Assembly (NCBI RefSeq): GCF_018860505.1
Contig: NZ_JAHKPU010000034.1
Span: 1-64,000 of the forward strand
Direction of reading: 5' to 3'
DNA length: 64,000 bases
Origin: Pacificibacter marinus
GTDB lineage: Bacteria > Pseudomonadota > Alphaproteobacteria > Rhodobacterales > Rhodobacteraceae
Shown here: positions 1 to 64,000 of the stretch, in pieces
Position numbering within the stretch: the stretch's first letter is position 1
Layout: each line of letters opens with the position of its first letter
Position numbers and translations under genes: made by a program
The notes under the pieces: generated by a model
The model's input: the letters and a program-made list of their open reading frames with translations, nothing else
Databases searched by the model: none
What the model was told of the DNA's origin: nothing

Positions 1-59
1 ACGTAAGCGGGACAAGACCAAATTCGTGAACACCGGTTCGATTCCGGTACTCGCCTCCA
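1..59 (+). tRNA. 3' end of a tRNA-like gene (possibly tRNA-Cys), cut by window edge
   Basis: The sequence shows a perfect T-arm: stem ACCGG (32-36), loop TTCGATT (37-43), stem CCGGT (44-48). A seven-base acceptor strand ACTCGCC (49-55), discriminator T56 and encoded CCA (57-59) follow with exact tRNA spacing. A GCC-ending acceptor with U73 is typical of tRNA-Cys. The 31 bases upstream do not give a clean anticodon arm, so it may be a degenerate tRNA, a tRNA with an unusual variable region, or the acceptor domain of tmRNA. The 5' half lies outside the window, so identity cannot be settled. Confidence 0.5.
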
Positions 60-112
60 ATGCAATTAATGGGTTATGAATTTCCCCGTTCATTGAATAT
101 CAGTTTCATATT

Positions 113-166
113 TTGTGCTCGTTTCGCTCAACAGCTGATCCCAAAGCCTTCTTTTTTCTGCAGCCG
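113..166 (+). repeat. left arm of a 53-bp inverted repeat
   Basis: Bases 115-166 match the reverse complement of 732-783 at 47 of 52 positions without gaps (mismatches at 117, 122, 148, 156 and 159). Two further bases match outward (113-114 with 784-785). Similarity stops sharply outside and fades inside (roughly 10 of 14 after a one-base gap). The arms are 565 bp apart. Such long, nearly identical arms are unusual in an intergenic region and suggest duplicated or mobile DNA. Confidence 0.75.
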
Positions 167-731
167 TTTTCGCGCACAGGATCTGGTGCACAATTCCTGC
201 ATACTAATTATCATTTTCTTGGTTTTGTGGCCACTGTAGCTCATTATCTGGTCGTCATCGCATTCGGCCCAAGCCAAGTCTACTACGCCCCTATTTTGGC
301 CTGCAAACGTTCGAGTTTCAAATTCGAAATGCAGGGCAATTGAAGCGTTACGCCAGTTTTGTTATGCGTTAGCTTAAAATTTTCACCACCATAATGCCGT
401 TCACGCAGTCGACGTTTTGGAGGACGCTCAAATTGGGCGGCAAAGTAAACTCATCCCATCCAGTGAGGCGGTTAATTTAATCGGCGCCCCGGATGTCTAT
501 TTCAAGATGGCTGGCGATCCTGCAATAGACATCAAGATCATGGCTTGGATCGAGGACAAACTTTCATCGAACGCGGAATGCCTTTTACCCTACGTATCAA
601 AGATCACTGATCACGTTTTCCCCTCATCATGTTCAAAATCTGGGGCAGCCCCTGCGGCAGGTACTCCGTCGCATCAGGAATAATGGCGATCAAGTGCGCG
701 AGTTTTTCGCTTCAGGTCATGCACGCAAAAC

Positions 732-785
732 CGGCTGCCGAGAAAAGAATGCTTTGGGATCAGCTGTTGAGCGAAGCGAGTACAA
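732..785 (-). repeat. right arm of a 53-bp inverted repeat
   Basis: Partner of 113-166 in opposite orientation, about 90% identical. It contains the self-complementary hexamer CAGCTG in the middle. No target-site duplication was identified beside either arm. Confidence 0.75.
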
Positions 786-881
786 GGCGGGGCATCGAAG
801 CAACTTTGTGACCAAGATCGGATGTGGACCTGTTGCCCTGCAAGCGTGAGCAAGCACGTCAGATTTTTCCAAGTTTATTAC

Positions 882-2024
882 TCATTTATCCAGACTTTTC
901 CGTGCCAAAGCGCTGATAAGATCAGTGCGTGTGACGATCCCTATAAGTTGACCACGCTCCAAGACGGGCACGGCATCAACGGCCCCGTCAGCCATCTGGG
1001 GCAGTAGCGCGGACAAGGGGGTGTCCGCCGTGGCACGCGGTCCGCCAACGCTCATTATGTCTGTTGCCCGCACAGGCATTTCTCGACCTCGGTCAAGAAG
1101 CCGTTTCATCGCCTTGCCAAAACCGCGGTTCAGGCGAAGACTGTCTTCACGCGCCCTGTCGATAAGATGAATTTGAAAGATGACACCAAAAAATCGGCTA
1201 TTGTCCCCGACGACCGGCAGTGCCGTAAATCGGTGACGCCGAAATAAATCAGCGATTTCTGTTAAAGGAGTGTCTGGCGCGACGGCAATCAGATTGCGCG
1301 ACATGATATCAGCGGCAACTGTTGGCCCCGACCTGTTGGCCGCGACCTGCAATTCCGCAGCGCCAATCAATCTCGCTAGATCCTCGACACCAAGGTTAAA
1401 GGATTGCCTGTAACGGTCCAGAATGTCGGTCAGCTCTGCCTCTGACAATCCAAGACGTTCCATTGGCTCAGGGTCTTGTGTGCCATAACTGTTCGGATCA
1501 TCGAATTGGCGAAATGGATAATGTCGCCCCGTCATACGCCCGTAAGCTATGGCAATGAGTACCAATATGGCCGTGCCGATCCCTATTGGCATCAAAGCAA
1601 AATAGAACCCCAGTTCTTGCACCGTGTCAGGGCTCATAGCGACGGTCATGGCGACGGCACCTGCAGGGGGATGCAACGCCCGACACAGTATAATCGCAGC
1701 AATTGCCAACCCCACGGCCAAAGCAATTCGCAGAACGGGGTCTTGTACGATCAAACAGACAGCAACCCCCACCAAGGCGGCGACAACGTTGCCGACGATT
1801 GCCGACCACGGCTGCGCTAAAGGGCTATTCGGAACGGCAAAAAGAAGAACCGAACTCGCCCCGAATGGCGCGACCAGATATAAACCGAGCTTTAAATCAA
1901 CTGTCGGTGCCAGAATAAAAGCTCCGGCCAAAGCAAGCCCGATGAAGGCCCCAAGCCCCGCACGCAACGCCTCGATAGGCGAGCTTTTCGCAATGGCAGG
2001 ACCAAATGAACCAAGATGAAACAC
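882..2024 (-). CDS. HPP family membrane protein with C-terminal CBS domain pair
   Basis: 380 residues from a GTG start with AAAGG seven bases upstream. The N-terminal ~165 residues hold four or five hydrophobic segments and the family's His-Pro-Pro motif (residues 118-120, ALHPPAGAVA). Two CBS domains follow (about 240-285 and 318-372), of the type that binds adenosyl nucleotides to gate transporters or enzymes. HPP proteins sit in the inner membrane; some plant and cyanobacterial members have been linked to nitrite transport, but the function of bacterial HPP-CBS fusions is not established. It stands alone, tail to the geneless stretch and head toward the 3' end of the LysR gene. Confidence 0.85.
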   Translation of the reverse strand: MFHLGSFGPAIAKSSPIEALRAGLGAFIGLALAGAFILAPTVDLKLGLYLVAPFGASSVLLFAVPNSPLAQPWSAIVGNVVAALVGVAVCLIVQDPVLRIALAVGLAIAAIILCRALHPPAGAVAMTVAMSPDTVQELGFYFALMPIGIGTAILVLIAIAYGRMTGRHYPFRQFDDPNSYGTQDPEPMERLGLSEAELTDILDRYRQSFNLGVEDLARLIGAAELQVAANRSGPTVAADIMSRNLIAVAPDTPLTEIADLFRRHRFTALPVVGDNSRFFGVIFQIHLIDRAREDSLRLNRGFGKAMKRLLDRGREMPVRATDIMSVGGPRATADTPLSALLPQMADGAVDAVPVLERGQLIGIVTRTDLISALARKSLDK

Positions 2025-2200
2025 AATAAAACCTTTCAGCGATCGGCAGGCTCTTCTTTTTCAAAACTTAAGCAAATTGGCAATACCTTTACTTAAGGTC
2101 AATCTAATCTGAACATCGCTCGATCGCCCGAGGGCTTTTTTAAAAACAAGTGTGATTGCTGCGATTTTAAAAGATCCGAGGGTGAGACAGGCCTATCATT

Positions 2201-3073
2201 TCATTGGGAAAATGTTTTAAGACACCATGACCATACGGTATCCGACATTGCACGAGGTCGCTGGGATTTTTTTCTCACAAGGTAATAATTCCGCTCCGGC
2301 ACCTCTCCTGCAGGGCCGACATCAATCAATCGCCCAGCCTTTAAATCCGCTTGAACAAACGCGCGGCTGACAATCGCCAAACCTTGCCCTGCCAAAGCGG
2401 CATCAATCGCCAGAGAAATTTGGTTAAATACTGGGCCCAACAATCGATTCTCAATGTCGAAGTATTTTTGCCAATGACCATAGGAATCGTGCAGAAGTGG
2501 CATAGACCGCAGACTGTCCGGCGTCAGAGCGCTTGCCTCATTCTTTAACAGATGCGGACTGCCGACTATGATGAAATCTTGTCGGAACAACAGTTGCGCC
2601 TCATGCTCTGGTGAAAAGGGTGGGCAGGTTTCGCGAACAGAAATGTCAACTTGATCTCGGTCAAAATCCGTAATTGCAACCGTCGCGATTGTGCGAATAT
2701 TTACATCGGGAAGAAGGGCGTTCAAGGATGGCAGGCTCTGGATCAAGAGCCTCGTCGCGAAGGTTGGCGTCACGCTGATAGTCAAACTGTCATCGGCATC
2801 GCTAATCTGATCCGTCGCGTCCAGCAAAATATCGAAGGCGCGTTTAACCTCTGCGTGGTAAGCGGCCCCACGCGATGTCAAGGCAACGCCCCGAGGTAGC
2901 CGTATAAATAGGGCCTGCCCCAGATGGTCTTCTAACAAACGAATCTGCTGCGCCACTGCGCCTTGCGACACGCCAAGGTCTTCTGACGCCGCACGAAAAT
3001 TCAGGCGTCGCCCAGCAGCAGCAAAGGCACGTAGGGCGTTCATCGGTGGAAGTTTTTTTCGGGTGTCGCGCAT
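2201..3073 (-). CDS. LysR-family transcriptional regulator (GcvA-like)
   Basis: 290 residues, the usual LysR length. An N-terminal winged helix-turn-helix (about residues 10-70, with FRAASEDLGVSQGAVAQQI as the recognition segment) is followed by a substrate-binding domain starting near 95. The sequence pattern (PPMNALRAFAAAGRRLNF) is that of the GcvA/AmpR subgroup. It is divergent from the MFS transporter gene at 3207 across 133 bp that contain a direct repeat (3079-3104). By the usual LysR arrangement it probably controls that transporter and itself. The effector is unknown. Confidence 0.88.
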   Translation of the reverse strand: MRDTRKKLPPMNALRAFAAAGRRLNFRAASEDLGVSQGAVAQQIRLLEDHLGQALFIRLPRGVALTSRGAAYHAEVKRAFDILLDATDQISDADDSLTISVTPTFATRLLIQSLPSLNALLPDVNIRTIATVAITDFDRDQVDISVRETCPPFSPEHEAQLLFRQDFIIVGSPHLLKNEASALTPDSLRSMPLLHDSYGHWQKYFDIENRLLGPVFNQISLAIDAALAGQGLAIVSRAFVQADLKAGRLIDVGPAGEVPERNYYLVRKKSQRPRAMSDTVWSWCLKTFSQ

Positions 3074-3078
3074 AATAA

Positions 3079-3104
3079 GCCTATAGATTTTCTACAGCCT
3101 ATAG
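3079..3104. promoter_or_regulatory. direct repeat, candidate LysR operator
   Basis: GCCTATAG occurs twice, at 3079-3086 and 3097-3104, exactly 18 bp apart. It lies just upstream of the LysR start (3073) and about 100 bp upstream of the transporter start. Its position between divergent genes fits a regulator site that also represses its own gene. Assignment to this LysR protein is inference. Confidence 0.4.
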
Positions 3105-3206
3105 CGTTCCGATTTGACGCGAAACCCCCGTAATTATCAGTCATTGATGATGCAGCTCATGACCGCCCGAATATTCGGTGATGTTCCATTATTAAGGATA
3201 AAGACG

Positions 3207-4382
3207 ATGACGCAACGCGCCGCAATTCTACCGACATCTTATTCTGTGATCCTCGCGGTCAGCAGTACGCATCTCATCAATGATTTGATCCAGTTTTTAT
3301 TGCCTGCGCTCTATCCGTTGCTGAAATCAGAATATGCGCTCAGCTATTTCCAACTCGGCTTATTGACGCTGGCACAGCAAATCACGGCCTGCATTTTGCA
3401 GCCTATTCTGGGGCTTTATGGCGATCTACGGCCCAAGCCCTATTCCCTTGCCGTCTCTCTCGCAATCGTCGCAATCGGCATTGTTATGTTAGCGACTGCG
3501 GGGTCGTTCCCAGGGTTATTGCTGGCCTCTACCGTGCTTGGGCTTGGCTCTGCGCTGTTTCACCCAGAAGCATCGCGTGTGTGCCGCATGGCATCTGGCG
3601 GCCGTCTTGGATTTGCCCAATCCAGCTTTCAGGTGGGTGGTAATACAGGCACAGCCCTTGGCCCCTTAGCGGCGGCGCTGATCGTATTGCCCCTTGGCCA
3701 GTTCAGCACAATCTGGTTCGGCCTGCTTGCGGTTTGTGGCATTATGATTCTTTTGTGGGTCGCACGATGGTTTACACAGCACCAGCGCATGATGCAGGCC
3801 GCCGGAGCCCCCGCAACAGGACCAGCCTTGCCGCGCAAACGTCTTATTATTGCTTTCGCGGTGCTTGGGGCGTTGCTGCTCAGCAAATTTGTTTATATCG
3901 AAACCTTTAAGGCCTATTACGTCTTTTTCCTGATAGAAAAATTCGGTCTCGACATTCCCCATGCGCAAGGTCTGCTATTTGTCTTTCTTGCTGCGGTTGC
4001 TTTTGGCACGTTTTTTGGCGGCCCAGTCGGGGATCGCATTGGCCGCAAAAAAGTCATCTGGGGGTCAATTGCCGGAGCCCTACCTTTTGCAGCTGTATTG
4101 CCCTACGCCCCGCTATGGGGTGCCGTCTGCCTTAGCGTTATTGTTGGCTTGGTCTTATCATCAGCCTTCTCAGCCATTGTGGTCTATGCGCAAGAATTGA
4201 TGCCCCAAAAGGTCGGCATGGTTGCTGGTTTCGTCTTTGGTTTTGCATTCGGCATAGGAGCGCTTGGCGCTGCCGCCCTTGGGGCACTGGCAGACCACAT
4301 CGGCATGCAACAGGTTTTTGGCTATTTAGCCATACTTCTCTGTCTTGGGTTTTTGACGATATTTCTACCCGATATTGAATAA
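3207..4382 (+). CDS. MFS transporter, fosmidomycin-resistance (Fsr) family
   Basis: 391 residues when started at ATG 3207, which has AAGGA eight bases upstream (3194-3198). An in-frame start at 3114 would add 31 residues with no ribosome site, so it was not used. About 12 hydrophobic helices are visible. The early segment SSTHLINDLIQFLLPALYPLL and the FHPEASR motif after helix 4 are typical of Fsr-type exporters, inner-membrane proton antiporters for small toxic compounds. The divergent LysR gene is the likely regulator. The actual substrate cannot be deduced; Fsr homologues are often unrelated to fosmidomycin in nature. Confidence 0.85.
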   Translation: MTQRAAILPTSYSVILAVSSTHLINDLIQFLLPALYPLLKSEYALSYFQLGLLTLAQQITACILQPILGLYGDLRPKPYSLAVSLAIVAIGIVMLATAGSFPGLLLASTVLGLGSALFHPEASRVCRMASGGRLGFAQSSFQVGGNTGTALGPLAAALIVLPLGQFSTIWFGLLAVCGIMILLWVARWFTQHQRMMQAAGAPATGPALPRKRLIIAFAVLGALLLSKFVYIETFKAYYVFFLIEKFGLDIPHAQGLLFVFLAAVAFGTFFGGPVGDRIGRKKVIWGSIAGALPFAAVLPYAPLWGAVCLSVIVGLVLSSAFSAIVVYAQELMPQKVGMVAGFVFGFAFGIGALGAAALGALADHIGMQQVFGYLAILLCLGFLTIFLPDIE

Positions 4383-4466
4383 CACTTAAGAGGGCTGATA
4401 CACCTCCCAATCGTGTTCGCTTTCTTGACCCAAAGCTACGCTGTTGCGTGTCGTAAAATCAACAAA

Positions 4467-4502
4467 GCCTCGCGAGCGGTCCGAAGGGGATGCTCGCGAG
4501 GC
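4467..4502 (-). terminator. intrinsic terminator at the end of the catabolic operon
   Basis: A perfect 11-bp stem GCCTCGCGAGC (4467-4477) / GCTCGCGAGGC (4492-4502) with a 14-base loop is followed, on the minus strand, by TTTGTT. It lies six bases past the stop of the last gene of the minus-strand operon (4508) and probably ends its transcript. Confidence 0.7.
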
Positions 4503-4507
4503 TCACG

Positions 4508-5641
4508 TTACTTGTCGCCTTGCCCCAAAAGAGGGGCCGAACGGTCCTCTGATTTGGGGCTACGCGAAAATTTAATTGGCGTGCCAAGCCCTGAAATCCC
4601 GTCTGCCTCGACCTGAAGACCGCGCGCGATAGCTTGCGGGTCGGCCAAGGCTTCGGACACGCGGTTGATCGGCCCAGCGGGCACTTTGGCCTGTTCTAAA
4701 GCGTCAATCAAATCGCTGCGTGTCCGCGTCAATGTTTTCGCGGTGATCACATCCGTCAGCTCAGTTCGGTTCGCCACGCGGTCTGCATTGGTCGCGAACT
4801 TAGGCGAGACAGCCATATCGTTCAGCCCAAGCACATCGCAAAATGACGCGAATTGGCGATCATTGCCGCAGGTCACGATCAGATGGCCATCGCTGGCGGG
4901 AAACACCTGATAGGGCGCAATATTCGGATGAGCGTTGCCAAGGCGTTTTGGCTCGACCCCGCCGATCAAAAAGTTCGATGCCTGATTGGCCAGAACGGAA
5001 ATGCCTGTGTCAAACAACGACAGGTCAACATGCTGTCCTTTGCCTGACCGCTCCCGTTCTGCCAATGCGGCCTGCACACCGATCACACCGTAAAGACCGG
5101 TAAAAATATCGATCCATGCGACACCAACCTTTTGCGGGTCACCATCAGGTTCCCCCGTCAAATCCATGATGCCCGACATACCCTGGATCAAGAAATCATA
5201 ACCGGGCTGCAAAGCACGCGGCCCCGTTTGGCCAAATCCCGTGATAGACGCATAGACCAGACGCGGATTGAGCGCGGACATGCTGGCATAATCAAGTCCA
5301 TATTTATCAAGCCCGCCGACTTTGAAATTCTCAATCAGCACATCTGCCTCTGCTATCAAGGCTTTTAGGTTTTCCAGATCGCCAGCATTTTGAAAATCGC
5401 AAATGACCGATGCCTTGCCGCGATTTGCGCATTGAAAATAGGCCGACACCCGTTCTGTGCCACCATCCGCGCGCGCCCGTTCAATGAACGGAGGCCCCCA
5501 TTGACGGGTATCATCACCGCTTGGGCTTTCGATTTTTATAACCTCAGCCCCCAGATCGGCCAAGGTTTGACCGATCCAAGGGCCCGCCAAAATGCGAGCC
5601 AATTCAACGACCTTAAGGCCTTTTAAAGGTGTCTCATCCAA
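4508..5641 (-). CDS. family III CoA-transferase (CaiB/BaiF), probable glutarate or dicarboxylate CoA-transferase
   Basis: 377 residues, normal for the family. The N-terminal Rossmann-like part ([31 protein letters not shown]) and the catalytic aspartate region ([11 protein letters not shown], Asp178) are intact. Family III enzymes move CoA between carboxylates through an aspartyl-CoA thioester. The gene overlaps glutaryl-CoA dehydrogenase by 8 bp, and in many proteobacteria such a pair converts glutarate to glutaryl-CoA (as the human SUGCT protein does). Glutarate, or a related dicarboxylate made in this operon, is therefore the most likely acceptor. It is the last gene of the operon. Confidence 0.85.
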
Positions 5642-6845
5642 AGGCTTGCAACCCCGTTTGTGCGCGTCCCAAGATCAGCGCATGAACGTCATGTGTCCCC
5701 TCGTAGGTGTTCACAGTTTCAAGATTTTGCGCGTGACGGATCACGTGGTATTCGGCCTGAATGCCGTTGCCGCCGTGCATATCACGCGCCAAGCGCGCAA
5801 TGTCTAAGGACTTGCCACAGTTGTTACGCTTGATCATCGAAATCATTTCAGGGGCAAATTTGCCCTCGTCCATCAAACGCCCCACGCGCAGGCTGGCTTG
5901 CAAACCCAGCGCAATTTCGGTTTGCATATCGGCCAGTTTTTTCTGGAACAACTGTGTGGCGGCCAGCGGGCGACCAAACTGAATGCGATCCATGCCGTAT
6001 TGATGCGAGCGGAACCAGCAATCCTCAGCAGCGCCCAAAACGCCCCAGCTGATGCCATAACGTGCGCGGTTCAAACAGCCAAATGGCCCGCTCATGCCTT
6101 CAACATTGGGCAAGATTGCGTCTTCAGACACCTCGACATCCTGCATCACGATTTCGCCTGTGATAGATGTGCGCAGGCTCAACTTGCCTTCGATTTTCGG
6201 CGCGCTCAAACCCGCCATGCCTTTTTCAAGAACAAAGCCGCGCACTTTGCCGCCGTGCGCTTCGGATTTGGCCCAAACGACGAACACATCCGCGATGGGC
6301 GCATTGGAAATCCACGTTTTAGACCCAACCAAACGGTAACCGCCGTCGGTTTTAATCGCACGGGTGCGCATGCCACCTGGATCTGATCCTGCGTCTGGTT
6401 CGGTCAAACCGAAACAGCCGATCCATTCGCCCGCTGCAAGTTTAGGCAAGTATTTTTTCTTTTGCGCCTCAGAGCCATAGGCAAGGATCGGATACATCAC
6501 CAAAGACGATTGCACCGACATCATCGACCGGTAGCCCGAATCCACACGTTCCACTTCGCGCGCAACAAGCCCGTAAGACACATACCCAGCACCAAGCCCG
6601 CCGTATTCTTCGGGGACCGTGACGCCCAAAAGCCCCGCCTCGCCCATGCGTTGGAAAATCTCGGGATCAGTGGCCTCATTCAGATAGGCTTCTGTGACCC
6701 GTGGAGCCATTTCTTCGTCGGCAAAAGCGCGTACAGATTCACTGAACATGCGTTCATCATCGGTAAGCTGATCATCCAGCAAAAACGGGTCTTGCCAATT
6801 GAAAGAAGCACCTTTGTGCGTCGTTGTTTTCGCGATGTCATTCAT
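5634..6845 (-). CDS. gcdH: glutaryl-CoA dehydrogenase
   Basis: 403 residues. This FAD enzyme oxidises and decarboxylates glutaryl-CoA to crotonyl-CoA. Family-specific residues are present: Arg106 in [13 protein letters not shown], which contacts the glutaryl carboxylate, and the catalytic base Glu382 in [15 protein letters not shown]. The [15 protein letters not shown]/substrate loop is intact. Position near the operon end, followed by a CoA-transferase, fits a route that funnels into crotonyl-CoA. The hydratase/dehydrogenase (7918-9999) and thiolase (9996-11195) of the same operon can then take it to acetyl-CoA. Confidence 0.93.
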
Positions 6846-6895
6846 CGTCTTACTCCGTTCATAAGTAAATGTATCAAGGCGTCATGCCTCGCGCT

Positions 6896-7921
6896 TTACA
6901 GCTTTGTCTCAACAATATTCCATGCAGTTTCTGCCCGCAGACGCGCCAGATGCCCAAGCTTAAGCGCCTTTTCAGAGGCCGCGTTTCCGTCCAACCCGCG
7001 CTTATACACACCTTGGATGATGGCAGCGCTGCGAAACAGTGAAAAGACCACGAAAAACAGGTGGTTGGTCACAGGTGCGCGTCCCGCATATTCGCAGTAA
7101 CGATCCAAGAATTCCTGTTCCGTCGGAATGCCAAGTGCCGCGTGATCCAAGCCTTTCAGGCGTCCTGTTGGCAAAACATCAGCGTGGTACAACGCACAGA
7201 CATAGCCCAGATCCGCCAGCGGGTGACCCAAGGTGCACAGTTCCCAATCGAGCAAGGCTAAAATCTTAGGATCCTCTTCGCCCGCAATCACATTGCCCGG
7301 ACGAAAATCACCATGAACAAGCGCCGCTTCGCCGTCTTCAACAACGTTTTCAGGCAACCATGCCATTAGATTGTCCATCGCCGAAATCGTTTCGGTTTCT
7401 GTGGCCTTGTACTGCTTGGTCCAGCGCGAAATTTGACGTGTCAGAAATCCTTCTGGGCGACCGAAATCAGATAGGCCAACAGCGTTCACATCCACCGCAT
7501 GAAGCGCTGCCAGTGAGCGGATAAAATCATCATAGAACACACAGCGCTGATCTGGCGTCATCCCTGGCAAAGACGGGTCTTGGTAAATCGGACCTTTGAC
7601 CATATCCATCACATAAAACTCTGTGCCGATTACATCGCGGTCCATGCACAACGCCAACATTTTCGGCACAGGCACAGGTGTATCGGCCAGCGCCGCCATC
7701 ACGCGATGTTCGCGATCAACGGCATGGGCAGAGGGCAACAAAGTCCCTGCAGGTTTCTTGCGCAAAACATAGTCTTTGCCCCCTGCGGTAATTTGATAGG
7801 TCGGGTTGCTTTGCCCCGCGGTGAATTGGTTTAGAACCATATCCCCCGAAAACCCTTCAACGTTTTCAGTCAAGTAGCGATGCAACGCCTGTGTGTCGAA
7901 ATCTGTTTGCGGCGAACTCAT
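6896..7921 (-). CDS. ACAD10/11-type acyl-CoA-associated kinase (APH fold, LvaA-like)
   Basis: 341 residues with an aminoglycoside-phosphotransferase fold. Visible motifs: FTAGQSNPTYQI (nucleotide loop), VLRKKPAG (ATP lysines), the catalytic loop HGDFRPGN (His203, Asp205, Asn210) and the metal-binding DWELCTLGHPLADLGY (Asp225). This subfamily equals the kinase half of human ACAD10/ACAD11 and LvaA of the Pseudomonas levulinate pathway, which phosphorylate the 4-hydroxyl of 4-hydroxyacyl-CoAs. It overlaps the hydratase/dehydrogenase gene by 4 bp. Together with the atypical dehydrogenase at 15124 it suggests that a hydroxyacyl-CoA is phosphorylated and rearranged here. No LvaB-like small partner was seen. 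Confidence 0.85.
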   Translation of the reverse strand: MSSPQTDFDTQALHRYLTENVEGFSGDMVLNQFTAGQSNPTYQITAGGKDYVLRKKPAGTLLPSAHAVDREHRVMAALADTPVPVPKMLALCMDRDVIGTEFYVMDMVKGPIYQDPSLPGMTPDQRCVFYDDFIRSLAALHAVDVNAVGLSDFGRPEGFLTRQISRWTKQYKATETETISAMDNLMAWLPENVVEDGEAALVHGDFRPGNVIAGEEDPKILALLDWELCTLGHPLADLGYVCALYHADVLPTGRLKGLDHAALGIPTEQEFLDRYCEYAGRAPVTNHLFFVVFSLFRSAAIIQGVYKRGLDGNAASEKALKLGHLARLRAETAWNIVETKL

Positions 7922-9999
7922 GGCTCTGCCCTTTCTACGTTAAGGTCTGCAAATGTGCGGCCTGTGGCGACCATGTCGCGCAAAAGCTCAGGCACGCGCC
8001 AAAAATACGGATCTTGGAGGGCATAGGCTTCGATACGATCAATCAGCGCCTGCGCACCGATCTGATCAGCTAAATGCATCGGACCACCTTTGTGACGCGG
8101 GAAACCATAGCCAAACAATTGCACCGCATCGATATCAACAGGGCGCAGCGCGACCCCCTCTTGGACCACACCAGTGGCTTCCATGATCATCGCTGTAAGA
8201 CAACGGTCAACGATGTCTTGATGGCTAAACTCTTGCTGCGTAAGCCCAAGCGCTTTGCGCTCAGCATGCATGATGTCTACTGCGCCAGCATTCGTCCCCG
8301 TCTTTTTGGTGCCATCGTAAACATAATAGCCCAGCTCGGTTTTGCGTCCGAACCAACCTTGATCCACGATCCGGTCCGCAATCGGCGAATAGCGTTCCTC
8401 GGGCGGGCGCGTTGCCGCCTTGCGGTCGCGTGTGGCCTTGGCCACATCCAACCCAGCCAAGTCGCCAACAGCAAACGGCCCCATGGCAAAACCAAAGCCT
8501 TCAAGGGCTTGATCCACAGCGGCAAAATCAGCTCCATCCAGCACCAGATATTCGCAAGCCTTACGATAAGTGGTCAAAATACGGTTGCCGATGAACCCGT
8601 CGCAAACCTCAGCGCGCACAGGTACTTTGCGGATCATCCGCGCCACATCAAACACCGTTGCGGTCACTTCAGGCGCGGTTTTTGCCCCCACCACGACCTC
8701 AAGCAAACGCATGATATGTGCGGGTGAAAAGAAATGCAGCCCGATGACATCTTGCGGACGCTTGGTGGCCTCAGCGATTTCATTCACGTCCAAATAGGAT
8801 GTGTTGGTCGCCAAAATACAGCCCCGTTTGCACACCGCATCAAGTTTGGCAAAAATGCCGGTCTTGGTCGCCATGTCTTCAAAAATTGCCTCGATCACCA
8901 GATCAACGTCAGACAGCGCCGTAATATCAGTCACGCAAGACAATGCACTCACGGCAGCGGCATGACTGTCAACCGTCAGCTTGCCACGTTTGAGCGCCCC
9001 AGACAGGTTGGCCTCAATCGCCTTTTGCGCCCGTGCTGCTGCCTCATCTTGGGTCTCGATCAACGTCACAGGACGCCCAGCTATCAAAATAGCCGTGGCA
9101 ATGCCGACGCCCATGGTGCCGCCGCCGACAACACCGACTGTCTCAACAGTCCGTGTCTGCGTCCCGCGTTCTGGGATTTTGGTCGTTGCACGTTCAGCAA
9201 AAAACGCATGGACCAATCCAGCACGCTCTTCGCCTTGCATCAATTCCATGAACAAAGCGCGTTCGCGTTTCAACCCTTGCTCGATGGGCAAGGTCGCGGC
9301 TTCAATCGCATCAATCGCACGTTGGGGCGCGATCAATCCCTTGGCATATTTAATCCGTGCCGCAGCAAGTGCGGCGTCATCTGCCGCGACCATCAAATCA
9401 TCGGTGGGCTGTGCGGTAAGTGTCCCAGCAAGAACATCACGCGCCGCGCGCAGACCTGCGTCGCGAGCATCGCCGTCCTCAAGTCGGGTTATTATACCCA
9501 GTTCCAAAGCCTCGCTATCCGCCACATGACGGCCTTTGCAGATGATATCTGTCGCGGGCGCAATTCCAGTCAAACGTGTCAGACGCTGCGTGCCACCAGC
9601 ACCTGGCAACAGGCCAAGCGTCACTTCGGGCAGGCCCACTTTGACGCCTTTGATCCCCACCCGCAGATGGGTCGCAAGCGCCAGTTCCAGCGCGCCACCA
9701 AAGGCCACCCCATGCAGCACAGACACAACAGGTTTCGCGCTGTCATTGAGCGCCTTCAACAGATCCGGCAGGGTCGGCGTTTCGGCTGCGCGCGCGAAAT
9801 CTTTGATATCCGCGCCAGCCGAAAACAATCGGCCCTCGCCGTACAGCACAATCGCGCGCACTGAAGTGTCAGCAACAAGTTCAGCCAGCGCGTCAAACAC
9901 AGCAGACCGCAAAGCCACGCCGAGCGCGTTCACCGGTGGTTTTGTCAGGCAAATCAATCCGATATCGCCGTCTCGTTCTACGCGTACGATGTCACTCAT
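7918..9999 (-). CDS. bifunctional enoyl-CoA hydratase / 3-hydroxyacyl-CoA dehydrogenase
   Basis: 693 residues, similar to FadJ/FadB-type and peroxisomal multifunctional enzymes. The N-terminal crotonase domain has the oxyanion segment FSAGADIKDF and both catalytic glutamates (Glu105 in GGALELALA, Glu125 in LPEVTLGLLPGAGG). A Rossmann NAD domain starts near 286 (VGVVGGGTMGVGIA), and the dehydrogenase dyad His422/Glu434 is seen in HFFSPAHIMRLLEVV. It should hydrate enoyl-CoA and oxidise the 3-hydroxy product for the thiolase encoded just upstream, whose gene it overlaps by 4 bp. Confidence 0.92.
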   Translation of the reverse strand: MSDIVRVERDGDIGLICLTKPPVNALGVALRSAVFDALAELVADTSVRAIVLYGEGRLFSAGADIKDFARAAETPTLPDLLKALNDSAKPVVSVLHGVAFGGALELALATHLRVGIKGVKVGLPEVTLGLLPGAGGTQRLTRLTGIAPATDIICKGRHVADSEALELGIITRLEDGDARDAGLRAARDVLAGTLTAQPTDDLMVAADDAALAAARIKYAKGLIAPQRAIDAIEAATLPIEQGLKRERALFMELMQGEERAGLVHAFFAERATTKIPERGTQTRTVETVGVVGGGTMGVGIATAILIAGRPVTLIETQDEAAARAQKAIEANLSGALKRGKLTVDSHAAAVSALSCVTDITALSDVDLVIEAIFEDMATKTGIFAKLDAVCKRGCILATNTSYLDVNEIAEATKRPQDVIGLHFFSPAHIMRLLEVVVGAKTAPEVTATVFDVARMIRKVPVRAEVCDGFIGNRILTTYRKACEYLVLDGADFAAVDQALEGFGFAMGPFAVGDLAGLDVAKATRDRKAATRPPEERYSPIADRIVDQGWFGRKTELGYYVYDGTKKTGTNAGAVDIMHAERKALGLTQQEFSHQDIVDRCLTAMIMEATGVVQEGVALRPVDIDAVQLFGYGFPRHKGGPMHLADQIGAQALIDRIEAYALQDPYFWRVPELLRDMVATGRTFADLNVERAEP

Positions 10000-11195
10000 T
10001 GGTCAACTCCGTCCATCCGTTCAATAATCATCGCGATCCCTTGACCAAACCCGATACACATGGACAAACAAGCATAACGCCCTTGCGTTCTTTCCAACTG
10101 GCGTAGTCCTGTCAGGATCAATCTCGCCCCCGAAGCGCCCAGCGGATGACCAATCGCGATGGCCCCGCCATTGGGATTTATCCGGCTGTCGTCATCCGCC
10201 AAACCAAGCGCAGCGTTGCAGGCCAACACCTGCGAGGCGAAGGCCTCGTTCACTTCGATCACGTCCATATCTGCCAGTGTCAGCCCCGCACGCGTCAAAG
10301 CTTTGGGGATGGCAAAAGCTGGCCCGATGCCCATCACGCGGGGGGCAACGCCCGACACAGCGCCCGCCAAAATGCGGGCACGAGGCACGCCAAACCCACG
10401 CGAGCCAATGACCAGAGCAGCAGCCCCGTCATTGATGCCCGACGCATTAGCAGCCGTCACAACCCCGCCATCAAACAGACTGCGCATACTGGAAAGTTTT
10501 TCTAAATTCCCACCGGGCCGTGGGTGTTCATCAACCTCAACCGTGGTCACGCTGCGCTTGGGGCCTTTGACCTCAATTGGCGTGATTTCATCTTTGAAAA
10601 ACCCGTCAACACGCGCCGCTTCATATTTGGCTTGGCTCGCCAAGGCGAAGGCGTCACAAGCCGCACGGCTGATGTCGAAATCAACGGCCAGATTGTCTGC
10701 CGTTTGTGGCATCGTGTCAGTGCCAAAGGCGGCACCAAAGGTCGCATTCGGGAAAGGTTTGCCAGCTGTGGCGTCATGAACCTCCACCTGTCGCGCCCAA
10801 GCAGTGCCAGATTTTGACATCACCAATGGCGCACGTGTCATACTTTCAACACCACCTGCGACAAACAAAGCACCATCGCCAACAGTGACAGCACGCGCCG
10901 CGTCGAGCGCCGCAGACAGGCTTGATCCGCACAAGCGATTGACCGTTTGCCCGCCAACGGTGTCAGGCAGCCCCGCCAACAGCGCCGAGAACCGCGCCAT
11001 GTTGCGGCTGTCTTCGCCAGATTGGCTGACATTGCCTAAAATCACATCTTCGAATTGATCCATCGGAAAGTTCCCTCGCGCCAGCAAGGCCCGAATGACT
11101 TCCGCCATCAAATCGTCAGGGCGAATCCCCGCCAAGGCACCGCCGTGACGCCCAAAGGGACTGCGCAGCCCGTCGTAAATATATGCATCAAGCAT
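9996..11195 (-). CDS. acetyl-CoA C-acyltransferase (thiolase)
   Basis: 399 residues. All thiolase catalytic residues are visible: nucleophile Cys89 (NRLCGSSLSA), NEAFA motif, His350 (AIGHPLGASGAR) and Cys380 (CIGFGQG). It cleaves 3-oxoacyl-CoA to acetyl-CoA and a shortened acyl-CoA. The start YIYDGLRSPFGRHGGAL resembles beta-ketoadipyl-CoA thiolases (PcaF/PaaJ), so a dicarboxylic 3-oxoacyl-CoA is possible, but the chain specificity cannot be read from sequence alone. Confidence 0.92.
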   Translation of the reverse strand: MLDAYIYDGLRSPFGRHGGALAGIRPDDLMAEVIRALLARGNFPMDQFEDVILGNVSQSGEDSRNMARFSALLAGLPDTVGGQTVNRLCGSSLSAALDAARAVTVGDGALFVAGGVESMTRAPLVMSKSGTAWARQVEVHDATAGKPFPNATFGAAFGTDTMPQTADNLAVDFDISRAACDAFALASQAKYEAARVDGFFKDEITPIEVKGPKRSVTTVEVDEHPRPGGNLEKLSSMRSLFDGGVVTAANASGINDGAAALVIGSRGFGVPRARILAGAVSGVAPRVMGIGPAFAIPKALTRAGLTLADMDVIEVNEAFASQVLACNAALGLADDDSRINPNGGAIAIGHPLGASGARLILTGLRQLERTQGRYACLSMCIGFGQGIAMIIERMDGVDQ

Positions 11196-11207
11196 GCTGT
11201 AAGTCCT

Positions 11208-12668
11208 TTATGGCGCTGAGAATTTTCCAGCGGCCTGCATATTTGCGATGGAGGGCATAGATTTGATCTCAAGAAACTCTTCCAGTCCGATGAGGCCACC
11301 TTCGCGGCCATTTCCAGACCGTTTGTAACCCCCAAGCGGTGCGCCAAAACTGGTGCCCTGCCCGTTGATCCCGATATTGCCAGCGCGAATTTGCGCGGCA
11401 ACACGCGCCGCACGGCTGGCGCTGCCGGTTTGGATATAGGCGGCAAGGCCATAGTCGGTGTCATTGGCAATCGTGATGGCCTCTTCTTCCGTGTCGAACG
11501 GAATAATGCACAGCACAGGCCCGAAAACCTCTTCACGCGCGATGGTCATATCGTTGCTGACATCTGCGAAAACAGTTGGACGCGCGAAATAGCCCGTATC
11601 GAAACCATCAGGGCGACCAAGCCCCCCAGCCACCAAACGTGCGCCATCATCGATGCCCACTTGAATGAGCGACTGTACCCGTTCGAATTGTGCTTTGTTG
11701 GCAAGCGGACCGATATGTGAACCCTCTTTGGCAGGATCATCAATCGGCTGTGCGCTGGCTTGTTTGGCCACCATGTCTACCACTTGATCATAAATGCTGC
11801 GTTCAACCAACATCCGTGTCGGCGCGTTACAGCCCTGACCCGTGTTCATAAAACACCGCGTGGTGGACGCGGACACACAGGTCTGTAAATCTGCATCAGC
11901 AAACACGATGTTCGGGGATTTTCCACCCAGTTCAAGCGTCACACGTTTGATCGTCTCGGCAGCATCACGGGTCACCATAGCACCAGCGCGGGTTGAACCG
12001 GTAAAAGACAACATCGCAATGTCTGGATGGCACGACATGGCCGAGCCAACAGTCGGACCATCACCAAAGACTAGGTTGAAAACGCCAGCCGGAAAGCCTG
12101 CCTCATGCATGAAGTCCGCAAACAAAGCCGCCGATATTGGCGTCAATTCGGACGGTTTCAATACACAAGTCGACCCCGCTGCAAGCGCAGGCAGAACCTT
12201 GGGCACAATCTGAAAGATCGGCCAGTTCCAAGGCGTGATCAGACCACAAACACCAATCGGCTCTTTGTGCATGATGTCGCCGTTGGACAGGGTTTCAGTG
12301 CTTTCAAGCTCTTCCAAAGCTGCGATGAATTGATCGACATGACGGGATGCGCTGCCTGCTTGGGCATTGCGCGACAAGGTGATCGGCGCCCCCATTTCGG
12401 ACGAAATGGCCTGTGCCATTTCCTCGTTTCGATCAATCATCACCTTTTGCAAGGCACGAAACAACGCGATGCGCTCGGCTTTGGTGGTCTTTGAATACGT
12501 CTCAAAAGCCTTAGACGCTGCCGCAACGGCATCATCCACATCAGCCGCAGAGCCCAAAGTCACTGTGCCGATCTGTGCCTCGGTCGCAGGGTTAATGATG
12601 GGAAAATCGCGCCCATCAGACGAGGAAACCCAAGCGCCGTTGATGTATTGTTTATCTAGCGTTTTCAT
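11208..12668 (-). CDS. NAD(P)-dependent aldehyde dehydrogenase
   Basis: 486 residues from ATG 12668 (AAGGT upstream). A longer frame to 12818 exists but overlaps the preceding gene and has no ribosome site. Typical motifs: TPWNWP, the coenzyme loop FTGSTRAG, general base Glu246 in LELGGKSP and nucleophile Cys280 in NTGQGCNAPTR. The enzyme oxidises an aldehyde to a carboxylate. In this operon it would act after the GMC oxidoreductase and deliver an acid for one of the two CoA-transferases. Substrate unknown. Confidence 0.92.
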   Translation of the reverse strand: MKTLDKQYINGAWVSSSDGRDFPIINPATEAQIGTVTLGSAADVDDAVAAASKAFETYSKTTKAERIALFRALQKVMIDRNEEMAQAISSEMGAPITLSRNAQAGSASRHVDQFIAALEELESTETLSNGDIMHKEPIGVCGLITPWNWPIFQIVPKVLPALAAGSTCVLKPSELTPISAALFADFMHEAGFPAGVFNLVFGDGPTVGSAMSCHPDIAMLSFTGSTRAGAMVTRDAAETIKRVTLELGGKSPNIVFADADLQTCVSASTTRCFMNTGQGCNAPTRMLVERSIYDQVVDMVAKQASAQPIDDPAKEGSHIGPLANKAQFERVQSLIQVGIDDGARLVAGGLGRPDGFDTGYFARPTVFADVSNDMTIAREEVFGPVLCIIPFDTEEEAITIANDTDYGLAAYIQTGSASRAARVAAQIRAGNIGINGQGTSFGAPLGGYKRSGNGREGGLIGLEEFLEIKSMPSIANMQAAGKFSAP

Positions 12669-12678
12669 TACCTTATAC

Positions 12679-13059
12679 CTACAGCATGTCGTGCTCTTCG
12701 AGCACGTTGCGCGCGTGGCGGAAACATTCCAGACCTTGAGGCACACCACAGTAAATGCCGATGATGTGCAAAATCGCGCGGATTTCGTCTTTGGTGACGC
12801 CGTTTTTAATGGCTCCACGACAATGGATTTCCCATTCGGTCATTTTGCCAAGTGCTGCCAACATCGTCAGGTTCATCATCGAGCGGGTCTTGTGGTCGAT
12901 CGCTTCATCGCCCCAGCCAAAGCCCCAGCACCAAGCGGTCATCGCCTCTTGGAATGGCAGTGAGAAATCATCAGCAGCAGCCAGATTTTTCTCGACATAT
13001 TCTGCGCCCACAACGGCCTTACGGTTTTTCAGGCCTTCTTCAAATAGTTTTTCGTCCAT
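12679..13059 (-). CDS. carboxymuconolactone decarboxylase family protein
   Basis: 126 residues from ATG 13059, preceded by GGAGAA; an in-frame start 48 bp further upstream would run into the neighbouring gene. The all-helical CMD fold is recognised from MLAALGKMTEWEIHCRGAIKNGVTKDEI and the closing YCGVPQGLECFRHA. True 4-carboxymuconolactone decarboxylases act in protocatechuate breakdown, but most of the family have other or unknown roles, including peroxide reduction with a CxxC that is not present here. Its placement between a CoA-transferase and an aldehyde dehydrogenase suggests a decarboxylase or lactone-handling step in this pathway. Confidence 0.82.
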   Translation of the reverse strand: MDEKLFEEGLKNRKAVVGAEYVEKNLAAADDFSLPFQEAMTAWCWGFGWGDEAIDHKTRSMMNLTMLAALGKMTEWEIHCRGAIKNGVTKDEIRAILHIIGIYCGVPQGLECFRHARNVLEEHDML

Positions 13060-13072
13060 GAGTTTTCTCCAA

Positions 13073-14245
13073 TTAGGCGACAATTCCGTCTGCGATGAGA
13101 CGGTCAATTTCAGGGTCAGTATAATTCAGCTCGGTCAAAACAGCGCGGGTGTGCTGGCCGATCTCGGGGGATTGCGCCAAGACATCACCAACGGTGAATT
13201 CCGGCATTCCAGGGATATTTGGCACTGGCCAAGGATCGTCGCTGCCTGCTTGGTCCAGCCAAGAAAACACACCGATTTCTTTGGCCTGCGGGTGTTCGAC
13301 AAAATCGCGGTAAGATTGCACCACAATGTTTTGCAGGCCCACTTTGGTCAAAACCTCTGACAAAGCATCCGCGTCCCATGTCTTGGTGATCGCGCGCACA
13401 TAATCGTTGAGGTAATCGATATTTTCCAACCGTCCAGCGATGGTGTGGAATTTGGTCTCAGCCCATAAATCATCAAGCTTCAAAACATCACAGAAGGTCG
13501 CGAATTCGGGATCGCGCACGATGTTGATCTGAATGTAGCCATCTTGCGTTTGGAACGTACCAGAGGGGGCCGTCGACGCTTTGCGCGCGCCACCACGAAA
13601 ACCGGACAAAAGACGCACGGCTTGAATGGCCCCTGCCCCTTCCATCAGACTGATCTCGATCTTACGACCCTTTGCGTGGTCACGACGCGCATAAAGCGCC
13701 CCCGCCAAAGACTGGCTTGCGTACAGCCCTGTGGCCATGTCGAAATAGCTCACGGGTGTGTGGTGCGCGATGCCGTCCATGCCGGTGTTTTCATGCACGA
13801 ATCCGCTGAATGCTTGCAGCATCGGATCCATCGCAGGTTTGTCGCGCAAGGGACCAGAGTTGCCAAAACCCGAAATCGACACATAGATCAAGCTGGGGTT
13901 CATCGCTGACAGGCGCTCGTAGCCAAAGCCAAGACGTTCGGCCACACCGGGACGATACCCTTCGATAAAGACATCTGCCTCCGCGATCAATTTATCGGTG
14001 ATCGCTTTGGCATCGTCTTGTTTCAGATTCAGACTGATCGCCCGTTTGCCCATATTGGCGACGATGGAATAGGCCGTGTGATCGCCGAAAACGCCGCCGA
14101 TCAACCGCGCCCAATCGCCACCCTGAGGTTCGATTTTGATCACATCCGCACCCTGTTGAGCCATCAACATACCGCAGTATGGGCCCGCAAGACCTTGAGA
14201 CAGATCGACAACCTTTAGACCCTCATAGGGGCGCTCAAAGCTCAT
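13073..14245 (-). CDS. family III CoA-transferase (CaiB/BaiF), second copy
   Basis: 390 residues with family hallmarks: YEGLKVVDLSQGLAGPYCGMLMAQQGADVIKIE and the catalytic aspartate Asp169 in SYFDMATGLYAS. It is clearly divergent from the CoA-transferase at 4508, so the locus can activate two different acids, or an early and a late intermediate. It overlaps the upstream dehydrogenase gene by 4 bp and ends 13 bp before the CMD gene. Confidence 0.87.
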   Translation of the reverse strand: MSFERPYEGLKVVDLSQGLAGPYCGMLMAQQGADVIKIEPQGGDWARLIGGVFGDHTAYSIVANMGKRAISLNLKQDDAKAITDKLIAEADVFIEGYRPGVAERLGFGYERLSAMNPSLIYVSISGFGNSGPLRDKPAMDPMLQAFSGFVHENTGMDGIAHHTPVSYFDMATGLYASQSLAGALYARRDHAKGRKIEISLMEGAGAIQAVRLLSGFRGGARKASTAPSGTFQTQDGYIQINIVRDPEFATFCDVLKLDDLWAETKFHTIAGRLENIDYLNDYVRAITKTWDADALSEVLTKVGLQNIVVQSYRDFVEHPQAKEIGVFSWLDQAGSDDPWPVPNIPGMPEFTVGDVLAQSPEIGQHTRAVLTELNYTDPEIDRLIADGIVA

Positions 14246-15114
14246 GATTTCGCCCTTTCATCAAGGACTTGGTACACGCGGGTGAAATCAGATTTCGGTG
14301 GCAAAGTTTCCTCGACAAGGTTCCAAACCTCTGCCACGCGTTCGCCCATCAGGTTGGATGTACCTGCCTCTTTGACGAACTCGTTGTACAGGCGCACATC
14401 TTTGTTAAGCAGCTCCGCAAAGAACCCCGCATCGAATGTGCCCGGAAGCACGCGGTTGGGGAATTTGTCGGCAATCGCTGTGTTGTTACCTGTCGAGACT
14501 TTCACAACGTCGATAATGGTTTTCATTTCGACCCCATGCGATAGCCCGAACAGAACCGCCTCGGATGAAGCCGCCATGGCTGTGGCAGACAAGAAGTTGT
14601 TAAGCAATTTCACCGCCTGCCCCTGACCAGGTTCGGAACCAACGTGAAACGCATTGGCACAGAACAGATCAATGATCGGACGATGGCGTTTGAATTCGTC
14701 TTCCGAACCGGACCAAATCAGCGTGATTGCTGCCTTCAACGCGCCTTGACGACCGCCGCTGACAGGGGCGTCAACATATGTCATCCCCACAGCGTTCAAT
14801 GTCGCGGCCGCTTGTTTGGCTGCTGCCGGCCCGATTGTGGACATCTCGATCAAGACTTTGCCAGCCACATCAGGCACAGCCGCAATTTGCGCCGCAACCG
14901 CGTTGACGATTTTGCCATCTGGAAGCGACGTAAAAATCGTATCAGCGCCTTTAATCACTGCTTCAAGGCTGTCCATTTCGGTGGACCCAGCAGGGGCCAA
15001 ACCTGATACCATGTCAAAGCAGATCATAGGCGTTGGACCCTTGGCGATAAAGGCGGCCATAGGTTCGCCCATTTGGCCAAGACCGATAAAGCCGATGGTT
15101 TTTGGAGTGGTCAT
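14242..15114 (-). CDS. NAD(P)-dependent beta-hydroxyacid dehydrogenase (3-hydroxyisobutyrate dehydrogenase family)
   Basis: 290 residues. The N-terminal dinucleotide fold has GFIGLGQMGEPMA, the substrate loop reads DAPVSGGRQGA, and the catalytic lysine Lys169 sits in GQAVKLLNN. Members oxidise 3-hydroxy acids such as 3-hydroxyisobutyrate, tartronate semialdehyde (in reverse) or 4-hydroxybutyrate. Specificity is not decided by these motifs. Spacing of 9 bp after the acyl-CoA dehydrogenase gene indicates co-transcription. Confidence 0.88.
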   Translation of the reverse strand: MTTPKTIGFIGLGQMGEPMAAFIAKGPTPMICFDMVSGLAPAGSTEMDSLEAVIKGADTIFTSLPDGKIVNAVAAQIAAVPDVAGKVLIEMSTIGPAAAKQAAATLNAVGMTYVDAPVSGGRQGALKAAITLIWSGSEDEFKRHRPIIDLFCANAFHVGSEPGQGQAVKLLNNFLSATAMAASSEAVLFGLSHGVEMKTIIDVVKVSTGNNTAIADKFPNRVLPGTFDAGFFAELLNKDVRLYNEFVKEAGTSNLMGERVAEVWNLVEETLPPKSDFTRVYQVLDERAKS

Positions 15115-15123
15115 ATTATGGTC

Positions 15124-16356
15124 CTATCGGTTGAGGTATTTTTTAAGTTCCAGACGCGCGATCTGGTTGGCGTGAACTTCGTCAGGGCCATCAGCCAGAC
15201 GAATGGCACGCGCACGGGCGTAAGCGTAAGACAGACCAAAGTCGCTTGAGATACCAGCAGCGCCATGGGCTTGGATGGCCCAGTCGATCACTTGAGCCGC
15301 CATATTCGGAGCAACCACTTTGATCATACCGATTTCTTTGCGGGCTTCTTTATTGCCAACCTTGTCCATCCGATCCGCAGCATTCAGCGTCAACAAACGT
15401 GCCTGATCGATCATGATCCGCGACTGCGCGATCCAGTCACGCACAACGCCTTGATCCGACAACGGCTTGCCAAAGGGGTGGCGATCCACAACACGTTTGC
15501 ACATTTTTTCAAGCGCAACTTCCGCTTGACCGATCATCCGCATGCAGTGGTGAATGCGTCCAGGTCCAAGCCGACCTTGGGCGATTTCAAACCCACAGCC
15601 TTCGCCAAGCAACATATTGCTGGCAGGCACGCGCACGTTGTCATAAATAATTTCGCCGTGGCCGTGTGGGGCATCCGAAAACCCAAAAACAGGGATCATG
15701 CGCTTGATTGTCAAACCAGGCGTGTCACGAGGCACAAGGATCATCGATTGTTGACGGTAGGGATCAGCGCCATCAGGGTCGCTTTTACCCATAACAATGA
15801 ACAGCTTACATCGCGAGTCGCCAGACCCAGAGGTCCACCATTTACGGCCATTGATCACATATTCATCGCCATCACGGATGATCGTCAGGCTGATATTGCG
15901 TGCATCTGATGAGGCCACGTCAGGTTCGGTCATTGAGAAACATGAGCGAATCTCACCAGCCAAGAGAGGCTCCATCCATTCTTTTTTCTGCGCCTCGGTG
16001 CCGTAGCGTTCAAGCGTTTCCATATTGCCAGTATCAGGCGCGGAACAGTTGAAAATCTCAGCCGACCAAGGCGCGCGGCCCATGATTTCGCACAAAGGCG
16101 CGTATTCCAAATTGGTCAAACCACCGCCACGACGGCTTTCAGGCAAGAACAAATTCCAAAGCCCCTCAGCGCGGGCTTTTACTTTCAATTCTTCGATAAT
16201 CGGAACACCGCCCCAATTTTCCCAGTCTTCAACACTGGCGCCCATGTCTTTCAACTGTTGCTGATAGACAGGCTCGTTCGGGTAAACATGCGCGTCCATG
16301 AATGCCTCAAGACGATCACATAAATCGCGGGCTTTCGGGCTCATTTCGAAATCCAT
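15124..16356 (-). CDS. ACAD10/11-type (LvaC-like) acyl-CoA dehydrogenase family protein
   Basis: 410 residues from ATG 16356 (AGGAGA seven bases upstream), chosen over an in-frame start 18 bp upstream. The N-terminus ([29 protein letters not shown]) and C-terminus are those of the dehydrogenase half of ACAD10/ACAD11. The usual catalytic glutamate motif (YEGT in the GcdH of this operon) is replaced by ADGPDEVH, with Asp389 at the glutamate position. In the Pseudomonas levulinate pathway the homologue LvaC works on phosphorylated 4-hydroxyacyl-CoA made by the kinase. The matching kinase is encoded at 6896-7921, so a similar two-step conversion is likely. Confidence 0.86.
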
Positions 16357-16401
16357 ACCGGGTCTCCTATTCAAATTCTTTGTAAATCTACGCGGGTCCG
16401 C

Positions 16402-17172
16402 TTACGGCCCGACGATTGTTGTTCCGCCGTCAGCGACGATGACTTCGCCAGTGATAAAGCGTGACCATGGCCCAGCGAGGAAAGCCGCGATGCCACCAAT
16501 GTCATCGGGCTCACCGATACGGCGCACGGGTGTGCGTTTGATGCGGTCAGCAGAGACTTCGGGGTTTTCCCAAAGCGCGCGGGCAAAATCGGTTTTCACC
16601 AATCCGGGCATGATGCAATTGACGGTGATGTTCTTGGGGCCCCATTCCACAGCCAGCGAGCGCACAACGCCCAGATCAGCCGTTTTGGAAATGCCGTAAG
16701 CGCCAAGTGTCGGTGAGCCGCGCAAGCCCCCGATGGAGGACACAACGATAAAGCTACCCCCGCCCTGTTCTGCCATCAATGGCATCGCCGCTTTGGCAAA
16801 CCACAAAAGGCTGTGCACGTTTGAGGTCATGACCTTTTCAAAGGCTGAATCTTCAAGATCCGCCAAAGGTCCGTAGACTGGATTCACAGCGGCGTTGGCC
16901 ACGAAAATATCAACGCGTCCCCATTTGTCTTTGGCCGCTTGGACCAGCGCCATGCAATCGTCTTTCTTTGAGATATTACAGGCCACAGCCAGCGCTTCAC
17001 CGCCTTTGGCTTCAACTTCGGCAACAACGACTTCGCAGGCTTCAATCTTGCGGCTGGCGATGACGACTTTTGCGCCAAGCGCGGCAAGGTGATGGACAAT
17101 CGATGTGCCGATGCCCTTAGAGCCTCCGGTCACAATCGCGACTTTTCCAGCAAGAGAATATGGCAGGGTCAT
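16402..17172 (-). CDS. short-chain dehydrogenase/reductase
   Basis: 256 residues of the classical SDR type: cofactor motif TGGSKGIG near residue 16, structural NAA region, catalytic Ser in VVSSIGG, and YGISK with the Tyr/Lys pair. It interconverts a hydroxyl and a keto group using NAD(P). It overlaps the following gene (enolase superfamily) by 4 bp. In the 4-hydroxyacid hypothesis it could form or consume the hydroxyacyl intermediate, as LvaD does; this is inference. Confidence 0.9.
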   Translation of the reverse strand: MTLPYSLAGKVAIVTGGSKGIGTSIVHHLAALGAKVVIASRKIEACEVVVAEVEAKGGEALAVACNISKKDDCMALVQAAKDKWGRVDIFVANAAVNPVYGPLADLEDSAFEKVMTSNVHSLLWFAKAAMPLMAEQGGGSFIVVSSIGGLRGSPTLGAYGISKTADLGVVRSLAVEWGPKNITVNCIMPGLVKTDFARALWENPEVSADRIKRTPVRRIGEPDDIGGIAAFLAGPWSRFITGEVIVADGGTTIVGP

Positions 17173-18383
17173 TTACGGGCTTCCTTTCGAATTTCGGCAG
17201 GCTCATCGCCCATACGCAATTGCAAACGCGCGCCGGTATAGGGGTGGGCTTCGGCGACGTCTTCGTCCAACTCGACGCCGATACCGGGGGCGTCTGGAAC
17301 GATGACATGGCCGTCTTCCCAACGGATAGGGGATTTAAGAATTTCAGCGTGGAAACCGCCCCATTGCTCGATGCCTTCCATGATCAGGAAGTTGGGCGAA
17401 CAAGCAGACACTTGGATATTGGCTGCCCCCACGATGGGACCACAGAACAAATGCGGTGCGATTTGCGCATGAAAAGCTTCGGCCATTGAGGCGATTTTCT
17501 TGGCCTCCAAAATGCCACCAACGCGGCCCAAGTTCGGCTGTAAAATCGCAGCAGCGTCTTGGCGCAAAAGCTCGGCAAATTCGTATTTCGTACACAGGCG
17601 TTCGCCGGTGGACACAGGAATCGAGGTGTTCGCCGCAACACGCGCCGTGCCGGAAATGTAATCTGGCGGCGTGGGTTCTTCGAACCAAAGCGGATCAGAT
17701 TTTTCCAACCGCTTGGCCAGACGAATGGCACCAGCAGGTGTCAATTCGCCGTGGGTGCCGATCAAAATATCGCAGCGATGCCCAACAGCTTCGCGGATGC
17801 GCGCTGTGTAATGCTCTGCAAAATCAAGCGTTTCCATCGACAACTGACGCGGATCAAAAGCCGTATAGGGCCGCGCAGGATCAAATTTAAGCGCAGTGAA
17901 ACCCTGTTCGACATATTCAAGCGCGCGCTCTGCTGCGGCATCTGCGTTGTCGTAAACCATCTGATTTGACGCCGCATCAATCGGCGCATTCAAATAGGTG
18001 TAACTGCGCAAACGATCCTGCACCTTACCACCGAGTAAGTCATAGACTGGTTTATCAAGTGCCTTACCTATGATGTCCCAAAGGGCGATTTCAATGCCGC
18101 TGAAAATGCCCATAACAGTCGGATCGGGGCGCTGAGAAAACCCAGCAGAATAGACATGACGGAAATGACGTTCGATATTGAATGGGTTGGCGCCCACGAA
18201 ATGGCGCTCGAACATATCGTCAACCATTTCGACCAAAGCTTTGGGGTGAAACGGCACGCCGTAAATTTCGCCATAGCCTTTGATGCCAGTGTCGGTTGTG
18301 ACCCGAACAAAGACCCAGTAAGGCCCGCCCCGATGGATGGACGGATTGGCGACAACAAAGGTTTTGATGTCTTTGATCTTCAT
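17169..18383 (-). CDS. mandelate racemase / muconate lactonizing enzyme (enolase superfamily) dehydratase
   Basis: 404 residues, resembling the galactonate/mannonate dehydratase branch. An N-terminal capping domain (to about 125) precedes a TIM barrel with a lysine in TALKFDPARPY, metal ligands in the segments THGELTP, WFEEPTPPDY and STGERL, and a late histidine in IAPHLFCGP. Enzymes of this branch abstract the proton next to a carboxylate and often eliminate water from polyhydroxy acids. That points to a hydroxylated acid as substrate of the operon. The 4-bp overlaps on both sides show tight coupling. Confidence 0.85.
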   Translation of the reverse strand: MKIKDIKTFVVANPSIHRGGPYWVFVRVTTDTGIKGYGEIYGVPFHPKALVEMVDDMFERHFVGANPFNIERHFRHVYSAGFSQRPDPTVMGIFSGIEIALWDIIGKALDKPVYDLLGGKVQDRLRSYTYLNAPIDAASNQMVYDNADAAAERALEYVEQGFTALKFDPARPYTAFDPRQLSMETLDFAEHYTARIREAVGHRCDILIGTHGELTPAGAIRLAKRLEKSDPLWFEEPTPPDYISGTARVAANTSIPVSTGERLCTKYEFAELLRQDAAAILQPNLGRVGGILEAKKIASMAEAFHAQIAPHLFCGPIVGAANIQVSACSPNFLIMEGIEQWGGFHAEILKSPIRWEDGHVIVPDAPGIGVELDEDVAEAHPYTGARLQLRMGDEPAEIRKEARK

Positions 18384-19987
18384 GCGATACGTTCCTTCAG
18401 AATTAAGTCCGCGGCTTTTTCACCAATCATGATGCAGCCCGCGTTGGTATTGGCCGACACGAGGGTCGGCATGATTGAAGCATCGGCAACCCGCAGCCCC
18501 GTGATGCCATTCACCCGCAAATCAGGGGCGACAACCGCGCCTGCATCCGCGCCCATGCGGCAGGTTGAACTGGGGTGGAAAATGGTTGACCCATTGGCGC
18601 GCACATAATCGAGGATCTCGGCATCGCTTTGCACGGCATCACCAGGCACAATCTCGTTGGCGATATAGTCACTAAGCGCCGGTTGCTCCGCCACGGTGCG
18701 CACCAATTTCATCCCCGCCACCATCACGTCGCGGTCTTTTGCAGCCGCTAAGTAATTGGGTTGGATCGCGGGCTTGGCACGGTGATCTGGCGACATGATC
18801 CGCACATGGCCACGGCTTTCAGGGCGCAATTGACACATGGTCACTGTGAAGCCCGAAAAGTCGTCGAGCTTACGCCCGCGTGTGGCCGAGGAAAAGCGCA
18901 TGAAATGGAACTGCACGTCTGGTGTGGCGGCGTCTTGGTTGGTTTTCGCGAACACGCCGACTTGGCCTGCGGACAAAGACAAAGGCCCACCGCGATCTTT
19001 CAACCAACGCAGCGCAGAGCGCACTTGGCCAACCATTGATCCCGCTTCGTCATTGACGGTGACAGGCTGGCTGCACAGGTATTTGCTGGAACAGGTGTAA
19101 TGGTCTTGCAGATTTTCACCCACGTCCGGCAGATCGTGCTGCACCTTGATGCCGTGCTCTTGCAACAATTCACCATTGCCGATGCCGGACAGTTGTAAAA
19201 TCTGTGGTGAATTGATTGCACCAGCAGACAAAATCACCTCGTGACGTGCCCTAAAGCTGCGAGTCACACCGTTTTGATCGACCTCGACGCCTATCACACG
19301 ACGATCCTCAATGATCAATCGACGCACAAGGCTATCAGTTTGAATATCCAAGTTTTTCCGTCCCTTGGCGGGGCGCAGATAGGCCGTCGCCGCAGAACTG
19401 CGCAAGCCCTTGTGGGTGGTAACGTGAAAGTAGCCAGCACCTTCTTGGTCGCGTCCATTATAGTCTGGATTTGCCGGAATACCTGCCTGAGTTGCAGCTT
19501 CGATATAGGCATCACACAAAGGATGCCCACTGGCACGGCTCACGCCGAGCGGGCCATCCGTGCCATGAAACCCATCATCAAGATCATCCATCGTGGCGCC
19601 TTCTGCGCGGCGGAAATAGGGCAGCACATCGTCATAGCCCCAGCCTGTACAGCCAAGCTGACGCCAGTGATCGAAATCTTGACTTTGACCGCGTGCATAG
19701 ACCAATCCGTTGATCGAACTGCACCCGCCCAGAACCTTGCCGCGATGCCAATCGAACACACGCCCATCAAGATCAGGTTGGGTTTTGTAGCCCCAGTTGA
19801 TCCGCGGATTGTACATCGATTTGTAATATCCAATCGGGATGTGAATCCACGGGTTGCTGTCTTTTGGCCCCGCCTCAAGCAGCAAGACACGGATATCCGC
19901 GCGCGCCGACAGACGGTTGGCAATCACGCATCCCGCAGAGCCTGCACCGACCACCACGTAATCATATTCTGCATCAAATTTTTGCAA
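18380..19987 (-). CDS. GMC-family FAD oxidoreductase (choline/alcohol dehydrogenase type)
   Basis: 535 residues if started at TTG 19987, which overlaps the end of the ABC ATPase gene by 14 bp and has AGGGG eight to nine bases upstream. A frame to 20119 is open but would add about 44 non-homologous residues. Motifs: FAD loop [22 protein letters not shown] signature 1 [18 protein letters not shown], and the active-site His in [14 protein letters not shown] enzymes oxidise primary alcohols or polyols. It probably starts catabolism of the imported compound, producing an aldehyde for the operon's aldehyde dehydrogenase. Confidence 0.88.
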
Positions 19988-21620
19988 GGGTATCCCCTTC
20001 GTCAAAGACTGGCATGTCCCAGTTTTGACCCGGCTGAGCTGACAAAAGCGCCTTCGTGTAATCGTGGCTAGGCGCGTTGAAAATCTGCGACACGCCGCCT
20101 CGCTCAACGACCGAACCATATTGCATCACAAGAACTTCATTACAGATTTGCGCCGCGACACGAAGGTCATGGGTGATGAAGATCACCGTCAGGCCAAGAC
20201 GATCCCTAATGTCGTTCAACAGGTGCAAAACCTCGCGTTGGATCGACACATCAAGCGCCGATACAGCTTCATCCGCGATCAAAACTTTGGGCTGAACGAC
20301 CAGCGCACGCGCGATACACAACCGTTGGCGTTGCCCACCTGAAAACTGGCTTGGGAACCGGTTCACAGAGTCATGCGGCATGCGTACAATATCGAGCAAC
20401 TTATAGACACGGTCCCAAGCTTCTTTGCGCGGGATCCCAAAGTTAATCGCTCCTTGAATCAGCTGACTGCCAATGGTGCGACGCGGGTTGAGCGAGCCGT
20501 AAGGATCCTGAAACACGATCTGGATATCTTTGCGATGGCTGCGCAATTCGGACCGCGACTTGGCAGCAAAATCGACACCAGAGATATTGATCGCGCCATT
20601 GTCAGGTTCGATCAATCGCATCAAACAGCGAACAAGCGTGGTTTTCCCTGACCCAGATTCGCCAACGATCCCAAGTGTTTCACCGCGTTTAACTTGGAAA
20701 GACACATTGTTCACCGCCGTCACAGTGCGCGCCGGTTTGAACATGCCTGTGCTGGTGGTGAAGGTTTTGTTCAAACCTTGTACATCAATCACCACAGGGT
20801 TTTCATTTGCCTCAGGCGTGGTGTCTTCGGTCATCGGACGCGGCACCGCATCGATCAACGCGCGGGTGTAGGGGTGCTGCGGATTGTTCAACACCTCTTC
20901 TGCCGTGCCTTGCTCTACGATTTCGCCGTGACGCATCACCACAACGCGATCCGCGATTTCTGCGACCACGCCAAAGTCATGGGTGATGAACATGATACCC
21001 GCGTCATGGCGTTCATTCAGCTGCTTCAACAGCACCAAAATTTGCGCCTGCGTTGTCACATCCAACGCCGTTGTCGGCTCGTCCGCGATCAACAATTTTG
21101 GGTCCAGCGCCAGCGCCATCGCAATCATGATACGTTGACGTTGCCCGCCAGACAGTTGGTGCGGAAAGGCGTCATACAAACGCTTTGGCTCTGGCAAGCG
21201 CACTTCTTCGAGCAGGCGCATGACCTCAGCACGGCGATCTGCGGCGCTGAGAGTACGGTGAATGCGGAACACTTCTTCGATCTGCGCGCCAACAGTGTAA
21301 GCAGGATTAAGGGCCGTCATCGGCTCTTGAAAAATCATCGCCATTTGGTCACCGCGCATGGCGTTGCGTTCTTTGTTGCTCAGCTTCAAAACATCACGAC
21401 CATCGAAGTCAATCGATCCGCTGGTGACTTTCAAGCCAGGCGACAACAAGCCCATCGTCGCCAAGGAGGTAATGGATTTTCCAGAGCCGGATTCCCCCAC
21501 AACGCAAAGGATTTCACGGGGGCGCACGTCAAAGGAAATGCCGGTGACCGCGTTTTTTCGGTCCAGTTTGACCGGCAGACCTACGGTGAGGTTACGAATA
21601 GAAAGGACGGGATCAGCCAT
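19974..21620 (-). CDS. peptide/opine-type ABC transporter, fused double ATPase (DppD-DppF)
   Basis: 548 residues from ATG 21620 (AGGAA upstream). Two complete ATPase domains are fused: residues ~1-255 with GESGSGKS, LSGGQRQRIMIA and LLIADEPTTALD, and ~280-530 with GESGSGKT, FSGGQRQRLCIA and VLIADEAVSALD. Classical Dpp/Opp systems have two separate ATPase genes; fused forms occur in the glutathione (GsiA) and related systems. It energises the permeases encoded just upstream. Its stop codon lies within the start region of the GMC gene, linking transport and catabolism. Confidence 0.92.
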   Translation of the reverse strand: MADPVLSIRNLTVGLPVKLDRKNAVTGISFDVRPREILCVVGESGSGKSITSLATMGLLSPGLKVTSGSIDFDGRDVLKLSNKERNAMRGDQMAMIFQEPMTALNPAYTVGAQIEEVFRIHRTLSAADRRAEVMRLLEEVRLPEPKRLYDAFPHQLSGGQRQRIMIAMALALDPKLLIADEPTTALDVTTQAQILVLLKQLNERHDAGIMFITHDFGVVAEIADRVVVMRHGEIVEQGTAEEVLNNPQHPYTRALIDAVPRPMTEDTTPEANENPVVIDVQGLNKTFTTSTGMFKPARTVTAVNNVSFQVKRGETLGIVGESGSGKTTLVRCLMRLIEPDNGAINISGVDFAAKSRSELRSHRKDIQIVFQDPYGSLNPRRTIGSQLIQGAINFGIPRKEAWDRVYKLLDIVRMPHDSVNRFPSQFSGGQRQRLCIARALVVQPKVLIADEAVSALDVSIQREVLHLLNDIRDRLGLTVIFITHDLRVAAQICNEVLVMQYGSVVERGGVSQIFNAPSHDYTKALLSAQPGQNWDMPVFDEGDTLAKI

Positions 21621-21624
21621 GTCA

Positions 21625-22518
21625 TCAATTCCTGTTCTCAGGGGCTGTGACATCACGGATGCCGTCACCCAAAAGGTTAATTGCTAGGATCAACAAAAAG
21701 AGCGCTGTCCCTGGAATGGCGATCAGCCAACCGTCGAAAAACATCAGGCCTTTGGCCTCAGAAATCATCAGCCCCCAGCTGGGATCTGGCGGTTGAACAC
21801 CAAGACCAAGGAAGGACAAAGCTGCTTCAAGCAAGATCGCATGCGCCATTTCAAGCGTCGCAATAACGATGAAGTGGTTGAGGATATTGGGCAAAACTTC
21901 GACGAATAGAATACGAGGTGTCGTGCTGCCCAAGGCTTCTGCTGAGGCGACGAAATCAAGTCCACGCACTTGCTGTGTGGCACTGCGCATCACAACGGCG
22001 AAGCGATCCCAAATCAGCAAACCCAGCACCCAGATGACGACAGTCAGCGATGATCCCATCAAGCTCACCACCGCCAAGGCCACCAAGACAACCGGCATGG
22101 ACAGGCGTGTGGTGATCACAAAGTTGATCACGTTATCGATGCGACCGCCGAAGTAGCCTGCGCAGACACCTAAAGTCGTGCCGATCACACCGGAAATAAG
22201 CATAGCCGAGAACCCGATCATCAGCGAAATCCGTGCGCCGTAAATCAAGCGCGATAGATAGTCACGACCCAAATGATCCGTGCCCAGAATGTGATCCCAA
22301 GTCGTTTTAGGACTATCAAACCAAACTGGCGGAATGAGTTTGCGAGATAGAATTTGCTCGTAAGGATCATGCGGCGCCAACATCGGTGCAAAAATCGCGA
22401 TAAAGATAATCGCCAGCACAACAAAAGCGCCGAACATAACCCCACGATGATTAAGGGCCTGTCGCAGGACCTGCTTGGTGGGCGATGTATGTGCGGAAGT
22501 GGAAACGGGAGTGGTCAT
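21625..22518 (-). CDS. peptide/opine-type ABC transporter permease (DppC-like)
   Basis: 297 residues from ATG 22518; a TTG two codons upstream is possible. A hydrophilic N-terminus is followed by six hydrophobic segments and the DppC-type loop EALGSTTPRILFVEVLPN that contacts the ATPase. The C-terminus GLGVQPPDPSWGLMISEA and INLLGDGIRDV are characteristic. It forms the channel with the partner at 22521-23438. The genes are nearly contiguous with both neighbours. Confidence 0.92.
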   Translation of the reverse strand: MTTPVSTSAHTSPTKQVLRQALNHRGVMFGAFVVLAIIFIAIFAPMLAPHDPYEQILSRKLIPPVWFDSPKTTWDHILGTDHLGRDYLSRLIYGARISLMIGFSAMLISGVIGTTLGVCAGYFGGRIDNVINFVITTRLSMPVVLVALAVVSLMGSSLTVVIWVLGLLIWDRFAVVMRSATQQVRGLDFVASAEALGSTTPRILFVEVLPNILNHFIVIATLEMAHAILLEAALSFLGLGVQPPDPSWGLMISEAKGLMFFDGWLIAIPGTALFLLILAINLLGDGIRDVTAPENRN

Positions 22519-22520
22519 GA

Positions 22521-23438
22521 TCAAGAAATCCTAATCCGAGGGTCCAGCCAAGCGTTCAGAACATCTGCCAAGAAAGTCAGCATAATGTAGAACACGCTTA
22601 AAACGAGGACGATGGCTTGCATCATCGGTAGATCCGCACGTTGGATCGACTCCCAGGCGAGAAAGCCCAGTCCGTTGACCGCAAAGATTGTCTCGATCAC
22701 GATGGAACCGCCCAGCATGAAACCGAATTGCACAGCGGCCAATGACACCACAGGAATGATCGCATTGCGCAGCGCATGTTTAAACAAGATCGAAAAGCCG
22801 CTGGCACCTTTGGCCCGTGCGGTTCTGATGTAATCCGAGCGCAGCACTTCAAGCATACCTGCACGGGTCAGACGCATCACGCCGGGGGTAATGAAGTACC
22901 CAAGGGCAATCGACGGCATCACAAAATGTGCCCAAGTGTCAGTGCCTGACACAGGCAAAATGCGCCAATTGATCCCGAACCAAAGCATCATCGTCAGCGC
23001 GAACCAAAAACTTGGCATCGCTTGCCCGACAACGGCCACAGTCAAAGCGAACCGATCAAGCAGACTATTGGGACGGATCGCGGCCACAACGCCCAAGGGA
23101 ATGGCAAGCACCAGTGCGAATATCAACGCAGATAACCCCAGCGTCATTGTTGTTTTCAATCGTGCGAAAATTTCAATCGACACAGGTTGGTTCAGGTACA
23201 GCGATTGACCAAAATCCCCCTGCGCCGCACGTCCGAGCCACGACATGAACTGCACGGGGATCGGTCTGTCATACCCGTAGTATTCTCGAATACGTACGAT
23301 ATCAGCCTGTGTTGCGTTTTCACCGGCCACAGCAATGGCAGGATCGCCCGTCAAGAACGTCATGGAAAACGTCATCGCAGACACCGTTAGGACAACCAAT
23401 AAAGCCGTCACCAGTCGTTTAATGAAAAAAGCTATCAC
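22521..23438 (-). CDS. peptide/opine-type ABC transporter permease (DppB-like)
   Basis: 305 residues from GTG 23438, giving the usual DppB start IAFFIKRLVTALLVVL. A longer version from TTG 23486 cannot be excluded. Six transmembrane helices and the coupling motif RTARAKGASGFSILFKHALRNAIIPV are present. The 100-bp gap to the binding-protein gene holds a weak hairpin (23481-23505). Confidence 0.9.
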   Translation of the reverse strand: MIAFFIKRLVTALLVVLTVSAMTFSMTFLTGDPAIAVAGENATQADIVRIREYYGYDRPIPVQFMSWLGRAAQGDFGQSLYLNQPVSIEIFARLKTTMTLGLSALIFALVLAIPLGVVAAIRPNSLLDRFALTVAVVGQAMPSFWFALTMMLWFGINWRILPVSGTDTWAHFVMPSIALGYFITPGVMRLTRAGMLEVLRSDYIRTARAKGASGFSILFKHALRNAIIPVVSLAAVQFGFMLGGSIVIETIFAVNGLGFLAWESIQRADLPMMQAIVLVLSVFYIMLTFLADVLNAWLDPRIRIS

Positions 23439-23480
23439 AGTATCAAGCCCGTTTTGTTTGAGAAAAGTGAGGTGACACTC

Positions 23481-23505
23481 CCCCAATGGCCCAAGGGCAT
23501 CGGGG
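23481..23505 (-). promoter_or_regulatory. intercistronic hairpin after the binding-protein gene
   Basis: CCCCAATG...CC (23481-23491) can pair with GG...CATCGGGG (23496-23505) with one bulge and one mismatch. There is no T-run on the minus strand, so it is more likely an mRNA-stabilising or partial-termination element. Such elements commonly raise binding-protein expression over the membrane subunits. Weak structure, low confidence. Confidence 0.3.
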
Positions 23506-23538
23506 AAGAATCATCGACTTGGTTCTAGTGTGTTTTGC

Positions 23539-25068
23539 CTAGTTCCAGGTGGCTTCGAAGAAGCGTGGAATTTCATCCGACGTCGGTGTGAAATTCAGGT
23601 CTTTCGAAAACGCGTAGTATTTTGCGTATGTAAACATCGGCAACCAATAGGCTTCTTCGGCGATAATACCCAAGGCCTCAGCATAGGCTTCCTTGCGGAC
23701 GGCACTATCAACAGATGTATCACCGCGCGCCAAAGCTTCGGCCGTGCGCGGATCTTTGGCTGGATCATCAGCACCGCCAGAGAAGAAATGCGGCGTGATC
23801 GCGCCCACATCAGGAACAGACCCAGAGCCCCAAGTCATGTGGTTGATCGGCGTCTTACCCTTATGCGTCAGATCAAGAAGGCTTCCGTATTGCATCCAGT
23901 TCAAATTGGCACGAATGCCAACAGCGGCAAGATCACCGATAACCGCTTCGGTGAATTCACGCTGGCGGTAACCATACAGATCAAACTCAAATCCAGCAGG
24001 ATAACCGGCTTCTGCCAATAGCGCGCGCGCCTTGTCTGGGTCATAATCGTATTGCTTAACATCTTGCGTGCAACCGAACTGATCGGGGTGACAGGCAGAA
24101 TGGATCACAGTGGACGCAGGACCAACCAATTCAGTCGCGATGGCTTCGCGGTTAATCGCGTGTGACACGGCCTGACGCACGCGCTTGTCGGTGAAGAAAT
24201 CCTGACCAGAATCCCCATCGACATCAAAAGCCATATAGGAAATGCGTAGGGTTTTCTCGTTAACGACAGAAACCTGCCCACTCTCTTCCATCCGCAGAGC
24301 CTGCTCTTTAGGGACATCCCAAATCCAATCCAGACCGCCTGTTAGCAATTCAGCAAGTTGGGTGTTGGATTCAGAAATCGTCCGGTAGCGGATATTCCCA
24401 ATTTCAGGCGTGCCTTTAGGGCCACCTTCAAAATAAGCGTCATTGCGTTTCCAAAGAATGGATTTACCTGTTTGCGAGTCGGCAACCATATAAGGCCCCG
24501 TCCCCACAGGCGCCACAGAGCTATAATCTTTGCTGCCATCTGCGCCCGTCGGCGCATTGTCATAATGCCCAGCTGGCATGATCGAAATTTCGTTGGACAA
24601 ATAGGAAAAGGCCAGCGGGCTTGGGTCGTTCAATTCGATACGCACAGTATAGTCATCGATTTTTTCTGCAGACTTCATCCAGTTATAGATAGAGGCTGCC
24701 GGAACACCGTTTTCTTCGTTCAACAAAAAATTGACGGTGTAGACCACGTCATCCGCGTCGAATGTGCTGCCATCGTGAAACACGACATCTTCGCGCAGCT
24801 TGAATTCAACGGCCATATTGCCGTCCCATGTCCAGCTTTTCGCAAGCAGCGGATCGAATTCACCCGTTTCAGAGTTGAACAAGACAAGGCCGTCCCACCC
24901 CATTTGTCCCATGATCACCAATTCGCGTGTCACACTGAAATACGGATCAATAACTGCGATTTCTTTGTCGGTTGCCCAGTTCAGCGTATCGTCTGATTTA
25001 CCTGCAAATGCAGGCACAGCAAGCGACGCCACGAGGGCTCCAGCGAGTGCCAGTTGTAGATGTTTCAA
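23539..25068 (-). CDS. ABC transporter substrate-binding protein, family 5 (peptide/opine/oligosaccharide type)
   Basis: 509 residues. Signal peptide MKHLQLALAGALVASLAVPAFA with cleavage after AFA. The family-5 fold is recognisable from the early GLVLFNSETGEFDPLLAKSW, the VGTGPYMVADSQTGKSILWKRNDAYFEG core and the RQAVSHAINREAI segment. Despite the 'peptide' name, this family also binds opines, glycosides and lignin-like fragments. The ligand is probably the starting compound of the operon. It is the first gene of the operon and divergent from a LysR gene. Confidence 0.92.
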   Translation of the reverse strand: MKHLQLALAGALVASLAVPAFAGKSDDTLNWATDKEIAVIDPYFSVTRELVIMGQMGWDGLVLFNSETGEFDPLLAKSWTWDGNMAVEFKLREDVVFHDGSTFDADDVVYTVNFLLNEENGVPAASIYNWMKSAEKIDDYTVRIELNDPSPLAFSYLSNEISIMPAGHYDNAPTGADGSKDYSSVAPVGTGPYMVADSQTGKSILWKRNDAYFEGGPKGTPEIGNIRYRTISESNTQLAELLTGGLDWIWDVPKEQALRMEESGQVSVVNEKTLRISYMAFDVDGDSGQDFFTDKRVRQAVSHAINREAIATELVGPASTVIHSACHPDQFGCTQDVKQYDYDPDKARALLAEAGYPAGFEFDLYGYRQREFTEAVIGDLAAVGIRANLNWMQYGSLLDLTHKGKTPINHMTWGSGSVPDVGAITPHFFSGGADDPAKDPRTAEALARGDTSVDSAVRKEAYAEALGIIAEEAYWLPMFTYAKYYAFSKDLNFTPTSDEIPRFFEATWN

Positions 25069-25224
25069 ATTTTATCCTCCCTTAACAATGTCCAAGATCC
25101 TAACGCCCTGTACCGCTGGGGCTGACAAGTTTTGACTTGCCAGCACGCAAAGGCCTGTGGTCGATTTCCCTGTCTCGAACATGTGTAAGGTTGATAATCA
25201 GACCTGTGAGTCTATAAAGCAAAT

Positions 25225-25238
25225 GATAAATAATTATC
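25225..25238. promoter_or_regulatory. inverted repeat in the LysR/ABC operon divergent region
   Basis: GATAA (25225-25229) and TTATC (25234-25238) form an inverted repeat with a four-base spacer. A further GATAA occurs about 35 bp to the left (near 25192). It lies 37 bp before the LysR start and about 155 bp before the binding-protein start. This arrangement fits a LysR recognition site, but no experimental link exists. Confidence 0.4.
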
Positions 25239-25274
25239 TCTTCATGCATTCTTGTTATAGTAAAAGGATAGCCC

Positions 25275-26213
25275 ATGCATATGCCCCTGCGCCAGATCGA
25301 AGCCTTTCGTGCGGTCATCGAAACAGGCAGCATGACTGAGGCAGGAAAGCTTTTAAACGTCTCTCAGCCTGCGATCAGCCGTCAAATTCGAGAGTTAGAA
25401 CAAAGGTTTGGCATCAACCTTTTTCTACGTCGCGCAGGACGAGTCGAACCAACGAAAGATGCGCAGCTCTTGTTTGCAGAGGTCGAACGCTGCTTGGGGG
25501 GCTTGGAGCAATTCGTGAAATTCGCCGGTGAACTGGGCGTATCGCGTCGTCAACGATTGCGAATCGCGGCCACGGTTGGTCATTCATATTTTTTATTGCC
25601 CGAGGTGATTCACGCCTTCCATGAAATCTATCCCGACGTGACAATTTCATTGCGCAGCGGACCATCGCCAGAAGTTGTCGATTTAATAGAAAAAGGGCAA
25701 AGCGACATCGGATTCGCGCTTTTGCCACCTGAGTCTCATGGCGTCATCACAGAGACGATGCCTGAAGTGGAATTGGTCTGCGTTGTGCCAAAGAACCACC
25801 CGCTTGAGACCAAAGACTTTATCGAGCCCATCGACCTAAAAGACACGCCCCTGTTGTTGATTTCCGAAGACAGCCTGATGCGCAAGCGGTTGTTGCAAGC
25901 CTTCCAAGAGGCGAGCATCCGGCCCAACGTCATCGTCGACTCGACCTATACTGGTCCGATTTGCAGTCTTGTTGGACAGAACATGGGTGTCTCGATTATC
26001 GATCATCTCACGGCGGCGTCAAATGCCTATCAAGACATCACAATCAAGCGGTTCAGACCCTCAATCCCTTGTGAATTAAAACTTGTCACCCATGCACGGC
26101 AAGACATTTCTGCCCCCGCGCAGGCCTTCGTTGATCTTGCCAAAGAAGTTCTCGTGCGAATCTGTGAAACCTCAGACTTGAATGCACCACACAAGACAAG
26201 CCTCGTCAGATAA
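25275..26213 (+). CDS. LysR-family transcriptional regulator, probable activator of the catabolic operon
   Basis: 312 residues from ATG 25275 (AAGGA six bases upstream). N-terminal helix-turn-helix (residues ~4-62, TEAGKLLNVSQPAISRQIRELE) and a C-terminal effector-binding domain from about 95. It is divergent from the ABC binding-protein gene across 206 bp. A regulator next to the first gene of a long catabolic operon usually senses the substrate or an intermediate. Which compound is unknown. Confidence 0.9.
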   Translation: MHMPLRQIEAFRAVIETGSMTEAGKLLNVSQPAISRQIRELEQRFGINLFLRRAGRVEPTKDAQLLFAEVERCLGGLEQFVKFAGELGVSRRQRLRIAATVGHSYFLLPEVIHAFHEIYPDVTISLRSGPSPEVVDLIEKGQSDIGFALLPPESHGVITETMPEVELVCVVPKNHPLETKDFIEPIDLKDTPLLLISEDSLMRKRLLQAFQEASIRPNVIVDSTYTGPICSLVGQNMGVSIIDHLTAASNAYQDITIKRFRPSIPCELKLVTHARQDISAPAQAFVDLAKEVLVRICETSDLNAPHKTSLVR

Positions 26214-26347
26214 TCCGCGTTTAGACCATTGGGCACGGCAAGCTGTTTTGCATTTTTCTAAAGATGCACCTGACGACGGCGCAATATACGCCACAAGGAC
26301 TGTCTTGTGATGTTGCGATACGATCCTGCCTCCCTTAGCGTGACCAC

Positions 26348-27700
26348 ATGCGCATCAGTCCTTTTATAACCGTCTTCGTTTTATCCACTTCATTTGCCAG
26401 TGCCGAGCCTTTGCCTGCGCCGCTGCAAGATGACGACTTTAGACCTGTTAACCTTGACGAAGCTGCTCTTGGGCAACTGTTGTTTTACGATCCTATTTTG
26501 TCTGGAAATTCCGAAGTGGCCTGTGCCAGTTGTCATCATCCTGCCTTTGGGACATCGGATGGTCTTTCCCTTGGAATTGGCGATGGCGGCATCGGCTTGG
26601 GGCCCCATCGTGAGGTCGACAACGACAACCTGCCAGAGGAACGCATCCCCAGAAATTCGCCCGCTTTGTTCAATTTGGGTGCGCATGAATTTACGGCCAT
26701 GTTCCATGATGGTCGCCTTGAAGTCGATCGCAATCGCGCCAGTGGTATGCGCACAGATATGGGCGAAGACATGGAAAACGGTTTTGCCTCGATCTTATCT
26801 GCCCAAGCCATGTTTCCTGTGCTCAGCCGCGATGAAATGGCAGGGTCTTATGATGAGAACGACATTGGCCGATTGATCCGCCAAGGCATCATCACTGGCG
26901 ATGACGGGGCGTGGGATGTGTTGGCAAAACGTGTGGCCGGCCTCCCTGAGTACGCGACCCGCTTCATCGAAGTCTATCCGCATGTATCTGAGGCAAACCA
27001 GATCGCTTTCACCGATATCTCAAACGCGATTGCGCGCTTTATCGAATTTGAATGGCGATCTGACACATCACCATTTGACGCGGTATTGGCGGGCACGGGA
27101 CAGATCTCAGGCCAAGCTCAAACAGGAATGGATCTGTTCTATGGCGAGGGAAACTGTGCATCCTGTCACACGGGCCCATTTTTGACCGATCACAAATATC
27201 ACGCGATGGGAGCGCCGCAAATAGGGCCAGGAAAGTCCGCAACATTTGAAGATCATCACCGCGACGACGGGCGCTTTCGCGTCACGGGTCGGCTTGAAGA
27301 TCGTTACGCCTTTCGCACGCCATCGCTGCGCAACATTGAACTGACGGGCCCCTATGGGCATGCAGGCGCGCATTCGGATTTGGCTGCGTTTATCGCCAGT
27401 CATGCAGACCCCGCAACGTCGATCTTTGAATACGATCCCACACAGGCAATCTTGCCCAGTCTTGGCAAAACAGATCAATCAGACATCGACTTTAGCGTGA
27501 TGAATGACCCTAAACAGGTCAGCGCCATTGCTGCCGCTGTGCGCACGCCGCCTGTGTCTTTGTCAGATGCAGATGTGGCAGCTTTGGTGGCCTTTCTTGC
27601 CACACTGACCGACACCGCCAGCTTGCAAGGGCGACTGGGGGTTCCCGATGCAGTGCCCAGCGGATTGGACATTCCCAATCCTGACCCAAATCCCAACTAA
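26348..27700 (+). CDS. secreted di-heme cytochrome c peroxidase (MauG/CcpA family)
   Basis: 450 residues. Signal peptide MRISPFITVFVLSTSFASA. Two c-type heme sites: CASCH at 59-63 and CASCH at 270-274, the spacing of the bacterial peroxidase/MauG superfamily. The C-terminal YAFRTPSLRNIELTGPYGHAGAH segment is typical of the second heme domain. Superfamily members either reduce peroxide or oxidise tryptophan/tyrosine residues of a partner protein. The gene converges with, and overlaps by 4 bp, a gene for another secreted protein, which might be such a partner. Confidence 0.9.
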   Translation: MRISPFITVFVLSTSFASAEPLPAPLQDDDFRPVNLDEAALGQLLFYDPILSGNSEVACASCHHPAFGTSDGLSLGIGDGGIGLGPHREVDNDNLPEERIPRNSPALFNLGAHEFTAMFHDGRLEVDRNRASGMRTDMGEDMENGFASILSAQAMFPVLSRDEMAGSYDENDIGRLIRQGIITGDDGAWDVLAKRVAGLPEYATRFIEVYPHVSEANQIAFTDISNAIARFIEFEWRSDTSPFDAVLAGTGQISGQAQTGMDLFYGEGNCASCHTGPFLTDHKYHAMGAPQIGPGKSATFEDHHRDDGRFRVTGRLEDRYAFRTPSLRNIELTGPYGHAGAHSDLAAFIASHADPATSIFEYDPTQAILPSLGKTDQSDIDFSVMNDPKQVSAIAAAVRTPPVSLSDADVAALVAFLATLTDTASLQGRLGVPDAVPSGLDIPNPDPNPN

Positions 27701-29187
27701 GGCTTGATCATCTCAACGGACTGCCCTGCCCTATATTGAGCAGAAGACGTCGTGCCGTCAGGCCAAGTGACGGTGACAAGCGCCTCAGTCTGATCTCCAA
27801 GACCAAAATGATGTGGCAGCAATTGTCCGCCCGCGTGACCGCCGCCAATGGTGTTTTGAATCACCTGCCTGCCTTGCGGCGTTTGCACAATAATCGACGC
27901 GCCAATCGCATCACGATTACCGTCATCTTGCCGTAAAGACAGATTGATCCAATGGCCCGTCTGGGGGGTAACATTGCGATAAAGCTCAAGTGGCGCACGT
28001 CGATTGACAACGATCAAATCCAAACGACCATCATTGTCAAAATCGGCCAAAGCGGCCCCACGGGATCGCGCTGTCGTGGCGATGCCAGCTGTGGCTGCGG
28101 CTTCCGTGAACGTCCCGTTTTCTCTTTGCATCAATAGGTTGTTCGGATCATCCATAGCCATACCTGGCATCTGATCGACATTACCTTTGGCGATAAACAG
28201 GTCTGCACGACCATCATTATCGATATCGCCAAACTCTGCATGCCACCCTGTCGAGGGGCGTCCATCGTCACCGATATGCGGGCGCTGCGCATAGGTGCCA
28301 ATGCTATAATCGGCCGCCACATAAGTGCCATCAGGCTGGGATAATTGTAAAAGTTGATCACCCATCGAGGTCAACATTACATCGTCAAATCCATCCGCAT
28401 TCAAATCGCGACTGGCGATTCCCATGCCCCACAAAGACACGTTTTGCCAGCCATCTGCGGCATCTAGAAAACGCCGATCCTTAATGTCCCACATTTGCTC
28501 ATGGCCCTGTTTGACATAATAATGTCGATCATTGGACAACCGCAGACTTGTGCGCCCCCGTGCATCTTTGCTCGCCAAGATCGACAGAGCGCAATATCCG
28601 GGGCTTAAGACTTCGGCTTCATATCTCTGCCCCACGGGCCGTAAAATCGTGTTCACATCGCAGGCTTCAAAAGGCCCGTCTGGATCATCACGATCCACAT
28701 AATTGCCAATCGCAAGTGTGGGGCGGACGTCACCCTCCTCCCACCATGCTGTGAAAGCCGTACTCCAACGTGTGTCGGGTTTGATGCCCAGCACCTGTGT
28801 CGCATCAACGAAACCGCAGTTGCCATCGCCTTTCAAGACAACATTGCTGCCAGCACGCAGAACAAACAGATCGACGTGACCGTCAGCATCCATATCGATG
28901 GGATAGGCGCCGGTTGTCTGGGTGAGGCTTGGAATTGGTGCATCGGCAAAGGTGAAATCACCCATGTTGCGCAACAGCTTTGCGTGCGTCTCACCACCAG
29001 CGGCAAACACATCAGGCAGCGCATCGCCGTTGCAATCAAACACTGCGACGCCGCCGCCGACAAAATGTTCCCATCCGCCGCTGTAAACATGTGTGGGCAA
29101 GCGTGATGACATATCTTCGAACATAGGCTCGGCCCGCAAAGGCGAGACCATGACCAACGACAGCAACATGCCACCCAGCACCTTCAT
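27697..29187 (-). CDS. secreted FG-GAP/VCBS repeat protein with UnbV/ASPIC domain (CRTAC1 family)
   Basis: 496 residues from ATG 29187, whose ATGA overlaps the stop of the ROK gene. The signal peptide ends near SPLRA. At least five calcium-binding repeats of the type D-x-D/N-x-D-G occur (DCNGDALPD, DMDADGHVD, DLNADGFDD, DIDNDGRAD, DFDNDGRLD), consistent with a beta-propeller. A C-terminal UnbV/ASPIC domain follows (GNRDAIGASIIVQTP...GLGDQTEALVTVTWPDG). The function of bacterial CRTAC1 proteins is poorly known; several occur beside di-heme peroxidase genes, as here. Confidence 0.87.
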   Translation of the reverse strand: MKVLGGMLLSLVMVSPLRAEPMFEDMSSRLPTHVYSGGWEHFVGGGVAVFDCNGDALPDVFAAGGETHAKLLRNMGDFTFADAPIPSLTQTTGAYPIDMDADGHVDLFVLRAGSNVVLKGDGNCGFVDATQVLGIKPDTRWSTAFTAWWEEGDVRPTLAIGNYVDRDDPDGPFEACDVNTILRPVGQRYEAEVLSPGYCALSILASKDARGRTSLRLSNDRHYYVKQGHEQMWDIKDRRFLDAADGWQNVSLWGMGIASRDLNADGFDDVMLTSMGDQLLQLSQPDGTYVAADYSIGTYAQRPHIGDDGRPSTGWHAEFGDIDNDGRADLFIAKGNVDQMPGMAMDDPNNLLMQRENGTFTEAAATAGIATTARSRGAALADFDNDGRLDLIVVNRRAPLELYRNVTPQTGHWINLSLRQDDGNRDAIGASIIVQTPQGRQVIQNTIGGGHAGGQLLPHHFGLGDQTEALVTVTWPDGTTSSAQYRAGQSVEMIKP

Positions 29188-30434
29188 GCGGTGCTCGCTT
29201 CGCAAGCGGTCACAAATTGATCTGACAAAGCACTGATCGCTGGCACTGTCGCCCCATGCGCCCAGACCATATCATCCCAAGGCCGTATGGCGATGGCACA
29301 GGGTTTGCGCATATCTGACAACGTCATCGTTTTCATTTCGGCTAAAACCTCGTCAGCAAAAAGGTAATCATAGCGCGTGCGCTCACCCGAAATGATGATC
29401 AGCGGCGGATCGAAAAGCTGGACAACATTGGACAAACCGACAGCCAAATACCGTCCCGCACGCCGAAAAATCGTGGCGGCTGCGGCATTTCCCGCTTTTG
29501 CCTCTTCAAACAACAAGTCTAACAAATCTTCGGGGGTGCGATTGCGCATTTCCCCCAAATCCAAGGCCACGCCCACCTCACGAGTGAGCGCGTAATCCCC
29601 AAGATAGGCTTCAAGGCACCCACGCTGACCGCAGCGACACAGCGCCCCGTCCATTTGTACCTTTGTATGCCCCAATTCCAGTCCAACACCGTGACTGCCA
29701 CGATACAAGGTATTGTTGACAACAAGCCCCATGCCAACGCCGTTCTCAATCGTCACCACAGCAAAGTCGGTCTTATCGCGCCCTTCTCCGAACCAAAGTT
29801 CAGCAAGGGTCAACATATTCGTGTCGTTGTCGATAAACAGTGGCATATCGAACCGCGCAGCAAAGGCTGGTGCAAAATCGACATCGTCGCCTTGTAGCAA
29901 TGAACACCACCGCACCACGCCACTTTCCATATCAACGATCCCGGGCAGCCCAACGCCAACAGCACCGATGCTTTCAACCGAGATCTCGCTTTTTTGCGCC
30001 AACATCTCGATCAGGGTGGTAATTTGATCTAACAGTTGTGTAGACGTGCGCCGTTGACTGCTTGAGGGCAAGGTCACACCCGCAAGCACATTTCCAACAA
30101 AATCCGATAAGACCGCTGAATGTCGCCTTGAAGACAATTTTATCCCCACAACGTAAGCGGCGCTTGGCACCACCTCCAACGCTACAGATGGACGCCCCCG
30201 CCCTGTTTCACGCGTTGGCTCACGCACCTCGCGCAGCAAACCAGCGGCAATCAGATCCGAGGTCACCGCTGTCGCACTGCCCGCACTGATTTTTAGCGCC
30301 CGCGCCACATCAGCGCGTGCGGCACGCCCGTTTGCACGCACGTGTTGAAAAAACTGCTGCCGCAAGGACGCGACCTTAGCGGTGCCAGACTGGAGCAATG
30401 GGCCACAACCTGCACCAATCGCAGAGGGATACAT
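29184..30434 (-). CDS. xylR: ROK-family transcriptional repressor, probable xylose regulator XylR
   Basis: 416 residues from ATG 30434; an in-frame start 42 bp upstream gives a hydrophobic N-terminal tail not expected here. N-terminal winged helix (about 20-85, ARADVARALKISAGSATAVTSDLIAAG), then the ROK sugar-kinase-like domain with FIDNDTNMLTLAE and the zinc motif CRCGQRGCLEAY. In the family, xylose binding releases the repressor from DNA. It is divergent from xylF and so very likely represses xylFHGBA. The downstream CRTAC1 gene is translationally coupled to it. Confidence 0.88.
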   Translation of the reverse strand: MYPSAIGAGCGPLLQSGTAKVASLRQQFFQHVRANGRAARADVARALKISAGSATAVTSDLIAAGLLREVREPTRETGRGRPSVALEVVPSAAYVVGIKLSSRRHSAVLSDFVGNVLAGVTLPSSSQRRTSTQLLDQITTLIEMLAQKSEISVESIGAVGVGLPGIVDMESGVVRWCSLLQGDDVDFAPAFAARFDMPLFIDNDTNMLTLAELWFGEGRDKTDFAVVTIENGVGMGLVVNNTLYRGSHGVGLELGHTKVQMDGALCRCGQRGCLEAYLGDYALTREVGVALDLGEMRNRTPEDLLDLLFEEAKAGNAAAATIFRRAGRYLAVGLSNVVQLFDPPLIIISGERTRYDYLFADEVLAEMKTMTLSDMRKPCAIAIRPWDDMVWAHGATVPAISALSDQFVTACEASTA

Positions 30435-30582
30435 ATAATTCACCATATAAAATAAATACCACAAAAACATACGCACTCAACCCGAAACAGGTGAGTTGTC
30501 GTTAATAATTCGATCACGTAAGGGCAGACTTTTACATTTTTACTTTACTCGCTGAAGTTAATTGCGGCAATGTCACCTCACG

Positions 30583-30617
30583 CGAGTCGTGTGACTCGTC
30601 CTCGAACGCATTCGAGG
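30583..30617 (+). promoter_or_regulatory. two back-to-back hairpins in the xylF leader
   Basis: CGAGTC-GTGT-GACTCG (30583-30598) is followed one base later by CCTCGAA-CGCA-TTCGAGG (30600-30617). Both stems are perfect with four-base loops. They end eight bases before the ribosome binding site GGGAGG (30625-30630) of xylF. They may be XylR operator half-sites in DNA or a protective/attenuating structure in the mRNA. Confidence 0.5.
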
Positions 30618-30637
30618 GAACCTTAGGGAGGAACGTC

Positions 30638-31660
30638 ATGAATAAATTTATCATCGCGGCTGCTGTTGCGGCCTCTGGTATCGCCACGACAGCTTTGGCA
30701 GAAGACCTAACCGTCGGCGTAAGCTGGTCCAACTTTCAAGAAGAGCGCTGGAAAACAGACGAAGCTGCAATCAAAAGCGCGTTGGAAGCCGCTGGCGCCA
30801 CATATATTTCAGCTGACGCGCAATCATCATCTGCCAAACAATTGTCCGATGTTGAAAGCCTGATCGCGCAAGGCGCTGACGCCTTGATCATCCTCGCGCA
30901 AGATTCCGCAGCCATCGGCCCAGCCGTAGATGCAGCAGACGCAGAAGGCATTCCCGTTGTTGCTTATGATCGCCTGATCGAAGACAGCCGCGCTTTTTAC
31001 CTGACATTCGACAACGTCGAAGTTGGCCGCATGCAAGCCCGCGCCGTTTTTGCAGCACAGCCCACTGGCAACTACGTGATGATCAAAGGCTCCCCCACCG
31101 ATCCGAACGCGGATTTTCTGCGCGGTGGCCAGCAAGAAATCTTGCAAGCGGCCATCGACAGCGGCGCGATCACAATCGTTGACGAAGCCTACACAGACGG
31201 TTGGTTGCCCGCGAATGCGCAGCGCAACATGGAACAAATCTTGACAGCAAACGATAACGCAGTTGATGCGGTTGTGGCCTCTAATGATGGCACAGCAGGC
31301 GGTGTTGTTGCGGCTTTGACAGCACAAGGCATGGAAGGCCTTCCCGTGTCAGGTCAAGACGGCGATCACGCTGCTTTGAACCGTGTTGCTCTTGGTACGC
31401 AAACTGTTTCCGTTTGGAAAGACGCGCGTGAGCTTGGCAAAGCGGCGGGTACTATCGCAGCGGAATTGGCCGCAGATGACATGATGAAAATCGAAGGCAG
31501 CGCAAGCTGGACATCCCCATCTGGCACCGAGATGACCTCTATGTTCCTCGCACCGATCCCTGTCACTGCAGAAAACCTGTCTGTTGTCACAGATGCGGGC
31601 TGGATCACAATCGAGGCCCTGTGCCAAGGCGTCACTGCGGGCCCAGCGCCCTGCAACTAA
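30638..31660 (+). CDS. xylF: xylose ABC transporter, periplasmic binding protein
   Basis: 340 residues with signal peptide MNKFIIAAAVAASGIATTALA. The sugar-binding fold of the ribose/xylose class is clear from VGVSWSNFQEERWKTDEAAIKSAL, IPVVAYDRLIEDS and SNDGTAGGVVAALTAQG. It delivers D-xylose to XylH. It is the first gene of the xylose operon and has a strong ribosome site. A hairpin after the stop probably keeps its mRNA more abundant than that of the downstream genes. Confidence 0.95.
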   Translation: MNKFIIAAAVAASGIATTALAEDLTVGVSWSNFQEERWKTDEAAIKSALEAAGATYISADAQSSSAKQLSDVESLIAQGADALIILAQDSAAIGPAVDAADAEGIPVVAYDRLIEDSRAFYLTFDNVEVGRMQARAVFAAQPTGNYVMIKGSPTDPNADFLRGGQQEILQAAIDSGAITIVDEAYTDGWLPANAQRNMEQILTANDNAVDAVVASNDGTAGGVVAALTAQGMEGLPVSGQDGDHAALNRVALGTQTVSVWKDARELGKAAGTIAAELAADDMMKIEGSASWTSPSGTEMTSMFLAPIPVTAENLSVVTDAGWITIEALCQGVTAGPAPCN

Positions 31661-31702
31661 GACATAACTGACCCAGACTTTCTGATCAGTTAAACGACGT
31701 CT

Positions 31703-31727
31703 GGATCCCGCCCTAGCGACGGGGTCC
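31703..31727 (+). promoter_or_regulatory. intercistronic hairpin between xylF and xylH
   Basis: GGATCCCG (31703-31710) pairs with CGGGGTCC (31720-31727) through eight pairs including one G-U, with a nine-base loop. No T-run follows. It lies 43 bp after the xylF stop, the usual place for an element that shields binding-protein mRNA from 3' decay. Confidence 0.45.
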
Positions 31728-31834
31728 GACACGTGAACTTCTCTCATTTTTGCATCAATTGTACACGCAAGAGGTCGGCCCGCCTGCTGAGCGCAATTGA
31801 CTGCCAACATCCTCGACCGTTCAATGGAGACATA

Positions 31835-33130
31835 ATGTCTGACCAATCAAGCGCCAAGGCGCCCCCAAAACGCAGTTTCTTGCAATCTCTCGAAATCGAT
31901 CTGCGCCTTCTTGGCATGATTGGTGCTTTTCTCGCCGTTTGCATTGTTTTTAACCTGTTGACCGATGGTCGATTTTTGACCCCGCGCAACATTTTTAACC
32001 TATCGATCCAAACGGTTTCGGTCGCCATTATGGCCACAGGCATGGTTTTCGTCATCGTCACGCGGCATATCGATCTGTCTGTGGGCGCGCTTTTGGCGAC
32101 TTGTACTGCGGTCATGGGCATGATGCAGACGACATGGTTACCGGATATCGTGGGGCTTGAGCTTGGGCATCCTTTGATTCCCTGGATTACGATTGTCGCA
32201 GGGCTTTTGATCGGGGCTCTGATCGGCGCAGCACAAGGCTGGTTGATTGGGTATCACGGCATTCCTGCGTTTATCGTCACACTCGGGGGATTGTTGGTTT
32301 GGCGCAACGTTGGTTGGTATCTCACAGATGGGGCCACAATCGGTCCACTTGACAAAACCTTTATCCTTTTTGGCGGCATCAACGGCACGCTTGGCGCAAC
32401 GTGGAGCTGGATTGTTGGCATAGTTGCCGCTGCCATTTCATTGTTTTTCATCTGGTCGGGTCGCAAAACGAAAATACGACACGGATTTCCGGTCAAACCT
32501 ATGTGGGCCGAATTCACCGTGATGGCCCTTATCGCAGGAGCGATCTTGGGCTTCGTCGCAACGTTGAACGCCTATACGGTTCCGACACGTGTGATTGCCC
32601 GCAACCCTGCCCTGTTTGGCTGTGAAACAGGTGAAGGCTGTGTGGCCGCTTACGGCATCCCCTATTCGGTTTTGGTGTTGATCGCTGTTGCCATCGTCAT
32701 GACCGTGATTGCCCTGCGCACACGTTTGGGCCGCTATATCTTCGCGACAGGCGGCAACCCTGATGCGGCTGAGCTTTCTGGCATCAATACGCGCTTTTTG
32801 ACTGTAAAAATCTTTGCGATGGTCGGCGTGCTTTGCGCCCTTGCTGGCATCATCGCCTCAGCGCGCCTTGGGTATCACACAAACGATATCGGCACACTTG
32901 ATGAGCTGCGCGTGATTGCGGCGGCTGTGATTGGTGGCACGGCATTGTCTGGTGGTGTCGGGACGATTTATGGCGCGATCATCGGCGCGTTGATCATGCA
33001 GTCTTTGCAATCGGGCATGGCCATGGTCGGCGTCGATGCCCCTTACCAAAACATCGTCGTCGGTGCGGTCCTTGTCTTGGCCGTCTGGATCGACATCCAA
33101 TACCGCAAACGTCTGGGAGGTAAGTCATGA
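31835..33130 (+). CDS. xylH: xylose ABC transporter permease
   Basis: 431 residues from ATG 31835 (TGGAGA just upstream); an in-frame start at 31733 lacks a ribosome site and would run through the leader. About ten hydrophobic segments; the motif HIDLSVGALLATCTAVMGMM and the closing AAAVIGGTALSGGVGTIYGAIIGALIM are hallmarks of the ribose/xylose permease class. A loop near 275-305 has two cysteines (CETGEGC). Forms the channel with XylG; ATGA overlap with xylG. Confidence 0.95.
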   Translation: MSDQSSAKAPPKRSFLQSLEIDLRLLGMIGAFLAVCIVFNLLTDGRFLTPRNIFNLSIQTVSVAIMATGMVFVIVTRHIDLSVGALLATCTAVMGMMQTTWLPDIVGLELGHPLIPWITIVAGLLIGALIGAAQGWLIGYHGIPAFIVTLGGLLVWRNVGWYLTDGATIGPLDKTFILFGGINGTLGATWSWIVGIVAAAISLFFIWSGRKTKIRHGFPVKPMWAEFTVMALIAGAILGFVATLNAYTVPTRVIARNPALFGCETGEGCVAAYGIPYSVLVLIAVAIVMTVIALRTRLGRYIFATGGNPDAAELSGINTRFLTVKIFAMVGVLCALAGIIASARLGYHTNDIGTLDELRVIAAAVIGGTALSGGVGTIYGAIIGALIMQSLQSGMAMVGVDAPYQNIVVGAVLVLAVWIDIQYRKRLGGKS

Positions 33131-33876
33131 GCACGCCCTTAGTAGAAATGAAGAACGTCTCTATCTCGTTTGGTGGCGTACGCGCAGTTGATGATGTGAG
33201 CATCGATTTGCATGCCGGCGAAGTTGTTGGTCTTTTGGGGCACAATGGCGCGGGCAAATCGACGTTAATCAAGATGTTGTCTGGAGCCTATAAAATGGAT
33301 TCCGGCGAAATCTGGATCGAAGGCAACAAAGCCACGATCAATTCCCCGCGTGACAGCCGTGACTATAATATCGAAACGATTTATCAGACACTTGCGCTGG
33401 CGGATAATCTGGACGCGGCCTCAAACCTGTTTCTGGGCCGCGAACTGACAACGCCTTTCGGGTTTGTCGATGACAGTCGGATGGAATCTGAAACCCGCAA
33501 AATCATGGCGCGGCTGAACCCCAACTTTAAGAAACTCAAAGAACCTGTGTCGGCCCTATCTGGCGGGCAACGCCAATCTGTCGCCATTGCCCGCGCGGTG
33601 TATTTCAACGCGAAAATCTTGATCATGGACGAACCGACTGCCGCGCTTGGTGTGCATGAAACGGCCATGGTCGCGGAATTGATCGGCGAGTTGAAAAAGC
33701 AAGGTCTGGGCATCTTTTTGATCAGTCACGACACACGCGAAATGATGGAGCTATGCGACCGCGTTGCAGTTATGAAAAACGGTCAATTGATCGGCTCAGA
33801 ACGCGTTGAGGACGTCACAGAAGATGACATTCTTTCAATGATCATTCTGGGTAAAAACCCAAAGGCGGCAGCATGA
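33127..33876 (+). CDS. xylG: xylose ABC transporter ATPase, single-domain form
   Basis: 249 residues with one complete ATPase domain: Walker A GHNGAGKST, signature LSGGQRQSVAIARA, Walker B ILIMDEPTAALG and switch His in LISHD. Enterobacterial XylG has two domains (~510 residues); the single-domain type is the norm for many alphaproteobacterial sugar transporters, so it probably works as a homodimer. It overlaps xylH and xylB by 4 bp each, arguing that no second half has been lost. Confidence 0.93.
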   Translation: MSTPLVEMKNVSISFGGVRAVDDVSIDLHAGEVVGLLGHNGAGKSTLIKMLSGAYKMDSGEIWIEGNKATINSPRDSRDYNIETIYQTLALADNLDAASNLFLGRELTTPFGFVDDSRMESETRKIMARLNPNFKKLKEPVSALSGGQRQSVAIARAVYFNAKILIMDEPTAALGVHETAMVAELIGELKKQGLGIFLISHDTREMMELCDRVAVMKNGQLIGSERVEDVTEDDILSMIILGKNPKAAA

Positions 33877-35312
33877 CATATATCGGACTGGACCTCGGAA
33901 CATCATCGCTCAAAGCGATTTTGATCGACGAAAATCAATCTGTAATCGCTGAACACGCTGTCGCGCTCAACGTCTCTCGGCCCCATGACGGATGGTCTGA
34001 GCAAGACCCAAAGTCATGGATCGACGCCACAGGCACGGCCATGAAAGCCCTTGCTGCACAGGCCGATCTGTCAGGCGTGCGCGGGATTGGGTTGTCCGGT
34101 CATATGCACGGCGCCACATTATTGGACAGCGCAGATCAGGTGCTCAGGCCTTGTATTTTGTGGAACGACACACGGTCTTTCCATGAAGCCGCAACGCTGG
34201 ATGCAGACCCGCAGTTTCGTGACATATCTGGCAATATCGTTTTTGCAGGCTTCACCGCCCCCAAGGTGGCATGGGTGAAAAACAATGAGCCTGATATCTT
34301 TGATAAAATTGCGAAAGTTTTGTTGCCGAAAGACTATTTGCGTCTGTTCTTGATCGGGGATCACGTCGCTGAAATGTCAGATGCTGCAGGCACAAGCTGG
34401 CTTGATGTCGACAAACGCGATTGGAGTGACGCTTTGCTGGCGGCGACAGACCTCACGCGTCAGCATATGCCTCGACTGGTCGAGGGCTCAGAGGTGTCTG
34501 GTACCCTGCGTGATACTTTGGCAACCGAATGGGGCCTACCCCAGAATGTCGTCGTGGCCGGTGGCGGTGGCGACAATGCGGCAAGCGCGATTGGCGCAGG
34601 TGTTGTAAACAAAGGCGATGCCTTTGTATCGCTTGGCACCTCTGGTGTTTTATTCGCCGCCTCAGATGCCTATCAACCCGATGCGGCCAGTGCTGTGCAC
34701 ACATTCTGTCACGCGGTTCCAAACATGTGGCACCAGATGGGTGTGATTTTGGCCGCGACGGATGCGTTGCAATGGCTATGCAAAATCACGGGGAAATCAG
34801 CGCCTGAATTGACCCAAAACTTGGGCACGCTGCAAGCCCCAGGGCGGACGTTGTTTTTGCCTTACTTGGGGGGCGAACGCACCCCGCATAACAACACAGA
34901 TATTCGTGGTCAGTTCTTGCACTTGGATCACAGCACAGATGTGGAAAGCATGACGCGTGCTGTTTTAGAAGGTGTCGCTTTCGCCTTTGCCGATTGCCAC
35001 GAAGCGCTGCTGTCAACCGGCACAGTGATTGAACGCGCTATCGCCATGGGGGGCGGGGCTAAATCTGACTATTGGCTGGACGCGATTTCTACCGCGCTTG
35101 GCGTGTCATTGCTGGTGCCACAATCCGGTGATTTTGGGGCAGCACTGGGTGCTGCACGTCTTGCCATGATGGCCGCGACAGATGCTGGCGTCGAGATCGC
35201 GACCTTGCCGCCGATTGCAAAAACAATCCTTCCGAACACACAACTTCAACCTGCATTTACCGACGCGCATGATCGTTACAAGCGCGCTTACTCTGCACTA
35301 AAGGGCCTATAA
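33873..35312 (+). CDS. xylB: xylulokinase
   Basis: 479 residues, FGGY carbohydrate kinase. The N-terminal phosphate loop [15 protein letters not shown], the [13 protein letters not shown] and LWNDTRS segments of xylulose kinases, and the second-domain motifs [14 protein letters not shown] and [10 protein letters not shown] are intact. It phosphorylates D-xylulose to xylulose 5-phosphate for the pentose phosphate pathway. ATGA overlap with xylG; xylA starts one base after its stop codon. Confidence 0.95.
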
Positions 35313-35313
35313 C

Positions 35314-36615
35314 ATGACCGACTTTTTCAAAAATATCCCCGCAATCAAATATGAGGGCCCTGACAGCGACAACGATTTCGCGTTTCGTCATTACAACCCT
35401 GATGAAATGATCATGGGCAAGCCGATGAAGGATCATCTGCGCTTTGCTGCGGCCTATTGGCATTCTTTTGCTTGGGAGGGTGGCGATCCCTTTGGCGGAC
35501 AAACCTTTGATCGCCCTTGGTTTGGCAACACCATCGAACACGCGAAACTCAAAGCAGATGTGGCGTTCGAGATGTTCTCGATCTTGGATGTGCCTTACTT
35601 TTGTTTCCACGACGTAGATGTGCGCCCTGAAGGCAAAACCTTTGCGGAGAACACGAAAAACCTAGAGACCATCGTCGATTACTTTGGCGAAAAGATGGAC
35701 GAAACGGGCGTGAAGCTTTTGTGGGGCACAGCAAACCTGTTTTCGCATGTCCGCTTCATGTCGGGTGCAGCCACCAACCCTGATCCTGACGTGTTTGCCT
35801 TTTCTGCGGCGACCATCAAAACCTGTATGGACGCCACAATGAAACTTGGTGGTGAAAACTATGTGCTTTGGGGTGGGCGCGAAGGTTATGAGACTTTGCT
35901 CAACACCGACATGGGGCGCGAACGTGAACAAGCGGGTCGCATGTTGCAGATGGTGGTCGATTACAAATACAAGATGGGCTTCAAGGGCGCGATCTTGATC
36001 GAACCCAAGCCACAAGAACCGACAAAGCACCAATATGATTACGATGTTGCCACGGTTTATGGCTTCCTCAAGGACTTTGGCCTAGAGGGCGAAGTGCAAG
36101 TCAATATCGAACAAGGTCACGCGATCCTTGCAGGGCATTCCTTTGAACACGAGCTGGCAATGGCACGCGAATTGGGAATCTTTGGCTCCATCGACATGAA
36201 TCGCAACGACTACCAATCTGGTTGGGATACAGATCAGTTCCCCAACAATGTCCCTGAAATGGCGCTGGCCTATTACGAGGTATTGCGTGCGGGCGGCTTT
36301 AAAACCGGTGGCACAAACTTTGACGCGAAACTGCGCCGTCAATCCTTGGACGCAGAAGACCTTATCCTTGCACATGTCGGCGGCATGGATGCCTGTGCAT
36401 CTGGCCTGAAAGCGGCTGCCGCGATGTTAGAGGATGGCAAATTAGAGGCGGCACGTAATGCGCGCTATGCGGGCTGGGCCACAGTCGACGGGGCGAACCT
36501 GTTACAGAGCGATTTGTCATCTATCTTTGATCAAGTCGTTGCCAATAACACAGATCCAAAACCACAGTCAGGTCGTCAAGAACGCCTTGAAAACTTGGTC
36601 AACAGATACCTGTAA
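35314..36615 (+). CDS. xylA: xylose isomerase
   Basis: 433 residues, class II length. Metal and catalytic motifs visible: [10 protein letters not shown] (catalytic His/Asp), [34 protein letters not shown], and [20 protein letters not shown]. It converts D-xylose to D-xylulose in the cytoplasm. It is the last gene of xylFHGBA and is followed by a strong hairpin (36636-36665) and an intrinsic terminator (36861-36890). Confidence 0.97.
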
Positions 36616-36635
36616 AAGGCACCTTAAATCGAATG

Positions 36636-36665
36636 GCTTTGCCGCAAACACCATTGCGGCAAAGC
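36636..36665 (+). promoter_or_regulatory. strong hairpin just after xylA
   Basis: GCTTTGCCGCAA (36636-36647) and TTGCGGCAAAGC (36654-36665) form a perfect 12-bp stem with a six-base loop, 20 bases after the stop. There is no T-run, so it is more likely a 3'-end stability element than an intrinsic terminator. The rest of the 36616-36913 gap shows no gene. Confidence 0.55.
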
Positions 36666-36860
36666 GTACCCAGCAGGGTTTGGGATCAGAATTCCAACGC
36701 ATAAACGACTGCTAAACTTGCACTATATGACTGGTGATGCAGGCAATACATGCCATAGGCGACTTGGGTTGTTTTCCATGAGGCCGCTCTGACTAGGGTA
36801 CGCATGAGCTAGGTTTACGATTAGGTTTTGGTGCTTGGTCTTGAGATTTCACTCAGAAAA

Positions 36861-36890
36861 AAGGGCCGCGAGAACATCTCCGCGGCCCTT
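36861..36890. terminator. bidirectional intrinsic terminator between xylA and the LysM-binding protein genes
   Basis: AAGGGCCGCG (36861-36870) and CGCGGCCCTT (36881-36890) form a 10-bp stem with a ten-base loop. It is preceded by an A-run and followed by a T-run, so it can stop the xylose operon on the plus strand and the converging genes on the minus strand. Confidence 0.85.
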
Positions 36891-36913
36891 TTTTAAACTT
36901 TAGTTCCAAAGTG

Positions 36914-37951
36914 TCACTGGAGTTGTGCCCAGAACGCTTCGAGATGACGCCCGACGATTTCTTGATAACGCCCATCCGCTTTGAGTGCGCGCAAGCCCTC
37001 GTTTACGCGGTACAAATGCGCGGTGGCACGCCAATGTGTTTTGGACACCACAACATGTAAGCCCCCCTCAGATATAGGCCGTTCAAGCGGCAAAATAATA
37101 TCCCGCAGGCCCATTTCCACAATCAGGTTTGCCCCCAAGAACAGATTGACGGAAGCCGCGTCAGCTTCTCCGTCCATAACTTTTTGCATACATGCGTTCG
37201 CGTCTGCAGCACGCACAATCGTCACTACGCCGTTATTAAGCCAGTCACGGCCTTCGCGTTCCAAGTCATAGGTAAAATAGCCATCAGGGCGACAAATGCT
37301 TTTGCCAGCAAGGTCTTCATCCGTTTTGAATTCAAAGGCATTGTCGTTTTTGACAAACAGCATAATCGGCACTGTGATCAAGGAGTCAGAGTACAGGAAA
37401 TTCTGACACCGGAACTCTTCAGGCTTTGCGTCGCAATTACCGTGGCCCCAAGGGAAGCCCATGTCGAAGTCTTTTTCCTTTAGCAAAGGATCAAGATGCT
37501 CGCTCCAGTCATCATTCCACGTGACGGAATAGGTCACAGGGGATGGCGCCAATTCCATAGCCGCGTTGACGATTTCTGTGACCATCCCACCACCAGGCAG
37601 ATCTTTGTCGGTGAACGGTGCATAATTAGAACCGGTCAAGAACTTAAGATCAGCATTGTCATCCAACAAAGGGGTTGGATCGGCTGCGGTTTGACCTGCA
37701 GCACAGGGAATGTAGATCTCTGAGCCCGGCACCAAAGCGGTGCCGTTCAATTTGCCTTGGTTCGCGTAGTAAATCAGCGTCCAAGCCTGCGCATTGCCGT
37801 ATTCGCGCACTGCCACCTGAAACAAAGTGTCATTCTCTGTCACAGTGTAATTGACATCGCACGCCGCAGAGGCAGCACCTGCCCCCAAAACGGCAAGCAC
37901 ACTGGCAGCCGCATACATGGGCAGAGACTTTAGTAAGTGACGTTTTGTCAT
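36914..37951 (-). CDS. secreted LysM plus family-3 solute-binding domain protein (copy 1)
   Basis: 345 residues. Signal peptide to about residue 29 (AGAASA). A LysM domain (35-82, YTVTENDTLFQVAVREYGNAQAWTLIYYANQ...LVPGSEIYIP) binds peptidoglycan in known cases. A family-3 amino-acid-type binding domain (102-343) follows, with NYAPFTD, MVTEIVNAAM and a cysteine-rich segment GFPWGHGNCDAKPEEFRC. No permease or ATPase gene is adjacent, so classical ABC uptake is not supported. It may be a wall-tethered ligand sensor or scavenger. Paralogue of the gene at 37962, with which it is probably co-transcribed (10-bp gap). Confidence 0.82.
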   Translation of the reverse strand: MTKRHLLKSLPMYAAASVLAVLGAGAASAACDVNYTVTENDTLFQVAVREYGNAQAWTLIYYANQGKLNGTALVPGSEIYIPCAAGQTAADPTPLLDDNADLKFLTGSNYAPFTDKDLPGGGMVTEIVNAAMELAPSPVTYSVTWNDDWSEHLDPLLKEKDFDMGFPWGHGNCDAKPEEFRCQNFLYSDSLITVPIMLFVKNDNAFEFKTDEDLAGKSICRPDGYFTYDLEREGRDWLNNGVVTIVRAADANACMQKVMDGEADAASVNLFLGANLIVEMGLRDIILPLERPISEGGLHVVVSKTHWRATAHLYRVNEGLRALKADGRYQEIVGRHLEAFWAQLQ

Positions 37952-37961
37952 CTGCTATCTC

Positions 37962-39044
37962 CTAGAAGTTGGACCAAATGAGCGTCATGTGATCTTCGAC
38001 GATCTTTTGGTAAGATCCATCTTCGCGAATGCCTGCAAGGCCTGCGTTGATGACATCAAGCATCTCTTGCGCCTGTGGATGCGATTGGTGCACCAAGACA
38101 TAGAGCGCTTGCAAAGACATCGGGTGGTTCATCACGTTGACTTGGTCTTTGATGTCCATGGTCTTCATCACTTCACGACCTTGGAATTCATTGCCGCCAA
38201 CAAAATCGACATCGCCCGCCAACATCATCGCGAAACAGTCTTGGATGGTGGGGGCGCGTTTCAATTCAACCTTGCCGTCTTTCAACCAGTTGCGTCCGTT
38301 TTCATCCATGTCCCATGCAAGCGTGTTGTCTTGGCGACAGATAGAATGGCCGATGATGTCGTCGTCCGTGTTGAACTGAAGACCACTGGCTTTGCTCGCA
38401 AAGACCAATTCGAGCATCTCGAACATCGGATCAGAGAATAAAAAGCTGGTGCAACGATAGTTCTCAGGATCGCGGTCACAGTTTGGCTTGTACCAAGGAA
38501 AACCCATATCCAACAAAGCATTGGACAACATCGGATCGAAATGTGCGCCCCAGTCGGTGATAAAGTGAATCGCGTGACCTTGCTCAGGTGCCGCTTTGGT
38601 CATCGCTGCATCGACGATATCTGTGATCAAACCACCGTTATGCGAGTTTTGATCGGAATAAGGTTCGCGACCATTGCCGGTTAAAATGTTAATTTTTGTG
38701 CGTACAGACGCATCGCCACGGGGCACGACTACGGCTTGTGTCTTGACAGGTTCCGCGTCAGCAACCACTTCACGACCACCGGGCAGACCCGTCGGCAGCC
38801 CATCGATACAGGGCATATCAAGACGCATGCCGACACCCAGATTGCTTGGGCGCGGGCCAATGCTAGAAATGTTCTGGCTGTGGATCAACGTCCAACGCCC
38901 AACGTCTTTGTAGTGCTCATCCGCGATCAACGACAGGCTATCGCCACGTTGAACCACATAAACACCACCGCATGTTTCGGCCATAGCGGGCGCCGCAGCG
39001 AATCCTAATAGCCCCGTTGCAAACGCAGCAATCGTCTTTTTCAT
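37962..39044 (-). CDS. secreted LysM plus family-3 solute-binding domain protein (copy 2)
   Basis: 360 residues from ATG 39044 (AGGA eight bases upstream); starts 18 and 54 bp further upstream are open but less well placed. Signal peptide MKKTIAAFATGLLGFAAAPAMA, LysM at 28-79 (YVVQRGDSLSLIADEHYKDVGRWTLIHSQN), binding domain about 116-358. It shares with copy 1 the blocks G..PYSD, GFPW....CD.DPE.YRC.SFLFSD and SICR.D....D....GRNWL, including the cysteine positions. The pair is a tandem duplication with considerable divergence, suggesting two ligands. Confidence 0.82.
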   Translation of the reverse strand: MKKTIAAFATGLLGFAAAPAMAETCGGVYVVQRGDSLSLIADEHYKDVGRWTLIHSQNISSIGPRPSNLGVGMRLDMPCIDGLPTGLPGGREVVADAEPVKTQAVVVPRGDASVRTKINILTGNGREPYSDQNSHNGGLITDIVDAAMTKAAPEQGHAIHFITDWGAHFDPMLSNALLDMGFPWYKPNCDRDPENYRCTSFLFSDPMFEMLELVFASKASGLQFNTDDDIIGHSICRQDNTLAWDMDENGRNWLKDGKVELKRAPTIQDCFAMMLAGDVDFVGGNEFQGREVMKTMDIKDQVNVMNHPMSLQALYVLVHQSHPQAQEMLDVINAGLAGIREDGSYQKIVEDHMTLIWSNF

Positions 39045-39162
39045 CGTATTTGTCCTATTCATAGCACTGCAACAGACACCCTTTGGCCTGCGCAGCAAAA
39101 AAGCTGTGCATCAAAAACTCTGTCTCAAAATGACACAAAGCTCAGACACGTGATGTTATGAG

Positions 39163-39187
39163 AAAAACGCAGCCCTCCCCGGCTGCG
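39163..39187 (-). terminator. intrinsic terminator after the 39195-39995 gene
   Basis: CGCAGCC (39168-39174) pairs with GGCTGCG (39181-39187); on the minus strand the stem is followed by TTTTT (39167-39163). It lies eight bases past the stop codon, so the membrane-protein gene ends its own transcript here and the LysM genes downstream need their own promoter. Confidence 0.75.
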
Positions 39188-39194
39188 CTTTGAT

Positions 39195-39995
39195 TTATTG
39201 ACCGACGAAAGTGGTCATAATGGCGTTCGTGTTCACACGGCCAGAACTTAGCAAAAATGGCTCAGGAACTTTGATGGTCCCGTTTTCATACGCCATGTTG
39301 AGCATGTGATCGATCTCAGGCTGGCTCAGATCTTGCGCAGTTGCATCCAAAACCATGCTGAACAAGGTCGCCGCCGCCAATTTGGCATCTCCAACCGCAT
39401 CCGCTGTTGCAGCCGTAGTCGAAGATGTGCGCAATGCTGCGATGGTGCCTGCTGTCATTTGCGCCACAAATTCATTTTCATCGACAGAGTAAGCAGGCGT
39501 CGTCGGTTCAACAACTTGCGCAGCTATTGTCGCAAGCGTCTCAGTCTCGACAACGTTTGAAGCACTCACCTCGGCCGCGATTTCTTCGCGCCCTAAACCG
39601 CCAGACCAGATGGTCAGCCCAGCAATCACAACAACCAGACCTGCGGCGATGCCGATCAGAAATTTATAAGATGGGCCGCTTGTTTCGGCCTGTAGAGCTT
39701 TGAGCGGAGCGTCTTGTGTGGGTTTTTGTGCGGTTTGAGATGTATCCACCGGTTCTTGCCCAGATGTCAATTCAACACCAAAATCATTCAACGCCTTGCC
39801 GTCCATTTTTAGATCGACGACATTTTTATCCATTGATCCAACAGATGTCGGCTGCGGCTGTTCTTTTCCCACGGACGCGATATTTTCTTGAACTTTAATG
39901 TTCGCCTGCGTTTCTACTTTTTCAATTTTCAACGCGCTGCTGGCAGACCGCGCACCGTTATATTCTTTGACTCTAACGTCTTTTGAGACACTCAT
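39195..39995 (-). CDS. single-span membrane protein of unknown function
   Basis: 266 residues from ATG 39995, preceded by a G-rich ribosome site; a start five codons upstream is also open. The first ~108 residues are polar and probably cytoplasmic, rich in Q, T, K and S with low complexity. One transmembrane helix (111-131, KFLIGIAAGLVVVIAGLTIWS) is followed by an Ala/Thr-rich outer part with no cysteine and no recognised domain. A predicted promoter (40053-40081) and terminator (39163-39187) make it a single-gene unit. No family was recognised; it lies next to the LysM-binding protein pair, which may be functionally linked. Confidence 0.75.
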   Translation of the reverse strand: MSVSKDVRVKEYNGARSASSALKIEKVETQANIKVQENIASVGKEQPQPTSVGSMDKNVVDLKMDGKALNDFGVELTSGQEPVDTSQTAQKPTQDAPLKALQAETSGPSYKFLIGIAAGLVVVIAGLTIWSGGLGREEIAAEVSASNVVETETLATIAAQVVEPTTPAYSVDENEFVAQMTAGTIAALRTSSTTAATADAVGDAKLAAATLFSMVLDATAQDLSQPEIDHMLNMAYENGTIKVPEPFLLSSGRVNTNAIMTTFVGQ

Positions 39996-40052
39996 GACCG
40001 TACCCCCCATGGCACTTTACGCAGGGGAAACGACAGAGAATCCCCGCGAAGA

Positions 40053-40081
40053 GTTAGATCAAAAGGATGTAGCCTTGTCAA
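40053..40081 (-). promoter_or_regulatory. predicted sigma-70 promoter of the 39195-39995 gene
   Basis: On the minus strand a perfect -35 TTGACA (40081-40076) is followed after 17 bases by TCTAAC (40058-40053), four of six to the -10 consensus. It ends 58 bases before the start codon at 39995. Confidence 0.5.
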
Positions 40082-40310
40082 CATAAGGTAGGGCGAAGGA
40101 ACTTACCTACAACATACAGGCAAAGCATCGTATCCCTACTATGGGCGCTACGTTCAGAATTTTACGAATCAGGGAAATTTTAGCCTGCAACCTGATATCC
40201 TGCTCAGGCCAATTTGAACAGCAAAACAGCGGCGCGCGCCCCTGCCCCCTCTTGCCAAACTCGTATTGTCCCGCGTAGAGCAATAGCACCTAATCTGTGC
40301 GGACTGAATT

Positions 40311-41633
40311 GTGTTTTTATACCGTCTACTTTTGACTCTTCTGGCGCCTCTGGCTGCGCTCATTGCGTTGCGCCAAGTACTGCGCGGCACAGAAAGCCTG
40401 TCGGACATCAAAGAACGATTTGGCGCGGGGCTGGCATCTGCGCCAATGTTACCAGGGTCTACCCTTTGGTTTCACGGAGCTTCAAACGGCGAATTGACCG
40501 CAGGACGTGCCTTGATCGAAGACGCCCTTGCACGCGACGGATCGCGGCACATCATTGTCACCGTCAACAGCGTCACCGCGCGCCAACTGGTGCAAAACTG
40601 GGGGCTTGATCGCGTCAAGGTACGCCTCGCCCCACTGGATTTCAAACGCACGGTGCATCATTTTATCGCCTGCACACAGCCAGACGCCTTGATCACAATC
40701 GAAAACGAAATTTGGCCCAATCGTTTCACCCATTGCGCCGCACACGACATTCCGGTGATCGTTGTTGGCGCGCGTATGTCACAAAAAACCCTAGAGGGTT
40801 GGCAAAAATACGCGCCTGTATTGCGCAACATGACACGCCTGACTCTGGGCGCCATTACCGCGCTTGCCCCGCAAGACACGGACTCGCAAGACCGACTCGT
40901 CGCGTTGGGGTTGGACGCTGAGCGCGTGTTGCCCCTGTTCAATCTTAAAAGTGGTGTTGATGCGACGGTCGCACTGCCCGAGGACGCCGCACAATTGCGG
41001 ACGTCGTTTCACAAAGACAAAACAATTCTGGCGGCTTCGACTCATGACGGCGAAGATGAGATTATCCTTGAAAGTTTTGCGCATTTACGGAAATCGCATC
41101 CCGATCTTCGGCTGATATTGGCCCCACGCCACCCCGCACGCGCAGATAAAATTCAAGCACTTGCATTGACCTTTGGGTTGGATGTTTCTCGACGCAGTGC
41201 CCATGAAGCCCCAGATGTCGCATCTGTCTATTTAGCAGACACATTGGGCGAAATGGCCCTATGGTACGCGCTGGCAGGCATCACATTCGTGGGCGGGTCA
41301 TTGGTGGACAACGGCGGGCACACCCCGTTTGAACCCGTCCAGTTCGGCTCGATTGTGGTCCATGGGCCTTTTGTGTCCAATCATGCGCAGGCATTTGAAG
41401 CACTGGCGCAGGCCGGAGGCGCACTTAAAGTGAAAAACGCGGCAGATCTTGAAACCACTTTGGACGCGCTTCTTGTGGCACCGAATGAGGCGGCACAATT
41501 GGCGCAATCGGGCACTCAAGCTCTGGCAAAACTACGCACATCTATCACAGCAACGGCCGCATTTTGGAGCGCTGTAGACGATGCTATTCAGGTGCGCAAA
41601 GAGACACCATCTCGGATACGCGCCCGTCTCTAA
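40311..41633 (+). CDS. waaA: 3-deoxy-D-manno-octulosonic acid (Kdo) transferase
   Basis: 440 residues from GTG 40311. It transfers Kdo to lipid A precursor at the inner membrane. An N-terminal hydrophobic anchor (FLYRLLLTLLAPLAALIAL) precedes a GT-B glycosyltransferase fold with LWFHGASNGEL, TIENEIWPNRF and the C-terminal GGSLVDNGGHTPFEP donor site. The ribosome site is weak. About 300 bp without a gene lie upstream. It is followed by the Nudix gene after 123 bp. Confidence 0.9.
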   Translation: MFLYRLLLTLLAPLAALIALRQVLRGTESLSDIKERFGAGLASAPMLPGSTLWFHGASNGELTAGRALIEDALARDGSRHIIVTVNSVTARQLVQNWGLDRVKVRLAPLDFKRTVHHFIACTQPDALITIENEIWPNRFTHCAAHDIPVIVVGARMSQKTLEGWQKYAPVLRNMTRLTLGAITALAPQDTDSQDRLVALGLDAERVLPLFNLKSGVDATVALPEDAAQLRTSFHKDKTILAASTHDGEDEIILESFAHLRKSHPDLRLILAPRHPARADKIQALALTFGLDVSRRSAHEAPDVASVYLADTLGEMALWYALAGITFVGGSLVDNGGHTPFEPVQFGSIVVHGPFVSNHAQAFEALAQAGGALKVKNAADLETTLDALLVAPNEAAQLAQSGTQALAKLRTSITATAAFWSAVDDAIQVRKETPSRIRARL

Positions 41634-41756
41634 GACTATGGATCAAGTGGGAAAAATGTCTAAATACAGTGCAAAAACGCGAAAGTCGTTTGCTAAAGCC
41701 ATTCTTTTTGTTACCTTTTCGAAAAGACCTATCGACACAATAGCGGAGCACACGCA

Positions 41757-42236
41757 GTGAACGCAGTTCGAACCAAACAACGTCCTGTGCGCCTGCTTGG
41801 CGCAACAAAAACGGGTGTAAGAACCCAATTTGGCGCGTTGTGTTGGCGTGTGCGCAAAGATCGCGTCGAAGTCTTGCTGGTTCAAACACGACGCCGCAAA
41901 CGGTGGATCATTCCCAAAGGTTGGCCAATGGAAGGCCAAACCCCCGCCAAAGCCGCCGCGACTGAAGCCTATGAAGAAGCTGGCATTTTAGGAAAAGTCG
42001 CACCGATTTGCATTGGCCTTTACAGCTACACCAAATACCCGCGCGCGGGCACTGATCCGCTGCCTTGCATGGTGGCGGTCTTTCCGATGAAAGCCAGTAA
42101 AATACTGAAAGACTACCCCGAAAAAGGCCAACGCAAGCGCAAATGGGTGTCGACAAAAAAAGCCGCCGAAATGGCAGGCGAACCAGAGCTGGCACAAATC
42201 TTGCGGCACTTCGACCCAAGACTGATGCGCCTTTAA
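41757..42236 (+). CDS. Nudix hydrolase (DIPP-like)
   Basis: 159 residues from GTG 41757 (GGAG upstream). The Nudix helix reads GWPMEGQTPAKAAATEAYEEAGIL: the EEAG metal ligands are kept, but the first Glu and the Arg of the consensus GX5EX7REUXEEXGU are both Thr. The start RTQFGALCWR and IIPKGWPMEG place it near diadenosine/diphosphoinositol polyphosphate hydrolases found in alphaproteobacteria. Probably hydrolyses a nucleoside diphosphate-linked compound in the cytoplasm; substrate unknown. Confidence 0.85.
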   Translation: MNAVRTKQRPVRLLGATKTGVRTQFGALCWRVRKDRVEVLLVQTRRRKRWIIPKGWPMEGQTPAKAAATEAYEEAGILGKVAPICIGLYSYTKYPRAGTDPLPCMVAVFPMKASKILKDYPEKGQRKRKWVSTKKAAEMAGEPELAQILRHFDPRLMRL

Positions 42237-42347
42237 GCGGTAATTTTCCCCTTTGGAAAGCCCCATCAAAGGACTAATCGTTTACATTGCGCGCAAGCGC
42301 GCGCTATTCTGATGCAACGCATAAAACTCCAACAACAGTAGACAGAT

Positions 42348-42842
42348 ATGATCCGATACACGCTCAAATGCAGCGAAGATCACAGTTTTGAAAGTTGGTT
42401 CGCTTCTGCCACGGCGTTTGAGACGTTGCAGGCCGCGGGGCAATTGTCCTGTCCGCACTGTGGTTCTGATCACGTTACAAAATCGTTGATGACACCACGC
42501 GTCAGTACAGCCCGTAAAAGCGCGGCCTCACCTGAAAGCGATGAAACACAGGCATCCACCGTGCAAACGTCCCCGCAGCGTCACAAAGACGCTCAAATGC
42601 CGTCAGAGCAACCCACCGCGAAAGACGCCGAGGCAACTCTAACAGCGATGCGAGATCATATCGAAAAAAACGCAGATTATGTTGGGACAGACTTTACCAC
42701 GCAAGCGCGCGCGATGAACGACGGCGAAGCCCCTGAACGCTCGATCTATGGTGAGGCCAAATTTGAGGACGCCAAAGCGATGATCGAAGACGGCCTGCCC
42801 ATTGTGCCTCTGCCCTTTTTGCCCAAACGTAAGCTGAACTGA
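42348..42842 (+). CDS. DUF1178 family protein
   Basis: 164 residues. The N-terminus MIRYTLKCSEDHSFESWFASATAFETL and the CPHCGSDHVTKSLMTPRV zinc-ribbon-like segment define this uncharacterised family (Cys8, Cys35 and Cys38 could bind zinc). The middle is charged and probably disordered; a conserved helical C-terminus follows (EAKFEDAKAMIEDGLPIVPLPF). Function unknown. It is commonly found near housekeeping genes in alphaproteobacteria, as here between the Nudix gene and lysC. Confidence 0.85.
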   Translation: MIRYTLKCSEDHSFESWFASATAFETLQAAGQLSCPHCGSDHVTKSLMTPRVSTARKSAASPESDETQASTVQTSPQRHKDAQMPSEQPTAKDAEATLTAMRDHIEKNADYVGTDFTTQARAMNDGEAPERSIYGEAKFEDAKAMIEDGLPIVPLPFLPKRKLN

Positions 42843-42990
42843 ACAGGTTCCGGGCGAAATAGCCCCCGCGCCTCGGTTTGCGCATGTTATTACAACCCAA
42901 TTGCCAAAGACATGCCCGCCTCTCTTGCACTTTGCCCAAATGCACCCTAGGACAGCCTGATCATTCTAGACGGGGGAGAAGGGCCAAAAA

Positions 42991-44226
42991 ATGCCAGTTC
43001 TCGTAATGAAATTCGGCGGCACATCTGTCGCCACGCTCGACCGCATCAAACGTGCGGCCAAACGTGTTAGCCGCGAAGTTGCCAATGGCAACGACGTGAT
43101 TGTTGTTGTGTCCGCCATGTCCGGCGAGACCAATAAGCTTGTTGGCTATGTCAATGAAACCTCTCCGATGTTCGATGCGCGTGAATATGACGCCATTGTA
43201 TCGTCAGGCGAGAACGTGACGGCAGGCCTGATGGCGCTGACGTTGCAAGAAATGGATATCCCTGCGCGCAGCTGGCAAGGGTGGCAAGTGCCGCTGAAAA
43301 CCACATCCGCGCATGGTGCTGCACGGATCGAAGACATCCCGACGGACAACATCAACGAAAAATTTGGTGAAGGCATGAAAGTGGCTGTTGTGGCCGGTTT
43401 CCAAGGTATCTCGAACGAGGGCCGCATCACCACGCTGGGGCGCGGTGGGTCTGACACCACGGCTGTGGCTTTTGCAGCTGCTTTTGACGCGATCCGCTGT
43501 GACATCTACACTGATGTGGACGGCGTCTACACCACCGATCCGCGCATCACCGATAAAGCGCGTAAGATGGAAAAGGTGTCCTTTGAGGAAATGTTGGAAC
43601 TGGCGTCACTTGGCGCGAAGGTTCTGCAAACCCGCTCTGTTGAATTGGCCATGCGCTTTAAGGTTAAGCTGCGTGTGCTATCGTCTTTTGAAGAATATGA
43701 CCCCAATGCTGGCACGCTGATCTGTGCTGAGGAGGATATCGTGGAAAACAATGTAGTCTCCGGCGTTGCCGCAAGCCGTGAAGAAGCCAAAATGACCCTT
43801 GTGTCTGTGGCCGATCGCCCCGGCATTGCCGCTGCTATCTTTGGTCCCTTGGCCGAGGCTGGCGTGAATGTCGATATGATCATTCAAAACATCTCGGAAG
43901 ACGGCCGCACCGACATGACCTTTTCTTGTCCCGTCGATCAAGTGGCCCGCGCTGAGGCCGCTATGGCCGCCACAAAAGACCGCAGTGATGTGAATTATGA
44001 AGCCTTGGTGTCTGACACCAATGTTGCCAAGATTTCACTGGTTGGCATTGGTATGCGGTCACAATCTGGCGTGGCTGCAAAAATGTTCAAAACGCTGTCA
44101 GATGAGGGCATCAACATCAAAGTCATCGCCACATCCGAGATCAAGGTCTCTGTGCTGGTGGATCGCAAGTACACTGAATTGGCGGTGCAAGCGCTGCACG
44201 ATGCCTTTGAACTTGAAAAAGCTTAA
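42991..44226 (+). CDS. lysC: aspartate kinase
   Basis: 411 residues with GGAGAAGGG upstream of ATG. The amino-acid kinase domain (1-250) shows KFGGTSVATLDRIKRAA and GRGGSDTTAVAFAAAFDA; two ACT regulatory domains follow (about 265-410). It phosphorylates L-aspartate as the first step to lysine, threonine and methionine, usually with feedback inhibition through the ACT domains. An intrinsic terminator follows at 44253. Confidence 0.96.
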   Translation: MPVLVMKFGGTSVATLDRIKRAAKRVSREVANGNDVIVVVSAMSGETNKLVGYVNETSPMFDAREYDAIVSSGENVTAGLMALTLQEMDIPARSWQGWQVPLKTTSAHGAARIEDIPTDNINEKFGEGMKVAVVAGFQGISNEGRITTLGRGGSDTTAVAFAAAFDAIRCDIYTDVDGVYTTDPRITDKARKMEKVSFEEMLELASLGAKVLQTRSVELAMRFKVKLRVLSSFEEYDPNAGTLICAEEDIVENNVVSGVAASREEAKMTLVSVADRPGIAAAIFGPLAEAGVNVDMIIQNISEDGRTDMTFSCPVDQVARAEAAMAATKDRSDVNYEALVSDTNVAKISLVGIGMRSQSGVAAKMFKTLSDEGINIKVIATSEIKVSVLVDRKYTELAVQALHDAFELEKA

Positions 44227-44252
44227 CAGCCCTCCGACTGTCGTCATAATCA

Positions 44253-44284
44253 GCCCCCGCCCAGACCTCTGAGTGGGGGCTTTT
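44253..44284 (+). terminator. intrinsic terminator after lysC
   Basis: GCCCCCGC (44253-44260) pairs with GTGGGGGC (44273-44280), eight pairs including one G-U, and is followed by TTTTA. It lies 27 bases past the lysC stop and before the ribosome site of the next small gene. Confidence 0.7.
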
Positions 44285-44303
44285 ACTTGGAAAGGTCTTC
44301 TCA

Positions 44304-44513
44304 ATGCGTGACAGCTTGCGGCAAAAAATCATCGCGGTTTGCGACGCCAAGATCGCAGCGAAAGGCGACGGCGTTGGTTTGTCCTTTTATGCGTTTTTCA
44401 AAAACAAAAACGATGACCCCGCCCTGCTAATGGAAGCCGCCACATGGTGGATAGAAACCCATAAGTTGGATCATTTCGAGAAAGCGGCAAAAATTCGCGA
44501 CATGTTACGTTGA
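44304..44513 (+). CDS. small hypothetical protein
   Basis: 69 residues. The start has GGAAAGG eight bases upstream, and the composition is protein-like (charged, helical; ends HFEKAAKIRDMLR). A helical C-terminus of the UVR-motif kind (hexxAAxIRDxLR) is visible, as found in UvrB/UvrC and McsA linkers, but the match is short. The terminator of lysC lies between the two genes, so it may have its own promoter. No family assigned. Confidence 0.6.
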   Translation: MRDSLRQKIIAVCDAKIAAKGDGVGLSFYAFFKNKNDDPALLMEAATWWIETHKLDHFEKAAKIRDMLR

Positions 44514-44879
44514 TGTAAAACCACGGAGCGACACAAAGGTACAAATTCACCGCGTTCTGTGACCGATTGTGTTGCGAAAGTCGCGTAACCACGGACCTAA
44601 GCCTGCCCAAACAAACTTTAATTTAGCATATCAAATAGACGAGTCAGTGCCAAAAAAATTCAAAACAAATGTTATTCGTTGGAAACACACACCCAGAAAC
44701 AACAATGCACGCGCAGAAAAACCATGCAGGCGCAGCGTAAGTTTTGGAAAATATGCGCTTATTTTTTAATATCTCCAAAAACGCGACCTCTTGTCCTTGA
44801 TTTTCTATGGGCAAGGGGGCCATCTATGCTCTAGTAAAAGAGAGCCTAGAACAGGCCAACTGGGAACGAGCATTATATA
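44514..44879. other. gap upstream of ptsP, nothing recognised
   Basis: 366 bp without a convincing frame, RNA gene or strong hairpin; AT content is higher than in the flanking genes. It must contain the ptsP promoter, but no clear -35/-10 pair was found. Confidence 0.4.
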
Positions 44880-47132
44880 ATGTCGCAAAGTCTTGAAAGT
44901 GAAAGCCGAAAGCTGCTTGGTCGTCTAAGGGACACCTTGGCCGAAGATGGCGCGGGTCAAGAGCGCCTTAATCGTATCACCCACTTGATCGCGGATTCGA
45001 TGCACACCGAGGTGTGTTCGATCTACCTGTTTCGCGACAGTGAAACCTTAGAGCTTTGTGCCACCGAAGGCTTAAAAGCCGAAGCGGTTCACCAGACGCG
45101 TATGCGCATCGGCGAAGGTTTGGTCGGCAGAGTTGCCAAATCCAAACGCATCGTCAACACTGCGGATGCCCCCTCGTCCAAAGGCTTTCGCTACATGCCT
45201 GAGACCGGCGAAGAGATTTATTCGTCTTTCTTAGGCCTGCCCATTCAACGCCTTGGCGACACTCTTGGCGTTCTGGTTGTCCAATCCAAAGAAGCGCGCC
45301 AGTTTTCAGATGACGAACTCTACGCCCTCGAAGTTGTGGCGATGGTTTTGGCAGAAATGACCGAACTTGGTGCCTTTATCGGCGAAGAATCCGCGCTTGG
45401 TGCACTGCACCAAAATCCAGTGATGTTTCGCGGAGCAACCGGCCAAGAAGGTGTCGCAGAAGGCCACGTCTATTTGCATGAGCCGCGCGTGGTTGTCACA
45501 AATCCTGTGGCTGACGATCCAGACGTCGAACTGGAGCGATTGCGCGATGCGGTCAGCACCCTGCGCATTTCGGTTGATGAAATGCTATCTGGCGTAGACA
45601 CAAAAGAAAAAGATCAGCGCGAGGTGCTAGAAGCCTATCGCATGTTCGCCAATTCCAGCAGCTGGTTGCGCCGCATGGAAACGGACATCAGCCGTGGTCT
45701 TTCTGCGGAAGCCGCCGTTGAAAAAGAACAATCCTTGGCGCGCACCCGTTTGTCCAATGTGCCTGACGCCTATTTGCGCGAGCGTTTGCATGATCTTGAT
45801 GATCTGTCCAACCGCATGTTGCGCATTTTGACGGGGCAAGGATCGGACACTGGTGCAGAAATGCCCGACGACCCTATTTTGATCGCCCGCAACATCGGCC
45901 CTGGCGAATTGCTGGAATACGGAAAATCCTTGCGCGGCATTGTTTTAGAACAAGGCTCGGTCGGGTCTCACGCAGCGATCGTTGCGCGAGCTTTGGCCAT
46001 TCCTTTGGTCATTCATGCCGCAAAAATCACTACAAAGGCGCTCAATGGGGATGCCGTTTTGGTCGATGGCGATCAGGGCGTGGTGCATTTGCGCCCCGAA
46101 GACAGCGTTGCCGCAGCCTTTCGCGACAAAATTGCCATGCAAACCGAAGCCAGCAAGGCCTACATCGATCTCGTCGATAAAAAAGCGACAACGCCATGCG
46201 GTAAAACCATTGCTCTACACATGAATGCAGGTCTGATGGCGGATCTCCCGTCGCTCGCCTCATCCGGCGCTGAAGGCGTTGGGTTGTTTCGCACAGAGCT
46301 GCAATTTTTGATCCGCAACTCCGTGCCCAAACGCGGCGAGCTTGCCACACTCTACAGTCACGTGATGGACGCCGCGCGCGGCAAACGAGTGGCCTTTCGC
46401 ACGCTCGATATCGGGTCAGACAAAGTCCTGCCCTATATGAAACCCCAAGACGAACCGAATCCCGCAATGGGGTGGCGCGCGATCCGTGTTGGGCTTGATA
46501 AACGTGGCGTGATGCGGATGCAGTTGCAGGCCCTTATCCGCGCCTGCGCGGGACGCCCGCTGACGATCATGTTCCCCTTTGTGGCCCAGTTCGAAGAATT
46601 TCGTGCTGCGCGTGCAATGCTCGATGCCGAGCTTGCTAATGAGGAACGCTTGGGGCACGTGCTGCCCACATCCGTCGAAGTGGGCGCAATGCTGGAAACG
46701 CCTTCCTTGGCCTTTGCGCCTAATCAATTCTTTATCGAGACTGATTTTATATCAATCGGCGGTAACGACCTAAAACAGTTCTTCTTTGCGGCGGACCGCG
46801 AAAACGAACGGGTTCGGCGGCGCTATGACACGTTGAATGTGTCGTTTTTAAGTTTCATTCGTCAAATCGTGGATCGCTGCGAGACCCATGGAACGCCTGT
46901 GTCATTCTGTGGCGAAGATGCAGGACGACCACTCGAGGCGATCTGTTTTGCGGCAATGGGATTGAAATCCCTTTCTATGCGCCCAGCCTCAATCGGCCCG
47001 ATCAAACACGCCTTGCGTCAAGTGAACTTGGATGCCGTGGCGCAATTGATTGATGCCGCGGCCACGCGCGGCGAACAGACCGTAAGGACGGATGTGGCAG
47101 CCTATTTGGCCGACCAAGGCATCACAGCTTAA
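44880..47132 (+). CDS. ptsP: phosphoenolpyruvate-protein phosphotransferase PtsP (EI-Ntr)
   Basis: 750 residues. An N-terminal GAF domain (about 15-165) is followed by a complete enzyme I: the phosphorylated histidine His364 in GSVGSHAAIVARAL, the PEP-binding GVGLFRTELQFL, and the C-terminal GNDLKQFFFAADREN and FCGEDAGRP with the catalytic cysteine. It starts the nitrogen phosphotransferase chain (PEP to NPr to EIIA-Ntr), which in alphaproteobacteria regulates potassium, nitrogen and stress functions rather than sugar transport. The partner genes are not in this window. Confidence 0.94.
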   Translation: MSQSLESESRKLLGRLRDTLAEDGAGQERLNRITHLIADSMHTEVCSIYLFRDSETLELCATEGLKAEAVHQTRMRIGEGLVGRVAKSKRIVNTADAPSSKGFRYMPETGEEIYSSFLGLPIQRLGDTLGVLVVQSKEARQFSDDELYALEVVAMVLAEMTELGAFIGEESALGALHQNPVMFRGATGQEGVAEGHVYLHEPRVVVTNPVADDPDVELERLRDAVSTLRISVDEMLSGVDTKEKDQREVLEAYRMFANSSSWLRRMETDISRGLSAEAAVEKEQSLARTRLSNVPDAYLRERLHDLDDLSNRMLRILTGQGSDTGAEMPDDPILIARNIGPGELLEYGKSLRGIVLEQGSVGSHAAIVARALAIPLVIHAAKITTKALNGDAVLVDGDQGVVHLRPEDSVAAAFRDKIAMQTEASKAYIDLVDKKATTPCGKTIALHMNAGLMADLPSLASSGAEGVGLFRTELQFLIRNSVPKRGELATLYSHVMDAARGKRVAFRTLDIGSDKVLPYMKPQDEPNPAMGWRAIRVGLDKRGVMRMQLQALIRACAGRPLTIMFPFVAQFEEFRAARAMLDAELANEERLGHVLPTSVEVGAMLETPSLAFAPNQFFIETDFISIGGNDLKQFFFAADRENERVRRRYDTLNVSFLSFIRQIVDRCETHGTPVSFCGEDAGRPLEAICFAAMGLKSLSMRPASIGPIKHALRQVNLDAVAQLIDAAATRGEQTVRTDVAAYLADQGITA

Positions 47133-47137
47133 CCCTG

Positions 47138-47956
47138 TTATTGAGATGCGACTTCTGCGCGCAACATGTCTTTGAGAGCCTCGAAACTTTCGCCGGAATC
47201 CTCACTGAGGCGCAGCATTCCGAATGTCACATGCGCCATGTCTTGGTAATAGGTGGTATAGGCATAGTTGGTCGCGGCACCAGCAACGGCACCGAGTATA
47301 GGCACGGTTTGCGCCGCAAGTTTTTGCCCTAAGACAACAGACAAACGCGGCGCGACACGGGCAATGATGCCGTGCAGTGTCGCTCCCGTCAGCGTGGTGC
47401 GGGTGGTAAGAAACCCAAGATCCGCACCGTCATCATCTTCAAGCGGCCCAGCGGCGGCAAAGACCGTGATGCAAGCCTTGCGCACGTCCTCACGTTCGGG
47501 GTCAAACCCATGTTCTTTTGCGACGGCTTGGATCGCGTGCAGCAAAATTGTTGTGGTCACCGGCAGCTCGGCCAAAGCAGTGGGTAACCCACCTGCCCCG
47601 CCCACAGCCCCAAGGCCAGACGACACCGCTTTCGACAACCAACCGCCGCCCTCAAAACCGTTTTTACGGGACCGCGACGCACCATCAAAGGCCAATTCTA
47701 GTGCCGACATGGTGACGGTTTCCAACTGACTGCGCACAGGCGTGGGCAGTTTACTGAACAAACCGTCTGCCGTGCCCCCCACCATATTGAGCACCTGCAT
47801 CCCCGGATTATTGGCGCGGCGCAATCGTGTGGCCAATGCGCGGATGGCTTCGGGTGTGGGGGCCTGCAAAACAGCGGCCTCTCCGTCATATAGGCTGGGT
47901 ATTTTCTGTTTCATGGAAACAATGTGGGGACTGGTTTCAACTTTGCCAAGTGCCAA
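47138..47956 (-). CDS. EcsC family protein
   Basis: 272 residues from TTG 47956 (GAGG seven bases upstream); an internal ATG at 47914 would give 258 residues. Recognised as EcsC-like from the Gly/Ala-rich central part (SSGLGAVGGAGGLPTALAELPVTTTILLHAI) and ITVFAAAGPLEDDD. The domain is named after a Bacillus protein of the Ecs transporter cluster; the biochemical role is unknown, and a lipid- or membrane-associated function is suspected. It converges with ptsP (5 bp apart). Confidence 0.8.
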   Translation of the reverse strand: MALGKVETSPHIVSMKQKIPSLYDGEAAVLQAPTPEAIRALATRLRRANNPGMQVLNMVGGTADGLFSKLPTPVRSQLETVTMSALELAFDGASRSRKNGFEGGGWLSKAVSSGLGAVGGAGGLPTALAELPVTTTILLHAIQAVAKEHGFDPEREDVRKACITVFAAAGPLEDDDGADLGFLTTRTTLTGATLHGIIARVAPRLSVVLGQKLAAQTVPILGAVAGAATNYAYTTYYQDMAHVTFGMLRLSEDSGESFEALKDMLRAEVASQ

Positions 47957-47964
47957 TTAGCGCC

Positions 47965-48456
47965 TCACATCACCCGTTCGACCAAACCAGAGACACCGTC
48001 CCAAGCGCCTTCCGTCAAAGCCACACCCAAAACCCGCTCAGGGTTTGTCGGTGGCGGCATACGCACGTCTTTGAGCAGCGTGAATCCAAAACGACGATAA
48101 TAGGGTTCATCGCCCACCAACATCACCCGTTCCCACCCCAAAACGCGCGCGCGCTCCATGCTGTCTTGCATCAACAACCCGCCCAAGCCCTCACCTTGAC
48201 GTGTTGGATGCACGGCGATGGGACCAAGCAGCAAAGCCACGGTTTTTTGCGGACCAATGTGAATGGGCCAATAGCGAATAGCCGCCGATACAATCCCAAG
48301 TTCATCGCGTGCGACAAGACATAGATCGGTAACTTTGAGGACACCATCGCGCAGCCGATACGAGGACAAAGCTTCGCGCCCAGGGGCAAAACATGTGTCA
48401 TAAAGGCTTTCGACCTCCCACATGTCATCTGCATTTTCGACTTCGAGTTTGTACAC
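47965..48456 (-). CDS. GNAT family N-acetyltransferase
   Basis: 163 residues. The acetyl-CoA binding loop is visible as AVHPTRQGEGLGGLLMQDSMERA, followed by VMLVGDEPYYRRFGF, as in the YhbS-like subgroup. Acceptor unknown. Eight bases separate it from the EcsC gene, which probably shares its transcript. Confidence 0.85.
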   Translation of the reverse strand: MYKLEVENADDMWEVESLYDTCFAPGREALSSYRLRDGVLKVTDLCLVARDELGIVSAAIRYWPIHIGPQKTVALLLGPIAVHPTRQGEGLGGLLMQDSMERARVLGWERVMLVGDEPYYRRFGFTLLKDVRMPPPTNPERVLGVALTEGAWDGVSGLVERVM

Positions 48457-48604
48457 CCCAGCCCCCTGTTCACATCTTTCACATCAAGCGACCCAATCTG
48501 TCGCGCGATATTTCGCTCGAAATTCTGCTATCATGGCACTAGGTAAGGGGCAACGCATCACGCGCTGCATTTCACGCGCCTTTTTTGGACAGAGAGACCC
48601 AACA

Positions 48605-49189
48605 ATGTTTTATCGCCCCGAAGACGGCCACGACCTGCCGCACAATCCGTTCAATGCCATCGTGTCACCGCGTCCAATTGGCTGGATTTCTTCGCGCTCG
48701 AAAGACGGCATCGATAATCTTGCCCCCTATTCATTTTTCAATGCTGTCGCCTATGTACCGCCGCAAGTGATGTTTTCAAGCGCAGGACGCAAAGACAGCC
48801 TGAATAACATTGAGGCCACGGGTGTATTTGCAGTCAATTTGGTCGGCGCACCTATGGCACAAGCTATGAACCTGTCATCGCAAGTTCTCAACGCAGACGT
48901 GGATGAATTCGTACATGCCGGCCTCACTAAAACCGAATGCGATACGATTTCTTGCGCACGCGTTGTAAATGCACCGGCCACTTTGGAATGCAAAGTCACA
49001 CAGATTATTCGGCTTGAGGGTGCAGATAATCACGCCATTTTTGGCGAAGTCACTGGTGTGCACATGCGAGATGATTGCATTGTTGACGGGCGTTTTGACG
49101 TGATCTCTGCACAGCTTTTGTCACGCCTAGGCTACCGAGATTACGCGCAGGTGACAGATTTATTCGAGCTGGTGCGTCCCGACAGTTAA
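48605..49189 (+). CDS. flavin reductase-like protein (FMN-binding split barrel)
   Basis: 194 residues from ATG 48605 (GAGAG upstream). The upstream frame to 48422 overlaps the GNAT gene on the other strand and looks non-coding. Family motif NPFNAIVSPRPIGWISS near the start and FFNAVAYVPPQVMFSS give an FMN-binding fold of the flavin reductase/DIM6 group. Such proteins reduce FMN with NAD(P)H or bind FMN for other chemistry. Role here unknown; it converges with the GntR gene. Confidence 0.85.
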   Translation: MFYRPEDGHDLPHNPFNAIVSPRPIGWISSRSKDGIDNLAPYSFFNAVAYVPPQVMFSSAGRKDSLNNIEATGVFAVNLVGAPMAQAMNLSSQVLNADVDEFVHAGLTKTECDTISCARVVNAPATLECKVTQIIRLEGADNHAIFGEVTGVHMRDDCIVDGRFDVISAQLLSRLGYRDYAQVTDLFELVRPDS

Positions 49190-49199
49190 CTAAAAACGG

Positions 49200-49892
49200 T
49201 TAACGTTCAAAGGGTTCGAAATAATTGGCATTCGTGGACGAAATCTGTTCGATCGTTTCATCCAATCGAGACAAATGCAGCATCCCTGCCTCAATCGCCT
49301 TGAGAGGGTCGTTTGCTTTGACGCCATCTGCAATCGCATGGTGGTCTGCAACGAGTTCTGGCATGCGATCCTCTTTGGACAGGCCAAGCATACACAAACG
49401 ATCCACTTTGGATTTTTCTGCCATGATCACATCAAAGGCGAATTCAGCCCGCGCGATCCCGCATAGCATTTCGTGAAAGGCATAATCCAACTTACCGAAA
49501 CCATCGACATCGCGGTCGGCAATGGCGCGTTCTTGGTCTTTCAATGCAGCATCCAATTTGGCCGCACTGGCCGCATCACACTGAAGTGCGGCGCGGCGCA
49601 GCACTTCGGTTTCTACAGCGGCACGCACAAAACGGGATTTCACGATCTCGCGCATGGAAAAGCGCTTTACCTCGGTGGCACGCTGCGGACGGATAAGCAA
49701 CAGATCAAGGTTAGACAGACGACTGAAGGCATCCCGAACAGGCTGGCGTGACACGCCAAAACGCGCCGCAATATCGGCTTCGGAAATTTTATCTCCAGGG
49801 CGCAACCTCAGCGTTAAAATCTCTTCTTGTATATAATCGAAGATATTATCAACACTTGTCCGCCTTACACCGTCCTGTATCACTCGCGGCAC
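49200..49892 (-). CDS. GntR-family regulator, FCD (FadR-like) subfamily
   Basis: 230 residues from GTG 49892, preceded by GGAGGT six bases upstream. N-terminal winged helix (about 10-75: RLRPGDKISEADIAARFGVSRQPVRDAFSRL) and an all-helical FCD effector domain (about 85-215) with the metal-ligand pattern D...H...H. FCD regulators mostly repress uptake and breakdown genes for carboxylates or sugar acids. The adjacent SDR/cupin/RraA/TRAP genes fit this, and TACTAGTA palindromes in their promoter regions are candidate operators, one of them in its own leader (50062-50069). Confidence 0.9.
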   Translation of the reverse strand: MPRVIQDGVRRTSVDNIFDYIQEEILTLRLRPGDKISEADIAARFGVSRQPVRDAFSRLSNLDLLLIRPQRATEVKRFSMREIVKSRFVRAAVETEVLRRAALQCDAASAAKLDAALKDQERAIADRDVDGFGKLDYAFHEMLCGIARAEFAFDVIMAEKSKVDRLCMLGLSKEDRMPELVADHHAIADGVKANDPLKAIEAGMLHLSRLDETIEQISSTNANYFEPFER

Positions 49893-50436
49893 AACGCCAC
49901 CTCCCTATTCGTTCTTATCGTCTGCCTTCGAAACTCGGTTGTATTCGCCTTCGCACCAAACTCCAAGAGGCTCGATTCCTGAGCTTTACGATTTACCGAA
50001 GGTGGGTTTGCAGATTTGCGCAACCAATCTTTGATAAATTTCACTGGAACATTGCATTGATTACTAGTATCCCAGAACAGAGGGTGACGCAAGAGTCGCC
50101 CATTGCACGCGCAAAGCGCACAATTAGAATGCATGTGAGGCACATATGTTAGGTTTTAGACGTCCCAAGTACATAAAGGCCGCGAGCACGTTTCTTGCCG
50201 TTCACCGCTTGGACGCCCAAAACACACCCAATACTGCACCCTTGTCTGCAAAGATCGGGGCTGAGATGTAGCTCAACATCAAATGGCTCGACCAAACATG
50301 CGACCAAGGGAGGACACCCCTACCGAATGCGCATTTTTGAAGGGCAGCCTTACAGCACAAGAGTTGCTTTTGCACCTCATGATTCGACGGCTCTCAACTG
50401 CCGCATCTTATTTACAACGAAAAGGAAGCTAAACGA
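49893..50436. other. divergent regulatory region between gntR and the SDR gene
   Basis: 544 bp without a convincing gene. It contains one TACTAGTA site (50062-50069) and must carry the promoters of the GntR gene and of the SDR-cupin pair. Short open frames inside have no ribosome site. Confidence 0.5.
50062..50092 (-). promoter_or_regulatory. candidate GntR operator 1 and gntR promoter
   Basis: The palindrome TACTAGTA (50062-50069) overlaps a possible minus-strand -10 TACTAG, 17 bases after TTGCGT (50092-50087). It lies 170 bp upstream of the GntR start. The same 8-mer recurs at 52547 and 52754 beside the TRAP genes. Self-repression by GntR is inferred; the promoter score itself is modest. 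Confidence 0.45.
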
Positions 50437-51180
50437 ATGAAACTTCAGGGTAAAACAGCAATCGTCACCGGTGGCGGACGCGACATCGGCATGGCAGCGG
50501 CACTTAAATTGGCATCCGAGGGTGCAAATGTTGCGATCAACTATTTCGCAAGCAGCGAAAGCGCTGAAAAAACTGTTGCGACAATCATCGCAAACGGTGG
50601 CAAAGCTTTCGCATTGAAAGGCGACTTGACCAAAGTTGCAGATGTTGAGGCGCTTGTTGCCAAAACTGTTGCAGATTTCGGTTCAGTTGACGTTTTAGTC
50701 AACAACGCTGGCGGCTTGATCGCACGCAAAACCATCGCCGAAATGCCTCTTGAGCACTGGCAGGCAGTAATGGACCTGAACTTGACCAGCACGTTCTTGA
50801 TGACCAAAGCGTGCCTTGCGCACATGGACACAGGCACAATCGTTAACCTTGCAAGCCAAGCTGCACGTGACGGTGGCGGCGGCGGTGCTGTTGCATATGC
50901 AACATCAAAAGGCGCTGTCATGACAATGACACGTGGTTTGGCCAAAGAATTGGGTCCAAAAATCCGCGTCAATGCTTTGTGCCCAGGCATGATCGACACG
51001 GATTTCCACAACATCCACACACCTGACGCGGGTCGTCGCGGCTATGAAGCGGCTGCACCTGTGAAACGCCAAGGTACAATCGAAGATGTTGCCAACTTGG
51101 TTCTGTTCCTCGCATGTGACGACAGCTCGTTCATCACAGGGACAAACGTCGACATCAACGGCGGCATGCTGTTCAGCTAA
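50437..51180 (+). CDS. short-chain dehydrogenase/reductase
   Basis: 247 residues. Cofactor motif TGGGRDIGMAAAL (the usual GxG loop with Asp in place of Gly), NNAGG, catalytic Ser in NLASQAA and YATSK. The C-terminal FITGTNVDINGGM is typical. An oxidoreductase for a hydroxy or keto group, probably in the same pathway as the cupin, RraA-like and TRAP proteins. The ribosome site AAAGGAAG is present. The cupin gene follows within 25 bp. Confidence 0.9.
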   Translation: MKLQGKTAIVTGGGRDIGMAAALKLASEGANVAINYFASSESAEKTVATIIANGGKAFALKGDLTKVADVEALVAKTVADFGSVDVLVNNAGGLIARKTIAEMPLEHWQAVMDLNLTSTFLMTKACLAHMDTGTIVNLASQAARDGGGGGAVAYATSKGAVMTMTRGLAKELGPKIRVNALCPGMIDTDFHNIHTPDAGRRGYEAAAPVKRQGTIEDVANLVLFLACDDSSFITGTNVDINGGMLFS

Positions 51181-51204
51181 ATCAGAGATGAGGGATTGAG
51201 TGAT

Positions 51205-51516
51205 ATGTCACAGTATCCGGTTGTTACGACAGGCGAATGCGTCACACGACAAGTGTTATCCGATCACCCTCACCTAATGGTGGTCGCCTTCCGCTTTGCG
51301 GCGGAGGGCGCCACTGGCGCGCTTCACAACCACCCACATGTGCAGTCCACCTATGTTGAAAGTGGGCGCTTCACGTTTACATTGGGTGATGAACAACACG
51401 AAGTTGGCCCTGGCGACAGTTTCGTCGTCCCCTCTGGTCAGCTTCATGGCTGCGTTTGCTTGGAGCCCGGCACATTGATCGACAGCTTCACGCCACGCCG
51501 TGACGACTTTTTGTAA
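51205..51516 (+). CDS. small cupin-domain protein
   Basis: 103 residues from ATG 51205 with GAGGGA upstream; a TTG nine bases earlier is too close to that site. A single cupin barrel: HNHPHVQSTYVESGRFTF gives the metal-binding His-His-...-Glu motif and QLHGCVCLEPGTLIDSF the second histidine. Similar small cupins act as sugar-acid isomerases (KdgF-like) or dioxygenases. In this locus a ring-opening or isomerising step on a sugar acid is plausible. Co-transcribed with the SDR gene; a terminator follows. Confidence 0.83.
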   Translation: MSQYPVVTTGECVTRQVLSDHPHLMVVAFRFAAEGATGALHNHPHVQSTYVESGRFTFTLGDEQHEVGPGDSFVVPSGQLHGCVCLEPGTLIDSFTPRRDDFL

Positions 51517-51554
51517 AGTCGACGCTTCGCACCAAACGACATAAGATCACACAA

Positions 51555-51585
51555 AAGGCGCACCCAAATCACTCGGGTGCGCCTT
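51555..51585. terminator. bidirectional terminator between cupin and RraA-like genes
   Basis: AAGGCGCACCC (51555-51565) and GGGTGCGCCTT (51575-51585) form a perfect 11-bp stem with a nine-base loop, preceded by A residues and followed by ATTA. It separates the two converging genes. Confidence 0.8.
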
Positions 51586-51615
51586 ATTACACTCTTATCG
51601 CATGCAGATTGCTGA

Positions 51616-52353
51616 TCAGTCCTTCGCTTTCCAAGCCTCAAACCGTTCCAAAGTATCGGGATCGGTCGGCGGATACAGTCCAATGATCGAAACACCGCGC
51701 TTCACTTCTTCAAGAACGAAATCCTCAAACAGCTCCATAGGTGCACCTTCTGCTGCGATTTCATTCGCGAGGTGACGCGGAATCACCATGATACCGTCGC
51801 CGTCGCCTAGAATAATGTCGCCAGGATAGACCGCAGCGCCGCCACAGCTGATGGGCACATCAATGTCGATGGCGTGGTGTTTGGTCAGATTCGTTGGCGC
51901 AGAGGCTTTGGCTGCAAAGACGGGCATGTCCAATTTGGCAGCCCCCGCTGCATCGCGAATTCCCCCGTCTGTCACAACACCTGCACCGCCACGCCCCTCA
52001 AGGCGGGTCAACAAGATGGAGCCGGCAGAGGCAGCAGTCGAATCTTGCCGACAATCCATAACCAGAACAGACCCCTCTGGGCAGGTTTCAATCGCAACAC
52101 GTTGTGGGTGGTCTCTTTCGCGAAAGGCCTCAATCGGATCAGTGTCTTCGCGCGCCGCGATATAACGCAATGTGAATGCAGGACCGACCATGCGCTTTGT
52201 GTCTGCCTGAAGTGGCCCAACACCCTGAATAAAACAGGATTTAAACCCTTTCTTGTAAAGCAGCGTCGCCACTGTGGCCGTACTGACCCCTTTCAGAAGT
52301 TCAATAGTATCGCTGTTCAAAGGCAGCTCGGAAGCGGGTTTGGGGTTTGGCAT
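51616..52353 (-). CDS. RraA-family protein (hydroxy-oxo-acid aldolase-like)
   Basis: 245 residues from ATG 52353 (AGGAC upstream); ATGs 27 and 54 bp further upstream are open but have no ribosome site. The RraA fold is seen in VGPAFTLRY, VLVMDCRQDSTAASAGSILLTRLEGRGGAGVVTDGGIRDA and GDIILGDGDGIMVIP. The family contains 4-hydroxy-4-methyl-2-oxoglutarate/4-carboxy-4-hydroxy-2-oxoadipate aldolases and proteins without known catalysis. Here it is probably a catabolic aldolase or decarboxylase for the acid imported by the TRAP system. Single gene, divergent from dctP. Confidence 0.87.
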   Translation of the reverse strand: MPNPKPASELPLNSDTIELLKGVSTATVATLLYKKGFKSCFIQGVGPLQADTKRMVGPAFTLRYIAAREDTDPIEAFRERDHPQRVAIETCPEGSVLVMDCRQDSTAASAGSILLTRLEGRGGAGVVTDGGIRDAAGAAKLDMPVFAAKASAPTNLTKHHAIDIDVPISCGGAAVYPGDIILGDGDGIMVIPRHLANEIAAEGAPMELFEDFVLEEVKRGVSIIGLYPPTDPDTLERFEAWKAKD

Positions 52354-52521
52354 ATATATGTCCTCATGCGGATCTATCATTGACTTGGCGATAGCATTGC
52401 ACGCCAATGCTTATGTCGGCCAAGCACCTATGCTCAGCCGAGCAACAGGCGATTGACCAGAATGGAGTAATGACAAAAACCAAGTCTGAGCCGCATTTCA
52501 AACGGTACGTTCATTGAGTTT

Positions 52522-52554
52522 TCGACACTGCCTACGGATTCTGGTATACTAGTA
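52522..52554 (+). promoter_or_regulatory. predicted promoter with candidate GntR operator 2
   Basis: TCGACA (52522-52527), five of six to the -35 consensus, is followed after 17 bases by TATACT (52545-52550), five of six to the -10. The palindrome TACTAGTA (52547-52554) overlaps the -10, the position expected for a repressor. It reads toward dctP, about 300 bp away. Confidence 0.6.
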
Positions 52555-52730
52555 ACACACACCTCGCGCTAGGGCTATTTTTTATGCATTCGAACCAAGA
52601 TTCTGCATAAAGTTTAAGCCGAACAAAGCAAGGTGACACATGGAGGTAAAATAGAAATCATTAAGTAACGTTTAACTTCAACATGTTACATGTTTTTTTC
52701 TCGAAGACGACTATCAAGGGCAAACATATT

Positions 52731-52763
52731 TTGACAGCCGTTACTTTCTAGAATACTAGTATT
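52731..52763 (+). promoter_or_regulatory. predicted dctP-proximal promoter with candidate GntR operator 3
   Basis: A perfect -35 TTGACA (52731-52736) is followed after 17 bases by TACTAG (52754-52759) as a possible -10. A perfect 12-bp palindrome AATACTAGTATT (52752-52763) covers that -10. It lies 86 bp upstream of the dctP start. It is the longest of the three related palindromes in this locus. Confidence 0.6.
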
Positions 52764-52848
52764 GAACATGGCGTATAAGTCTTCTCGCAATACCATTTCG
52801 CGACAAGGCGGCTCGCGCCCGAATTCAAATTGATCAGGGAGGATCACA

Positions 52849-53835
52849 ATGAAATTTGTAAGTGGCTTTAAAAAACTGGCACTCGGTGCTGTACTTGTTG
52901 GCACAACCGCATCCATGGCGAATGCTCTCGACATGCGCGGCTGGAACATCCACGTAGAAGACTACCCTGTGTCTCTCGCGATGGATTCATTCGCAGATGA
53001 AATCGCCGAAAAAACTGACGGCGCAGTGACTGCCGAAACATACCACAACGGCGTTTTGGGCAGCCAGCCTGACGCGATCGAGCAAATTCGTCTCGGCGTC
53101 ATCGACTTTGGTGAATTCAGCCTTGGGCCGATGGGTCAATCTATCCCAGAGACCAATGTTGTGTCTTTGCCGTTCATCTTCCCAAGCATCCCTGCGATGT
53201 ATGAAATGATGGATGGTGAAGTTGGTGAGGCAATCGGCGCGGGCATGATTGCCAAAGGTATCGTTCCTTTGGGTTGGTACGACGCTGGCGCGCGTTCTTT
53301 CTATAACTCTGTGCGCCCAATCAACACACCAGCTGATGTTGAAGGTCTAAAAATGCGCGTCATGAACAACGACTTGTTCGTTGACATGGTTGCAGCAATG
53401 GATGGCAACGCCACACCAATGGCCTTCGCAGAAGTGTACCAGTCTATCAAGACTGGCGTTGTTGACGGTGCGGAAAACAACCCACCATCCTACGAGTCAA
53501 CAAACCACTATGAGGTTGCATCTTACTACTCATTGACAGAGCACCTGATCATTCCAGAATGTCTCTGTATGAGCCTCAAAACTTGGGAAAAACTGACTCC
53601 TGAGCAGCAAGATATCGTTATGACCGCAGGCCGCAACAGTGCTAATCTTCAGCGTGAACTGTGGCAAGAGCGCGAAGCGGCAAGCATGGAAACTGTTAAA
53701 GCTGGCGGCACAGTCGTGAACACGATTGCTGACAAAGCACCGTTCCAAGCTGCGATGACACCTGTCTACGAGGGCTTCCTTGCAGACAACCCAGACCTTG
53801 CTGACTTGGTTAACATGATCCGCAACGCGGACTGA
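52849..53835 (+). CDS. dctP: TRAP transporter substrate-binding protein
   Basis: 328 residues with ribosome site GGGAGG. Signal peptide to about residue 26 (TTASMANA). The DctP fold shows HNGVLGSQPDAIEQIRLGVIDFGEFS, LPFIFPS, and GLKMRVMNN with the conserved arginine that salt-bridges the ligand carboxylate, then TGVVDGAENNPPSY. It captures an organic acid in the periplasm for sodium-driven uptake. A hairpin terminator after the stop probably makes this subunit more abundant than the membrane parts. Confidence 0.94.
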   Translation: MKFVSGFKKLALGAVLVGTTASMANALDMRGWNIHVEDYPVSLAMDSFADEIAEKTDGAVTAETYHNGVLGSQPDAIEQIRLGVIDFGEFSLGPMGQSIPETNVVSLPFIFPSIPAMYEMMDGEVGEAIGAGMIAKGIVPLGWYDAGARSFYNSVRPINTPADVEGLKMRVMNNDLFVDMVAAMDGNATPMAFAEVYQSIKTGVVDGAENNPPSYESTNHYEVASYYSLTEHLIIPECLCMSLKTWEKLTPEQQDIVMTAGRNSANLQRELWQEREAASMETVKAGGTVVNTIADKAPFQAAMTPVYEGFLADNPDLADLVNMIRNAD

Positions 53836-53855
53836 TAACGATCCACACAGGATTG

Positions 53856-53889
53856 AAAGGCCCGTTTGACATGGTGCAAGCGGGCCTTT
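53856..53889 (+). terminator. terminator/attenuator between dctP and dctQ
   Basis: AAAGGCCCG (53856-53864) pairs with CGGGCCTTT (53881-53889) and is followed by a T. It stands between two genes of one transporter, so partial read-through is expected. Confidence 0.65.
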
Positions 53890-53931
53890 TGCGCTCCTGT
53901 AGGCTCGTCCATTTGTGATACGGAGGCTACA

Positions 53932-54462
53932 TTGTCACATCCAACCCCCTTGCTTAGATTTCTTGATCGGGCGCTTGATCGTATTAGCACCCTTTGTCTC
54001 GGCGTCTCTGCTGTGTCTCTCGTCGTTTTGATTTCCACCTTCGGGTGGCTCGTCTTTGGGCGCTACGTCTTAAACTCGACCCCCACATGGGTTGAACAGC
54101 TCGCTCTTCTCTTGATCTGTTACATCGCCTTTTTGGGTGCCGCAGCAGGCGTCAAAGAGGACACGCATATCGGGGTGACACTCTTTCGCGACATGCTGCC
54201 GGTCAGCTCACAAAAGGTCGCGATTATCGCAATCGACATCACTTTGGCCATCTTTGGTGCGATTATGTTGATTGCTGGCATCACGCTGATGAAGTTCGGC
54301 TGGTCCTCGAAACTGCCGATGCTCAATATCCCAGAAAGCTTTCGCACATTGGCCATTACATCGTGTGGCGCATTGATCCTTCTCTTTGCGGGCACCCGCG
54401 CACTCATGCGCATTTTAACGTTTCGAGCATGGTCGCTCACAGACGATTACAAGGAACACTGA
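53932..54462 (+). CDS. dctQ: TRAP transporter small permease
   Basis: 176 residues from TTG 53932, five bases after GGAGG (53922-53926). An in-frame ATG at 53866 lies inside the hairpin region and has no ribosome site. Four hydrophobic helices; the family segment WVEQLALLLICYIAFLGAAAGVKEDTHIGV is present. It pairs with DctM in the inner membrane. dctM begins two bases after its stop codon. Confidence 0.9.
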   Translation: MSHPTPLLRFLDRALDRISTLCLGVSAVSLVVLISTFGWLVFGRYVLNSTPTWVEQLALLLICYIAFLGAAAGVKEDTHIGVTLFRDMLPVSSQKVAIIAIDITLAIFGAIMLIAGITLMKFGWSSKLPMLNIPESFRTLAITSCGALILLFAGTRALMRILTFRAWSLTDDYKEH

Positions 54463-54464
54463 CC

Positions 54465-55745
54465 ATGGGTTTAGCCATTCTATTAGGCGTCTTTGGCGTC
54501 ACTGTTGTTATCGGTTTTCCTGTTGCATTCGCCATGGGCATCGCCGCTGCGTCCGCCTTCTGGTTCGAAGGCTTCCCTATGTTGATCACGTTCCAACGTG
54601 CGACAGCGGGTGTGACTGTGTTCTCTCTTCTTGCCATTCCCTTCTTTATCTTTGCAGGCGAAATCATGCTGCACGGTGGTATCGCCTCGCGCTTGGTTAA
54701 GTTGGCATCCGCCTTGGTTGGCCACCTCAAAGGTGGTCTGGCGATGGTGAACATATTTTCAAGTATGCTGTTCGGCGGCATCTCAGGTTCTGCTGTTGCA
54801 GATATTTCAGCGCTTGGGTCACTTTTGATCCCCGTGATGAAAGAACGCGGCTACCGCCCAGATTTCGCGGTGAACGTGACGGTGACCTCCTCCATCGCCG
54901 GTATTGTCATTCCACCAAGCCACAACATGATCATCTTTGCGGTTGCGGCAGGTGGCGGGATTTCTGTGTCCAAACTGTTCCTCGCTGGCGTGATCCCCGG
55001 CATGTTGATGTGTGTCTGCTTGGCGATTGCGGCCTACATCTTGTCGATCAAGCACAACTACCCCTCTGAGCCTTTCCCTGGATGGCGCGCAATTTTGAAT
55101 GCGTCTATTGATGCGCTTCCTGGCTTCATGACAGCTGTGATCATCGTAGGTGGCACATTGTCTGGTATCTTCACTGTGACTGAATCTGGTGCCTTCGGTG
55201 CAGTATACGCTGTATTGTTGACCAAGTTCTACTACCGCAGCCTCAGCTGGGACGCCTTCAAAGTCTCTGTGGTTGGCGCTGTGCGTACAACGGCCATGGT
55301 GATGATTTTGATCGCCTTCGCAAGCTCCTTTGCTTACCTTTTGGCCCTGTACCAAGTGCCAGGAAAACTCAGCGACTTGCTGGTGTCTATCTCGGACAAC
55401 CCCATCGTAATTTTGATCATGATCAACCTTATCCTGTTGTGCCTCGGCATGATCATGGACATGGCCGCTTTGATCCTGATCTGTACACCGATCTTCCTGC
55501 CCATCGCAGTCGGCTTGGGCATGGATCCTGTACAATTCGGCATCATGATGTTGATCAACCTCGGACTTGGCCTATGCACGCCTCCTGTTGGGACCTGTCT
55601 GTTCGTTGGCTGCGCCGTAGGTAGAGTTAAAATTGAACAAGCGCTCAAATCCATCTGGCCATTCTACTTGGCCATCTTGTTTGCTCTGATCTTAGTCACA
55701 TACATCCCTGCTGTTTCTCTTTGGTTGCCGTCACTTTACGAATAA
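54465..55745 (+). CDS. dctM: TRAP transporter large permease
   Basis: 426 residues from ATG 54465 with AAGGA upstream; a start 102 bp upstream lies inside dctQ. A dozen hydrophobic segments with the typical GISGSAVADISALGSLLIPVM and the closing NLGLGLCTPPVGTCLFVGCAV. It carries the sodium-coupled transport path. Together with dctP and dctQ it should import an organic acid that the SDR, cupin and RraA-like proteins then break down. A strong terminator follows. Confidence 0.94.
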   Translation: MGLAILLGVFGVTVVIGFPVAFAMGIAAASAFWFEGFPMLITFQRATAGVTVFSLLAIPFFIFAGEIMLHGGIASRLVKLASALVGHLKGGLAMVNIFSSMLFGGISGSAVADISALGSLLIPVMKERGYRPDFAVNVTVTSSIAGIVIPPSHNMIIFAVAAGGGISVSKLFLAGVIPGMLMCVCLAIAAYILSIKHNYPSEPFPGWRAILNASIDALPGFMTAVIIVGGTLSGIFTVTESGAFGAVYAVLLTKFYYRSLSWDAFKVSVVGAVRTTAMVMILIAFASSFAYLLALYQVPGKLSDLLVSISDNPIVILIMINLILLCLGMIMDMAALILICTPIFLPIAVGLGMDPVQFGIMMLINLGLGLCTPPVGTCLFVGCAVGRVKIEQALKSIWPFYLAILFALILVTYIPAVSLWLPSLYE

Positions 55746-55768
55746 TCAAACGAGACTTTGAAAACATT

Positions 55769-55804
55769 ATGCCATCGCCTTAGACATAGGGCGGTGGCAT
55801 TTTT
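55769..55804 (+). terminator. intrinsic terminator after dctM
   Basis: ATGCCATCGCC (55769-55779) pairs with GGCGGTGGCAT (55790-55800), with one G-U, followed by TTTT. It ends the TRAP transcript. The region from here to 56025 shows nothing recognisable. Confidence 0.8.
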
Positions 55805-56025
55805 GTATGTAACGACAGCCAACTCTGATCGCCGTCTTTTGGTTGACATAGCTCCAAATGACATACGGGACACGAGGCAAGAGGCCCGATGCCCCCAACC
55901 GGCAAAGTGATTTCCGCCCCTTCAGACCCAGACGACACCTCGTGTCCTTGCGCACCAAGACCGAGAGAACAAACAACGGCCCCTTACGTTGACGTTGCCT
56001 TTAGCACTCACGCCGTCTGAGCCCC

Positions 56026-56121
56026 CTACTCATCAGGTGTGTTCGAAAGGCTCATCGCGCCAACCGCGATAGACAGCACGGCCCCAACGAAAAAGCCCCC
56101 CGAAACCGGAGGGCTTTTCAT
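56026..56121 (-). CDS. possible 31-residue membrane peptide
   Basis: An ATG at 56121, 20 bases after the SulP stop codon, opens a 31-codon frame ending at 56026. Residues ~7-24 (SGGFFVGAVLSIAVGAMS) would form one membrane helix, followed by a polar SNTPDE tail. The ribosome site is weak (GATTGAG close to ATG). The frame runs through the terminator hairpin 56091-56118, which argues against it, but the amino-acid pattern is that of a real small membrane protein. Low confidence. Confidence 0.3.
   Translation of the reverse strand: MKSPPVSGGFFVGAVLSIAVGAMSLSNTPDE
56091..56118. terminator. terminator downstream of the SulP gene
   Basis: AAAAGCCC (56091-56098) pairs with GGGCTTTT (56111-56118), with additional G-C pairs inside. 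On the minus strand it is followed by a T-run and lies 24 bases past the SulP stop. Confidence 0.7.
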
Positions 56122-56141
56122 CTCAATCTATCTCATGTGGC

Positions 56142-57761
56142 TTAGTGACCGCCGGATAGAATTCCTGTGCGCACAGTGTAATCCGTAGCGATCTCGTAAT
56201 CAGGATCATCATCACTATCGACCATCAAATGCCCTGCATTGGTCAGCAAACGATGACAGTCGTGGCTCAAGTGACGCAACTGAATTTCCTTGTCTGCTGC
56301 TTCAAATTTTGCAGCAACGCTTTCAATCGCGTTCAAGGCAGACTGATCCGCAACGCGACTGTCAGAGAAATCAACGATCACCGTTTTTGGGTCATTCGCT
56401 GGATCAAACAGCTCTTGAAACCCTTCAGCTGAGCCAAAGAACAAAGGCCCCTGAATCTGATACACTTTCGCACCCTCAGGTGTCTCATATGTCTTGGCGT
56501 GAATCCGTGACGCATTCTGCCAAGCATAGGCCAAAGCCGATACAACGACGCCCACAACCACAGCAATCGCAAGGTCTTCGAACACCGTCACCACGGTCAC
56601 AAGCACGATCACAAAGGCGTCGATACGTGGCACCTTGCGCATCACTTTAAACGAATTCCACGCAAAGGTCCCGATCACCACCATGAACATCACGCCCACC
56701 AGCGCGGCCAATGGAATAACCTCGATCAGTGGTGACGCGATCATGATAAACGCCAACAAAAAGATCGCCGCTGAAAAGCCGGACAAACGTGTGCGTCCGC
56801 CCGATTTCACGTTGATCATCGATTGCCCGATCATCGCACAACCGCCCATGCCGCCAAAGAAACCGGTCACAACATTAGCCACGCCCTGTGCCACACATTC
56901 TTGAGACACGCCGCCGCGTTCGCCCTTGATCTCGCCCACAAGGTTCAGCGTCAAGAGGCTCTCGATCAAACCGATTGCCGCCAAAATTAACGCGTAGGGA
57001 AAGATCACATGCATCACATCAAAGAACTGTGGCATACTGTCAAACATCGGCACCATTGGAATGTGGAATTTCGGGAAACCACCCTCGATAGACGCCAAAT
57101 CGCCCACGCGTGGCACTGGAATATCGAACACGATCACAACCACTGCCGTGACCAAAATGCCTGCCAAAGGCGCTGGGATCACACTGGTAAATTTGGGCAA
57201 GCCCCAGACAACAGCCATGGTCAACGCCACAAGACCCAGCATCATCGCCAATGTCCCCGCTGGCATCCACTGCATAGTGCCCGCTGCATCCGGCATCTTA
57301 AACTGCGTCATCTGCGCCAAGAAAATCACAATCGCCAAACCATTCACAAAGCCCAGCATCACAGGATGCGGCACAAGACGAATGAATTTACCCAAGCGGA
57401 ACACTCCCGCCAAAATCTGCAAAATCCCCATCAACACCACAGTGGCAAACAGATATTCAACGCCGTGATCCGCGACCAAAGCCACCATCACAACCGCCAG
57501 CGCGCCCGTGGCCCCTGAAATCATCCCTGGACGCCCGCCGATGAGCGAGGTCACAAGCCCGACCATAAAGGCCGCGTAAAGACCGACAAGCGGGTTCACC
57601 CCCGCCACAAAAGCAAAGGCCACAGCCTCGGGCACCAAAGCCAAAGCCACGGTCAAGCCAGACAAAACATCCGTCTTGGCCTGCATCGGCGTCAGCCGCG
57701 TATTGCCACTATTCGGCAATGATAATTTCTCCGCAAAAGCGGCGAGTGTCGATTGTGTCAC
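56142..57761 (-). CDS. SulP-family anion transporter with STAS domain
   Basis: 539 residues from GTG 57761. The frame is open to 58001, but that part would overlap the divergent gene and its translation looks random. Transmembrane core with DVLSGLTVALALVPEAVAFAFVAGVNPLVGLYAAF and GGMGGCAMIGQSMINVKSGGRTRLSG (the SulP signature region), then a C-terminal STAS domain (~ residues 415-520, VYQIQGPLFFGSAEGF...VIVDFSDSRVADQSA). Bacterial SulP proteins carry sulfate, bicarbonate or dicarboxylates, often with sodium or protons. No carbonic anhydrase gene is nearby, so the ion is undecided. Confidence 0.9.
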   Translation of the reverse strand: MTQSTLAAFAEKLSLPNSGNTRLTPMQAKTDVLSGLTVALALVPEAVAFAFVAGVNPLVGLYAAFMVGLVTSLIGGRPGMISGATGALAVVMVALVADHGVEYLFATVVLMGILQILAGVFRLGKFIRLVPHPVMLGFVNGLAIVIFLAQMTQFKMPDAAGTMQWMPAGTLAMMLGLVALTMAVVWGLPKFTSVIPAPLAGILVTAVVVIVFDIPVPRVGDLASIEGGFPKFHIPMVPMFDSMPQFFDVMHVIFPYALILAAIGLIESLLTLNLVGEIKGERGGVSQECVAQGVANVVTGFFGGMGGCAMIGQSMINVKSGGRTRLSGFSAAIFLLAFIMIASPLIEVIPLAALVGVMFMVVIGTFAWNSFKVMRKVPRIDAFVIVLVTVVTVFEDLAIAVVVGVVVSALAYAWQNASRIHAKTYETPEGAKVYQIQGPLFFGSAEGFQELFDPANDPKTVIVDFSDSRVADQSALNAIESVAAKFEAADKEIQLRHLSHDCHRLLTNAGHLMVDSDDDPDYEIATDYTVRTGILSGGH

Positions 57762-57932
57762 GGGAGTTCCCCAAATGTCTGATTGTACGTTTGCGCGCCA
57801 TATAGCACGGGCTTTTGCGACTGTCACACATTCCGTTTGAGGCACAGATGTGCGCGCTAACATCTGTTGCACGAAAACTAGACAGTGTCGCCGACACACA
57901 GCATAGTTGCCAGACTGAGAGGTTGGGGTTTT

Positions 57933-59432
57933 ATGCAAAGATTTGAAAGCTGGGACGAGATTGACGCGTACTATCAGGGTGGTTTGACCCTCGCTGAGCA
58001 AAAGCTGAAAATAGCTTTGGCCACGGGTGCACCCTGCACTCTAGGCGATTTACCAAATAAACCCGTTGACTGGAGCAAACCAGACCCAACCCGCCATATC
58101 CGCGCAGATGTCCTGCGCTACGCTCTAACACGTCCATTTGGTGCAGATGACGCAACGGAATTTGGTGTTTCACTCTACGGCGCAGCGATTTCTGGTGAGC
58201 TTGACCTGATAGATTGTACAATCCATGGCAACGCTTCCCTACGGCAGTGCCGCTTTCAGAAAATGTTATTTGCCGACCGCGCGCGTTTCATGAAGAACGT
58301 GAATCTTACGGGCAGTCATCTTCCAGCATTACTCGCACCTACCGCATACGTTAACGGGCAATTGATTTGTCGAGGAACTATATTTACAGCCAAACATGGT
58401 AGTGCACTCGACTTGCAAGGGATTGCGGTTGAACATGATGTGTTTTTGACTGGAGCCTCAGCGAATGCTTCCGTGGACTTAAACGGCGCAATAATTGGCG
58501 GGCAGCTCGGCCTCCGAGGCATGACATTATCAGTCAAAGCAGGACTAGCGCTTGACCTAGAAGGAGTGAAAATCGAATCTGGCTTCTTTTTTATCGATAT
58601 CAAATCTGTAGTGGGATCAATTGATCTGAGCTCAGCCCATGTTGGCAATCTTGTCGATGACCCCGCCAGTTGGGACAAGGTAACGAATTTGATTCTAGAC
58701 GGGTTCACCTATGATCGAATTTCCGGCAGCCAAAGCTCTACAGATTATAAAACGCGACTGCGCTGGCTTAAAACCAGCGACAACTCCACCGCTAAATTCC
58801 GCCCCCAACCCTACAATCAGCTTGCCAAAGTCTTGCGCGAAATGGGACATGAACGCGACGCGCGTGAGATCAAAGTCGTTCTGGCAGGCAAGCTCAAAAC
58901 GCAAGACCGCAAAGAACGAGTTATCAAGCCAAATGGCAATTGGGGCGTCGGCGTTGCAAGCGCATGGCGTGACTTAAGCAACGCTGCACTTTGGATATGG
59001 CATGTGACGTCGCTGCGCTTCATCGGTCATGGATATAAACCTGAAAATGCCATTGCGGTTCTGCTGACACTCATCCTTTTCGCGTGGGGAGCGGCAGATC
59101 AGGCTTGGAAAGCAGGTGACTTTGCCCCCAATTCTGCGCTGATTCTCAATTCAGATGATTGGCGCGCGCTGAGCAATGCGCCACATCAAGCCCAAGCATG
59201 GGGTGAAACTGTCGTTGGCAAAGATTGGGAAAGTTTCAACAGCTTCGCTTATGCAGCCGATGTCGTGATCCCTATTGTTGATTTTAGCCAAACCCAAGCA
59301 TGGGCACCGTCAACAAATCGCGGCCCTTGGGGCGCGACGCTTTGGTGGGCGCGTTGGCTTTTCACCGCTGCGGGCTGGATCATTTCTGCCTTGGGCGCGG
59401 CGGCGATCACGGGGGTTATTCGGCGCGAATAA
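57933..59432 (+). CDS. repeat-containing membrane protein of unknown function
   Basis: 499 residues from ATG 57933; the 16 codons upstream are open but overlap the divergent promoter. Residues ~85-235 show a repeating pattern of short hydrophobic strands and turns (ISGELDLIDCTIHGNASLRQC..., GQLICRGTIF..., ASVDLNGAIIGGQLGLRGMTL..., GSIDLSSAHVGNL), suggesting a right-handed beta-helix or pentapeptide-like coil. A helical link (PYNQLAKVLREMGHERDAREIKVVLA) follows, then two membrane helices (about 371-390 and 471-490). No catalytic motif was recognised. It overlaps the convergent pabC-like gene by 17 bp. Confidence 0.8.
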   Translation: MQRFESWDEIDAYYQGGLTLAEQKLKIALATGAPCTLGDLPNKPVDWSKPDPTRHIRADVLRYALTRPFGADDATEFGVSLYGAAISGELDLIDCTIHGNASLRQCRFQKMLFADRARFMKNVNLTGSHLPALLAPTAYVNGQLICRGTIFTAKHGSALDLQGIAVEHDVFLTGASANASVDLNGAIIGGQLGLRGMTLSVKAGLALDLEGVKIESGFFFIDIKSVVGSIDLSSAHVGNLVDDPASWDKVTNLILDGFTYDRISGSQSSTDYKTRLRWLKTSDNSTAKFRPQPYNQLAKVLREMGHERDAREIKVVLAGKLKTQDRKERVIKPNGNWGVGVASAWRDLSNAALWIWHVTSLRFIGHGYKPENAIAVLLTLILFAWGAADQAWKAGDFAPNSALILNSDDWRALSNAPHQAQAWGETVVGKDWESFNSFAYAADVVIPIVDFSQTQAWAPSTNRGPWGATLWWARWLFTAAGWIISALGAAAITGVIRRE

Positions 59433-60060
59433 GGGTGGATTTAATCAATCCACGCAATGCATTGCCGCAAAATATAGCCTCGGCACGTTCCAAATCCGGC
59501 AAGGTCAGCACAGCCTCAACAGCGCGGCCCGAATCCAACAGATCCGCCCGCAAGACACCGGGCAACAAGCCTGAGGTGAGCGGCGGCGTCAGCAATCTGT
59601 CGCCCTTTTGCACAAACACATTGGTGATCGTGCCTTCGCAGACCTCACCGCGTTCATTCAAGAATATCCACTCATCAATGCCCGCAGGCAGATTGCCCCG
59701 CGCAGTATCATAAAGTGCGCGCATAGTGGTTTTATGTCCCAACCAGAGATCCGCACTGTCAACGCGTTGATCGGCAATCGCGACGGTCCAGTGATCCGCA
59801 GTTTTTGCCAAGGGCCATTGCTCCAAAGCGCCCTGCCCGTCACGGTCTACAGTCAGGCGAATGCGCAAATCATGATCCGACGACACATCATTGATCAGAA
59901 ATAAAAGCTGTTCTTTCGGAAAGGGAATCCCCAAAGCCGCGCAGGTGCCAGCCATGCGTGTAAGGTGACGATCCAACCGCTGCGCCCCCGTTTGCGCAGA
60001 CCATCCCAGCGTTTCAATCACGCGAAACTCTTGGGGGGTGTTTGTTTGGGAAAGGCTCAT
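59416..60060 (-). CDS. pabC: class IV aminotransferase, probable aminodeoxychorismate lyase
   Basis: 214 residues, shorter than the ~270 of E. coli PabC but in the range of compact alphaproteobacterial forms. The PLP lysine lies in WLGHKTTMRALYD and the C-terminal cofactor site in ERGEVCEGTITNVFVQ. It cleaves aminodeoxychorismate to p-aminobenzoate and pyruvate for folate synthesis. It overlaps pabB by 4 bp, which supports this over a branched-chain aminotransferase role. Confidence 0.85.
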   Translation of the reverse strand: MSLSQTNTPQEFRVIETLGWSAQTGAQRLDRHLTRMAGTCAALGIPFPKEQLLFLINDVSSDHDLRIRLTVDRDGQGALEQWPLAKTADHWTVAIADQRVDSADLWLGHKTTMRALYDTARGNLPAGIDEWIFLNERGEVCEGTITNVFVQKGDRLLTPPLTSGLLPGVLRADLLDSGRAVEAVLTLPDLERAEAIFCGNALRGLIKSTLIRAE

Positions 60061-61205
60061 AACCGCGCAAACTCCGCTTTCAACAAAGCCTCGTTATATT
60101 CCGACTCCGCTTGGCTATCATAGACCAACCCACCGCCCACATTCAGGTGGCCGATGTTCGATCCGGTCTCGAACACAAGCGTGCGAATGGCGACGTTGAA
60201 TTCAGACGCCCCATCAGGCGCTATCCAGCCAATCGCACCGCAATAGGCCCCACGCGGCGCTTGTTCCAACTCTTCGATGATTTCCATTGCGCGAATTTTC
60301 GGCGCGCCAGTGATCGACCCGCAAGGGAACAAGGCTTTGCATAAGTCGTAAAAATCAGTGCCCGCCAACAGCTGCGCCGTGACGGTCGAAGTCATTTGAT
60401 AGACGGTCTTATAGGCCTCGATGTCAAACAAGTTTGGCACTTTGACACTGCCCACTTCAGAGACGCGCGACAGGTCATTGCGCAACAAATCAACAATCAT
60501 CAGGTTTTCAGCCTGATCTTTTTGGGACCCCATAAGCCAAGCTTTGGCAGCCGCGTCTTGCACGACATCTGCCCCTCGCGCCACGGTGCCCTTCATCGGA
60601 CGCACGGTGATGCGGCCAGAAGCGTCAGTCTTAAAGAACAGCTCTGGCGAACGTGACAAAAGCGTATGGTGATCAGTTTCGATAAAAGCGCCAAACGGCA
60701 CAGGTTGGCGCGCGCGCAAAGCATCATACAACTGACGCGCTGACCCGTCGCAATGCACAGCCATCGGAAAGGTCAGATTCACCTGATAACAATCGCCAGC
60801 CTCAATATAAGCTTTGGCACGATCGAAAGCGGTTGTGTAGCGTTCCAACGTCCAAGCTGGTGACAGGTCAGATTTCACATTTGCGACATTCTGAATTTCG
60901 TTCAAAGGCTTTGGCGCATCATAGACACCAAATTCCAACAATGGCAGCAGATCACCTGTTCGGGCAAAACGCTGCAATGCAGGATCAAGTAACATGCCCA
61001 ATTCATACGACATATACCCCGCGAGCCACGCGCCTTGGGCTTGGGCATTTGCAACGGCTTTGAACGCAGCGGGTAGGTCATCTTTCGTATAGGCACGGAT
61101 GATCGAAGACGGTGTATCAAACACCGTACCTTGCGCCGCCTTTGCACTGGACGCTGACGAGGCTGCCCCCGCAAGAGGGCCTGTGTCGAACTGTATACGC
61201 ATCAA
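60057..61205 (-). CDS. pabB: aminodeoxychorismate synthase component I
   Basis: 382 residues, chorismate-binding enzyme. Conserved segments: RSPELFFKTDASGRITVRPMKGTVARG, SQKDQAENLMIVDLLRNDLSRV, FPCGSITGAPKIRAMEIIEELE, and the closing GGGLVYDSQAESEYNEALLKAEF. With a glutamine amidotransferase subunit (not in the window) it makes 4-amino-4-deoxychorismate. The N-terminal part is shorter than in E. coli PabB, as usual in this group. Divergent from mtnP. Confidence 0.92.
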   Translation of the reverse strand: MMRIQFDTGPLAGAASSASSAKAAQGTVFDTPSSIIRAYTKDDLPAAFKAVANAQAQGAWLAGYMSYELGMLLDPALQRFARTGDLLPLLEFGVYDAPKPLNEIQNVANVKSDLSPAWTLERYTTAFDRAKAYIEAGDCYQVNLTFPMAVHCDGSARQLYDALRARQPVPFGAFIETDHHTLLSRSPELFFKTDASGRITVRPMKGTVARGADVVQDAAAKAWLMGSQKDQAENLMIVDLLRNDLSRVSEVGSVKVPNLFDIEAYKTVYQMTSTVTAQLLAGTDFYDLCKALFPCGSITGAPKIRAMEIIEELEQAPRGAYCGAIGWIAPDGASEFNVAIRTLVFETGSNIGHLNVGGGLVYDSQAESEYNEALLKAEFARL

Positions 61206-61364
61206 AACCTGCTCGTTTCACGGGCGCTTCTATTGCTTTTTGATCGGTTACGCCAGTCTGCAACACGCAGCCTTTAAACATATCGTGACTCGGGGCGCAT
61301 TGTCCCTTTTCGCCAAAGGCAGAAGAGCTTAGGCTTTTATCAAATGCGAATATAAGGGGTCAAA

Positions 61365-62237
61365 ATGGAACGCGTGATTGGTGTGATAGGCGGCTCTGGC
61401 GTCTACGAAATCGACGGGCTTGAAAACGCGGTTTGGCAAAAGGTCGAGACGCCTTGGGGCACCCCATCCGATGAAATTTTGACGGGCGTGTTGGATGGCG
61501 TAAAAATGGCTTTTTTGCCACGTCACGGCCGCGGACATGTTCACACGCCGACGACGGTTCCTTATCGGGCGAATATCGATGCGCTTAAACGACTTGGCGT
61601 GACAGATTTGCTGTCTGTTTCTGCCTGTGGATCGTTCCGCGAAGACATGGCACCGGGTGATTTTGTCATTGTTGATCAGTTCATTGACCGCACATTCGCG
61701 CGCGAAAAATCATTCTTTGGCACCGGCTGCGTGGCGCATGTATCCGTCGCACATCCAGTGTGCGAGCGCTTGTCAGGGCTGGCATACGAGGCTGCGCGCG
61801 CCACAGGCGTCACCGTGCACAAAGGCGGCACCTATTTGGCCATGGAAGGCCCGCAATTTTCCAGCATCGCAGAAAGCAAAATGTACCGCGCTTGGGGCTG
61901 TGACGTGATCGGCATGACCAATATGCCAGAGGCAAAACTGGCCCGAGAAGCTGAGATTTGTTACGCATCTGTGGCGATGATCACCGACTTTGACAGCTGG
62001 CATCCAGATCATGGTGCGGTGGACATCAACGCGATTATCGCCACGCTAGGGGCCAATTCAACCACTGCGAAATCTCTGGTTGCGGCGATGCCAAAACTTT
62101 TGGGCGCTGAGTACGCCCCCTGCGTGCATGGTTGCGACCGTGCATTGGAATACGCCGTGATGACAGCGCCACACAAACGCGACCCTGCGCTTGTTGCCAA
62201 ACTTGATGCGGTCGCGGGCCGTGTTTTGAAAGGATAG
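61365..62237 (+). CDS. mtnP: S-methyl-5'-thioadenosine phosphorylase
   Basis: 290 residues. Phosphate-binding and substrate motifs VIGGSGVYEIDGL, PRHGRGHVHTP, VSACGSFRE and AMEGPQFSSIAESKMYR are intact. It splits methylthioadenosine, a by-product of polyamine and homoserine-lactone synthesis, into adenine and methylthioribose 1-phosphate. Apt, encoded two genes downstream, can recycle the adenine, giving a coherent salvage unit. Confidence 0.94.
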   Translation: MERVIGVIGGSGVYEIDGLENAVWQKVETPWGTPSDEILTGVLDGVKMAFLPRHGRGHVHTPTTVPYRANIDALKRLGVTDLLSVSACGSFREDMAPGDFVIVDQFIDRTFAREKSFFGTGCVAHVSVAHPVCERLSGLAYEAARATGVTVHKGGTYLAMEGPQFSSIAESKMYRAWGCDVIGMTNMPEAKLAREAEICYASVAMITDFDSWHPDHGAVDINAIIATLGANSTTAKSLVAAMPKLLGAEYAPCVHGCDRALEYAVMTAPHKRDPALVAKLDAVAGRVLKG

Positions 62238-62241
62238 AGCT

Positions 62242-62868
62242 ATGCCCTTTGATCTTTGGATTGCCTTTGCCACAGCCTCTCTTGCTTTGATTATCATTCC
62301 TGGCCCCACAGTATTGCTGGTGCTGTCATATGCTTTGGGGCAAGGGCGGCGCGTGGCCGTGGCCAGTGCCGTGGGGGTTGGGCTGGGCGATGTGTTGGCC
62401 ATGACCGCGTCACTGCTGGGGCTTGGCGTGCTGATCATGACCTCTGCTCTTGCCTTTACTGTGATCAAATGGATCGGGGGTGCCTATCTTTTATACCTTG
62501 GGGTCAATATGTTGCGCTCGGCTGGATCAGCGCAAATGGGCAGTTTGATGCGCACTGAAAACGTGAGTGAACGCAAAGTGTTTTCCCACGCTTTTATCGT
62601 AACTGCGTTGAACCCCAAAAGCATTGGTTTTTTCATCGCTTTCGTGCCGCATTTCATCACAGCAGAGGCAGCATTAGCACCACAATTTACAGTGATGATC
62701 GCGACCTTCGCCTCGCTCGGTTTTTTGAATGCTCTGTGTTACGCCTTGCTCGCGGGCAGTTTGCGCAACACAATCGCAACACCGCGCGTTTTACGTAATT
62801 TGACACGTGGCGGCGGGCTTGCCTTGATTACAATGAGCGCTTTAACCGTCAGCCTGAAACGCAGCTAA
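62242..62868 (+). CDS. LysE/RhtB-family exporter
   Basis: 208 residues with about six hydrophobic segments; family start FATASLALIIIPGPTVLLVLSYALGQGRRVAVASAVGVGLGD and the ALNPKSIGFFIAFVPHF motif. Exports amino acids or homoserine lactone-like compounds in characterised cases. It sits 4 bp after mtnP and 27 bp before apt, so all three are probably one operon. A role in exporting a methylthio- or purine compound is possible but unproven. Confidence 0.88.
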   Translation: MPFDLWIAFATASLALIIIPGPTVLLVLSYALGQGRRVAVASAVGVGLGDVLAMTASLLGLGVLIMTSALAFTVIKWIGGAYLLYLGVNMLRSAGSAQMGSLMRTENVSERKVFSHAFIVTALNPKSIGFFIAFVPHFITAEAALAPQFTVMIATFASLGFLNALCYALLAGSLRNTIATPRVLRNLTRGGGLALITMSALTVSLKRS

Positions 62869-62895
62869 ACGCATCATTGACCGAAGGACTTCTCA

Positions 62896-63426
62896 ATGAA
62901 AACCGTCAAAGATTACATCCGCACTATCCCTGACTTTCCGCACGAAGGGATCATGTTTCGCGATGTCACCACCTTGTTTGCCGACCCGCGCGGAATGCGT
63001 TTGACCATCGATCAAATGCTTGCGCCTTATGTCGGCATGCAGATTGACAAGGTTGTGGGACTTGAGGCGCGTGGATTCATTTTGGGGGGCGCAGTAGCGC
63101 ATCAATTATCTGTGGGGTTTGTGCCGGTGCGCAAAGCTGGCAAATTGCCGGGCGCTGTGATTTCGCAAGACTATCAATTGGAATATGGCCAAGCGACGGT
63201 TGAGTTGCACGAAGATGCGATTGAAGCGGGCGAGAAAATCTTGGTCGTTGACGATCTTTTGGCCACAGGTGGCACGGCAGAAGCGGGGATAAAGCTGATC
63301 GAACGTCTGGGCGGTGAAATTCTGAGCTGTGCCTTTATCGTGGATTTGCCCGAACTTGGCGGGCGTCACAAACTGGAAGCCTTGGGATATGACGTCAAAA
63401 CATTATGCGACTTTGAAGGCAGCTAA
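62896..63426 (+). CDS. apt: adenine phosphoribosyltransferase
   Basis: 176 residues with the family segments [49 protein letters not shown] and the PRPP loop [14 protein letters not shown]. It converts adenine and PRPP to AMP in the cytoplasm. The adenine is the product of MtnP encoded in the same cluster. Confidence 0.95.
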
Positions 63427-63427
63427 G

Positions 63428-63447
63428 GCAGCATCTTCCTATGCTGC
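63428..63447. terminator. weak hairpin between apt and the FAD oxidase gene
   Basis: GCAGCAT (63428-63434) and ATGCTGC (63441-63447) form a seven-base-pair stem with a six-base loop, one base after the apt stop codon. There is no T-run; it may act as a weak convergent terminator. Confidence 0.35.
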
Positions 63448-63481
63448 AGGTTACCTATGTGTTTGCAAAGTGTTTGCGAAA

Positions 63482-64000
63482 TCACGCGGGCCTGAGTACC
63501 GCCCCTGGGTTCATAATGCCTTTTGGATCAAGCGCCTGCTTGATCGCCCGCATCGCAGCCAGTTTTACGGGGTCTTGGTAACGCTCTAAATCTGCGACTT
63601 TCAATCGCCCAACGCCATGCTCTGCGCTGACGGAACCGTCATATGCGTGGGTCAAATCATGCACGCATTTTTTCACAGCCCCGCGAATGTCATCAAATTC
63701 TGCCCGGTCCCGCCCTTTTGCGGGGAAGACGTTGTAGTGCAGGTTTCCATCGCCCAAATGACCGAAACAATTGACCCTCACATCGCCTAAAGCCTGAAGC
63801 TTGGCGATGCCTTCAGGGATAAAGTCGGGAATGCGCGACAAAGGGATCGAAATATCATGTGACGAAATAGACCCGATGTGACGATTGCCTGTCGGGATAT
63901 TTTCACGCACGGACCAAAACGCTTGGCGCTGCGCCTCGTTTTGCGAAATCACCCCATCGGACACCAAGCCCGCCTCAGATGCGGCCTCAAACAAGCCCAA
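63482..64000 (-). CDS. FAD-linked oxidase, C-terminal part (GlcD/D-2-hydroxyglutarate dehydrogenase type), cut by window edge
   Basis: The last 172 residues only; the N-terminal FAD-binding half lies beyond 64000. The FAD-oxidase C-terminal domain is clear from FWSVRENIPTG, the substrate/metal His region CFGHLGDGNLHYNVF, and SAEHGVGRLKVADL, ending ALDPKGIMNPGAVL. Enzymes of this fold oxidise D-2-hydroxy acids (D-lactate, glycolate, D-2-hydroxyglutarate). It converges with apt, and the exact substrate cannot be told from this part. Confidence 0.88.
   Translation of the reverse strand: MGLFEAASEAGLVSDGVISQNEAQRQAFWSVRENIPTGNRHIGSISSHDISIPLSRIPDFIPEGIAKLQALGDVRVNCFGHLGDGNLHYNVFPAKGRDRAEFDDIRGAVKKCVHDLTHAYDGSVSAEHGVGRLKVADLERYQDPVKLAAMRAIKQALDPKGIMNPGAVLRPA

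Follow-up and report, generated by a model that had tools for sequence, protein, structure and literature searches.

The minus-strand operon that starts at position 25068 of the window (the whole 64 kb stretch of Pacificibacter marinus DNA analysed here) probably encodes the breakdown of an oxygenated acid or alcohol taken up from outside, through a pathway whose end part would work like the lva/ACAD10/11 route. This reading is based on gene content, gene order, homology, residues and conservation in a second genus; the operon was found again, with the same gene order, in one other sampled genus of the same family (genome G243). The two-enzyme chemistry is already known, and it is the operon context that is new. 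The phosphorylate-and-eliminate assignment of ACAD10 and ACAD11 dates from 2024-2025, with 4-hydroxy fatty acids as the substrates (levulinate in bacteria). Here the pair shares an operon with an enolase-superfamily enzyme, a CoA-transferase and a dicarboxyl-type thiolase, a combination suggesting that more oxygenated compounds are also handled by this trick; for the 4e4u-type MR/MLE enzymes it offers a pathway context for tests of what they do. Literature search listings showed no paper on this operon.

The first-pass annotation had placed the kinase half (6896-7921) and the dehydrogenase half (15124-16356) of an ACAD10/ACAD11 system on separate proteins of one operon, and both open reading frames are indeed there on the minus strand. 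The SDR, the hydratase/3-hydroxyacyl-CoA dehydrogenase and the thiolase that it listed alongside them were all found in the operon with Pfam, as were two class III CoA-transferases. The kinase-ACAD operon of the region 6896-16356 stands, but the operon reaches well past it, and the extent to 25068, a CMD-family ORF (12679-13059) and a glutaryl-CoA dehydrogenase (GCDH; 5634-6845) had been missed or incompletely covered. Besides the genes that the annotation listed, the operon includes an importer of the Opp type, a GMC oxidoreductase, an enzyme of the enolase superfamily, a HIBADH-like enzyme and an aldehyde dehydrogenase, along with the small CMD-family protein.

Read from its start, the operon encodes a periplasmic solute-binding protein of family 5 (Opp/Dpp type; 23539-25068; Pfam SBP_bac_5, 257.6 bits; 78% identical in G243), an OppB-like permease of an ABC importer (22521-23486; BPD_transp_1; 80% in G243), an OppC-like permease (21625-22524; BPD_transp_1 and OppC_N) and a fused double ABC ATPase (19974-21668; two ABC_tran domains and oligo_HPY). 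These are followed by a GMC-type FAD oxidoreductase (18380-20119; GMC_oxred N and C), whose true start is probably downstream of the ORF start, a 4e4u-type MR/MLE enzyme of the enolase superfamily (17169-18383; MR_MLE; 533.6 bits against 4e4u; 91% in G243) and the SDR (16402-17172; adh_short_C2; 91% in G243), a candidate for a 4-oxo/4-hydroxy step in an LvaD-like role. Behind the ACAD-type dehydrogenase lie a HIBADH-like beta-hydroxyacid dehydrogenase (14242-15114; NAD_binding_2 and NAD_binding_11; TIGR01692 165 bits, below the cut-off of 291.6), the class III CoA-transferase CaiB2 (13073-14245; CoA_transf_3, 309.6 bits; Asp in GFGNSGPLRDKPAMD; 78% in G243), the PcaC-like CMD protein (Pfam CMD; 83% in G243), an NAD(P) aldehyde dehydrogenase with an internal ATG start (11208-12668; Aldedh, 526.9 bits), a thiolase nearest to 3-oxoadipyl-CoA thiolases (9996-11195; PRK08131 600.3 bits against a cut-off of 622; PcaF TIGR02430 492.7 bits against 597) and a FadB-like enoyl-CoA hydratase/3-hydroxyacyl-CoA dehydrogenase (7918-9999; ECH_1, 3HCDH_N and 3HCDH). 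The kinase, the GCDH and the class III CoA-transferase CaiB1 (4508-5641) come last, all genes from 25068 down being on the minus strand. A divergent LysR regulator (25275-26213, plus strand; HTH_1 and LysR_substrate), which has the same place in G243 with 65% identity, likely regulates the operon, judging by its position.

The kinase (341 aa; Pfam APH, 171.5 bits; motifs HGDFRPGN and DWELCTLGHPLADL) is closer to the ACAD10/11 kinases than to antibiotic kinases by sequence comparison. Among solved structures it is nearest to 3dxp (359 bits) and to the ACAD11 structure 8v3v (268 bits), against at most 27.9 bits for each of the macrolide, hygromycin and capreomycin kinases, and the APH(3') model gives 34.1 bits where the cut-off is 205. 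It scores 182 bits against 9o56, a structure named only 'Aminoglycoside phosphotransferase' that clusters in the kinase tree with kinases of Bacillota ACAD11-like loci, and 44.5 bits against 9fsg ('aminoglycoside phosphotransferase-like'). Residues D220, N225 and R176 of the ACAD11 kinase half, to which it is 40% identical, correspond to D205, N210 and R162; in an alignment of 93 rows the catalytic D is present in 92, and the N and the R that contacts CoA in all. At the Arg named R86 in passages of PMC12440821 there is no Arg by the numbering used here, and an Arg adjoining the alpha-C Glu is present in the window kinase (DREH, R70). The wider placement of the protein is not settled by the kinase tree (92/8). 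We regard it as a candidate 4-hydroxyacyl-CoA kinase of the LvaA type.

The dehydrogenase is of the ACAD10/11-LvaC type and groups with ACAD11, not with ordinary ACADs, in line with the family membership proposed for both proteins, which bit scores and trees of each run against ACAD11, 4hr3, 3dxp and 9o56 bear out. The highest-scoring solved structures for it are 4hr3 (490 bits) and ACAD11 8v3u (465 bits), while ordinary ACADs reach at most 138 bits, and it is 53.3% identical to ACAD11 compared to 23.8% to the operon's own GCDH. The annotation's remark that ADGPDEVH replaces the YEG motif was right: Asp395 (numbered, like all residues of this protein, from the TTG at 16374) occupies the column of the catalytic Glu of ordinary ACADs, where the GCDH has E. 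The phosphate site Arg...His-Cys-Met-Arg is kept as R268, H276, C277, M278 and R279. Passages of PMC12440821 report that R626, H634 and R637 of mouse ACAD11 matter by mutation and that D753 is catalytic; these are R268, H276, R279 and D395 here, and none of the 142 aligned ACAD rows departs from them at these positions, the window sequence being counted twice. Human Pro463, described in passages of PMC11342911 as helix-breaking and linked to an enlarged pocket, and mapped here to mouse 462, corresponds to Ala105 in the window dehydrogenase; since only 94 of the 142 rows carry Pro, the pocket proline does not define the bacterial family. The dehydrogenase is a candidate 4-phosphoacyl-CoA lyase by family and residues. 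Together with its counterparts in G243 and a Filomicrobium MAG it forms one clade, in a tree in which the ACAD11 row is long. Residues specific to this clade in the alignment listing include T159R, D233S and R286V.

The best reading of the pair is a 4-phospho route, the likely chemistry running from 4-hydroxyacyl-CoA through 4-phosphoacyl-CoA to 2-enoyl-CoA. It is very unlikely that the kinase and the ACAD11-type enzyme instead each have a substrate of their own within the pathway, or that the ACAD is a conventional dehydrogenase, although some observations lean that way. The two genes lie 7.2 kb apart in the operon, and of the 49 comparison loci that have a kinase, 48 show a shorter gap; the kinase is 72% and the ACAD 93% identical to G243, so that their rates of evolution differ; and their trees do not agree on one outside relative, the closest to the window dehydrogenase being that of the Filomicrobium MAG, whose kinase groups elsewhere and is not nearest the window kinase. 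Against this, none of the phosphate-site residues has been lost, nor has the catalytic Asp, the two genes share one operon in two genera, and mouse ACAD10/11 showed no activity towards unsubstituted acyl-CoAs according to passages of PMC12440821.

The comparison with G243 indicates that the operon genes have long been kept by selection, because fourfold sites are 53-67% different while protein identity is 65-93%. The MR/MLE enzyme, the SDR and the ACAD are 91-93% identical, the other proteins and the LysR 65-83%. Recombination was considered as the origin of this conserved block and rejected: fourfold sites are 53-56% different there, compared to 55-67% elsewhere, which makes the block old. 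Constraint fits better than recombination, although a mild fourfold difference remains.

The split kinase/ACAD pair had been presented as special, a view that the wider distribution does not bear out. Within the family, 229 of 394 genomes have the kinase, and among 80 ACAD11-like loci, which come from several phyla, 49 have a kinase nearby; no kinase above 100 bits was found in 31 of the 80 named loci. An SDR-labelled ORF occurs in 52 of the 80 and a ligase in 34 of the 80 other ACAD11-like loci, and GMC, CMD or this kind of enolase in none of the 80. Among Pseudomonas genomes 77 of 79 have an ACAD11-like gene (E<=1e-100). At the 29 Pseudomonas loci examined (2.8-4.2 kb), neither a kinase (within about 1.5 kb) nor an SDR scoring above 60 bits was found beside the gene. 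Of four further Pseudomonas copies, one formed a kinase-ACAD pair (L217), and none belonged to a kinase-ACAD-SDR cluster. Since such genes occur without a nearby kinase, finding an ACAD11-like gene does not by itself establish the kinase route. The split pair is widespread and not unusual; the operon setting is the unusual part. Other bacterial pairs (Burkholderia in passages of PMC11342911; 3dxp and 4hr3) are the same two split proteins, and the window differs from them in operon content and in an ACAD clade formed with G243 and the Filomicrobium MAG. The mammalian ACAD10 and ACAD11 share both catalytic halves, the catalytic Asp, the HCMR motif, the upstream Arg and the kinase D/N/R, whereas the window encodes the halves as two proteins with seven kilobases between their genes (53% identity for the ACAD) and no HAD domain among the operon ORFs scanned.

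In the pathway that we propose, the GMC enzyme and the aldehyde dehydrogenase would oxidize a primary alcohol, and the MR/MLE enzyme and the SDR would probably yield a 4-oxo and then a 4-hydroxy compound. The 4-hydroxyacyl-CoA would be formed with CaiB2 in place of a ligase. The kinase would phosphorylate the 4-hydroxyl to give 4-phosphoacyl-CoA, and the ACAD11-type enzyme, with Asp395 as the base and Arg268, His276 and Arg279 as the site, would expel the phosphate to give 2-enoyl-CoA; the FadB-like protein may then hydrate and oxidize this to 3-oxoacyl-CoA, for splitting by the 3-oxoadipyl-type thiolase. The earlier claims that CaiB proteins replace the ligase hold in part: a search of the 64 kb window with one ligase query (E<=1e-5 and >70 bits) gave no acyl-CoA ligase, the window ORFs that were put through Pfam showed no AMP-binding domain, and CaiB2 is a candidate activating enzyme, but CaiB1 sits with the GCDH as it does in the congener G260.

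It is improbable that the operon is a plain pathway for levulinate or a gamma-lactone (4-hydroxyvalerate) in which accessory genes were exchanged. The lva features compared here were taken second-hand from passages of PMC6692424, PMC11342911 and PMC12440821. As in the lva operon of Pseudomonas putida (LvaABCDEFG), the kinase, the ACAD11-type enzyme and the SDR that make up the lva core are all present in one operon feeding beta-oxidation. In addition, lva clusters vary and may be without lvaB: it was not found in Pseudomonas citronellolis according to passages of PMC6692424, so that a lack of LvaB, which had been taken as special, would not set this operon apart. The passages of PMC11342911 on Burkholderia proteins that could replace ACAD10 domains mention no LvaB. 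However, the GMC, MR/MLE, HIBADH-like and CMD genes and the dicarboxylate-type thiolase have no known levulinate role and yet are conserved in G243. The window also has no match to the one ligase query (for an LvaE-type ligase), an Opp-type importer instead of the ActP/DUF485 transporter pair, a LysR where lva has a sigma54-type regulator, and added aldehyde dehydrogenase and FadB-like genes. The operon looks built for some compound other than levulinate, as had been suggested, and given the extra genes and the importer we judge this likely.

What that compound might be can be given only tentatively. It is possible, though doubtful, that the MR/MLE enzyme converts a sugar-acid-like polyhydroxylated compound to a 4-oxo acid, which the SDR would reduce to a 4-hydroxy acid for activation by the class III CoA-transferase and removal of the hydroxyl by the ACAD10/11-type pair via the phospho-intermediate. 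If so, a highly oxygenated compound would enter beta-oxidation as a dicarboxyl-CoA, with succinyl-CoA or glutaryl-CoA plus acetyl-CoA as products. The Filomicrobium MAG (L018), in which an MR/MLE gene of another subfamily adjoins the ACAD relative, fits this reading.

In a narrower form of the main explanation the route ends in glutaryl-CoA, a C7 4-hydroxydicarboxylate giving glutaryl-CoA and acetyl-CoA with the GCDH finishing; we consider it unlikely. The scores of 5634-6845 (721 bits against 4w9u, 609 bits against the bacterial GCDH 3gnc) mark it as a true glutaryl-CoA dehydrogenase, and CaiB1 is of the succinate-glutarate type (NF052585 503 bits, cut-off 750; 488 bits against 4ed9). Both come after the kinase in the two operon-bearing genomes, the thiolase is of the 3-oxodicarboxyl type, and in the window the GCDH is 50 bp behind the kinase, with the LysR that adjoins it elsewhere absent. 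Yet no second GCDH copy was found in the 96.7%-complete genome (E<=1e-60), and G260 carries the same two enzymes with a divergent LysR as a glutarate unit without the operon, so the adjacency of kinase and GCDH may be accidental; in G243 the unit still has its own divergent LysR. These last two genes are probably the host's glutarate unit and not activating enzymes of the route, and CaiB1 was rejected as the default activator because G260 carries GCDH and CaiB1 without the operon. Four other genomes hold five GCDH copies, of which four (L109, L111, L112 and L113, not L114) have a LysR of this kind next to them. Among the genomes holding those five copies, CaiB1 adjoins the GCDH only in G260, which counts against a general family unit.

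Attempts to read the substrate from the upper-pathway genes gave a module at most. The best solved relative of the GMC enzyme is a chloramphenicol-inactivating oxidoreductase (413 bits), and the five nearest solved structures of the MR/MLE enzyme have family names only. In three plasmid contexts read, of 54 records found, the GMC gene adjoins the MR/MLE relative (57-58%) in all three and an aldehyde dehydrogenase lies at most two genes away in two, with no kinase or ACAD11-type match in any; this neighbourhood points to a module and to no substrate. With the SDR as query, plasmids gave no match at E<=1e-70. A beta-ketoadipate-like pathway with 4-carboxymuconolactone chemistry, first suggested by the CMD gene, was dropped as a firm claim because the CMD relatives occur in several unlike clusters and the PcaC equivalog cut-off is missed (TIGR02425; 119.1 bits against 155.7). 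The CMD gene is the one small gene noticed in the operon; its protein belongs to a subgroup of its own, with 70-78% relatives in nine plasmid records and the next listed at about 50%, and the settings of these relatives include sarcosine oxidase, a Rieske/aminotransferase/aldehyde dehydrogenase group and a place beside phosphonate genes, among others.

The APH-like kinase (6896-7921) and the ACAD11-type dehydrogenase (15124-16356) were both confirmed where the first-pass annotation had placed them, and ORF and domain scans of the window showed them to lie in an operon of 17 tightly packed minus-strand genes running from 25068 down to 4508. In order, these encode a solute-binding protein, two permeases, a fused ATPase, a GMC oxidoreductase, an MR/MLE enzyme, an SDR, the ACAD11-type enzyme, a HIBADH-like dehydrogenase, the class III CoA-transferase CaiB2 (13073-14245), a CMD-family protein (12679-13059), an aldehyde dehydrogenase, a thiolase, a FadB-like protein, the kinase, glutaryl-CoA dehydrogenase (GCDH, 5634-6845) and a second class III CoA-transferase, CaiB1 (4508-5641). 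A LysR gene (25275-26213) is divergent from the operon. The host genome (G000) is 3.65 Mb in size and 96.67% complete.

Among solved structures, the dehydrogenase is closest to 4hr3 (490 bits) and ACAD11 (465 bits), with ordinary ACADs at no more than 138 bits; for the kinase the best matches are 3dxp (359 bits) and ACAD11 (268 bits). The chain 9o56, which carries the name aminoglycoside phosphotransferase, matches the kinase at 182 bits, 9fsg at 44.5 bits, and macrolide, hygromycin and capreomycin kinases at no more than 27.9 bits. The mouse ACAD11 residues R626, H634, R637 and D753, named in PMC12440821, align with R268, H276, R279 and D395 of the window, which are identical in 142/142 aligned ACAD rows (the window being counted twice). 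In the kinase half, D220, N225 and R176 align with D205, N210 and R162, PDB-chain numbering being taken as mouse numbering minus one, as judged from D220 and D753. R86 does not match this one-residue shift; an Arg beside the alpha-C Glu is nonetheless present in the window kinase. The proline that PMC11342911 connects with a larger ACAD pocket is Ala in the window dehydrogenase and Pro in only 94 of the 142 rows.

The rows of both trees are matches to the window proteins as queries and so represent a partial sample of the families. In the ACAD tree (143 rows, quick method), the window protein groups with its counterpart in G243, a genome from another genus of the family, and with a protein from a Filomicrobium MAG; this clade (99% SH-aLRT) lies within the ACAD11-like family. 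In the kinase tree (93 rows), the window kinase pairs with that of G243 (100/100) inside a set containing 3dxp and ACAD11, apart from a Bacillota/Acidobacteriota set in which 9o56 groups with the kinase of a Bacillota ACAD11-like locus; placement beyond G243 is weakly supported (92/8), and the Filomicrobium kinase lies elsewhere. Bit scores, conserved residues and trees bear out the proposed ACAD10/11-type membership of both proteins, with the ACAD11 row of the dehydrogenase tree on a long branch and unsure in position.

That a split pair is special in itself was not supported. Split kinase/ACAD pairs are ordinary, because the kinase occurs in 229/394 family genomes (E<=1e-70) and an ACAD11-like match lies within the locus at 11 of the 29 kinase loci examined (L159-L187, about 4 kb each, the G243 operon kinase included). 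ACAD11-like genes were found in 16/295 genomes of the family sample (E<=1e-150, a cut-off that missed several weaker ones of the kinase loci), in 80/385 of the class sample (E<=1e-170) and in 183 plasmid records (E<=1e-60, best 68%). Nor would an absence of LvaB, the small kinase partner in the Pseudomonas levulinate operon, be a distinguishing feature. An ACAD11-like gene is present in 77/79 Pseudomonas genomes (E<=1e-100), and 29 Pseudomonas loci (L188-L216, 2.8-4.2 kb) have no kinase match above 60 bits beside it; at these loci the enzyme is conserved and apparently solitary.

CaiB2 is the rarer marker, found in 4/394 family genomes (E<=1e-80), where only the window's own (100%) and that of G243 (78%) exceed 40% identity. 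The class sample holds it in 24/385 genomes (E<=1e-85; best besides its own 52%), and plasmids in 7 records, none above 39%. Seven class-sample CaiB2 loci (3.3-4.2 kb) showed no other operon enzyme adjoining, and one of them held an ABC ATPase match.

What is unusual is the combination of the pair with MR/MLE, GMC, CMD, CaiB2 and an Opp importer, which was not met in the best 80 of at least 593 confirmed ACAD11-like relatives in named genomes. At these 80 loci, which span 3-21 kb so that presence counts are lower bounds, we found a kinase (>100 bits) at 49, an SDR at 52, a FadB-like match at 35, a ligase at 34, a thiolase at 16 and CaiB-type matches at three (L049, L084, L089); none carried a GMC gene, the CMD protein or an MR/MLE enzyme whose best match is the window's. 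The kinase and ACAD genes of the window lie 7.2 kb apart, close to the maximum for this set of 80. One of the 80, the Filomicrobium locus L018 (8727-10001 and 10016-12425), has an MR/MLE gene directly beside the ACAD; this gene, which adjoins kinase and ACAD divergently, is of another subfamily. No outside relative comes closer to the window ACAD than the L018 protein (78%). A search of a limited literature collection found no publication on the operon combination.

G243 carries all 18 genes, including the divergent LysR, in identical order, with one LysR gene added between kinase and GCDH. Protein identity is 65-93%, highest for MR/MLE, SDR and ACAD (91-93%), and 53-67% of fourfold sites differ. 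G260, a congener of the host, has no match to ACAD (E<=1e-150), CaiB2 (E<=1e-80) or kinase (E<=1e-70), and the distribution of the operon is therefore patchy.

GCDH scores 721 bits to 4w9u and 609 to the bacterial GCDH 3gnc, and is single-copy in the host (E<=1e-60). In G243 the added LysR, itself divergent, stands between the kinase and GCDH-CaiB1, and four of the five distinct GCDH copies in a further four genomes likewise adjoin such a LysR (44-60% identity): L109, L111, L112 and L113, the last being G260, with L118 the same place. The exception is L114, one of two GCDH copies of G215. CaiB1 adjoins GCDH in G260, but at the remaining four copies no neighbouring CaiB1 was found. In the window this LysR is missing and GCDH begins 50 bp behind the kinase. 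We read GCDH and CaiB1 as the host's glutarate unit, now physically tied to the operon; it may take part in the operon route, with glutaryl-CoA as one end product.

Judged from gene families, the route would begin with substrate import and oxidation by GMC and aldehyde dehydrogenase, after which MR/MLE and SDR steps would yield a 4-hydroxy acid to which CaiB2 would transfer CoA. CaiB2 has the Asp expected for class III transferases, a residue with a recognised role in these enzymes. Homology and conserved residues suggest that the kinase would then phosphorylate and the ACAD11-type enzyme eliminate phosphate, with hydration, oxidation and thiolysis as the final steps. This two-enzyme chemistry of phosphorylation and elimination is already known (PMC11342911, PMC12440821), reportedly also from Rand et al. 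2017. The thiolase falls short of the cut-offs of both PRK08131, a model of 3-oxoadipyl-CoA thiolases (600 bits, cut-off 622), and PcaF (493 bits, cut-off 597), yet these scores far exceed those to the remaining thiolase models, suggesting a dicarboxyl-CoA substrate.

Beyond the operon, the protein encoded at 26348-27700 is MauG-like and scores 245 bits against TIGR03981, the related His-Xaa-Ser-system-associated family (cut-off 340). It adjoins a 502-aa ORF (27697-29205) which, like two adjoining minus-strand ORFs of 345 and 378 aa (36914-39098), has no NCBIfam match at 1e-20. Between them, 29184-36615 holds a ROK-type regulator and an ordinary set of genes for importing and degrading xylose (xylF, permease, ATPase, xylulokinase, xylose isomerase). 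The subgroup of the CMD protein, 70-78% identical, occurs in assorted catabolic clusters on nine alphaproteobacterial plasmids (L228-L236), six of which have an aldehyde dehydrogenase match in the same stretch.
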